Shown: piece by piece, positions 1 to 29,677 of the stretch
Numbering within the stretch: position 1 is the first letter of the stretch
Layout: each line of letters starts with the position of its first letter
DNA from: a virus
IMG/VR virus record: IMGVR_UViG_3300048591_000437
Coordinates: 1-29,677 of that record
DNA: 29,677 nt
Strand: one strand, 5' to 3'
Translations under genes and position numbers: made by a program
Notes under the pieces: generated by a model
Told to the model about the DNA's origin: nothing
The model's database searches: none
What the model saw: only the letters and a program-made list of their open reading frames with translations

Positions 1-23
1 AGCTGTCAAGAGGCGCGGCATCA

Positions 24-227
24 ATGAGCGATGAGCAAAAGCAAAAGTTCATCGCCGACGTGGATGCGGTCATCGGCGGCGTCAATCACCAACTGGCCGT
101 GCGCGAGTTGCCCCAGATCGAACACGATGACAAGGTGAGCGTGCGCTTCAAGCGCATGACCGCCGCGATTAACTCAGCCATCGCCCACGACGAAAAAGCG
201 CCGACTGAGGAGGCACAGCCGGCGTAA
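24..227 (+). CDS. Small hypothetical protein (67 aa)
   Basis: I do not recognise this protein. It is short, charged and predicted soluble, with no membrane segment and no cysteine motif. The start is supported by an AGAGG purine stretch about 10 nt upstream of ATG. It is the first complete gene in the window, and a perfect 10-bp hairpin follows its stop codon before the SWIM-domain gene. Its position at the head of the replication-side gene cluster suggests an early phage accessory protein, which is inference from location only. Confidence 0.6.
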   Translation: MSDEQKQKFIADVDAVIGGVNHQLAVRELPQIEHDDKVSVRFKRMTAAINSAIAHDEKAPTEEAQPA

Positions 228-233
228 TGCGAG

Positions 234-260
234 AGCCGGCGTGTGATGAGCACGCCGGCT
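234..260 (+). repeat. Intergenic hairpin, 10-bp stem, GCCGGC core
   Basis: AGCCGGCGTG (234-243) and CACGCCGGCT (251-260) are perfect reverse complements around a 7-nt loop, just after the stop of the first gene. No T-tract follows (ATTTCTCTC), so it is a poor intrinsic terminator. It may be an RNA-processing, mRNA-stability or weak termination element. Similar GCCGGC-core hairpins lie at 22385-22410 and 23067-23090. Confidence 0.6.
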
Positions 261-276
261 ATTTCTCTCACTCACC

Positions 277-705
277 ATGACCATTCAAGTCTCACCCGAA
301 GTTGAAATGTGCATCAGCCGCGCGGCGCTTCACCAGTCGCTTGCCGCTGATGCATCCACTGACGAAGAGCGCCGCGCGCACGAGGCGACGATGCGCTCAC
401 TCGACAAGGCCGCGATGGAGATCGTGAAGGGCAACATGCCGCGCTATGCAGGGCAGGGCGCGTGGCTCGTCGAGAGCCGCACGCAGGCCGGCACCGTGTA
501 TCGCATCGACCTCGCGACGCAGCAATGCAGTTGCAAGAACGGCAAGTCATGCTGGCACCTGGCCGCCGCGAACATCTGCGACGAAGTGCGCAGCGCGCCG
601 GCGGACGCATTGCCGGCGGTGACGATGCCCGACGTGCAGATCATGAGCGAGCTGGATGCCATGCTCGCGGCTGATGAGCTGGCAACGGATGACATTCCAT
701 TCTGA
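277..705 (+). CDS. SWIM zinc-finger protein
   Basis: This 142-aa protein carries a SWIM-type zinc-binding signature: C84-x-C86, five residues, then C92-x-H94, preceded by a short strand-rich stretch (residues 63-83) as expected for the fold. SWIM domains bind DNA or protein partners and occur in SNF2 ATPases, transposases and many small phage proteins. Here the domain stands alone with an N-terminal helical region and an acidic C-terminus. It sits upstream of an HTH-like gene and an SNF2-type helicase, so a role as a helicase accessory or DNA-binding factor is possible; this is inference. No clear Shine-Dalgarno sequence precedes the ATG. Confidence 0.75.
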   Translation: MTIQVSPEVEMCISRAALHQSLAADASTDEERRAHEATMRSLDKAAMEIVKGNMPRYAGQGAWLVESRTQAGTVYRIDLATQQCSCKNGKSCWHLAAANICDEVRSAPADALPAVTMPDVQIMSELDAMLAADELATDDIPF

Positions 706-708
706 GCC

Positions 709-1299
709 ATGACAACGATCTACGCTCCGCTCAACCGCATCGAGCGCGCAACACTCGACGACTGCGAAGGCCAGATCGAGCGCGCACTGGGCGACATTCG
801 CTCGGCATGGAAACGCATCGGCGCTGCACTCGCTCGCATTCACAAGGGCCGGCTGTATCGCGAGGTGTGCGACACCTTCGACGAATACGTCGAGCAGCGA
901 TGGGTGATCCCACGCAGCACGGCCTACGAATGGATTGAAGCCGCCGGCGTGGTGATCGCCATTGAATCGACGCCGGTCATCATCGACGGCGAGAGCCGCG
1001 TGATTGACCCGCCGAAGCGCATCCAGCACGCCCGCGAGTTGTCGAAGTTGCCGACGAATGAGCAAGCGCCGGCGCTGCACGAAGCGCGCCGGATGGCCGC
1101 CACACGCGGCGCGACCGAGCCGACCACCTACGAAGTGCGGCGCGTGGTCACGGCGCGACTGGGCGAGCCGGCCCCGCGACCGCCGGCTGAACTGGCGCAT
1201 GAGCGTCAGCAGCGCGCCCTGTGCGACCTCGTGCGGCGCGTGTGGTCGCAGATCGATGCGGAGAAGCGCAGCGAGTTGCTTCAGGAGTTGAACGCATGA
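709..1299 (+). CDS. HTH-like phage DNA-binding protein (hypothetical)
   Basis: This 196-aa, highly charged protein is not firmly assigned to a family. Residues about 22-85 have the pattern of helical DNA-binding proteins found in phages and plasmids. A helical segment with IGAALARIHKGRLYREVC is followed by VPRST-like text (IPRSTAYEWIEAAGVV), which looks like the recognition helix of a helix-turn-helix. The rest is Arg/Glu-rich and probably helical. The stop overlaps the helicase ATG (ATGA), so the two are probably translated together. It could be an early regulator or a ParB/KorB-like protein; the sequence alone does not decide. Confidence 0.6.
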   Translation: MTTIYAPLNRIERATLDDCEGQIERALGDIRSAWKRIGAALARIHKGRLYREVCDTFDEYVEQRWVIPRSTAYEWIEAAGVVIAIESTPVIIDGESRVIDPPKRIQHARELSKLPTNEQAPALHEARRMAATRGATEPTTYEVRRVVTARLGEPAPRPPAELAHERQQRALCDLVRRVWSQIDAEKRSELLQELNA

Positions 1300-2729
1300 A
1301 GACCCTCAACGACTATCGCGCATGGGTGCGCGCAAAAACCAAACACGACACGCTCAGTGGCTTTGAGGTTGATGAGCGCGAACTGAATCCGAAGATGCGC
1401 GCCGACCAGAAAGCCATCACGCAGTGGGCGCTTCAACGTGGCCGCGCCGCTGAGTTCATCATCACCGGCGGCGGCAAGGCGCTGAACGCGCTCGAATGGG
1501 CGCATCAGGTCGCGCGGCGCGCCGACAAGCGCGTGATCATGTTCGCGCCGCTCGCAGTCGCTGACCAGTTCGTAGACACCGAAGCACCGAAGTGGGGCTA
1601 CGACCTCACGTATGTGCGCAACCAGGATGAGGCGAACGCGGCGAAAACGGCCGTGGTTATCAGCAACTATGAGCTGATGGAGCGCTTCACGCCGGCGGAA
1701 TTCACCGCGACGGTGTGGGATGAGTCGAGCATCATCAAAGAGTCGTCATCGGCCACGCGCAACATGATCAACCGCATGTGGAAGCACACGCCGTATCGCC
1801 TCGCGCTGACGGCAACGCCGGCGCCGAACGATCACGATGAACTCGGCAACCACTCGCAAGCGCTCGGCATCATGCCGTGGCACGAGATGATCACGCGCTG
1901 GTTCATCCGCGATAGCAATCAGGCTGACACACTCAGGCTGAAGGGCCACGCCGAAGAAGACTTCTGGAAGTGGGTCGCATCGTGGGCGGTGTGCATGTCG
2001 AAGCCTTCTGACCTCGGCTTTGATGACGCCGGCTTCATCCTGCCGCCGCTGCGCGTTGAGCATCTCGAAGTGGCAATTGCGCCTGAGCACGCATGGGACA
2101 AGCCGAACCGATGGGGCCAGGCGGCGCTCCTGCCGCTGCAAGCCCTGAGCGCGACTGAACTGCACGCGAACAAGAAGGTCACGCTGAGCGAGCGCATGGA
2201 GGCAGCAGCCGCATGGGTGCAGCGCGACACATCGACGCCGTGCGTCGTGTGGGTCGAGCGCAACGACGAAGGCGACAAGATGCGCGAGTTGTTGCCCGAT
2301 GCAGTCGAGGTGCGCGGCGATGAGACGTTCGAGTCGAAGCGCATGAAGCTGCGCGACTTCTCGCTCGGCAACATCCGCGTGCTGATCACGAAGCCTGCCA
2401 TCGCCGGTTTCGGCATGAACTGGCAACACTGCCACCGCACGGTGATCGCATCCATGACGTTCTCATTCGAGCGCACCTTCCAACTCATCCGCCGCTTTTA
2501 TCGCTATGGCCAGACGCACGAGGTTGAGCTGGCGATGGTAAGCGCGGCGACCGAGGGCAACGTCGTGCAGGCCTTGCAGCGCAAGGAGATGCAATACCAG
2601 ACGATGCAGGCGCAGATGAACAAAGCGATGCGCGCCACAGGCCTGCTGGCCCAGGCGACGCATTTCGATGACTACGACTACACGCCGACAAAGGCGATGA
2701 AGCTGCCGGTGTGGTTGAAGCCGGCGTAA
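1296..2729 (+). CDS. Phage SNF2-type DEAD/DEAH-box helicase
   Basis: This is a superfamily 2 helicase of 477 aa. Motif I is at residues 57-62 (TGGGKA), motif II is the phage-typical WDESS at 141-145, motif III is LTATPAPND at 171-179, and motif VI is QLIRRFYRYGQ at 396-406. The start at 1296 is preferred over an in-frame upstream start at 1221: it has AGGAG at 1283-1287 and overlaps the preceding stop as ATGA. Motif I is unusual because the Thr/Ser after the catalytic Lys is Ala. Helicases of this family often sit next to a DNA methyltransferase in phage genomes, as here. A role in replication or recombination is likely, but the exact substrate is unknown. Confidence 0.88.
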   Translation: MKTLNDYRAWVRAKTKHDTLSGFEVDERELNPKMRADQKAITQWALQRGRAAEFIITGGGKALNALEWAHQVARRADKRVIMFAPLAVADQFVDTEAPKWGYDLTYVRNQDEANAAKTAVVISNYELMERFTPAEFTATVWDESSIIKESSSATRNMINRMWKHTPYRLALTATPAPNDHDELGNHSQALGIMPWHEMITRWFIRDSNQADTLRLKGHAEEDFWKWVASWAVCMSKPSDLGFDDAGFILPPLRVEHLEVAIAPEHAWDKPNRWGQAALLPLQALSATELHANKKVTLSERMEAAAAWVQRDTSTPCVVWVERNDEGDKMRELLPDAVEVRGDETFESKRMKLRDFSLGNIRVLITKPAIAGFGMNWQHCHRTVIASMTFSFERTFQLIRRFYRYGQTHEVELAMVSAATEGNVVQALQRKEMQYQTMQAQMNKAMRATGLLAQATHFDDYDYTPTKAMKLPVWLKPA

Positions 2730-2758
2730 CACAACGAGAAAAGACTGCAGGTAAAAAC

Positions 2759-3841
2759 ATGGACAAGATCAAGTTGCTCGGCCATCACTTCACAGACCAC
2801 GGCGCGATGTATCACGGCGACACCGTGGAAGTCATTCGCGGCATTCCTGATAACAGCGTGGGGATGATCCTCACGTCGATCCCATTCAGCGATCAATACA
2901 CGTATTCATCGAGCGATCACGATCTCGGCAACAACCTGGGCGATGGTGGATTTTTTGAGCACCTCGACTGGGCCATCCCAGAATGGTTGCGCGTGACCGT
3001 GCCCGGGCGCATCTGCGCGATCCACGTTAAAGATCGCCTGCGCTACAAGAATCGCTCAGGCTCAGGTGGCCTGAATCCGTTCAGCGACATGACCACAGCA
3101 GCGATGCTGAAGCACGGCTGGAACTTCCATGCGCGCATCACCATCGCGACGGATCCGGTGCGCGAGCTGCAACAGACGAAGCGGCAAGGCCTGCGCTACA
3201 TGGACATCAAAAAAGACGCGAGTATGTGCGGCCCTGGCATCCCTGAATACCTGATGCTGTATCGCAAGTGGGAAGGGCTGCCTGACGACCGCTCGTTCTC
3301 GGCTGAGCGCGTGACGCATGATGAGAACGAATACACGTTGCGCCGCTGGCAGCTTGAGGCCAATGCAATCTGGCAGTCTGACGGCACGGTGCTGGAAGGC
3401 GCGCGCTACGACCACGAAGCACGCATCGCCGCACTCGAAAGCGGCCACGACATCAACGCCGACGGCGACCGCGTGCCTTACATGGGCGGGCGCTACGCCG
3501 GACCGAAGATCACGAAGGACAAGCCGTGGATATGGCTGGACGTGGATCGCATGGACACGTTGAACTACCAGCTCGCGAAGGACGCGCGCGACGAGAAGCA
3601 CATCTGCCCGTTGCAGCTCGACCTGATCGAGCGCGCCATTCGGCTGTGGACGAACGTCGGCGACGTGGTGCTCGATCCCTTCGCCGGCATCGGCTCCGTG
3701 CCTTACAAGGCTGTTGAGATGAACCGCTACGGCGTCGGCATCGAGCTGAAAGATTCGTATTTCAAATGGGCGTGCCGCTACATCGAAGACGCCGAGCGCA
3801 TGAGCAAGACCGAGACGCTGTTCGATGTGAGGGGGGAATAA
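2759..3841 (+). CDS. DNA (adenine-N6 or cytosine-N4) methyltransferase
   Basis: This 360-aa phage amino-methyltransferase carries the catalytic motif IV TSIPF at residues 39-43, followed by the aromatic/Ser stretch DQYTYSSSD typical of this phage family. The AdoMet-binding motif I, DPFAGIGS, is at residues 306-313. Catalytic motif before the AdoMet motif corresponds to the beta-type order. The second residue of the usual SPPF is Ile. The start at 2759 has AGGT seven nt upstream; an in-frame start at 2711 would overlap the helicase gene. It probably methylates phage DNA, for protection against host restriction or as a marker for replication or packaging. The target sequence cannot be read from the protein. 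No cognate restriction nuclease is seen, so it is probably an orphan enzyme. Confidence 0.9.
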   Translation: MDKIKLLGHHFTDHGAMYHGDTVEVIRGIPDNSVGMILTSIPFSDQYTYSSSDHDLGNNLGDGGFFEHLDWAIPEWLRVTVPGRICAIHVKDRLRYKNRSGSGGLNPFSDMTTAAMLKHGWNFHARITIATDPVRELQQTKRQGLRYMDIKKDASMCGPGIPEYLMLYRKWEGLPDDRSFSAERVTHDENEYTLRRWQLEANAIWQSDGTVLEGARYDHEARIAALESGHDINADGDRVPYMGGRYAGPKITKDKPWIWLDVDRMDTLNYQLAKDARDEKHICPLQLDLIERAIRLWTNVGDVVLDPFAGIGSVPYKAVEMNRYGVGIELKDSYFKWACRYIEDAERMSKTETLFDVRGE

Positions 3842-3842
3842 A

Positions 3843-3875
3843 AACCCGCGCTTGGTTTGGGGACTCACGCGGGTT
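3843..3875 (+). terminator. Hairpin after the methyltransferase stop
   Basis: AACCCGCG (3843-3850) pairs perfectly with CGCGGGTT (3868-3875), and the stem begins two bases after the TAA stop. Only a weak T content follows, so it may be a rho-assisted or weak terminator, or a 3'-end stabiliser of the helicase/methylase transcript. A second, stronger hairpin lies 15 nt downstream. Confidence 0.5.
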
Positions 3876-3890
3876 GCACAACAGGTTGAC

Positions 3891-3921
3891 TGCGATGCAC
3901 TGCTGATTGTAGTGCATCGCA
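3891..3921 (+). promoter_or_regulatory. Inverted repeat, 13-bp stem, upstream of the replication genes
   Basis: TGCGATGCACT (3891-3901) is the exact reverse complement of AGTGCATCGCA (3911-3921). One G-T pair and one C-G pair extend the stem to a 5-nt loop at 3904-3908. It lies 18 nt before the start of the first replication-module gene and lacks a T-tract. It may be an operator for a dimeric regulator or a leader-RNA structure controlling the replication operon. The sequence alone does not separate these. Confidence 0.5.
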
Positions 3922-3939
3922 ACTGAAAAGGGAATTGCG

Positions 3940-4146
3940 ATGAAGACGAAGAAACGACAGTGGGATAGCGAGGCGACAATCCGCCGCAAGGTTGAGCGGC
4001 GCGCCCTCCCGCCTGAGCCGCCGGCGCATCTGGCAAGCGCATGGCAAGCCGTCACGCTTCGAGCGATGGCCGGCCAGAACGTGAAGCGTGACGTGCAGAA
4101 GTTGCGCCAGGCTGAGAAAGCCTACCTCAAGGGGGCACGGCCATGA
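3940..4146 (+). CDS. Small basic hypothetical protein (68 aa)
   Basis: I do not recognise this family. The protein is very rich in Lys and Arg, with a basic N-terminus and a predicted helical body, so nucleic-acid binding is plausible but unproven. The start is supported by AAAAGGGAA just upstream. The stop overlaps the start of the replication initiator as ATGA, so it is translationally coupled to that gene. Its place as the first gene after two hairpins suggests it is a co-regulated accessory of the replication module. Confidence 0.65.
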   Translation: MKTKKRQWDSEATIRRKVERRALPPEPPAHLASAWQAVTLRAMAGQNVKRDVQKLRQAEKAYLKGARP

Positions 4147-4988
4147 GCATCAAGATCATGAGCCGCGTGTGGGAATCGGACATGGAGGGAAGCCGCAAGT
4201 TGATCATGCTGGCGATGGCCGACTACGCCGATGACAACGGCGGCGGCATTTGGCCGAGCATCCCAACACTGGCGAAGAAATGCAGCATGGGCGAGCGCAC
4301 ACTTCAATCGCACCTTGCCGAGATGCGCGCCGAAGGATGGCTCTTGGTTGATGGAACGAAGCCGGTGCGGGGCGGCCTTGTCAACGTTTATCGCATCAAT
4401 CTGGAGGCGAAGTGGTGCGGAAACGGCACCGGTGCAGATTTCGCACCGGTGCAGAAAACGACAGAAAGTGGTGCGAAATCTGCACCCAATCCGTACGATC
4501 CGTCAATTAAGAGAGAGGACGGCGAAACCAAGAATGAAACGCAACACAAGCCGAAACGCTCAGGCTCTCTCTCTGCTGCAAAGACGATTACCTACAGAGA
4601 CGACGAAGTGCCGGCGCATCTGCGCAACATGAAAGCGCCGCCCAAAAAGCGCAAGCCCTTTAAAGCAGGGCAGTGGAAGGGCTACGACCCTGACCCGTCC
4701 AGCCGGCACCCGAACGTCAAGGCATATCGCCGCGCGTTCCCGTTCATCAAGCTGGAGCGTAACGAGGCGAAGACGCTGACGAACTACAAGGACTTCGCAA
4801 AGTGGTGCGAGACGCTGGCCTACTGGCGCAAGGGTGTGATGGGGCAACTGACAGGCCGGCCATGGAGCGCGCGCAACTGGCGCGGCATTCGCGAGACCTA
4901 CGACCGACTGACCCTGCGACCGCCGGCGAGTTCGGACGTGGTGAAACCGGCGCAGACGGTCGAACAGTATCAGCCTGTCTACAACTAG
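4143..4988 (+). CDS. Replication initiation / helicase-loader protein (lambda O-like HTH)
   Basis: This 281-aa protein has an N-terminal winged-helix region (about residues 1-90). Its segment ADDNGGGIWPSIPTLAKKC followed by GERTLQSHLAEMRAEGWL is the pattern of phage replication HTH proteins that read iterons. A polar, disordered linker (about 95-165) leads to a C-terminal region probably used to contact the helicase. The gene is 10 nt upstream of dnaB, the classic initiator-loader/helicase order. The DNA encoding the start of the linker contains 17-nt palindromic iterons, as in the lambda O gene, so the protein probably binds inside its own gene. GGGGGC lies upstream of the ATG, and the gene overlaps the previous stop. 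The loader role is inferred from context. Confidence 0.8.
   Translation: MSIKIMSRVWESDMEGSRKLIMLAMADYADDNGGGIWPSIPTLAKKCSMGERTLQSHLAEMRAEGWLLVDGTKPVRGGLVNVYRINLEAKWCGNGTGADFAPVQKTTESGAKSAPNPYDPSIKREDGETKNETQHKPKRSGSLSAAKTITYRDDEVPAHLRNMKAPPKKRKPFKAGQWKGYDPDPSSRHPNVKAYRRAFPFIKLERNEAKTLTNYKDFAKWCETLAYWRKGVMGQLTGRPWSARNWRGIRETYDRLTLRPPASSDVVKPAQTVEQYQPVYN
4414..4486. other. Candidate replication origin: 17-nt palindromic iterons
   Basis: Three 17-nt sequences share the form GGTGC-N7-GCACC: 4414-4430 (GGTGCGGAAACGGCACC), 4431-4447 (GGTGCAGATTTCGCACC) and 4470-4486 (GGTGCGAAATCTGCACC). A fourth at 4448-4464 keeps the left half and spacer (GGTGCAGAAAAC) but loses the right arm. The 4431 and 4470 copies are exact reverse complements. 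The first three units are directly abutting. The cluster lies where the initiator gene encodes the linker between its DNA-binding and C-terminal parts. A purine-rich, AT-richer stretch (about 4487-4560) follows. Position and architecture match the lambda-type origin inside gene O. Confidence 0.78.
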
Positions 4989-4998
4989 CGAGGACGCG

Positions 4999-6333
4999 AT
5001 GACACAGACCAACAAAAACAACATCCTGAATCCGGCGCTCGTGCTGAGCGAGATCGACATTGAGCGCGCGCTGCTGGGCGCGATGCTCATCAGCCCGCCG
5101 GCGGCGCGCCAAGCGTGCTCGATGCTGCGCACGGAGGACTTCTACGACCATCGGCATCAGTGGGTGTTTGAAGCCATCGCCGCGTGCGAGGGTGAGGCGG
5201 ATGAACTGACCGTGAGCGAACGCTTGCGTGCGATGGGCAAACTGGCCGAGGTGGGGGAGGGCTTCATCGATGAGCTGGTGACGGACACGCCCATGTCGCA
5301 TTACCCGACGCGCGCGGCGCAGTATGCAAACACTGTCGCAGATCGCGCTGAGCGCCGGCGCCTGATCGACGCATGCGGCTTGATTGCGAAGTCGGTGTAT
5401 GACACGGCTTCGCCGTTGGCAAGCATCTACGGCACGGCCATGCAGCGCTTCAGCGAGTCGGCGCGCATCGTTGGGCGACAGGCAGAAACGATGCAAGACG
5501 TTGCGATGGCGGCGCTCATGGCCTTCGACGATCGCGTGGAGCGCGCCGGCAAGCTGCTCGGCTACTCATGCGGTGTGAGCGATCTGGATGGGCTGACTGC
5601 CGGCTGGCAGCCGACGCAACTCATCACTATCGCTGGCCGCCCGGGCAGCGGCAAGTCTGTGCTCCTTGCGCAGTCATCCCTTCGCGCGGCGCTTGCCGGC
5701 CTGCACGTCATGCACTTCACACTGGAGATGAGCGCGAAAGAAACGATGATCCGGCTTGCAAAGAATCACTCGCTTGTCGGCTACTCAACCGGCAGGGAGC
5801 ACACGCTGAGCGCAGAGAACAAAACCAAACTGCGCAACGCACTGGGCACGCTGAGCGACTTGCCGCTGAGCATCCGCACAACGGACAGCATCGGCCAGAT
5901 CGTCGCGGAATGCGAAGTCGAACGCCGGCGCGGCAAGTGCGACATGGTTGTGCTCGACTACCTGCAAATTGCGCAGATCGACGGCGACACGAAGGGCGAC
6001 GCAGGCACCCGCGACGCCGAACTGAGCAAGGCCACGCGGCTGCTCAAGCGCATGGCGATGCGGCTGGAAGTGCCGGTGCTTATCGGCTCGCAACTCAACC
6101 GTCAGGCCGAAGGCGTGCGACCGACACTGGCAAGCCTTCGCGAGTCGGGCGGCATCGAGGCGGATAGCAACGTGGTCATCGGCTTGTGGCAGGAAGACCC
6201 GACACTGCAACCGAACATCGTTACGGCGTCGGTCATCAAAAACCGTGACAACGGCATCGGCGACGTTCGCTTGTATTTCAACAAGCCGGCGCATCGCATG
6301 GCCGACACAGAGAAAGTGAAGGTGGAACTATGA
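4999..6333 (+). CDS. dnaB: Replicative DNA helicase, DnaB family
   Basis: This is a full-length replicative helicase of 444 aa, close to the usual family length. The N-terminal DnaB helical domain (about residues 14-110) starts with EIDIERALLGAML. The RecA-like motor carries Walker A GRPGSGKS at residues 213-220, the TLEMS motif, Walker B around VVLDYLQ (D320), and the downstream segment SQLNRQAEGVRPTLASLRES. It unwinds DNA ahead of the replication fork as a hexamer. It is preceded by GAGGA and by the initiator/loader gene, and its stop overlaps the start of the nuclease gene. No DNA polymerase or primase is visible in this window, so host enzymes or genes elsewhere probably supply these. Confidence 0.95.
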   Translation: MTQTNKNNILNPALVLSEIDIERALLGAMLISPPAARQACSMLRTEDFYDHRHQWVFEAIAACEGEADELTVSERLRAMGKLAEVGEGFIDELVTDTPMSHYPTRAAQYANTVADRAERRRLIDACGLIAKSVYDTASPLASIYGTAMQRFSESARIVGRQAETMQDVAMAALMAFDDRVERAGKLLGYSCGVSDLDGLTAGWQPTQLITIAGRPGSGKSVLLAQSSLRAALAGLHVMHFTLEMSAKETMIRLAKNHSLVGYSTGREHTLSAENKTKLRNALGTLSDLPLSIRTTDSIGQIVAECEVERRRGKCDMVVLDYLQIAQIDGDTKGDAGTRDAELSKATRLLKRMAMRLEVPVLIGSQLNRQAEGVRPTLASLRESGGIEADSNVVIGLWQEDPTLQPNIVTASVIKNRDNGIGDVRLYFNKPAHRMADTEKVKVEL

Positions 6334-6725
6334 CGCGCGGCTTCAACCGTCACTATCAACGCCTCGGCGCACAAGCCGCGCGTGAGGCGCGAGCGCGCGC
6401 CGCCGTGCTGAAGGCGCTGGAGCCGAAGAACGAAGCCGAACTGCGCGGGCGCATCTGCGACGCGCTGCGGCAGATGGGCTGGGTTGCGCGCGACCTGTCG
6501 CAACGCCGCAAGGTCGAGGGCGGGTTGCGTGACCTGCCCGACATCTTCGCGTGGAAGGCGGGGCGCACGCTCATGATCGAAACGAAACACGGCGGCAACG
6601 ACCTTCGCGACGGCCAGGCGCGCTTCGCCGCGGAGATCGAGCCGCACACGGATCCTCGCACCTTGATCTATTGCAAAGCCCGCAGCGTGGACGACGTGCT
6701 GCGAGCACTGGGAATGCAACCATGA
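6330..6725 (+). CDS. VRR-NUC domain nuclease
   Basis: This 131-aa protein matches the VRR-NUC branch of the PD-(D/E)XK nucleases. It has an early acidic residue in NEAELRGRIC (residues 34-43), a GGLRDLPD turn with D71, the IETK strand with E84 and K86, and a downstream Q96 in DGQARF. Phage members are structure-specific nucleases thought to resolve replication or recombination junctions, usually encoded near helicases. The start overlaps the dnaB stop (ATGA). All the expected catalytic positions are present, so an active enzyme is likely. Confidence 0.87.
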   Translation: MTRGFNRHYQRLGAQAAREARARAAVLKALEPKNEAELRGRICDALRQMGWVARDLSQRRKVEGGLRDLPDIFAWKAGRTLMIETKHGGNDLRDGQARFAAEIEPHTDPRTLIYCKARSVDDVLRALGMQP

Positions 6726-6904
6726 ACACATTGTTGATTGCTATAGGCATCGTCGCGCTCATCGCGCTGCTTGTCGTTCTGATCGTCGCCGTTGTGCGCG
6801 TCGTCAGGTTCCTCGCCGGCGTGCTCAGAATGAGCGACAGGGAGATATTCGAGGCGGCGCGCAAGGCTGGACTGCCGGTGCACGACCGGCAGCGGCGGTG
6901 GTGA
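6722..6904 (+). CDS. Small single-pass membrane protein (60 aa)
   Basis: The protein has one strongly hydrophobic segment (residues 3-35), rich in Ile, Leu and Val, followed by a basic amphipathic tail of about 25 residues. It overlaps the stop of the nuclease gene as ATGA, which fixes the start at 6722 rather than an in-frame start at 6551 inside the nuclease gene. The function is unknown. A membrane anchor or regulatory peptide at the end of the replication operon is all that can be said. A hairpin and a palindrome follow the stop. Confidence 0.6.
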   Translation: MNTLLIAIGIVALIALLVVLIVAVVRVVRFLAGVLRMSDREIFEAARKAGLPVHDRQRRW

Positions 6905-7029
6905 GACGCAGGACGACGGCTCATCACCGTCGTCTTGCACATGTCCGAAATTCGGACGTTTGTCAGAGTGAATCCTAAGCGGCATGTAGGTGCGAACGCC
7001 GGCAGGATGTGCGACTAACTGAATAGCGC
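6905..7029. promoter_or_regulatory. Intergenic regulatory region with hairpin and 15-nt palindrome
   Basis: This 125-nt gap holds a hairpin (GACGACGG 6912-6919 with CCGTCGTC 6927-6934) without a T-tract. It also holds the near-perfect palindrome GTCCGAAATTCGGAC at 6943-6957, followed three bases later by TTGTCA, a -35-like hexamer at 6960-6965. The -10 match about 17-18 nt further on is poor. The palindrome recurs twice elsewhere in the window, which supports an operator role. The gap separates the replication operon from the small-protein block. Confidence 0.5.
6943..6957. promoter_or_regulatory. Palindromic site GTCCGANNNTCGGAC, copy 1
   Basis: GTCCGAAATTCGGAC has 7-bp inverted arms around a single central base. 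It is the only intergenic member of a three-copy family; the other two lie inside genes at 19950-19964 and 25383-25397. It may be an operator for a dimeric phage repressor. Dispersed operators of this kind, both intergenic and intragenic, are known as stoperators in some actinobacteriophages. Confidence 0.5.
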
Positions 7030-7236
7030 ATGAACAACCCTCGATTCATCCAATGCTCCAGCGAAACGGAATACCAGGCCATGCTCGTCTTCCAGCGTTA
7101 CTTTCAGCGCGCTCTGCAGGGCGGGTTGATCGAGCCGAGGAGCGAGTGGATGATCGGCGTGCGCAAGCCGCGCGACGGCAAGCTGCACGGCGTGGTGCAG
7201 ACCGACTCCGTGCCGATTGACCCCGCCGTTCTGTAA
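7030..7236 (+). CDS. Small hypothetical protein (68 aa)
   Basis: I do not recognise this protein. It is soluble, with a region rich in Gln and aromatic residues at 10-30 and a strand-like C-terminus. No good Shine-Dalgarno sequence precedes the ATG. It is a stand-alone small gene between the regulatory gap at 6905-7029 and the first terminator-containing unit at 7243-7325, so its transcript probably ends there. Confidence 0.5.
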   Translation: MNNPRFIQCSSETEYQAMLVFQRYFQRALQGGLIEPRSEWMIGVRKPRDGKLHGVVQTDSVPIDPAVL

Positions 7237-7242
7237 TTGCGC

Positions 7243-7248
7243 TAGAAT
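7243..7248 (+). promoter_or_regulatory. -10-like box of intergenic unit A
   Basis: TAGAAT matches TATAAT at five of six positions and lies 36 nt upstream of terminator hairpin A. TTGACC at 7217-7222 is a possible -35 box, but the spacer is 20 nt, longer than normal. The same position relative to a terminator is occupied by TACAAT or TAGAAT in three other units, which is the main support. Confidence 0.4.
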
Positions 7249-7283
7249 CAAATCAACTTAATACCGGCACGCGCCGGATTACC

Positions 7284-7325
7284 AGCGCGGCCACGATCTC
7301 AAGTCGTGGCCGCGCTTTTGTTTTT
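7284..7325 (+). terminator. Intrinsic terminator of unit A
   Basis: AGCGCGGCCACGA (7284-7296) pairs perfectly with TCGTGGCCGCGCT (7304-7316) around a 7-nt loop, followed by TTTTGTTTTT. This is a textbook rho-independent terminator. A smaller hairpin (CCGGC-ACGC-GCCGG) precedes it. It lies between a -10-like box and the holin-like gene at 7357, so it may act as an attenuator in that gene's leader as well as ending upstream transcripts. Confidence 0.88.
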
Positions 7326-7356
7326 CTCTTGACTGTGACTCGACTGTGAGGTGAAC

Positions 7357-7644
7357 ATGAACGCGACCGAACTTTCAGCACTCGCCGGCGTCGCCTTGTC
7401 GCTGGCCTTCTCGTATCTCCCCGGCCTCAGTGACCGCTTCGACGCCCAAAGCCCAACGACCAAGCGCCTCGTCATGGCCGGCGTCCTCCTTGCGCTCAGT
7501 GCCCTGATCTACGCGCTGTCATGCGCAGGCGTGCTGACCGTCGCCACCTGTGACAAGACCGGCGCGCTGGGCCTTGCATCGGCGTTTCTGGCGGCGCTTG
7601 TGGCGAATCAGGCGACGTATGCCATCAGCCCTCGCAAGGGGTAA
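7357..7644 (+). CDS. Holin-like small membrane protein (95 aa)
   Basis: Three hydrophobic stretches are visible, at about residues 3-22, 38-60 and 70-88, with short polar connections. This is the size and layout of small phage holins, which permeabilise the inner membrane at lysis. The preferred start is ATG at 7357, with GAGGTG just upstream; a GTG two codons earlier is possible. It is the first gene after terminator unit A and begins a run of membrane-protein genes. No endolysin is recognised nearby, so the holin call rests on topology and context. It could be another phage membrane protein. Confidence 0.5.
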   Translation: MNATELSALAGVALSLAFSYLPGLSDRFDAQSPTTKRLVMAGVLLALSALIYALSCAGVLTVATCDKTGALGLASAFLAALVANQATYAISPRKG

Positions 7645-7649
7645 ACGAC

Positions 7650-8288
7650 GTGGACGCGCTCACGATGCTCAGGGTTCTGCGCGTCGCGCTGGGGCTATGC
7701 GTGATTGTCGTTGTGATCGTGCTTGCAGTGCGGCGGAGGATCGAATGGTGGCAAGTCGCATGGCTGATGATCTATCTCATCAACCAGTCGGCGTTTGCCG
7801 CCTACATCCTCATCGCAGGCCATCTCGGCGCCATCGACACGGCAATGGCGCGCATCTGGAGCGTCACGCTCGACATTCACGGCTCGTTTGCGATGCTGAT
7901 GTTTCTGACCGTGGTGATGCTGAGCGGGCGCAAGGGGCGGGGCGACGGACAGGGCAAGGGGCAGAGCAAAGGGCAACGCAATGAACGGCGCAAGCCTCAG
8001 CCTCAGCGACTTGCTCGGACTCGTGCTGACCGGGCTGATGATCGTCATCAGTCTCTTGTCGATCTTTCGGCGGAATGGGAATTCCTCGACCGCATCCGAT
8101 GCGCAAGCCCTCAGCGCGTCATGGCGCATGCTGACGCAGGAGCAGCGGCGCGAGATCGAGATCAAGGACGTGCACAACGCGCTGCTCGCAGAGCAGCTTT
8201 GGCGGGCGAGGATCGAGCCGGTGCCGCGAGCGCAAGCCGAGACGATCTACAACACGGTGAGCGACCTGGCCGCGCAATTCTCGATTGA
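7650..8288 (+). CDS. Multi-pass membrane protein with long overlapping C-terminus
   Basis: The GTG start at 7650 has AAGGGG nine nt upstream. Residues 1-90 contain three hydrophobic segments (about 8-27, 35-57 and 75-92), followed by a Gly/Lys/Gln-rich stretch. After about residue 110 the frame runs out of phase through the next gene (7981-8442) for some 308 nt, giving Arg-rich text that looks like a shadow translation. So the frame is open, but the functional protein may be only about 110 residues, with the stop lost by mutation or a sequencing frameshift. A holin or anti-holin role is possible from its location only. Confidence 0.5.
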   Translation: MDALTMLRVLRVALGLCVIVVVIVLAVRRRIEWWQVAWLMIYLINQSAFAAYILIAGHLGAIDTAMARIWSVTLDIHGSFAMLMFLTVVMLSGRKGRGDGQGKGQSKGQRNERRKPQPQRLARTRADRADDRHQSLVDLSAEWEFLDRIRCASPQRVMAHADAGAAARDRDQGRAQRAARRAALAGEDRAGAASASRDDLQHGERPGRAILD

Positions 8289-8442
8289 CGAACTGGACAC
8301 CCTCATGCTGGCTATAGACATTCGACCCGACTCCGTGCGCGGCGACACCATCGAGGAGCGCGCCCGCGAGCTGGTGCTGGCCGCCGACCGGCGCGGTCGG
8401 TTGGAGGCGCTCGTCCGCGCAGCGAGGGCAGAACGGCCATGA
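7981..8442 (+). CDS. Membrane-anchored effector-associated-domain (EAD, death-like) protein
   Basis: This 153-aa protein has one N-terminal membrane segment (about residues 9-29), a helical linker (about 45-85) and a C-terminal domain (about 88-153). The domain follows the pattern of bacterial effector-associated domains: FSIDELDTLMLAIDI at 100-114, an ERARELV helix around 126-132, and GRLEALVRAARAERP at 139-153. EADs are small death-fold-like adaptors that link NLR-type ATPases, proteases, TIR domains and other effectors in bacterial conflict systems, and are common in Chloroflexota and Cyanobacteria. In a phage it could be a decoy or a recruiter of host effectors. The subtype is not assigned. 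The start overlaps no recognised stop and has AAAGGGC upstream. Confidence 0.68.
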   Translation: MNGASLSLSDLLGLVLTGLMIVISLLSIFRRNGNSSTASDAQALSASWRMLTQEQRREIEIKDVHNALLAEQLWRARIEPVPRAQAETIYNTVSDLAAQFSIDELDTLMLAIDIRPDSVRGDTIEERARELVLAADRRGRLEALVRAARAERP

Positions 8443-8681
8443 GACATGCCATGAGGCCAGCCGTGAGACATGCCGTGCAACATCTTGCGCAACTGGCGCT
8501 GGCCATTGTGCTGTTTGGGGCGTCGCTCGCGCTTGTGGCGGGCGAGTCAGGCACGACCGATGCGAACACCGGCTACAACACGCCGGCTTTCACGAGTCGA
8601 TATCCGGCAGTGGAATCAGCCGGGAAAGATGATCGGCCTCTCGCGTGCGACTATCGCTATACACAGGCGGTGCACAAGTGA
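8439..8681 (+). CDS. Small protein with N-terminal membrane/signal segment (80 aa)
   Basis: The start overlaps the EAD gene stop as ATGA. A basic, His/Arg-rich N-terminus (residues 1-14) is followed by one hydrophobic segment (about 16-35) and then a polar C-terminus of about 45 residues. This is consistent with export or a type II membrane anchor. The N-terminal DNA contains a repeated TGAGACATGCC (8440-8450 and 8464-8474), so the leader seems to have grown by duplication. Its place in the membrane-protein block allows a spanin-like or lysis-accessory guess, but there is no lipobox and no coiled coil, so the function is left open. Confidence 0.5.
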   Translation: MRHAMRPAVRHAVQHLAQLALAIVLFGASLALVAGESGTTDANTGYNTPAFTSRYPAVESAGKDDRPLACDYRYTQAVHK

Positions 8682-8694
8682 ACAGAGGGACACG

Positions 8695-8961
8695 GTGAAA
8701 TACGAAGCAAAACCCACGGTCGTCAACGCAATTCAGTTCACGCCCACGAGCACCGGCCAATGCGCTGCGCTCGTGGGCATCCACAACATCATCGGCCACG
8801 TCAAGGGCGACTGCCTGATCCTCGCCACCGCGCGCGGCCCCGAGATTGCGCGCATCGGTGACTACATCGTCAAGCGCGCCTGTGGCGACATCGGCGTGGA
8901 GAAGCGCGACACGTTTGAGCGCGACTTTCAGCCGGCGCCCACCTTGCTTGCACATGGCTAA
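8695..8961 (+). CDS. PGDYG-like small phage protein (88 aa)
   Basis: The start is GTG at 8695, chosen because the protein sequence becomes family-like exactly there; the open frame further upstream (from 8470) is the shadow of the preceding gene. The sequence reads as a common small phage protein. An N-terminal strand KPTVVNAIQFTP is followed by a central segment and the IGDYIVKRACGDIGVEKRD region, equivalent to the PGDY/W turn, ending in DTFERDFQPA. The family is small, beta-rich and widespread in phage genomes, with no established function. It overlaps the next gene by 8 nt. Confidence 0.65.
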   Translation: MKYEAKPTVVNAIQFTPTSTGQCAALVGIHNIIGHVKGDCLILATARGPEIARIGDYIVKRACGDIGVEKRDTFERDFQPAPTLLAHG

Positions 8962-9169
8962 ACTTTCTGACCGCGAGCTGATCGACGCCATTCTCGAAAG
9001 CCCGTGCCGGCGCGAGGCGGTGGAGCAACTTGTCATGATGATGGCGGCGACGGCGCAGAATGGCCGGCTAAATGGCCGCTACGAAGTGACCATCGCAGGG
9101 CGTCAGGTGTCGAGCGCGGTGTATCAACACCACTGCTCGCGCACACTGCCGGAGCGGGTGAGCGCATGA
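8954..9169 (+). CDS. Small hypothetical protein (71 aa)
   Basis: I do not recognise this protein. It starts inside the last codons of the PGDYG-like gene, which argues for translational coupling. Residues 1-35 are helical and acidic, with a Met-rich patch (VMMMAAT). The rest looks strand-rich, with two Cys/His-containing spots (HHCSR near the end). It is the last gene before the 260-nt non-coding gap that precedes the packaging genes. Its start has no strong Shine-Dalgarno sequence. Confidence 0.5.
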   Translation: MAKLSDRELIDAILESPCRREAVEQLVMMMAATAQNGRLNGRYEVTIAGRQVSSAVYQHHCSRTLPERVSA

Positions 9170-9431
9170 GGTCGCGCGCATGACGTGAAGGCGGCGCAAA
9201 GGGGCGCAAAGAAGCGCCTCAAGAAGCGCCTCGGAAGTGCGCAGCGCGGCAGGTCGTTCGCGGATGCTCTCACGGCGCGGCGGGTAGCGTAAAGCAACCG
9301 CCCTCGCACCATCCACGACGCCGCCCAACGTTCACTTCGAGGCGCTCTGCGTCCTCTTGGCCGGCGGGCAGGACGCAACAATATTGTAATGCGTTTGTAT
9401 ACGGGTATACGATTTAAGGAATGTCGGAAAG
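9170..9431. promoter_or_regulatory. 260-nt non-coding gap before the packaging genes
   Basis: I see no convincing gene here. The first part contains short duplications (AGAAGCGCCTC twice near 9210-9240). The last 55 nt are much richer in A and T and hold ACAATATTGT, a perfect 10-bp palindrome (9378-9387), and two GTATAC sites separated by GG (9397-9402 and 9405-9410). TTGTAA (9385-9390) and TATACG (9406-9411) could form -35/-10 boxes with a short 15-nt spacer. This is the most likely place for a late-gene control region. Confidence 0.45.
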
Positions 9432-9896
9432 ATGTCGGATTTTGACTGGACGCCCAGACGCAGCGACGCGGCGGTGATGCTTGCGAAGGGCTGCACGAAC
9501 AAGGAGACCGCCGAGGCCGTCGGTGTGGCCGAGCGCACGATCGAACGCTGGCGCGCCGACACTGAGTTCATGGCAGAGGTTGACCGGCTGAGCGTGATGG
9601 TTGACCTGGCAAACAGGGCAGAGCGGCTGAGGCTTGCGCAGCGGGTTGTGCGGCGCATGGAAGAGCGCACGGGGCGCGACCTGCTCGACTGGCTGAGGTT
9701 CATTCAGAGTGAAACAGATGGCGCGAAACTCGACGGCGGCTTCATCGAAAAACTTGCCGCCCTCCTATCGTCTGGCGAAGGCGCGCCCGACGTTGCTCCC
9801 GCCGAAAGCGCAGGCGCAACTGGCGGCGACGCTCGCGCCGGCGCAACCCCAGACAGCGCAACCCCAGACGGCGCAAGCGCCCCTGACCCCGCCTGA
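9432..9896 (+). CDS. Terminase small subunit-like HTH protein
   Basis: This 154-aa protein begins with a homeodomain-like helix-turn-helix (about residues 8-47). Its sequence AAVMLAKGCTNKETAEAVGV followed by ERTIERWRAD is the classic pattern of DNA-recognition domains in small terminase subunits. A helical middle (about 50-110) probably drives oligomerisation. The last 45 residues are Ala/Gly/Pro-rich and overlap the next frame. It sits directly upstream of the large terminase, the expected partner that binds the packaging site. ATGTCGGA is repeated across its start (about 9421-9440). Confidence 0.78.
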   Translation: MSDFDWTPRRSDAAVMLAKGCTNKETAEAVGVAERTIERWRADTEFMAEVDRLSVMVDLANRAERLRLAQRVVRRMEERTGRDLLDWLRFIQSETDGAKLDGGFIEKLAALLSSGEGAPDVAPAESAGATGGDARAGATPDSATPDGASAPDPA

Positions 9897-11214
9897 CATT
9901 GCCGACTGGATCGACACATCCGTCACCATCGAAGACCCTCAGCGCGAGCCGTCGATCATCCCGTTCGGCCTGTGGCCGGCCCAGCGCGACGTGTTGCAGT
10001 CGCTCCAGCATGAGCGGCAGATCATCATTCTCAAGGCGCGCCAGCTCGGCATCACCTGGCTCGTGCTGGCGTATGCCCTGCACCTGTGCCTCTTCCACGC
10101 CAACAAGACGGTCATCATCATCTCGAAGGATCAAGAGGCGGCCAATGAGACGATCCGGCGCGCACGCGGCATGTTCACGCGGCTGGAGGCAAAGCCGGCG
10201 GCGCTCGTCATTGACAACGTGGGCGAGGTCGCATGGTCGAACGGCTCTCGCGTCAAGGCGTTTGCGTCCTCCAGCGATGCCGGCTCATCGTTCACCGGCT
10301 CCCTGTTGATTCTGGATGAGTTGGCAAAGAACCCGAAAGCCGATGCGATCTACACCTCGGCAAAGCCGACGATTGACGACGGCGGGCGCGTGGTGATCCT
10401 GAGCACCGCGAAGGGCAAAGACAACCTGTATCACCGGCTTTGGACAAAGGCAACCGAGGGCGCGAACAACCTGAAGGCGATCTTCATCCCATGGCACGCA
10501 AGGCCCGGCCGGGACGAGGCGTGGTATGGCCGTGTGGCCGCCGACGCGCCGACGATGCAGCATCACACGCAGGAATACCCCGCGACGCCAGAGGAGGCCT
10601 TTCAGGCGCTTGCAGAAACGCCCTTCTTGCCGGCGATTGCATGGTGGGACATGTGCCGCGAAGACCTGCCGCCGCTAGGTGGCCGTGAGCCGGTGGTCGT
10701 TGCGCTCGATGCGGCCACGACGAACGACTCATTCGGACTTGCGGTGGTGAGCCGGCACCCGCAACGAAAGGGCGACGTGGCGCTGCGCATGACGCGAGAA
10801 TGGCGACCCGTGGACGGCGTGATTCGGTTCGGCGACAAGGGCGACCCAGAAACGCCGCGTGGCTATGTGCAGATGCTCATCGACCGCTTCAACGTGGTGC
10901 AACTGTGCGGCGACCCCTACCAGTTGCACCAGATGTTCGGCGAAATCAGGGACGCTGGCCGCGTCTACGTGGCCGAGTTCAATCAGGGCGCAGAGCGGCT
11001 TGAGTCTGACAACCAGTTGAAGCAACTTATCATTGAGCGGCGCATCTCGCACGACGGCGACGCAACTGCACGCCGGCACATCGAGAACGCCGACGCGAAG
11101 GTAGACGCCGATGCGCACAAGTTGCGCATCGTGAAGCGCGAGCAAAGCATGAAGATCGACGTGGCCGTCTGCATCAGCATGGCCGCCAAGCGATGCCTTG
11201 ACCTGAGCCTGTAG
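9718..11214 (+). CDS. Terminase large subunit (ATPase-nuclease)
   Basis: This is the packaging motor of 498 aa. The ATPase has the terminase-type Walker A KARQLGIT (about 10033-10056), Walker B LLILDE (about 10303-10320) and a coupling motif near LSTAKGKDN. The C-terminal RNase H-like nuclease starts at VALDAATTNDSFGLAVVS, with further acidic residues downstream. The start is uncertain. ATG 9718 (or GTG 9709) would overlap the small subunit gene by about 180 nt, and the first 60 residues are Pro/Ala/Gln-rich. The clearly family-like sequence begins near PDIADWID (about 9892), so translation from a rarer codon is possible. A 14-nt direct repeat lies at 9841-9870. Confidence 0.92.
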   Translation: MARNSTAASSKNLPPSYRLAKARPTLLPPKAQAQLAATLAPAQPQTAQPQTAQAPLTPPDIADWIDTSVTIEDPQREPSIIPFGLWPAQRDVLQSLQHERQIIILKARQLGITWLVLAYALHLCLFHANKTVIIISKDQEAANETIRRARGMFTRLEAKPAALVIDNVGEVAWSNGSRVKAFASSSDAGSSFTGSLLILDELAKNPKADAIYTSAKPTIDDGGRVVILSTAKGKDNLYHRLWTKATEGANNLKAIFIPWHARPGRDEAWYGRVAADAPTMQHHTQEYPATPEEAFQALAETPFLPAIAWWDMCREDLPPLGGREPVVVALDAATTNDSFGLAVVSRHPQRKGDVALRMTREWRPVDGVIRFGDKGDPETPRGYVQMLIDRFNVVQLCGDPYQLHQMFGEIRDAGRVYVAEFNQGAERLESDNQLKQLIIERRISHDGDATARRHIENADAKVDADAHKLRIVKREQSMKIDVAVCISMAAKRCLDLSL

Positions 11215-11257
11215 CGCGCCTGGCAGCGAGACTGGACGCGCGTGTGGTGATTGGCGA

Positions 11258-11263
11258 TACAAT
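11258..11263 (+). promoter_or_regulatory. -10-like box of intergenic unit B
   Basis: TACAAT in the context GATACAATCG lies 30 nt upstream of terminator hairpin B and 71 nt upstream of the portal start. TGGACG (11233-11238) is a weak -35 candidate with a 19-nt spacer. Support comes mainly from the equal placement of TANAAT boxes in all four intergenic units. Confidence 0.45.
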
Positions 11264-11273
11264 CGCACAAACA

Positions 11274-11322
11274 ACTGTCGTTCGCACATTTGAACGCGGC
11301 TGAGCAATCAGCCGCGTTTTTT
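11274..11322 (+). terminator. Unit B: ACTGTCGTTCG box plus intrinsic terminator
   Basis: The box ACTGTCGTTCG (11274-11284) is followed by AACGCGGCTGA (11293-11303), a GCAA tetraloop and TCAGCCGCGTT (11308-11318), then a T-run. The stem is a perfect 11 bp and the loop is of GNRA type. The same hairpin recurs exactly at 14456-14481. It lies only 12 nt before the portal start codon, which lacks a Shine-Dalgarno sequence, so an attenuator or leader role is plausible. Confidence 0.85.
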
Positions 11323-11333
11323 GTATCTAACAC

Positions 11334-13904
11334 ATGGCGCAAATACAACCTGATGTCCTGAAGCGAAGCGTCACCCGCGATGAAGCCGAATCCGGCATGT
11401 CGCACTACTGGATTGCGCCGCTGGCATTCGGCGCGGGCGCCGGCCTCGTGTCCATGCCCTACGAGCCGCCCGCATACTGGAGCCGTGAGCGCGACATCGC
11501 CCTGCGTGACGCCTACCGTCGCGGCGCACAGTGGGCGAGCGCGGTGAATATTGCCGTGACGCGCGTGGGCGTGTCGGGCTACGAACTCGACGGCGACGTG
11601 GGCTTGCGCGTCCGGCGCGCCCGCGAGATGCTCGGCTCGTCGTGGATCGACGCCGTGCAGCGCCTTGCGATGGATTACGTGACGACTGACAACGGCGGCT
11701 TCTGGGAGATCGTGCGCGCCACAAAGGCGTACGGCTCGCGCGTGCTGGGCATCGTGCCTCTGTCGAGCATTCGCTGCATCCGCACCGGCGATCCTGAGCG
11801 ACCGGTGATCTACGTTGACCGGCTCGGCAGGTATCACGAGCTGCGGGCACATCAGGTCGCCGGCTTCAGCGACATGCCCGACGAAGACTATTTCGGCGTC
11901 GGCCTCAGCGCAACGTCGCGCGCGTGGGACGCGATCTATGAGGACATGGCTGTGAGCGCCTACTTCAAGGAGAAGGCGACCGGCCGCCGGCCCCTCGCGC
12001 TCTACTTCATGACCGGCATGGCCGATCAGGCCATCGAAGACACGCTGAAGACGGCGCAAGAGGACGCGTCGCGCAAAGGGCTTCTGTCGTTCATGGGCGC
12101 GGCGATCAAGGGCAACCCGAACAATGTGCCGCTGAACCTCGTCACCGTGCCGCTTGCATCGCTCCCTGACGGCTTCAACCAGGAGAAACACGAGGAGCTG
12201 CGCGACATCAAGTTCGCCGCCGCGCTGGGCATCGACCCATCCGACCTAAACCCGCGGCTGATCGGCAACCGGCAGCTCGGCGCGGGCAGTCAGGCGCAAG
12301 TGCTTGACGACAAGCAGGATTCAAAGGGCTTGATTGCACTGCGTCAAAAAATTGCCGCGTTCATGAACGACACGGAGACGTGGCACCCGTTGCCAGGCGG
12401 CGTGACGTTTGCATGGAGCGAGCGCGACCTGAAGGATCAGCAGGCGAAAGCCGGCATCGCTCAGACGCGTGCGCAGACCCGCGCTGCGCAGATTCAATCG
12501 GGCGAGATCACGACCGAGGAGGCGCGGCAACTGGCCGTGGACGCCGGCGACATTCCGCAGTCGTTCATCCCTGTGGACAAGACCGACGAGGAGACGCTGA
12601 CCGACGAAGACAAGGCCGACAGTGGGCAGTTGCCGGAGGCGACGCCTGAAGTGCAATCGACGCAGGGCACGCCTGCGCCGATGAATGTGCAGCCGGCGGT
12701 GAAGTTGGCCGAACTGCGCGCGCTGCTGTATGAGGTCGTGGCCTACGGAGGCATTGCAGCCAAAGAAGGGCACACCGGCGCGATGGTCGCGCTGTATCCG
12801 CCGCAGTCTCAGGCGCTGGCCATTTCCGCCGGCCTTGATGCCGTGAGCTGGCCGCCCGATGCGAAGGTGACACAACCCAGTGAGATGCACATCACACTCG
12901 CATTTCTGGGTGAAGCTGCGAGCATCGATGAAGCGCGCCGGCGCGAGATGGCCACCAAGGCTGAGGACATGCTGCGCGAGGTGCCGGAGGCGGTGCGCTT
13001 CAACGGCATTGCGCGCTTCAATGGCAGTGAGTCAGACGGCGATGCGGTTGTCGTGTTGCTCAGCAGCAGCCGCCTGAACGCGCTCGCGGCCAACGTGCGG
13101 CGCGAGATCGGCGATGAGAGCGAGCATCCGTTCCTTGCGCACATGACGCTTGCCTATATCCCGAAGGATGCCCCCACCCCGACAGTGCCGCCGCCATTTG
13201 ATGCGCTGCGCATCGACCGACTGTCGCTCGTGTTTGCAGATAAACCGTTCGCAGAGTGGAAGTTGAAGAACGGAGTTGCGCTCCCAAAAGCTGACCCCCG
13301 TCAAACGGGGGCAAGCGCGCCGGCGGCTGCGCTCAAAGCCGCCCGCGGCTCGACCTTGCTTGCGCGCATCATCCCATCGCCGACGAATGAGCCGGCCACG
13401 CGCAAGGATGCCATCGCTTACTGGAAGCGCGCCACGACGCTGCTTGAAGGCGTCGGGGAGGCGTGGAAGGAAGCCGCGCGCGGACTCGCGCCTTCGGAGA
13501 CCGGCGAACTAAAGGAGTCGATCAGCTATGAGCTAACAGGACGCAACTCGCCGACCGTCACACTCAAGCTCATCGCCGGCAACAAGGAGCGGCCAGAGGT
13601 TGCCATTCGCGCCGTGCTGTATGGCCGGCGAGGCTTTGCGCCGAAGCGAGCGAAAGCCTTGCGCTTCACAGTCGGCGGCCAGACGGTGTTTGCGCGCAAG
13701 GTCAAGGGCGCGCTGGCAAACGACTGGCTGTCGAAGTCGCTCAAAGCCATCGAGCCGACCATGCGCGAGGCGGAGCGCGAGCTGGCGAGCGTGACAGTGA
13801 ACAGCATCGAAGTGTCGGATATTCCAGGCGCGATCAAGCGCACGCGGCAGTCGCAGATTCAAGCGCCGAAGACGCCGAAGACGCCGAAGCGCAAGCGCAA
13901 GTAA
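11334..13904 (+). CDS. Portal protein fused to 2H phosphoesterase and gp10-like domains
   Basis: This 856-aa protein has three parts. Residues about 1-445 are an HK97-type portal, the dodecameric DNA gate. Evidence includes the SIRC..TGDPERP.IYVDRLGRY segment, a VAGFSD strand, and the stem/clip-like EKHEELRDIKFAAALGI region. Residues about 465-645 form a 2H phosphoesterase with the paired motifs H519-x-T521-L and H603-x-T605-L, so the active site is intact. Residues about 690-835 resemble an HK97 gp10-like connector (SETGELKESISYEL, then YGRRGFAPKRAKALRF). The frame is open throughout. The 2H family cleaves 2',5' or cyclic nucleotide linkages and includes anti-CBASS Acb1, so a counter-defence role is possible. 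Confidence 0.85.
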   Translation: MAQIQPDVLKRSVTRDEAESGMSHYWIAPLAFGAGAGLVSMPYEPPAYWSRERDIALRDAYRRGAQWASAVNIAVTRVGVSGYELDGDVGLRVRRAREMLGSSWIDAVQRLAMDYVTTDNGGFWEIVRATKAYGSRVLGIVPLSSIRCIRTGDPERPVIYVDRLGRYHELRAHQVAGFSDMPDEDYFGVGLSATSRAWDAIYEDMAVSAYFKEKATGRRPLALYFMTGMADQAIEDTLKTAQEDASRKGLLSFMGAAIKGNPNNVPLNLVTVPLASLPDGFNQEKHEELRDIKFAAALGIDPSDLNPRLIGNRQLGAGSQAQVLDDKQDSKGLIALRQKIAAFMNDTETWHPLPGGVTFAWSERDLKDQQAKAGIAQTRAQTRAAQIQSGEITTEEARQLAVDAGDIPQSFIPVDKTDEETLTDEDKADSGQLPEATPEVQSTQGTPAPMNVQPAVKLAELRALLYEVVAYGGIAAKEGHTGAMVALYPPQSQALAISAGLDAVSWPPDAKVTQPSEMHITLAFLGEAASIDEARRREMATKAEDMLREVPEAVRFNGIARFNGSESDGDAVVVLLSSSRLNALAANVRREIGDESEHPFLAHMTLAYIPKDAPTPTVPPPFDALRIDRLSLVFADKPFAEWKLKNGVALPKADPRQTGASAPAAALKAARGSTLLARIIPSPTNEPATRKDAIAYWKRATTLLEGVGEAWKEAARGLAPSETGELKESISYELTGRNSPTVTLKLIAGNKERPEVAIRAVLYGRRGFAPKRAKALRFTVGGQTVFARKVKGALANDWLSKSLKAIEPTMREAERELASVTVNSIEVSDIPGAIKRTRQSQIQAPKTPKTPKRKRK

Positions 13905-13911
13905 CAGGCAA

Positions 13912-13938
13912 ATGAAACTCACGCGATGAAACTCACGC
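13912..13938 (+). repeat. Tandem duplication across a start codon
   Basis: ATGAAACTCACGC occurs at 13912-13924 and again at 13926-13938, a 14-nt tandem unit. The first copy encodes a five-codon mini-ORF (MKLTR, then TGA) whose stop overlaps the ATG of the gp10-like gene. The duplication may leave the upstream copy as a coupling leader or may be neutral. Confidence 0.7.
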
Positions 13939-14399
13939 CCATCCTGCCCAAAAAGAAACTGCCCTCGTCGCGCGAGATTGAGCGCGTCATCGAGCAGGTG
14001 ATGGACAACGCCGCCTATGACGCCATGGATGCGTTTCTGGGTGTCACCTCGACGTGGAAGAACCGGCCATCGTTTCACATCCGCAAAACGAACAGCGGGC
14101 GCACGGTCAGCACGCGCTCCAAAATCTTCGCCTATGTCGATCGGGGCACGAGAGCGCACACGATCAAGCCGAAGCGTGCTGGCGGCGTGCTGCGCTTCAA
14201 GGCCGGCGGCTTCAAGCCGAAGTCGCGACCCGGCTCGCTCAAGGCGTCGCGCGGCGCGCCTGGCCGCAAGTGGGTCGCATCGAAGGGCGTGCAGCACCCG
14301 GGCACCGAGGCACGCGAGTTCTCCAAGAAGGTCGGGGAGAAGATGCAGAAGGAGATCGGCAAGGAGATGCGCAGAGCCTTCAAGGCCCTGCTCAAGTAA
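13926..14399 (+). CDS. HK97 gp10-like head-tail connector protein
   Basis: This 157-aa protein carries the marks of the HK97 gp10/neck family. An N-terminal helix (REIERVIEQVMDNAA) is followed by a strand stretch ending in YVDRGTRAHTIKPK, a Gly/Lys-rich loop (GVLRFKAGG), and the GVQHPGTEAREFSKKV segment, then a C-terminal helix. Such proteins complete the head-tail interface and are usually encoded after the capsid gene; here it lies before the protease and capsid. The preceding portal fusion also ends in a gp10-like domain, so two related domains are encoded side by side. The start is ATG 13926; an upstream ATG at 13912 meets a stop after five codons. Confidence 0.72.
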   Translation: MKLTPILPKKKLPSSREIERVIEQVMDNAAYDAMDAFLGVTSTWKNRPSFHIRKTNSGRTVSTRSKIFAYVDRGTRAHTIKPKRAGGVLRFKAGGFKPKSRPGSLKASRGAPGRKWVASKGVQHPGTEAREFSKKVGEKMQKEIGKEMRRAFKALLK

Positions 14400-14415
14400 A
14401 GCTTAAAAAGTGGGT

Positions 14416-14421
14416 TAGAAT
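14416..14421 (+). promoter_or_regulatory. -10-like box of intergenic unit C
   Basis: TAGAAT in the context GGTTAGAATTC lies 35 nt upstream of terminator hairpin C. I see no convincing -35 box. Support comes from its equivalent position to the TANAAT boxes of the three other units. Confidence 0.4.
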
Positions 14422-14437
14422 TCTGCAAAGAACAAGA

Positions 14438-14488
14438 ACTGTCGTTCGTGATTTGAACGCGGCTGAGCAATCAGCCGCGTTTTTGTTT
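14438..14488 (+). terminator. Unit C: ACTGTCGTTCG box plus intrinsic terminator
   Basis: ACTGTCGTTCG (14438-14448) is followed by the same 11-bp hairpin with a GCAA loop as unit B (AACGCGGCTGA 14456-14466, TCAGCCGCGTT 14471-14481), then TTTTTGTTTT. The protease/scaffold start at 14499 follows within about 10 nt and lacks a Shine-Dalgarno sequence. Conservation of both box and hairpin, while the sequences between them differ, points to selection. Confidence 0.85.
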
Positions 14489-14498
14489 TCCCATTTCG

Positions 14499-16442
14499 AT
14501 GCCGTATCTGCATGTCAACCTCCAGCGCCGGCAAGCAAGGCTTGCGACGCTCAAAGCCTTGTCGCTCAAAGCGCCGAAGTATGACGCGCGCGCCGGCGAG
14601 GTCATCTCCGGCAACCTCGCGCGCGGCGGCGACGGCAAGTTCACCCGCGCTGACGGCAGTGCGGCCAGTGGTCGCGATGTCATCAATGCGTTGACCAAGA
14701 AGCCCAAAGCGCCCAAGAGCGGGCGCGGCGGCGCGAAGGTGACAGAAGCCCAAAGCGACGCGACTGCGCAGAAGGTCGGCCTGCAAGCCGGCGATGCCAA
14801 AGCCCTCGCCCAGTTCGCGAAGGGCGGCCAGATGGACGACGCCACAGCCGCGCGCATGGAGAAGGCCGGCATCGTCGAGCGTGGCAGCGACGGAACGCTG
14901 CGCTTTACCGGCGCGGGACGATCTGCCACACGCGCCCTGTCGAAAGGCGACGAGCGCGCCGCCGCCGATGCGGTGAGCCGCGCCAGAGACCAACAGTCGA
15001 AGCGCGAAGAGCGCGCCGCCAAACGTGAGCAAGCCGCCGCTGCACGGGCTGAGCGCGCATCCCAGCGCGCCGGCGCGCGGCAGTCGCGCGAGAACACCCG
15101 CGCCAACGCTGAGGCCAAACGCAACGCCGAAGAGCGGCAAAAAGTCGGCAACCGGCTCGAAGAGATCGAGACGCTCGCGGAGCAGCGCGGCGAGGACATG
15201 ACGCCCTTTCAGCGCACGCAGGCCGTCAACCGGCTTGAGGAGCTGCAGACGCGGCTCGACAAGGCCGGCGGCGACAGCGAACTGTCGAAGCGCATCGAAG
15301 CGGCGCGGCGCAAGCTGGCCGGCGAAGAAGGCGACGAAGGCGAAGAAGGCGAGCGCGAGAACGTCACCCCGTTCAAGGAGCGCCGCAGTGCACCTTCATC
15401 GCGATTCGAGGTGCTCAAGCAGTCCGACGGATCCTACCGCTGGCTCGCCCGCACAACCAACGCCTACCGCGACGGCGACGGCGAGATCGTCTCAACCAAG
15501 GCGCTTGAAGCCGACGCCGATCGCATGAACACGACGGGTGAATACGGGCCGCTTCGATGGTGGCACGTCGGCAAAGTCGATTACCCGCGCCCGCTGGACT
15601 GGACGAGCGCGAAGGCCGGGCGGGGCATTGACATCGGCACGACCGACTTTGCAGCCGTGTTCGACAAGATGCGCATCGAGGGCGGCACGATCCAGAAGGA
15701 ATACGCCGAGGCGATCATGCGCAACCCGGACGACTACGCGCTCTCCATCGGCTTCGCGCATCCAATAGGCGAGCCTGAGGGAGGCGTGTTCCACAACATC
15801 AGGACGTTCGAGCGGAGCGTGCTCCCGCGAGGCCGGGCCGCAAATCCGTTCACAGGAATTGAGATTCAACAGGAGATAGATATGGCAAGCATGAAAGAGA
15901 AGTTGCAAGGCCTGGCCGACCGCTTCTTCGGCGGCGACATGACGAAGGCCGAAGCGATGGCCGCCGAGGTCATTGCGCAGTCGAAAGAACTCGAGGGCGC
16001 GGGCATCGCGTTCAAGGCCGAAGGCGAGACCGAGACGAAGGCCGAAGAGGTTAAGGCCGAGGGTGAGATGGTTGAAGAGGTCGAGGTCGAGGAGACCGAC
16101 GATGCGACCTTCGTCGGCGACATGACGCCGGACGAGTTCGCGAAGCTCATCGCCGGCGCCATCGCGGAGGCCATCGCCCCGCTGATGGGCCAGATGCGCG
16201 AGGCGAAGGCGGCGGCTGAGTCGGTGCAGAAAGAACTCAGCACGTCGAAAGAGACAAGCGGCAAAGCCATCATCGCGCTCGATCAGCGCGTGAAGGAACT
16301 CGAAGGCGACGCGCCAGCCGCGAAGGGCTTTCGCGCCTCGCAGTCCCAGGAGACGCTGAAAGAAGCGCCGCCCGCGCCGCCCGTGGCCGAGGACGAACTG
16401 GCGAAGCTCGCCGCGTGGGTGATTGCGCCGGCGGGCAAGTAA
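14499..16442 (+). CDS. Prohead protease with C-terminal scaffold (fused)
   Basis: This 647-aa protein shows several zones. The N-terminal ~70 residues have the phage motif VISGNLARGGDGKFTRADG. Residues about 150-285 are a long Ala/Arg/Glu-rich helical, probably coiled-coil, region. Residues about 300-460 form a prohead-protease-like domain, with WWHVGKVDYPRPLDWTSAKA, then DYALSIGFAHP and RTFERSVLPRGRAANPF near its end. The last 186 residues are acidic and helical, like a scaffold. An internal ATG with AGGAG at 15882 would release the scaffold part alone. The protease would cleave scaffold and capsid arms during head maturation. The catalytic Ser/His are not assigned with confidence. Confidence 0.72.
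   Translation: MPYLHVNLQRRQARLATLKALSLKAPKYDARAGEVISGNLARGGDGKFTRADGSAASGRDVINALTKKPKAPKSGRGGAKVTEAQSDATAQKVGLQAGDAKALAQFAKGGQMDDATAARMEKAGIVERGSDGTLRFTGAGRSATRALSKGDERAAADAVSRARDQQSKREERAAKREQAAAARAERASQRAGARQSRENTRANAEAKRNAEERQKVGNRLEEIETLAEQRGEDMTPFQRTQAVNRLEELQTRLDKAGGDSELSKRIEAARRKLAGEEGDEGEEGERENVTPFKERRSAPSSRFEVLKQSDGSYRWLARTTNAYRDGDGEIVSTKALEADADRMNTTGEYGPLRWWHVGKVDYPRPLDWTSAKAGRGIDIGTTDFAAVFDKMRIEGGTIQKEYAEAIMRNPDDYALSIGFAHPIGEPEGGVFHNIRTFERSVLPRGRAANPFTGIEIQQEIDMASMKEKLQGLADRFFGGDMTKAEAMAAEVIAQSKELEGAGIAFKAEGETETKAEEVKAEGEMVEEVEVEETDDATFVGDMTPDEFAKLIAGAIAEAIAPLMGQMREAKAAAESVQKELSTSKETSGKAIIALDQRVKELEGDAPAAKGFRASQSQETLKEAPPAPPVAEDELAKLAAWVIAPAGK
15882..16442 (+). CDS. Nested scaffolding protein (internal in-frame start)
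   Basis: AGGAG at 15871-15875 stands six nt before ATG 15882, which is in frame with the protease gene (its residue 462). The 186-aa product is acidic and mostly helical: a helix-rich N-terminus with KAEAMAAEVIAQ, a Glu/Val-rich middle (about residues 50-75), and a segment of helices with QMREAKAAAESVQKELS. This is the expected composition of a phage head scaffold. The arrangement copies lambda, where the scaffold is made from an internal start in the protease gene. The strong internal Shine-Dalgarno sequence, in a place with no need for it otherwise, is the main evidence. Confidence 0.72.
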   Translation: MASMKEKLQGLADRFFGGDMTKAEAMAAEVIAQSKELEGAGIAFKAEGETETKAEEVKAEGEMVEEVEVEETDDATFVGDMTPDEFAKLIAGAIAEAIAPLMGQMREAKAAAESVQKELSTSKETSGKAIIALDQRVKELEGDAPAAKGFRASQSQETLKEAPPAPPVAEDELAKLAAWVIAPAGK

Positions 16443-16459
16443 CAGACAGCAAGTAACAG
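16435..16459 (+). repeat. Tandem duplication at the protease stop codon
   Basis: GCAAGTAACAG occurs at 16435-16445 and 16449-16459, and the first copy contains the TAA stop. The same 12-mer GCAAGTAACAGG also spans the stop codon of the portal gene (13897-13908). Confidence 0.6.
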
Positions 16460-16466
16460 GTAGCAC

Positions 16467-16514
16467 CGGCGCACAGCCTGCGCCGAATTGAAAGATCGAT
16501 TGAAAGATCGAAAG
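16467..16514 (+). repeat. Capsid-gene leader: hairpin and 12-nt tandem repeats
   Basis: A hairpin CGGCGCA-CAGCC-TGCGCCG (16467-16485) is followed by two tandem copies of ATTGAAAGATCG and a partial third (from about 16488), then by the strong Shine-Dalgarno GGAGGT before the capsid start. Without a T-tract the hairpin is unlikely to terminate. It may protect the 5' end or serve as a processing site for the abundant capsid message. Confidence 0.55.
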
Positions 16515-16534
16515 ATTCTGGAGGTATGTAGACA

Positions 16535-17983
16535 ATGACACAGCAAGTTTCTCCCGAAGTGCTGGCCGTGGCGCAGGCTTTGACGACTGCGTTCAAGGCC
16601 GGCGACGCCGGCACGCCGAACACCACATTCGCGCATGGCCCCGGCGGCGTGCTTTCAAGCCCGATGAATCAGCGCATCATCAACGCGATGGTGTTGCCGA
16701 AGCTCGGCTTGCAGTCGCGCATCCCTGTGCGCGGCACGGTTGACCTCAACCCGCTCAAGGGCGTCTTCACCGGCGTCACCGAGGGCACAGGCTCCAACCC
16801 CGAAGCGGTGTGCGACACGTGGCCGCGCGGCGGCAATCTGAAGATGGCGCAGTTCACGTATCCGTTTGCGCGGCGCGGCTTCAGCACGGACACGATCAAC
16901 CTGACCGACCCGCGCATCGGCGGCATCGTGAATCGCGGCGAGTTCCGTGACTTCCAGCTCGTCGGCAACCCGCTGAGCGCGGAGGCTGAGGGCAAAGTCG
17001 CGCCGACCGTGCCGGGCACGGCGACGGTCGCAGCCGCGATGCGCTCCGAACTGGCAAAGCAGATGCTCACCTACAAGATCGGCTATCTGCGCAAATACGG
17101 CCGGATGCTTTACAACGGCAACCCCGCCAACAACACGACCTCCGGCGGCGCGCTCGTTTACGGCGAGGAGATCGGCTTGAACATCCTCGTCAACAAGGGC
17201 TATCAGGATGCGATCACCGGCGCGCTCGTGCCCGCGGCTGATAGTGTGGTAATCAATGTCAACCTGAACGTGGCCGGCAACGGCGACGCCATGGTGCACA
17301 CGTTCACCTACGCGTATCGCCGGCAGCAGAAGATCGCCGAGGACACCGGCCTTGCGCCGGCGCGGCTGGCCTTCGTCATGCCGCGCATGCTGTTCACCGA
17401 ACTCGCGGACGTGTGGCCATGCGCCTACAACACGAACCGCTGCGTCGTGAACGCCAACGGCGGCACGGTAAACCTGGATGCGCAGACGATGCGCCGGCTG
17501 ACCGACGAGATGCGCAACGGCGAATACCTGCTCATCGACGGCCAGCAGGTCGAGGTCATCATCGACGACGCGATCACCGAGACCGAGGGCGACGGCGGCG
17601 AATTCTCCGCGACGGTGTTCCTGCTTCCGCTCAGCGTCATCGGAAGCGAGCCGACGCTCTACATCGAGCACTACGACTTCAACAACCCGTATTCGGCTGA
17701 GATGCGACAGGCATTCAGCGCGGGCGATGAGTTCATGGTGACCGACAACGGACGCTTCTTCTGGACGAAGCGCAAGAACGGGCCGTGTGTGTCGATGGAG
17801 GCGGTCGAAATGCCGCGCCTGATCCTGGACGCGTCGTTCCTTGCGGTGCGCTTCGCCAACGTGAAATACACACCGCTGATGGTCAACCGCTCCGGCTGGC
17901 CGACCGACACGAACCGCTTCTACAACGGCGGCAACACCGGCCTGACCGCGCCGTCGTTCTATCGCCCGAACATCTACGCCTAA
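16535..17983 (+). CDS. Major capsid protein (HK97 fold, probable)
   Basis: This 482-aa protein follows the protease/scaffold gene and has the best ribosome binding site in the window (GGAGGT nine nt before ATG), as expected for the most abundant virion protein. Features typical of phage capsids include an N-terminal arm, a FTYPFARRGFSTDTINLTD stretch resembling the E-loop/P-domain start, a long spine-like helix near residues 165-195 (AAAMRSELAKQMLTY), and a C-terminal strand-rich A-domain-like part ending in VRFANVKYTPLMVNR. The family is inferred from order and pattern rather than from a firm motif. Several Cys residues are present. A glycosyltransferase gene follows directly. Confidence 0.78.
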   Translation: MTQQVSPEVLAVAQALTTAFKAGDAGTPNTTFAHGPGGVLSSPMNQRIINAMVLPKLGLQSRIPVRGTVDLNPLKGVFTGVTEGTGSNPEAVCDTWPRGGNLKMAQFTYPFARRGFSTDTINLTDPRIGGIVNRGEFRDFQLVGNPLSAEAEGKVAPTVPGTATVAAAMRSELAKQMLTYKIGYLRKYGRMLYNGNPANNTTSGGALVYGEEIGLNILVNKGYQDAITGALVPAADSVVINVNLNVAGNGDAMVHTFTYAYRRQQKIAEDTGLAPARLAFVMPRMLFTELADVWPCAYNTNRCVVNANGGTVNLDAQTMRRLTDEMRNGEYLLIDGQQVEVIIDDAITETEGDGGEFSATVFLLPLSVIGSEPTLYIEHYDFNNPYSAEMRQAFSAGDEFMVTDNGRFFWTKRKNGPCVSMEAVEMPRLILDASFLAVRFANVKYTPLMVNRSGWPTDTNRFYNGGNTGLTAPSFYRPNIYA

Positions 17984-18026
17984 AGCGTAGACCATCGGCT
18001 TATTGTCGGGGCTTTCCTCCGTGGTG

Positions 18027-18722
18027 ATGTGGCCTGATGTCGCAGTGCTGATACCGACGTTCAACCGTGCCGAGATCGTCTCGCGCACGGTTGAACTCAT
18101 CGCGTCAAATCTGCGGTATTCAGGTCACGTCCACATCATCGTCGGCTGCGACGGCGACGATGACACGCCGGAGCGCCTCGCGCATCTGCCCTGCACGGTG
18201 CTTGCGCGTCGCGCCGGCGGACAGAGAAGCGGCATCGGCGCAAACACGAACCGGCTGCTCAAGGCGGCTCAGCGCGCCGGCTGCGAGTGCTTCATCACGA
18301 TGGACGACGATCACCATCTCGTCGCGCCCATCGGCCTGAATCGCCATGTGGCAAAGCTGATGAATGACGCAAGCGCCGGTCGCATTCACTTGCTCATGGA
18401 AGCCGTGCACGATGAGCATTTCGACCCTTACAAGTTCACGGCGACGCTTGACCGAGATCACTACTGGCGTGTGCACTGGGATAGCCCTGAGCATTTCATC
18501 ATGTCGTTTCGCCCGAACCTCACGCACCTGCGATGGTGGGAGGCGATGGGCTACCTGCCCGAAGGCTTGAAGACGGGTGAGACCGAATGGACATATGCGC
18601 AGCACTGCAAGCAGGCAGGCGCGGCCAGTGGCGTGCACGTGTTTGTGCCGCTGTGCGCTTACGGCTTCGACCACTGGCAACACAACAACGGAGGGAAGTC
18701 GTGGAATCATTCTGGATTGTGA
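18027..18722 (+). CDS. GT-A fold glycosyltransferase (family 2-like)
   Basis: This 231-aa enzyme begins with VAVLIPTFNRAEIV, the standard start of family 2-like nucleotide-sugar transferases. It carries the metal/sugar-binding DDD-H motif at residues 93-97 (MDDDHH). Later segments have the usual GT-A organisation. ATG 18027 is preferred because the family-like sequence starts there; an in-frame TTG at 18003 would add eight residues. It is encoded directly after the capsid protein, next to a bifunctional glycosyltransferase. Phage transferases in structural operons are known to glycosylate virion proteins in mycobacteriophages, so modification of capsid or tail is likely. The donor sugar is unknown. 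Confidence 0.78.
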   Translation: MWPDVAVLIPTFNRAEIVSRTVELIASNLRYSGHVHIIVGCDGDDDTPERLAHLPCTVLARRAGGQRSGIGANTNRLLKAAQRAGCECFITMDDDHHLVAPIGLNRHVAKLMNDASAGRIHLLMEAVHDEHFDPYKFTATLDRDHYWRVHWDSPEHFIMSFRPNLTHLRWWEAMGYLPEGLKTGETEWTYAQHCKQAGAASGVHVFVPLCAYGFDHWQHNNGGKSWNHSGL

Positions 18723-18829
18723 TGAGCTACCTCATCACCGGCGCGTGTGGGTGCAGCATCGGCGTCGTGGGCATGGTTGCCATCGGCGCGCTTCTGGCCG
18801 CAGGGAGGCGCGATGGCCAAAGCCGCTAA
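18701..18829 (+). CDS. Tiny membrane protein (42 aa)
   Basis: GTG at 18701 is preceded by GGAGGG five nt upstream, a strong signal. The peptide has a hydrophobic segment (about residues 3-35) with several Gly and Cys residues, then a short basic tail. It overlaps the end of the first transferase gene and the start of the second in a different frame. A shorter form from ATG 18722, overlapping the preceding stop, is also possible. It may tether the transferases to the membrane or be an unrelated small membrane protein. Confidence 0.5.
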   Translation: MESFWIVMSYLITGACGCSIGVVGMVAIGALLAAGRRDGQSR

Positions 18830-20780
18830 AACACTCTCGCTTGCGCCAGGCGTCGTGATCATTCCCGCGTGGGATGATCTGCCGGCGATGGTGACGCAAC
18901 TGCGCGGCGCGCTGGCCGTCGTGAGTGACGATGCGCGCGTGGTCGCTGCCGTGCAGCGCGATTGCCGGCTGCCCGTGTTCAGCGACCTCGCCGGCGCGAA
19001 CGCATACGCAAAGCGCGCCGCAAAGATGCGCAACGGGCGCATCAGCGCCGTCGTGCCGAATTACAACTACGGCCGGTTCATCTGCGACGCGATCAACTCG
19101 CTGCTCACGCAGACGATGCACGTCAGCGAGATCATCGTCGCGGACGACGGCTCGACCGATGGCTCTGTTGACACCGTGCGCGCTCACTTCGGCGACGTGA
19201 CGCGCCTGCGCATCATCGAGATGCCGGCGAACAGCGGCAACGTCGGCGGCCCGCGCAACGCCGGCATCGCCGCGGCGACGGGCGAGTTCATCATCACGCT
19301 CGACAGCGACGACATGCTAGAGCCCGAATACGCCGAGGTGTTGTTTGACTGCCTGAAGGCGCATCCGGACGCCGGCGTCGCATACACCGGCGTGCAGATT
19401 CACAACGAGGACACAGGCGAGCGGTGGATTGTGCCGAACTGGCCAGTGCCGTTTGAGTGGGCATGGTCGATGGGCAAGGAGCCGGATGGCACGCCACACA
19501 ACTGCATCCCGACGGCATCGATGTTCAGGCGCGAGATGTGGGCCAGAGCCGGCGGCTATGACGCAGGGCGCACGTGCGCAGAGGATGCGGAGTTCTGGAC
19601 GCGCGCGCTTTCGACCGGCTGGCGCGCGGTCAAGTCAACCGAATCGCCCCTGTTCGTCTATCGCCGGCATGGCAACAGCATGTCCAGCCGGCCTGTCTTG
19701 CCGCTCAATGCGTGGTCGAGCCTGTATCGCGGCCACACGCCACTGGCCGCGCCCGTCTCGCCGGCTGAGCGCACGGACATGCGCGACTACACGCGCCCGC
19801 TCGTGAGCGTGATCATCCCCGTCGGGCCTGGGCACGGCGCGCATCTGCCGACTGCGCTGCACAGCCTGCTTGCGCAGACGTTCTGGAACTTCGAGGTGAT
19901 CGTCGTCAACGACTCGGGCGAGAAGTTGCCGCTTGCGCCCCACCCGTTCGTCCGAGTTTCGGACACTGGCCCCAGAGCGGGTGCGGGTGCCGCGCGCAAC
20001 ACCGGCCTTGCGCTTGCGCGCGCGCCGCTGTGTTTCTTTCTGGACGCCGACGACTACATCCTGCCTCGGACGCTAGAACAGATGATCAAGCGCTATGCGC
20101 ACGGCGACGCCGGCTACGTGTATTCGGGCTGGCAGTTCATCCGCAAGGGACAAGCGCCGGAGAAGCTCATCGCCGGCGAGTGGACGCAGGATGCGTGGGC
20201 AAGCTACGAGTCGCGCGGCCTGCATGGCGTGAGCGTGCTCATGGCGACCGAGGATGCGATGAAGATCGGCGGCTTCGACCAGACGATGAGCGGCTTCGAG
20301 GATTGGGAATTCTTCGTGCGCTGCACCATCGCTGGGTTGTGCGGCGCGTGTGTGCCGGAGGCGCTGCTCGCCTACCGGCTCGACACAGGACAGCGCCGCG
20401 AACACGCTGCGCAAAAGCGGGATGAGGTCGTCGCATATCTGCGCGCCCATCATGGCGACTACATCGAAGGGAGGACTGCAATGAGTGCATGTTGCGGCGG
20501 CAACCTGACCGCCAGCGAGCAAGCCGCGAAAGAACTGGCAAGCGCGAAGGCGCTGTTGCCGTTTGAGATCGACAGTGACGGCGCGGTGCTGATGGAATAC
20601 GTCGGGCGCTACGAAGCGCCGGTCACCTATTTCGGGCGCTACTCCGGCTGCAAGACGTGCGAGCCGGCGCGCGTGGACGCCGGCGACGTGGCACGCATGG
20701 AGGCCACGGGCGCGTGGCGCGTGAAGCCGGCGATGGAGCCGCACACGCCCCAGCCGGCGGCGATCTATCCAGATCCATGA
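18813..20780 (+). CDS. Double family 2 glycosyltransferase fused to a small C-terminal domain
   Basis: This 655-aa protein starts at ATG 18813 (GGGAGG upstream), with a ~60-residue leading region. The first GT2 domain (about residues 70-300) begins ISAVVPNYNYGRF and has DDGSTDGS and the DSDD metal motif at 164-167. The second (about 330-555) begins VSVIIPV and has DADD at 411-414 and a GFEDWEF acceptor-site motif. Both look intact, so two different sugar transfers, or a chain-building enzyme, are possible. The last 99 residues form a separate small domain with Cys residues and a VTYFGRYSGCKTCEP segment, preceded by its own start signal. Virion-protein glycosylation is the likely role from context. 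Confidence 0.85.
   Translation: MAKAAKTLSLAPGVVIIPAWDDLPAMVTQLRGALAVVSDDARVVAAVQRDCRLPVFSDLAGANAYAKRAAKMRNGRISAVVPNYNYGRFICDAINSLLTQTMHVSEIIVADDGSTDGSVDTVRAHFGDVTRLRIIEMPANSGNVGGPRNAGIAAATGEFIITLDSDDMLEPEYAEVLFDCLKAHPDAGVAYTGVQIHNEDTGERWIVPNWPVPFEWAWSMGKEPDGTPHNCIPTASMFRREMWARAGGYDAGRTCAEDAEFWTRALSTGWRAVKSTESPLFVYRRHGNSMSSRPVLPLNAWSSLYRGHTPLAAPVSPAERTDMRDYTRPLVSVIIPVGPGHGAHLPTALHSLLAQTFWNFEVIVVNDSGEKLPLAPHPFVRVSDTGPRAGAGAARNTGLALARAPLCFFLDADDYILPRTLEQMIKRYAHGDAGYVYSGWQFIRKGQAPEKLIAGEWTQDAWASYESRGLHGVSVLMATEDAMKIGGFDQTMSGFEDWEFFVRCTIAGLCGACVPEALLAYRLDTGQRREHAAQKRDEVVAYLRAHHGDYIEGRTAMSACCGGNLTASEQAAKELASAKALLPFEIDSDGAVLMEYVGRYEAPVTYFGRYSGCKTCEPARVDAGDVARMEATGAWRVKPAMEPHTPQPAAIYPDP
19950..19964. 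promoter_or_regulatory. Palindromic site GTCCGANNNTCGGAC, copy 2 (intragenic)
   Basis: GTCCGAGTTTCGGAC lies inside the double glycosyltransferase gene. It is the exact reverse complement of the copy at 25383-25397 and shares both arms with the intergenic copy at 6943-6957. A stoperator-like or other protein-binding role is possible; chance is unlikely for a third copy of a 12-base specification in 29.7 kb. Confidence 0.45.
20481..20780 (+). CDS. Small virion-like domain with internal start (99 aa)
   Basis: AAGGGAGG (20467-20474) stands six nt before ATG 20481, in frame with the glycosyltransferase. The product starts MSACCGGNLTASEQ and contains YVGRYEAPVTYFGRYSGCKT, then a DAGDVARMEATGAWRV ending. 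That resembles small SH3-like proteins often found in phage structural gene clusters. It could be made alone from the internal start and also as the C-terminal part of the fusion. Loss of a stop codon between two once-separate genes is an alternative origin. Independent expression is inferred from the strong Shine-Dalgarno sequence. Confidence 0.6.
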   Translation: MSACCGGNLTASEQAAKELASAKALLPFEIDSDGAVLMEYVGRYEAPVTYFGRYSGCKTCEPARVDAGDVARMEATGAWRVKPAMEPHTPQPAAIYPDP

Positions 20781-21064
20781 ACGATGCGCTGGCCTTCGTG
20801 ATCTTCTCGCTCGCCGTGTGGCGCATTAGCCGCATGGTGACGATGGAAGACGGCCCGTTCGATGTGCTGAGCGGGATCCGTGCGCGGCTCGGCGTGCACC
20901 GACAGGAGACGTGGGTGCATCGCGGCCTTGCGTGCGTGGCATGTGTGTCGTTCTGGATCGGACTATTCGCCGGCGTCGCCTGGCGCGGCGTGACGCCGGA
21001 GGGCATTGCAAGCGGGCTTGCCATGAGCGCGGTCAGTGTCGTGCTGATGAAGCGAGCCGGATAG
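20777..21064 (+). CDS. DUF1360-like membrane protein (95 aa)
   Basis: The ATG overlaps the stop of the glycosyltransferase gene. The protein has an N-terminal hydrophobic segment with WRISRMVTMEDGPFDVLSGIR (about residues 15-35), close to the RLTRLI..DxGPFD pattern of the DUF1360 family. CVACVSFWIGL near residues 51-61 is a Cys pair before the next membrane segment, also typical of the family. A final hydrophobic segment lies at about 75-92. Such proteins are common in phages and spore-forming bacteria, with no established function. Its location after the sugar transferases could indicate membrane support for that pathway, which is a guess. Confidence 0.65.
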   Translation: MNDALAFVIFSLAVWRISRMVTMEDGPFDVLSGIRARLGVHRQETWVHRGLACVACVSFWIGLFAGVAWRGVTPEGIASGLAMSAVSVVLMKRAG

Positions 21065-21093
21065 GGACTGGATGGGGATTGATAAGGAGAAAC

Positions 21094-22368
21094 ATGAACA
21101 AACAACCCACAAAACAACCCACAAGACAACTCGCGGGAATCTTCATTGCGCTCGTTCTGGCGCTGTCGCTTATGCCGGCAAGGGCGCAAGTGCCGAATGG
21201 CTACGACCCGCGCTTCGACATCAACGGCGACGGCGTGCTCGACATCCGCGACGTGACCCTGCTCAGCACGGTCATACAGGCCAACTACGGCGCGACGGCA
21301 CAAGAGCCGGTGGCGACGACAACCCCTGTCCCGGCAACCCCCGCGCCGGCCACACCGGAGCCGACGCAGACGCCGGTCGCAACAGTCCAACTCAGCGCAA
21401 CCCCCGCGCCGTCAGCCACGCCACAGCCAACCGCAACACCTGATCACAGCCACACTGCGCTGAACAAGTGCGGCGTGCCCATCGATCAGTGGTGGACGGC
21501 GACCGAGCTAAATGGATGCCAGAACGGCTCAGAGCGCGGCGATGCACCGCCGACGTGGGTGAAGAATTACGAGTCCAGCCGCGGGCGTACGTTCAGCATG
21601 CACGGGCCGAACCTCACGAGCTATGCCGAGGCCAACCAGAAGTTCATGGTCATGAAGGGCTATAGCTTCACGGCGCCGGTGGTCAGGCCTCGCAACGTCA
21701 ACGTGGACATCTACTGTGTGATTCACGGCGGGAGCGTGCCTTTCGAGCGCGCCACGAAGGCGCACTCGTGGCGCTGTTGGTTCCGCGAATCGGACAACGG
21801 CAACATTTCCGCCATTCAGGGATGGTATCGCGCCCCAGGCTTTGCATTCGAGCGCATCCCCGGCTTCGATGGCACTCCCAACCGAAACAACTTCCCGATC
21901 ATCTTCGCACCGTCACGCGCATCAGCTGCGGCTGGCGGCGGCGGGTGCGAGCAGTGGTATGTCGGCGCACCTGGCCGCGAGCCGAACATCGAGTTCGGCA
22001 TCACCTTCTGCGGTGTGGTGGCCTATCTCAAGCCGGGCGAAACTGTGAACGACTACGACGTGAGCAAGTGGGATTTGTCAGGCTCAAAGGGCACGACGCG
22101 CCGGCTGGAGATCAGCTATTACAAAACCACTCGCGCCGACAACCAGCGCACGGGCATCTACTGGGCGACGCAGGCCGGCGCGCCGGTGAGCGGCCCCAAC
22201 GACCCCGCCTGCAAGGGCAGCACCGTGATCGACGGCGTGAGCTACGCCACGATCTGCCTTGAGCAAAACGTCTCGCCAACCCTGCCCGAAATCTCGTTCG
22301 GCAGCACGAGCGGGCGCAACGCCTTCCAGCGCGATTACCCCAGTGCAGGTGTGGTTGCGCCCAACTAG
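21094..22368 (+). CDS. Exported protein with dockerin-like EF-hand and Pro/Thr linker
   Basis: This 424-aa protein has a signal peptide (about residues 1-31, hydrophobic core AGIFIALVLALSL, A-R-A cleavage site). One dockerin-like calcium loop follows (D42-x-N-G-D46-G-x-x-D50-I-x-D53). A long Pro/Thr/Ala linker (about 65-120) has the PTATP style typical of Chloroflexota. The C-terminal domain of ~300 residues is not recognised; it has about ten Cys residues, which suggests disulphides outside the cytoplasm. AAGGAG precedes the ATG. An exported protein within the structural cluster may be a moron that alters the host surface or a cell-binding factor. AAACAACCCACA is duplicated at 21100-21123. 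Confidence 0.68.
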   Translation: MNKQPTKQPTRQLAGIFIALVLALSLMPARAQVPNGYDPRFDINGDGVLDIRDVTLLSTVIQANYGATAQEPVATTTPVPATPAPATPEPTQTPVATVQLSATPAPSATPQPTATPDHSHTALNKCGVPIDQWWTATELNGCQNGSERGDAPPTWVKNYESSRGRTFSMHGPNLTSYAEANQKFMVMKGYSFTAPVVRPRNVNVDIYCVIHGGSVPFERATKAHSWRCWFRESDNGNISAIQGWYRAPGFAFERIPGFDGTPNRNNFPIIFAPSRASAAAGGGGCEQWYVGAPGREPNIEFGITFCGVVAYLKPGETVNDYDVSKWDLSGSKGTTRRLEISYYKTTRADNQRTGIYWATQAGAPVSGPNDPACKGSTVIDGVSYATICLEQNVSPTLPEISFGSTSGRNAFQRDYPSAGVVAPN

Positions 22369-22384
22369 ATTCTCAAGAAACATT

Positions 22385-22410
22385 GCCGGCGCGTCGTGTG
22401 GCGCGCCGGC
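22385..22410 (+). repeat. Intergenic hairpin, 9-bp stem, GCCGGC core
   Basis: GCCGGCGCG (22385-22393) and CGCGCCGGC (22402-22410) form a perfect stem around an 8-nt loop after the exported-protein gene. No T-tract follows, so it is not a typical intrinsic terminator. The next gene has its own Shine-Dalgarno sequence just downstream. It is one of several GCCGGC-core hairpins between structural genes. Confidence 0.6.
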
Positions 22411-22434
22411 GTTCATCAGACAGGAGCAACACAA

Positions 22435-23058
22435 ATGCGAACAGACAAGGGCAATTTGACCGAAGGCGCGCAGGTGGGCGCGCACATGGACGTGCACGAT
22501 GCGGTGAAATGGAAGGCGCGCTGGCTGCTCAACAAGTTCCACGCCGTCGACATTTTTGCCGCCGGGCTGGATCCAGCGACGGCGCAGGAAGCCGACATCC
22601 TAGCTGCCGGCGTGCAGCCTTACGAGACCATCGAGCGCGAAGGGAATCTGTTGATGTATGGCGGCGCGTCGTGCCTGTGGGAATGCCTCATCGGCAACGG
22701 GACGGGCACGGCCAGTCAGACGTTGACGTATTTCAACAATGGCAACGCGCACATCGGCGTGGGGGACTCGACGACGGCGGCGGCGGCCACGCAGACCGAC
22801 CTGCAGGCCAGCTCGAACAAGCTGCGCAAGGCGATGGACGCCACGTTCCCGACGCACACCGACGGCGTGATCGTCGGCGCGGCGTCGATCCAGTTCAAAT
22901 CGACGTTTGGCACGAGCGATGCCAACTGGGACTGGGAGGAGTGGGGCGTGTTCAACGCGGCTTCGGGAGGCCGGATGCTCAACCGCAAGGTGGAGGATCT
23001 GGGCACGAAGACAAGCGCCGCGTCATGGGCGTTCACGGTCACGCTCACGCTGGCCTAG
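22435..23058 (+). CDS. Conserved phage structural protein
   Basis: This 207-aa protein matches a recurrent phage pattern. Residues about 83-140 contain WECLIGNGTG, a NAHIGVGDSTT stretch and TDLQASSNKLRKAMDATFP. Residues about 160-205 contain ANWDWEEWGVFNAASGG, then MLNRKVEDLGTKTS and a final TVTLTLA. Such proteins are found next to tail and baseplate genes in many phages and are probably virion components, but their role is unproven. The start is set at ATG 22435, with AGGAG nine nt upstream, rather than an in-frame start at 22396 that would lie in the hairpin. It is followed by another hairpin and the repeat fibre gene. Confidence 0.7.
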   Translation: MRTDKGNLTEGAQVGAHMDVHDAVKWKARWLLNKFHAVDIFAAGLDPATAQEADILAAGVQPYETIEREGNLLMYGGASCLWECLIGNGTGTASQTLTYFNNGNAHIGVGDSTTAAAATQTDLQASSNKLRKAMDATFPTHTDGVIVGAASIQFKSTFGTSDANWDWEEWGVFNAASGGRMLNRKVEDLGTKTSAASWAFTVTLTLA

Positions 23059-23066
23059 CAAATATC

Positions 23067-23090
23067 TGGCCGGCTCGCGCAAGCCGGCCA
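23067..23090 (+). repeat. Intergenic hairpin, 9-bp stem, GGCCGGC core
   Basis: TGGCCGGCT (23067-23075) and AGCCGGCCA (23082-23090) form a perfect stem with a 6-nt loop. It ends 10 nt before the start codon of the repeat fibre gene and has no T-tract. It could serve as a weak terminator or processing site, or could shape translation of the fibre gene, which has no clear Shine-Dalgarno sequence. Confidence 0.6.
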
Positions 23091-23100
23091 CCCTATTTAC

Positions 23101-24567
23101 ATGACTGCTGTCGTTTCGGCAACCGCAAGCAACTCCTACTCATCCGCCACCTCCTCCCCGTCGGCTACCATGCCAAGCGGGATAGCGGCGGGGCATCTGT
23201 TGCTTACGTCCCTCATGCTGGACAGTGGCAGCGACCTGACCATCACGCCGCCGGCGGGTTGGACGTTGTATACCCGTGCCAATAACGGCACCGGATCCTT
23301 TTTGTGTGCCATTTTCTACAGGATCGCAGACGGGAGTGAATCGAGCAGCTACACCTACACACTAAGCGCCAGTGTCGTCGGCTCTGTCCAGACCCTTCGC
23401 ATCACATCGCAGGACAGCACATGGGAAGCGGCGACTCCCACCCAAAACACAGGGCTGTCCGAGTCGATGGGCTATTACGGCGTCACAACGTCAGTAGATG
23501 ACGCGCTCGCGCTTGCCTATGTTGGCGTTGACAGCACATCCAACGTTCCAACGACACCCAGCGGGTTTACGTCAGAAAGTTCGGGCAATGGCTCATCACG
23601 CGGCTGGCGCATCTCTTCACTCGTGGTCGCAACGGCGGGATGGATAGGTAACGGCTATACCTCGTCGCAGGGGTCAACGCGCCACTGGGCGACGATCATG
23701 ATCGCCATAGCACCGGGGAGCGGGGCGACGGACAAAAGCGCATCCGACAGCGCAACTCTCGCCGAAGCGGGTAGCCTGGCCGCATCATCCAGCTCGTCCG
23801 ACAGTGCGGCGCTGAGTGAAGCAGCCACACTTCAGGCTTCTCCTGCAGCGACGGATGCGGCTGCGCTCGATGATGCCGGTGCGATCAATGCGAGTGTGGC
23901 GGCCACAGACGCCGGCTCGCTGTCCGACGCTGGCACCATCATGGCAAGCGCATCGACGGCTGACGACGGGTCGTTGAGCGAAGCGGCAGCGCTCTCGGCA
24001 GACGCAGGGGCTGTGGATGCCGGCGCCTTCAGCGAGTCGGTTGCGCTCACGCTGGCCGGCCCATCCGACGCCGGCGCGCTGGATGAGGTTGCAGCCATTG
24101 TTGCGGAGGTCAGCGCGTCAGACAGCGCCACGCTTGCCGAAGCGAGCGCAGTCAACACCGGCTCCAACCCGACCTCATCGGACACATCAACGCTCGACGA
24201 GAGCGCGCAAATAAGCGCGGCGCTCAGCACGATAGACGGCGCGACACTCGCAGAGGCCGCGGCGGTTGAGGCGACGTTGCCGGCAACGGACAGCGGCGCA
24301 CTGGCCGAGGCGGCTGAACTGTTCGCGCAACTTGCCGGCGTGGATGCGTTCGCGCTTTCGGAGTCGTCGCATATCGAGATCATCGGCGCGGTCGTTGACG
24401 TGAGCGCATCCGACGCCTTCACGCTCGCCGAGTCGTCGCACATTGAGGTAATTACGCCGCCCGCGCCGACGCATCCCACGCCGCCGGTCGGTGGCATTGG
24501 CCGCCGGCCAGGCACGCACATCGGCGGGCGCGGCGGCGCTCGCATTGGTTCACGGAGGCACATATGA
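23101..24567 (+). CDS. Repeat-containing fibre/adhesin-like protein
   Basis: This 488-aa protein has a beta-rich N-terminal domain (about residues 1-210), including ITPPAGWTLYTRANNGTGSF and a Ser/Thr-rich core suited to a lectin- or jelly-roll-like fold. About 13 degenerate repeats of roughly 18 residues follow (213-451), built on a D-x-(A/G)-x-L-x-E-(A/S) core with small residues around it. A Gly/Arg/His/Pro-rich tail ends the protein. Long Ser/Ala/Asp repeats of this type occur in phage tail fibres and surface adhesins. Many Ser and Thr residues make it a possible target of the nearby glycosyltransferases, which is inference. The stop overlaps the next gene. Confidence 0.65.
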   Translation: MTAVVSATASNSYSSATSSPSATMPSGIAAGHLLLTSLMLDSGSDLTITPPAGWTLYTRANNGTGSFLCAIFYRIADGSESSSYTYTLSASVVGSVQTLRITSQDSTWEAATPTQNTGLSESMGYYGVTTSVDDALALAYVGVDSTSNVPTTPSGFTSESSGNGSSRGWRISSLVVATAGWIGNGYTSSQGSTRHWATIMIAIAPGSGATDKSASDSATLAEAGSLAASSSSSDSAALSEAATLQASPAATDAAALDDAGAINASVAATDAGSLSDAGTIMASASTADDGSLSEAAALSADAGAVDAGAFSESVALTLAGPSDAGALDEVAAIVAEVSASDSATLAEASAVNTGSNPTSSDTSTLDESAQISAALSTIDGATLAEAAAVEATLPATDSGALAEAAELFAQLAGVDAFALSESSHIEIIGAVVDVSASDAFTLAESSHIEVITPPAPTHPTPPVGGIGRRPGTHIGGRGGARIGSRRHI

Positions 24568-25793
24568 CCATTGACCGCTCTGCCCCACTGCTCCCGCTGG
24601 ATGAGTTCCGGCGCATCATGGGCATCCATCCGTTCCACTTCTGGCAATTGCAAGACGCGACGCTCGCGCCGGTGACAAGCGCGTGCAATACGCTTGTGTT
24701 TGAGTCGTCATGGCAATATGCCGACGCCGCTGGGCGCGCCGACATTCTGCGCGCCATTCAGCACGCCGAGGACAAGCTCACCGACTACCTCGGCTTTGCG
24801 CCGGCCCCCCGCGCCGAATATGACGAGGTGCAGTTCCCGCAGTTCTACGATGCGCGCAACACGTATCTGTCGAGCGCGGACGCGCAAGGGCGCTGGCTCT
24901 CGCTCAACCTTAAAAAGCGCAAGGTGCAGACGCTCGGCACGATGACCGTGTTAAGCATCGGCGACGCCGCGGTGACGCTCTCGGACGCAGACGGCGACGG
25001 CTTGAGCGACACGTTCACGCTGTCGATCGCCACCACCGTCACCGACCCTGACCAGCTCGCGGTGTATTTCGCCGCGGCGGATCGCTACGACGGCAGCGGC
25101 ATCTCTGATCGCTGGCGCATCACGCCGGTGAGCGTGTCTATTGCCGGCGGCGTGGCGACAATCAAGGGGCGCGCATGGTGCATCGTCAAGCCGGTGCAGT
25201 ATGCCGGCGTAAGGCGTACGGGGCTGGAGGCGACGGGCAGTGTCTACGCCACATCGCTCACCGTTTGCCGCCGCGCCGTGGACACGACGCAGCAGGGCGC
25301 GTTTGTGTGGGAGGCAAGCCCCGGCGCAGGCTGCGACACGTCCGACCCTTCAAGCTATCAACTCGCCACGGCGCGCTACATTGTCCGAAACTCGGACGCC
25401 GGCATCGTGGCCGGCGAGGCGGCGGTGCTCGACAGTGACACCGGCGACTGGGGCGCGACGGCGTGGCCGGTCTCGTATGCGCCGGAGCGCGCACAGGTGA
25501 ACTACACCGCCGGCTACACCGAGGGTGGCCCTGTGATGAGCGCGTGGATGCAGGTCGTCGTGGCGCGGCTGGCGGCGGCTGAGCTTGCCACGAAGATATG
25601 CGCGTGCAAGGACGCCAACCGCGAGATGTCGCGCTGGCAATTTGACCTTGCGCTGCAATCTGGCGCTGAGGGCGTCGAAGGGTATCAGGTGAGCTTTGAA
25701 GACCTAAACTGCCCGTTCGGCACGCGGCGCGGACAGATTCACGCGTGGAAGGAGATTCAGCGCATCGCCGTTCATCGCGCCGTTGTGGTGTGA
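24564..25793 (+). CDS. Head-tail connector-like protein with large insert
   Basis: This 409-aa protein starts at ATG 24564 (GGAGG upstream), overlapping the previous stop. The N-terminal ~95 residues (RRIMGIHPFHFWQL, then ADILRAIQHAEDKLTDYLGF) have the helix pattern of head-tail adaptors, which are usually ~100-150 residues. The much longer middle is beta-rich and contains a calcium-loop-like DxDxDG element (D141-A-D143-G-D145-G). A C-terminal helical part (VMSAWMQVVVARLAAAELATK) returns to the adaptor-like pattern. It may be a connector carrying an inserted decoration domain. The assignment rests on order before the tail-tube gene and on general pattern. A palindrome of the GTCCGA family lies inside at 25383-25397. 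Confidence 0.55.
   Translation: MTIDRSAPLLPLDEFRRIMGIHPFHFWQLQDATLAPVTSACNTLVFESSWQYADAAGRADILRAIQHAEDKLTDYLGFAPAPRAEYDEVQFPQFYDARNTYLSSADAQGRWLSLNLKKRKVQTLGTMTVLSIGDAAVTLSDADGDGLSDTFTLSIATTVTDPDQLAVYFAAADRYDGSGISDRWRITPVSVSIAGGVATIKGRAWCIVKPVQYAGVRRTGLEATGSVYATSLTVCRRAVDTTQQGAFVWEASPGAGCDTSDPSSYQLATARYIVRNSDAGIVAGEAAVLDSDTGDWGATAWPVSYAPERAQVNYTAGYTEGGPVMSAWMQVVVARLAAAELATKICACKDANREMSRWQFDLALQSGAEGVEGYQVSFEDLNCPFGTRRGQIHAWKEIQRIAVHRAVVV
25383..25397. promoter_or_regulatory. Palindromic site GTCCGANNNTCGGAC, copy 3 (intragenic)
   Basis: GTCCGAAACTCGGAC lies inside the connector-like gene, about 400 nt before terminator unit D. It is the exact reverse complement of the copy at 19950-19964. 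Its role, if any, is unknown; an operator or stoperator is the working idea. Confidence 0.45.
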
Positions 25794-25824
25794 CGGTCGG
25801 TGGTGTGAGGCGGGCAAAAAGGCA

Positions 25825-25830
25825 TACAAT
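25825..25830 (+). promoter_or_regulatory. -10-like box of intergenic unit D
   Basis: TACAAT in the context GCATACAATAC begins unit D upstream of the tail-tube gene. No good -35 box is seen. A small hairpin (CGGCG-AATAT-CGCCG) follows, as in unit A. Confidence 0.4.
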
Positions 25831-25857
25831 ACAGGCGGCGAATATCGCCGGCGAACA

Positions 25858-25925
25858 AATCGCACAAACACTGTCGCTCGATATCTGGGCGCGGGGCTTT
25901 CAAGAGTCTCGCGCCCTTTTTGTTT
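25858..25925 (+). terminator. Unit D: AATCGCACAAACACTGTCGCTCG box plus terminator
   Basis: AATCGCACAAACA (25858-25870) is shared with unit B, and ACTGTCGCTCG (25870-25880) is one base different from units B and C. The terminator stem GGGCGCG (25887-25893) pairs with CGCGCCC (25910-25916), extended inward by further pairs including G-U, and is followed by TTTTTGTTTTC. The tail-tube gene starts 68 nt later with AGGAGG. Confidence 0.83.
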
Positions 25926-25992
25926 TCTCGGTTATCAGTTTGCCCTTGCGGGCGAGCCAATGTCAGTCAGGTTAGTCAGGAGGTTACTTGCA

Positions 25993-27537
25993 ATGACGAT
26001 GCAAATGGAGATCAACACACAAAAGCATGGCCGTCCGCACATGCAGTTCGGCGGCCCGCGCCCCAACAACCGCGTGTTCTACTACGGCGGCGACACGAAC
26101 TACGTGATGGTCGGCAGCAGCGACACGCCCGTGCGCGGCGGCGTCGATCCGCTCTGGGTGCGCGACCCGTTCAACACTGACGCGTTCGTGCTGGCAGGGC
26201 GGCAAACGAGCGCGCCCGATCTGCCCTCGGTCGATCTGACCATCCGCGAGAAGATCGGGCAAATCCCGCGCCACCTGCTCGCGTCGAACTGCCTCATCAA
26301 CGTGTATCTCGCGCGCGGGCAGTGCCGCGACTTGAGTGACCTGCGACTCGGTTGGGAGAGCTACGTCAAGATTTTCTCTGGCGGGCGCGTGACGGATCGC
26401 AACACGTCGGACGAGTCGAGCTTTGACGGCGATGACCCGATTGAGACGACGCTCAGCCTGGTGTGCGACGCGATCTACCCCGCCGGAAGTGTCGGCTTCA
26501 CGGAGCGCAACGCGACAGGCGCAACGCTGGAGGTGATGGACATCACCTACGGCAACCGCACGCAGTGCGGCGAGTGCGGCCCCGTCAACGACGGCGCGCA
26601 ATGGGTCTATGCCGTCGAGAAGGGCGGCGCGGCTGCAAAGCCCATCGTGCACTACTCGCTCGACGGCGGCTCGACCTGGGCAACGTCCATCATCACGCCG
26701 GCGGCCAACGCTGAAACGCCGTGCGCCATCCGCCTGATGGGCGGCTTTCTGGTCGTTGTGTCGCCAACCGCAAACTCCGCGACGCAGGGCGGCTACTACT
26801 ACTCACCCATCAACCCCGTCACCGGCGCGCCGTCTGCCACGTGGACAAAGGTCACGACTGGCTTCACGAACAACCAGGAGCCGCGCGACATGTGGGTGGC
26901 AGGGCCGAAAGAGGCGTATCTGTGCACCGACGGCGGCGAGATTCTGCGCATCACCGACGTGCCGAGTGGCGCGACCTCGCTGGGCATCGTGATCTCCAGC
27001 GACCTCACGCGCATCCACGGCAATGCGGACTGCATCGTCGCTGTCGGCGCGTCGGGCAAGGTGGTCAAGTCGATCAATCGCGGCGGCTCGTTTGCGGTGA
27101 CCACGACCGACGCAGGCGCCGCGACGCTGAACGCCATTCACGTGCTTGACCGCAACCGCTACTGGACGGGCAACGCATCCGGCGTCGTGTATTACACGCT
27201 CGACGGTGGCGAGTCGTGGGTGACAGCGGCGCTCGGCGTGACGCCGGCGGCCATTCAGGACATCCGCTTCGCCACCGCCGAATGCGCCTTCATCGCCTAC
27301 ACCGCATCCTCGCTCGGTCGCATCGCAGCGACCATCGACGGCGGCGTGTCGTGGGTGACGAGCGACGTGACCAACCCGCGCATCCTTGGCATTCCGACGA
27401 CCGCGACACAGCGCTACAACCGCATCGCGTCGCCGACGCCCAACGACGCCGGCATCCGCGCCAACTTCGCAGCCATCGCCGGCCTCGGCGCATCGACCGA
27501 CGGCGCGCTGATGGTTGGCGCCGGCAACGTGTTTTAA
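25993..27537 (+). CDS. Major tail protein-like with C-terminal BNR/Asp-box propeller
   Basis: This 514-aa protein starts at ATG 25993 with AGGAGG nine nt upstream. An in-frame start at 25783 would cross terminator unit D. The N-terminal ~190 residues look like a phage tail-tube protein: PDLPSVDLTIREKIGQIPR, DLSDLRLGWESYVKIFSGG and a DDPIETTLSL segment. The remaining ~320 residues hold Asp-box (BNR) motifs at S222-W229 (SLDGGSTW), S360-F367 (degenerate), T402-W409 (TLDGGESW) and T447-W454 (TIDGGVSW), as in beta-propellers. The propeller may decorate the tail surface and bind sugars. Its place before the tail chaperones and tape measure supports the tube role. Confidence 0.78.
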   Translation: MTMQMEINTQKHGRPHMQFGGPRPNNRVFYYGGDTNYVMVGSSDTPVRGGVDPLWVRDPFNTDAFVLAGRQTSAPDLPSVDLTIREKIGQIPRHLLASNCLINVYLARGQCRDLSDLRLGWESYVKIFSGGRVTDRNTSDESSFDGDDPIETTLSLVCDAIYPAGSVGFTERNATGATLEVMDITYGNRTQCGECGPVNDGAQWVYAVEKGGAAAKPIVHYSLDGGSTWATSIITPAANAETPCAIRLMGGFLVVVSPTANSATQGGYYYSPINPVTGAPSATWTKVTTGFTNNQEPRDMWVAGPKEAYLCTDGGEILRITDVPSGATSLGIVISSDLTRIHGNADCIVAVGASGKVVKSINRGGSFAVTTTDAGAATLNAIHVLDRNRYWTGNASGVVYYTLDGGESWVTAALGVTPAAIQDIRFATAECAFIAYTASSLGRIAATIDGGVSWVTSDVTNPRILGIPTTATQRYNRIASPTPNDAGIRANFAAIAGLGASTDGALMVGAGNVF

Positions 27538-27563
27538 AGCCTGTCTCTATCACGGAGGAGATC

Positions 27564-28100
27564 ATGCCCAAAACGAACAACCTGACGCCGTTCACGTTTG
27601 AGTCGAGTGGTGAATCGTGCTTCATCCGCCCTGTGCCGGTGATGCTCGTGCGCGAGGTGGAGCGATCCATCCCGCGACCCGAGCCGCCGGTGCAGGCGGT
27701 CGAGAATCCTGACGGCACGACGCGCAACGAGCGCAACCTGACGCATCCAGACTACCTCGCGGCGTTGCGCGTGCGCAACGACAAGGTGCAGGAGGTGATC
27801 ACGAAGCTCGTCATCCGGCGCGGCGTGTTTGTGCGCTTGACGGACGAACAGCGCGAAGAGGTGCGCGAGTTGCGTGAAGACCTCAAAGCCATCAACGACG
27901 TTGAGTTGAACGAGCCGGACGAAGCCGTCTGGGTGAAATACATCGCGTGCGCATCACACAACGACCTCACGAGGCTCATCAACGAAGTGTCCAACAGGAG
28001 CGTGCCGACTGACCCAAAATCCGCGAGTGGCTCGACCAGTTCGCCGTCACCTTTCGAGGCGACGACATCTTCCGAAAACCCACTCGCAGAAGCGGTGTGA
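27564..28100 (+). CDS. Tail assembly chaperone, short form (G-like)
   Basis: This 178-aa protein starts at ATG 27564 with GGAGGAG just upstream. It is placed between the tail tube and tape measure genes, the standard position of lambda-G-like chaperones that bind the tape measure during tail assembly. The N-terminal part is strand-rich, the middle is charged and helical (about residues 90-120), and the end from about 150 is a Ser/Thr/Pro-rich tail. At codons 151-152 the sequence reads C CCA AAA (28013-28019) in the correct phase for -1 slippage. The low-complexity tail after that point suggests that the useful reading continues in the other frame. Confidence 0.8.
   Translation: MPKTNNLTPFTFESSGESCFIRPVPVMLVREVERSIPRPEPPVQAVENPDGTTRNERNLTHPDYLAALRVRNDKVQEVITKLVIRRGVFVRLTDEQREEVRELREDLKAINDVELNEPDEAVWVKYIACASHNDLTRLINEVSNRSVPTDPKSASGSTSSPSPFEATTSSENPLAEAV
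28013..28019 (+). promoter_or_regulatory. -1 ribosomal frameshift slippery heptamer
   Basis: The zero-frame reading is GAC CCA AAA TCC, so 28013-28019 is C CCA AAA, a canonical X XXY YYZ heptamer. After slippage the ribosome reads ATC CGC GAG and stays open to 28291. No stop codon occurs in the -1 frame between 28019 and the second chaperone reading frame. Confidence 0.85.
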
Positions 28101-28291
28101 GGTATTCGGCGCAGCTTGAGTGGCGACTCGCTGCGCAGTGGGCGGGCTACCGTTTCTATGGCGAGTTTGACCAGCTCGACGGCGATCAGCAGTCGGACAT
28201 CGTGGCGGCCTATCGAGCGTTTCACCAGATCAGCGCCGTGCTTGATTACGAGAGCGAGCGCGAGATGAAGCGCAAGACGAAGAAGAGATAA
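28019..28291 (+). CDS. Tail assembly chaperone, frameshift extension (GT-like)
   Basis: This is the -1-frame continuation of the chaperone gene. From the slippery site the frame encodes IREWLDQFAVTFRGDDIFRK, then continues through YSAQLEWRLAAQWAGYRFYG to a Lys/Arg-rich end. This gives a 90-residue extension and a full frameshift product of about 242 aa (152 + 90). A GTG at 28097 could start a 64-residue piece alone, but the coherent protein-like sequence before it argues for the frameshift. In lambda the longer product links the tail tube to the tape measure. The same role is inferred here from gene order. The stop lies in a 12-nt tandem repeat before the next gene. Confidence 0.8.
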   Translation: MREWLDQFAVTFRGDDIFRKPTRRSGVRYSAQLEWRLAAQWAGYRFYGEFDQLDGDQQSDIVAAYRAFHQISAVLDYESEREMKRKTKKR

Positions 28292-28305
28292 GCGAAGAGA
28301 TAAGC
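28282..28305 (+). repeat. 12-nt tandem duplication before the tape-measure start
   Basis: GAAGAGATAAGC occurs twice in tandem (28282-28293, 28294-28305), immediately before ATG 28306. The first copy contains the TAA stop of the chaperone extension. Each copy contains a purine-rich, Shine-Dalgarno-like GAAGAGA. It joins similar short duplications found at other gene boundaries in the window. Confidence 0.75.
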
Positions 28306-29677
28306 ATGGAAGAAGCAGGACTGAGGCTTGTTGCCGAGAATGAAGCCGGCTTCAAAAGCGCGATGCAAAACGCGCAGGGCGCGGTGGATCGTTTCACCGG
28401 CGAGCTGGCCGGCCCCCAGACCGCGCGCGTCGGCAACTTTCAGGCGGCGATGGCCGGCGCATTCGCTGGCATCACATCTGCCGCAATCGACATGGCCGCC
28501 GAAGCAGGCCGCGCCGTCGTCGGCTTCGTGACCGACTCCATCAGCGCCGCCGGCGACTTCGAGCAGAGCCTGAGCGTGCTGAAGGCGACCGCCGGCGCGA
28601 CGGATGACGAGATGCAGGCGGTCAGCGAAATGGCCTTCCAGCTCGGCAACGACATGAGCTTGCCGGCGTCCAGTGCAACCGATGCAAGCGACGCCATCCT
28701 CGAGCTCGTCAAAAGCGGCCTGAGTCTGAAGGATGCAATGGCCGCTGCGAAGGGCACGCTCTTGCTTGCCACAGCCGCCGAAACCGACGCGGGCAACGCG
28801 GCGCAAATCACAGCCGGCATCCTCAATGCTTTCAACATGGAAGGCGAAGAGGCGGCAAAGATAGTTGACATGCTCGCCGCAGCCGCCGGCGCCGGCGCCG
28901 GTGAGATCAGCGACTATGCACTCGGCTTTCAGCAAGCCGGCGGCCTATTCTTCGCTGCTGGCCAGGATGCCGACGCACTCGCGGCCAGCCTTCAGGTGTT
29001 GATCAAAAACGGCATGACCGGCTCCGACGCCGGCACAGCCTTGAAGAACACCATGATGGCCCTGCAGAAGCCGACAGATCAGGCGGCCAAGCTGATGGAG
29101 TCGCTGGGCGTCAACGTCTACGACAGCCAGGGCAACATGAAGCCGTTCAACCAGATCATCGGCATCTTCAACGAGAAGATGTTCGGCATGACGCAGGAGC
29201 AAAAGAACGCGGCGCTGGGCACGATCTTCCTGAGCGACGGCATGAAGGCGATGATCCCGCTGCTAAATGAAGGGCAGGCGGCTTTCGAGGCGCGCACAAA
29301 GGCGGTCAATGAATCGGGCAAGGCGCAGGAGCTCGCGAACGCACAAACCGAAGGCTTCAAAGGTGCTCAAGCGGCGCTCGCAAACGCCGTTGAGACACTT
29401 CAGCTTGCAATTGGCATGAAGCTACTGCCAGTGCTGACTGAGCTGTTCACCAATGTGCTTGCGCCGGCGGTGAACACCCTCATGCAAGTGACCGATGCGT
29501 TCTTTGCAGCCGGCGGTGGTGCTGATTTGCTTGTGCAGACTGTCAGCGGCTTCTTCGAGATGATGACCGGCGGCGGCGGCGATGTGGACATGTTCTATCA
29601 GCCGCTCATCGGCCTGATGGAAGCGTTCGGCATGACCGACGAGGCCATCGACGGCGCGCTCGATGCGGTGGATATGT
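28306..29677 (+). CDS. Tail tape measure protein (partial, 3' end beyond window)
   Basis: The frame is open from ATG 28306 to the end of the window (457 codons) without a stop. The N-terminal ~70 residues are helical and Ala-rich, with a hydrophobic stretch around 52-78 (MAGAFAGITSAAIDM). From about residue 85 the sequence follows the core region of TP901-type tape measures: AAGDFEQSLSVLKATAGATD, SSATDASDAILELVKSGLSL and SDAGTALKNTMMALQKPT, then a helical continuation. Tape measures set tail length and fill the tube lumen. It follows the frameshifted chaperone gene as expected. The length cannot be stated because the gene is cut. Confidence 0.9.
   Translation, partial: MEEAGLRLVAENEAGFKSAMQNAQGAVDRFTGELAGPQTARVGNFQAAMAGAFAGITSAAIDMAAEAGRAVVGFVTDSISAAGDFEQSLSVLKATAGATDDEMQAVSEMAFQLGNDMSLPASSATDASDAILELVKSGLSLKDAMAAAKGTLLLATAAETDAGNAAQITAGILNAFNMEGEEAAKIVDMLAAAAGAGAGEISDYALGFQQAGGLFFAAGQDADALAASLQVLIKNGMTGSDAGTALKNTMMALQKPTDQAAKLMESLGVNVYDSQGNMKPFNQIIGIFNEKMFGMTQEQKNAALGTIFLSDGMKAMIPLLNEGQAAFEARTKAVNESGKAQELANAQTEGFKGAQAALANAVETLQLAIGMKLLPVLTELFTNVLAPAVNTLMQVTDAFFAAGGGADLLVQTVSGFFEMMTGGGGDVDMFYQPLIGLMEAFGMTDEAIDGALDAVDM

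Follow-up and report, generated by a model that had tools for sequence, protein, structure and literature searches.

An iteron array inside the gene of an HTH_36-type initiator as the likely replication origin of an uncultivated phage, and covariation of iterons with the recognition helix across the family

The window analysed here is the whole of a 29,677-bp stretch from an uncultivated phage (IMG/VR record IMGVR_UViG_3300048591_000437), whose replication region encodes an O-like initiator immediately followed by a DnaB-type helicase. The initiator scores 49.2 bits against the Pfam HTH_36 family (PF13730, E=4.6e-13; gathering cut-off 25) and matches PHROG_391, replication initiation O-like, over residues 1-175 (E=1.8e-23), which places it in both families; it also matches PHROG_1032 (E=7.5e-23). 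In a structure search with its N-terminal domain, the nearest solved folds were generic, namely winged-helix regulators, the DnaD N-domain and an initiator entry, and no match had an E-value below 1e-3. The features of the locus are the following:

4143-4988, plus strand: O-like replication initiator gene, 281 aa (HTH_36 and PHROG matches)
4149-4397, plus strand: winged-helix DNA-binding domain, residues 3-85 (AlphaFold2 model, pLDDT about 95)
4293-4334, plus strand: recognition helix, residues 51-64, ERTLQSHLAEMRAE (helix in the model; residues 51, 52 and 56 track iteron bases)
4410-4592, plus strand: disordered linker, residues about 90-150, which holds the iterons (low pLDDT, about 45 at the iterons)
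4414-4430, no strand assigned: iteron 1, GGTGCGGAAACGGCACC (exact pattern match)
4431-4447, no strand assigned: iteron 2, GGTGCAGATTTCGCACC (exact pattern match)
4448-4464, no strand assigned: iteron 3, degenerate, with a single intact half-site, GGTGCAGAAAACGACAG (from the sequence)
4470-4486, no strand assigned: iteron 4, GGTGCGAAATCTGCACC (exact pattern match; reverse complement of iteron 2)
4487-4530, no strand assigned: AT-richer flank, candidate unwinding element (50% AT; downstream AT tract at the family level)
4665-4913, plus strand: C-terminal helical region, residues 175-257 (low-confidence model helices), a possible helicase-contact region
4999-6333, plus strand: phage DnaB-type replicative helicase (DnaB_C E=2.4e-48, DnaB E=3.5e-17, PHROG_19 E=1.2e-71)

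The helicase gene is followed at 6330-6725 by one for a VRR-NUC/resolvase-like protein (profile matches), and a small SWIM zinc finger protein is encoded where the replication region begins (277-705). Just 5' of a small ORF at 3940, which precedes the initiator gene, positions 3891-3921 form a perfect 11-bp inverted repeat, TGCGATGCACT-N9-AGTGCATCGCA, a candidate operator or hairpin that overlaps a possible -35 element, TTGACT.

The iterons follow the pattern GGTGC-N7-GCACC, which a search of the entire 29,677-bp record finds exactly three times, all within 4414-4486, with no further exact copy outside this interval. Iterons 1-3 abut directly at a pitch of exactly 17 nt, iterons 3 and 4 are separated by the spacer AAAGT, and the units at 4431 and 4470 are perfect reverse complements of each other. 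When the initiator gene was shuffled among synonymous codons, three or more copies of any palindrome with 5-bp arms arose in 10 of 20,000 shuffles; by this null, an array of three palindromes is more than chance. The iterons encode initiator residues ~91-115. A pitch of 17 nt shifts the reading frame from one abutting unit to the next, and the four iterons begin in codon frames 1, 0, 2 and 0; the repeated unit is thus DNA and not peptide. The 44 bp that follow the array are 50% AT, a modest rise over the 41% of the preceding part of the gene and the 37% of dnaB. The original prediction had described three full units and one half-decayed one, the exact abutment of three of them and the complementarity of two, their place in the linker of the initiator, an AT-richer stretch behind them and dnaB downstream, and at the level of the window all of this holds, the iterons falling in the stretch of the model with a pLDDT of ~45.

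Arrays of this kind recur in the genes of related initiators. Viral contigs, scanned by DNA alone, gave at least 120 stretches in which two GGTGC-N7-GCACC units lie within 25 bp; 89 of the 120 listed are in O-like HTH ORFs, typically at codons 85-200, compared with none of the 12 stretches that a composition-matched control palindrome yielded. All three codon frames are occupied by the 248 family units (186/38/24), frame 0 being the commonest. Another 28 stretches were neither in nor near an O-like ORF, and roughly half of them belong to divergent HTH, RepA_N or Phage_rep_O initiators, while about a dozen loci with the pattern were rejected as initiators, being collagen-like or low-complexity proteins or non-coding. 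The doubles found in genes with other DNA-binding domains, Phage_rep_O (L134) and RepA_N (L114), either reflect the same site reached independently or, for L114, a chance peptide repeat.

We also took the reverse approach and gathered homologues by their N-terminal protein domain alone, which gave 82 non-redundant genes. A palindromic linker array above the 95% level of the synonymous-shuffle null is present in 62% of these, and above the 99% level in 49%; the array statistic used counts extra units, fixed 7-bp half-sites in pairs only having proved too blunt. By a stricter, earlier count on 52 genes, 17 carry at least two exact identical palindromes (0.65 expected), as compared with 1 of 47 when the next gene was taken for comparison. 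Members encoded by enterobacterial, Vibrio, Pseudomonas and sphingomonad phages, O-like proteins of HTH_36/PHROG_391, share the N-terminal domain and the linker arrays, and the window gene belongs with them; the lineages differ in their iteron arms, which are lineage-specific (GGTGCA, CCCGCA, CCCGAA, GGTGAC/GGTGTC or GGTGWC, CTGCCA and others). Iteron number and spacing, expected to be kept while the linker changes, are conserved only loosely, in that spacings of 17-24 bp are common but both number and spacing vary. Across 84 family arrays, AT content in the first 40 bp downstream exceeds that of the gene by ~13 percentage points (p=2e-13); this excess falls to baseline beyond 40 bp and is much weaker on the upstream side. 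In several relatives (L443, L455, L466, L473 and L474) the initiator is shortened and ends soon after the HTH, and the array lies 8-26 bp past the stop codon, so that it need not be coding; these genes may be split, or the initiators may lack a C-terminal domain.

The arm sequence of the iterons covaries more strongly with the recognition helix than with other regions of the domain. For 43 genes with clear registers, eight arrays of ambiguous register being left out, a partial Mantel test of half-site against recognition-helix distance, controlled for the rest of the domain, gave r=0.43 (p=0.0002), and much the same result was obtained with the eight added back (partial r=0.40, p=0.0002). The best correlation among all 10-residue windows of the domain is that of residues 49-58. 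Within this training set, A at dyad position -4 is found in 7/7 cases with Asp51 versus 0/18 with Glu51, and Arg56 goes with C at dyad position -3 (8/9 versus 2/34). In a separate, exploratory comparison, T at -4 goes with Ser or Ala at residue 52 (10/10 versus 2/30). In a single-column test on the first 43 proteins, several residues that make no contact ranked high too, which is a sign of shared ancestry, and we therefore added tree-based and out-of-sample tests; the residue rules, having been derived from the 43 genes, were tested on other genes.

In 33 other genes of the GGTGC type, Asp51 does not occur and Arg56 occurs once, in the only one with C at -3. A second DNA-only scan, for doubles of GGTG[A/T]C-N5-G[A/T]CACC, returned 108 stretches, 87 of them in O-like ORFs, and Arg56 is present in all 40 of the previously unused, non-redundant proteins with GGTG[A/T]C arrays, against a family background of 30%. 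On a tree that leaves the recognition helix out, Arg56 and C at -3 each changed about 30 times, and the eight supported independent contrasts all agree (p=0.008). For the Asp51 rule, the first tree offered only two supported independent pairs, and the sign test was not significant. The initiator of the window has Glu51 and Ser56; its iterons have the expected C at -4 and vary at -3, where the half-sites show A, C or G, so the window is no example of the Arg56 rule.

Given the covariation and the out-of-sample tests, the initiator very probably reads the iterons at 4414-4486, which supports the original prediction that the encoded HTH protein binds the array. More broadly, we consider it probable that HTH_36-type initiators from phages of many hosts bind their own sites inside or just behind their genes by a simple recognition code, in which Arg56 pairs with C at -3, and the base at -4 is A with Asp51, C with Glu51 and possibly T with Ser52. 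Our literature search, made mostly without subscription journals, found no paper on a family-wide recognition code for HTH_36-type initiators, and the rule appears, provisionally, to be new.

Iterons within the gene of the initiator are a known design, as in lambda O and SPP1 gp38. In lambda and the Stx phages as well as in SPP1, in-gene iterons, an AT-rich tract and an initiator complex that leads to the loading of a DnaB-type helicase have experimental support (PMC7466680; PMC6316719), and O binds its iterons in EMSA and footprinting (PMC7466680). The window shares with ori-lambda, and with the origins of the Stx phages 933W and P27, the position of the iterons in the initiator gene, after the DNA-binding domain and ahead of the C-terminal part; beside them, lambda has an AT-rich tract and the window a modest AT-richer one. 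The window also has what typifies an origin of the lambda type, several palindromic iterons of ~17-20 bp in the initiator gene after the DNA-binding domain. The lambda iterons, four annotated units of 18 bp, start ~116 codons into O, whereas those of the window are 17 bp long, start ~90 codons in and differ in sequence. The proteins differ as well: lambda O carries Phage_rep_O (PF04492, E=5.7e-36), for which a Pfam search of the window initiator, an HTH_36 protein, found no match, so that it is not of the lambda O family. Lambda uses its P loader to bring in the DnaB of the host; the window phage instead encodes DnaB as the next gene, without a loader of the lambda P type. The locus may accordingly be called lambda-like, as had been proposed, in its layout, but not in its protein family or its helicase recruitment.

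In encoding its own DnaB, the phage is nearer to SPP1, which has the DnaB-type helicase gp40 and, within gene 38, the oriL repeats, to which the encoded gp38 binds and which have an AT-rich unwinding element next to them (PMC6316719). The likeness to gp38 is one of arrangement, and SPP1 in addition has gp39 as a separate loader and oriR as a second origin, neither of which was found in the window phage. An origin within the initiator gene is also found in repABC plasmids, where oriV lies inside repC and has an A+T-rich region (PMC3155836); this is a plasmid system, and the same paper reports no iterons in repC. For the HTH_36 members, we found no experimental origin mapping in the literature searched.

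In all likelihood, then, the iterons at 4414-4486 belong to the replication origin of the phage, which is placed inside the gene of its own initiator. The O-like homology, the adjacent dnaB, the AT tract of the family and the precedents of lambda and SPP1 together argue strongly for origin function. Against it, GC skew does not turn near 4.4 kb, as the original prediction had expected it to, either in the window or in a near-identical contig of 36.5 kb. Initiation might proceed as follows. The N-terminal winged helix would bind each 17-bp palindrome as a dimer, with one recognition helix per GGTGC half-site, where the covariation supports the specific reading and the dyad suggests the dimer. 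Adjacent units at the 17-bp pitch could then nucleate an initiator complex comparable to the lambda O-some, which would strain and melt the AT-richer tract that adjoins the array on its 3' side. Finally, going by gene order and by lambda and SPP1, the C-terminal part would bring in DnaB, the product of the adjacent phage gene, to start replication.

Winged-helix proteins often bind palindromic operators, and covariation speaks for specific reading, not for its outcome, as would also be expected were the array an in-gene operator at which the HTH protein blocks or modulates transcription of its own gene and dnaB and does not start replication. We regard this as improbable: by the pattern search of the window, no unit lies near a promoter upstream of the operon, the array being placed ~270 nt into the gene; the annotation of the family is replication initiation, and in the window dnaB comes next; and multi-unit arrays with an AT-richer tract on one side are what the lambda and SPP1 origins have. 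Operator and origin roles could, however, coexist. It is very unlikely that the true origin is elsewhere in the genome and that the array titrates the initiator in the control of copy number or incompatibility. Some replicons do have several initiator-binding regions, such as SPP1 with oriL and oriR (PMC6316719), and GC skew gives the array no support as an origin; the 36.5-kb contig, on the other hand, is free of any second array with the GGTGC half-site.

That the repeats were selected as peptide, in the form of a Gly-Ala-x-x-Ala-Pro linker repeat, or as RNA, in the form of mRNA hairpins, has a negligible probability. GGT GCN N.. GCA CC does encode GAxxAP when read in frame 0, which accounts for most family units (186 of 248), but both the window and the family make use of all three frames, several relatives have the array 8-26 bp outside the shortened initiator ORF, the arm sequence follows the recognition helix of the HTH, and a search of Rfam gave no match.

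The origin reading adds to the known cases of in-gene iterons an uncultivated phage whose initiator is of the HTH_36 type and which encodes its own DnaB. As each gene of this type holds a DNA-binding domain together with its target, phage genomes in large numbers offer ready protein-site pairs, and these, combined with a predictive rule, make origin prediction, initiator specificity and cross-talk or exclusion in phage replication testable from sequence. If the code is true, specificity groups of origins, and which phages could use each other's origins, would be readable in the same way.

The near-identical contig, 36,458 bp long, has the initiator gene and the array without any difference; it is 100% identical to the window over positions 1-17458, and all 14 differences fall in the remaining 12.2 kb (17459-29677). 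Close but non-identical homologues of the initiator were not found in IMG/VR, where only this contig matched. The longer contig (L430) encodes at 78-1007 a C-terminal fragment of a large serine recombinase (Recombinase, Zn_ribbon_recom), which suggests a temperate phage. Elsewhere in the window, positions 18003-20780 encode, among virion structural genes, a pair of glycosyltransferase family 2 proteins, of which the second has the domain twice, an unusual placement that suggests glycosylation of the virion or of a surface. At 11334-13904, a portal-like protein (PHROG_146) shares its ORF with a 2'-5' RNA ligase/LigT-type phosphoesterase domain, which may have a role in counter-defence or maturation.

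Follow-up and report, generated by a model that had tools for sequence, protein, structure and literature searches.

A probable phage portal protein with a predicted LigT-like 2H phosphoesterase domain in its linker

Introduction

Several phages carry enzymes on or together with their head proteins, as in phage Mu F, the MuF effector fusions and T4 Alt, although these belong to other enzyme families than the one described here. 2H phosphoesterase domains fused to MuF or portal proteins were reported by Iyer et al. 2017 (PMC5512222), who did not see this phage 2H class alongside RNA ligases. They proposed that the domain acts either as an RNase, beside PBECR RNase fusions in equivalent positions, or on defence nucleotides such as 2'-5' oligoadenylate, which it would degrade. 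A 2022 NAD+-ADPr survey (PMC9503650) likewise took these fusions as a sign that the enzyme is packaged and injected against host oligonucleotide signalling. Our literature search, which covered few subscription papers, turned up no experimental work on a 2H domain fused to a portal or MuF protein. The closest 2H domain of a named phage (36% identity over 91 residues) is located in gp11 of Streptomyces phage TP1604 / BabyGotBac. The gp11 gene likewise lies beside the portal gene, but by annotation its product is a MuF-2H-capsid protease fusion and the 2H domain is not on the portal itself. Phages Cantare, Gray and Wheelbite have separate 2H genes near the portal gene.

Two free proteins serve as references for the 2H fold: the cellular enzyme LigT / ThpR of E. 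coli (PDB 5ldi, 4qak) and the phage protein Acb1 (T4 57B; FBB1 structures 7t26, 7t27). Acb1 holds the bases of its substrate with the aromatic stackers Y12, W74, F107 and W147, plus E141 (Hobbs et al. 2022, PMC9117128).

This work describes a phage locus in which a 2H domain is predicted between a probable portal domain and a C-terminal domain in a single protein. An earlier note on this DNA had suggested a virion-borne anti-signalling enzyme. This idea is a rediscovery, as it was already proposed in PMC5512222 and PMC9503650, and the architecture and the proposed packaging, injection and counter-signalling are shared with the published 2H-portal and 2H-MuF fusions. Unlike these, the lineage described here has a 2H-free ortholog and a portal family without a match among database phages. 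The new elements are the phage lineage, this ortholog, evidence that the 2H family was fused more than once, to several portal families, and the ranking of LigT over Acb1.

Results

A single open reading frame directly after the terminase gene

The window, i.e. the whole stretch of DNA analyzed here, is the 29,677-base virus record IMGVR_UViG_3300048591_000437. Single-protein scans of viral contigs returned one near-identical contig of 36,458 bases as the sole close relative, a plasmid search returned no match, and the fusion protein was without a match in PADLOC. The following features are located around the fusion gene:

9709..11214, + strand: large terminase subunit (TerL) of the T4-like type, immediately 5' of the fusion gene (Pfam Terminase_6N, 2e-14; TerL_nuclease, 1.1e-9; PHROGs terminase)
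11334..13904, + strand: 856-aa fusion protein (portal-like, 2H phosphoesterase and C-terminal domains)
11334..12638, + strand: probable portal domain, aa 1-435
12756..13283, + strand: predicted 2H phosphoesterase domain, about aa 475-650
12888..12896, + strand: first catalytic motif, H519-I-T521
13140..13148, + strand: second catalytic motif, H603-M-T605
13314..13892, + strand: C-terminal domain, aa 661-853, weakly gp10/neck-like
13926..14399, + strand: neck or tail-completion protein (PHROG 5, tail completion or Neck1, E=9.8e-4), with homologues 3' of the portal gene in relatives

We confirm that the fusion protein is encoded by one open frame of 856 aa starting at an ATG. The codon-position GC pattern is uniform over the ORF, with a high third-position GC throughout, and the frame is therefore regarded as one coding unit.

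An intact 2H phosphoesterase domain

Residues 517-622 match PF13563 (2_5_RNA_ligase2; E=4.7e-9, 36.9 bits against a cut-off of 27), and PF02834 (LigT) is likewise matched above its cut-off (E=4e-7, 30.6 bits against 23.3). An HMM built from the family itself matches aa 475-645 of the fusion protein with E=4e-39. The two HxT motifs that had been read from the translation were found at exactly those residues: among 49 aligned relatives, H and T of the first motif are invariant, as is H of the second, and T of the second is nearly so. Judged by sequence, the domain belongs to the 2H phosphoesterase superfamily with both motifs intact, and enzymatic activity is predicted. PHROG 2659, PHROG 14859 and many actinophage records label this 2H family as 'RNA ligase', a label that is misleading for a family with these phosphoesterase profile matches.

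A predicted fold closer to LigT than to Acb1

The AlphaFold2 model of the 2H domain, made from the 49-sequence alignment, reached a mean pLDDT of 85, with values of ~90 or more in the core. The best solved structures in the fold search were E. coli LigT and other RNA 2',3'-cyclic phosphodiesterases (Z 16-17). LigT / ThpR superposes with Z 17 and an rmsd of 2.5 over ~156 residues and shares both HxT motifs, at ~20% identity to the 2H domain of the window. Lower scores were obtained for Usb1 (14.7), the rotavirus VP3 2',5'-PDE (13.6), Acb1 (12.4) and the penguinpox cGAMP PDE (10.3). The sequence profile of the 2H family ranks its matches in the same order as the fold search, from LigT-type proteins (E=1e-13 to 7e-7) through MHV NS2a (4e-6) to Acb1 (1e-4). 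The domain is thus closer to LigT than to Acb1 in both sequence and predicted fold, although a LigT-like fold cannot name the substrate.

The structural comparison with LigT and Acb1 that the earlier note had proposed therefore yields a confident 2H fold, and the likeness to Acb1 put forward there is retained only in part: fold and HxT/HxT tetrad are shared (Z 12), but LigT is the closer relative. Assignment to the Acb1 family was rejected since the score against its profile PF23474 (15.6 bits, E=0.014) lies below the cut-off of 27, and Acb1 is kept as an analogy. In an alignment with T4 Acb1, which is weak between the motifs, the HxT tetrad matches and the positions of Y12, W74, F107, W147 and E141 correspond to M484, S565, E597, F634 and one gap. 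Neither the stacking residues nor the lid of Acb1 are clearly conserved in the domain of the window.

Recurrent fusion to head proteins

A scan with the 2H alignment identified 73 viral loci, in nearly all of which both HxT motifs are intact. Since these loci were picked by 2H likeness, they show the recurrence of fusions and not their frequency among phages. Portals fused to the 2H domain were assigned to PHROG 12/2662 (L013, L023, L050, L053, L072), PHROG 113 (L018, L019, L045, L066, L070), PHROG 64/104 (L036) and PHROG 776 (L074). At other loci, Pfam and PHROGs matches place the 2H domain in the same protein as MuF, XkdF/S78 or Mu-like proteases, ADP-ribosyltransferase or zeta toxin. In a tree of 49 2H domains the label 'fused to portal' changes ~10-11 times; well-supported branches require at least three of these changes, and the tree leaves many forks open. 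This distribution needs repeated fusions of the predicted 2H domain to head proteins, including several portal families, and fits selection for packaging.

An ortholog without the 2H domain

A terminase scan led to contig L085/L094, of which TerL is 71% identical to that of the window. In the equivalent place, this contig encodes a protein of 656 aa with 67% identity to aa 1-435 and 48% identity to aa 661-853 of the fusion protein. Between these two parts lies a Pro/Ala-rich linker of ~30 residues, in place of the 225-residue stretch that contains the 2H domain in the window. No 2H domain was found elsewhere in the L085/L094 record. Five more distant contigs with relatives of the portal (~31-36% identity) have no 2H domain in the portal or on their available sequence.

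Because the ortholog and these five relatives all do without it, the 2H domain is an optional accessory cassette for which there is no structural need. A single gain in the lineage of the window would account for all seven contigs and is simpler than loss, which needs more steps. Whether by gain or loss, the flanking head domains occur without 2H.

The probable portal domain

The assignment of aa 1-435 as a portal is probable and is based on gene order, conservation and one weak profile match. The gene is located directly 3' of TerL in the window and in four other contigs checked for this (L094, L095, L098 and L099). The family (~435-550 aa) is kept in seven contigs, the window and six others, and MuF-like or neck genes come next. 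A match to PHROG 146 (portal; E=2.4e-4) is restricted to aa 349-434 and is shown by one of the seven members, the one of the window itself. No Pfam portal family matched the fusion protein, and hhalign of the portal part against PHROG 12/2662, PHROG 113 and T4-like portals gave nothing above chance. A search of prokaryote genomes returned no relative of this portal. At a mean pLDDT of 50, and <45 over most of the portal part, the full-length model is too poor to judge a portal fold, and a fold search with it recovers the 2H part only. The portal named in the earlier note is thus upheld by gene order, family conservation and PHROG 146, and not by Pfam.

The C-terminal domain and the neck genes

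The label 'gp10-like', also given beforehand, is shakier than the portal label. A likeness to the neck family of the same phage group was detected by hhalign (probability 40%, E=3e-4 in a single comparison, 45 columns), whereas PF04883 (HK97 gp10-like) had no match to the domain at E<=10; we regard the domain as weakly gp10-like by these comparisons. The window and L094 have nearly the same basic tail, SDI-GAIKRTRQSQIQAPKTP (13812-13892), against ~48% identity in the rest of the domain.

Contigs L095-L098 have a small gene between the portal and neck genes (L095, 8623-9198; L096, 7229-7792; L098, 8578-9159). Its product carries a MuF-like CHxNCxC motif, recognised by eye, and was not matched by PF04233 (MuF). 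The window and L094 lack this gene, and in both of them the portal is fused to the C-terminal domain.

Other features of the window

An identical 34-bp hairpin with a T-run is present twice: at 11288-11321, where 12 nt separate it from the portal ATG, and at 14451-14484, where the ORF at 14499-16442 starts 14 nt further on. A similar hairpin precedes the portal gene of contig L085 at the equivalent place. These hairpins are terminator-like, yet are located directly 5' of start codons.

Upstream, an ORF of 153 aa (7981-8442, + strand) encodes a membrane-like segment at its N-terminus and, at its C-terminus, an effector-associated domain, EAD7 (Pfam E=2.8e-15), which has been described in bacterial conflict systems. 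A tblastn search of the phage collection returned no homologue of this ORF. Directly after the head-gene region lie two glycosyltransferase ORFs (18003-20780, + strand), the second with two GT2-type domains. The ORF at 25783-27537 (+ strand) has weak Sortilin-Vps10 and BNR repeat-like matches and possibly encodes a beta-propeller tail protein.

Discussion

Our preferred reading, to which we give somewhat less than even confidence, is that of a portal-type protein with a LigT-like 2H domain inserted in its linker as accessory cargo, likely blunting an early host response based on (cyclic) oligonucleotides. Portals in general are dodecamers at one vertex of the head. Such a ring would carry ~12 copies of the 2H domain inside the virion, and the domain would sit behind the C-terminal part of the portal, within the head. 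From the recurrent fusion to head proteins, we expect that the enzyme would be delivered at infection, along with the DNA or next to it. In the new host, it would open 2',3'-cyclic, 2'-5' or strained 3'-5' phosphodiester bonds, in small nucleotides or at RNA ends, in line with the chemistry of the superfamily. The likeliest benefit would be that the oligonucleotide response is blunted ahead of phage gene expression. The match of the predicted fold to LigT, viral 2',5'-PDEs and Acb1, together with the invariant catalytic residues, supports this reading. Against it, the domain is closer in sequence and predicted fold to RNA 2',3'-cyclic phosphodiesterases than to Acb1, the stacking residues of Acb1 are not clearly present, and the portal label depends on gene order and one weak profile match.

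Counter-signalling is ranked first and the healing of RNA ends second. In the latter explanation, which we consider unlikely, RNA ends cut by host anticodon nucleases or toxins would have their 2',3'-cyclic phosphates opened by the packaged 2H domain, which would allow the repair of tRNA or phage RNA. The top sequence and fold matches, LigT-type RNA 2',3'-cyclic phosphodiesterases, agree with such a role. An RNA ligase of the ATP-grasp or T4 Rnl1 type (PF09414, PF09511) or RtcB (PF01139) was found neither in the window nor in the near-identical 36,458-base contig, which makes repair less likely, although both records may be fragments; a ligase could come from the host or from a region of the phage genome beyond these records. 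The lack of association between this phage 2H class and RNA ligases, as stated in PMC5512222, also counts against it.

A Usb1-type RNase carried in the virion, which would damage or trim host RNA at the onset of infection, would account for the common fold (Z 14.7) and agrees with the RNase role proposed in PMC5512222. We consider it very unlikely, given an identity to Usb1 of 10% over the aligned residues and the higher scores of LigT. A purely structural or regulatory role, in which the 2H domain would serve the portal as a folded spacer or a sensor of nucleotides and catalysis would be irrelevant, is if anything slightly less probable still. A location in the linker between two head domains would suit a spacer, but the ortholog has the same protein without 2H, and a spacer would not need the two HxT motifs that nearly all relatives keep. 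Of what the earlier note had offered, the intact 2H domain on a head protein is thus borne out by the tetrad and the fold, whereas its structural alternative is weakened by the ortholog. Least probable of all is that the N-terminal part is another terminase-adjacent head protein, with a different copy number and location; the negative Pfam and hhalign comparisons and the weak PHROG match in one of seven members would allow it, but the PHROG 146 match itself, the size and conservation of the family, and a place directly after TerL with MuF-like or neck genes downstream argue for a portal.

Going beyond the preferred reading of a cargo enzyme that blunts the early host response, the portal ring may be a modular carrier of which the linker accepts enzymes, with ~12 virion-borne LigT-type copies destroying a host oligonucleotide alarm before phage expression and with a substrate possibly unlike that of Acb1. 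We regard this extended version as speculative, and a shade less probable than RNA-end healing. The 2H-free ortholog makes the anti-alarm idea testable, as it provides a natural version of the flanking head domains that lacks the cassette. If virion-borne 2H domains do degrade host nucleotide alarms, signal-based defences would be disarmed at time zero, before inhibitors that have to be expressed, such as Acb1.
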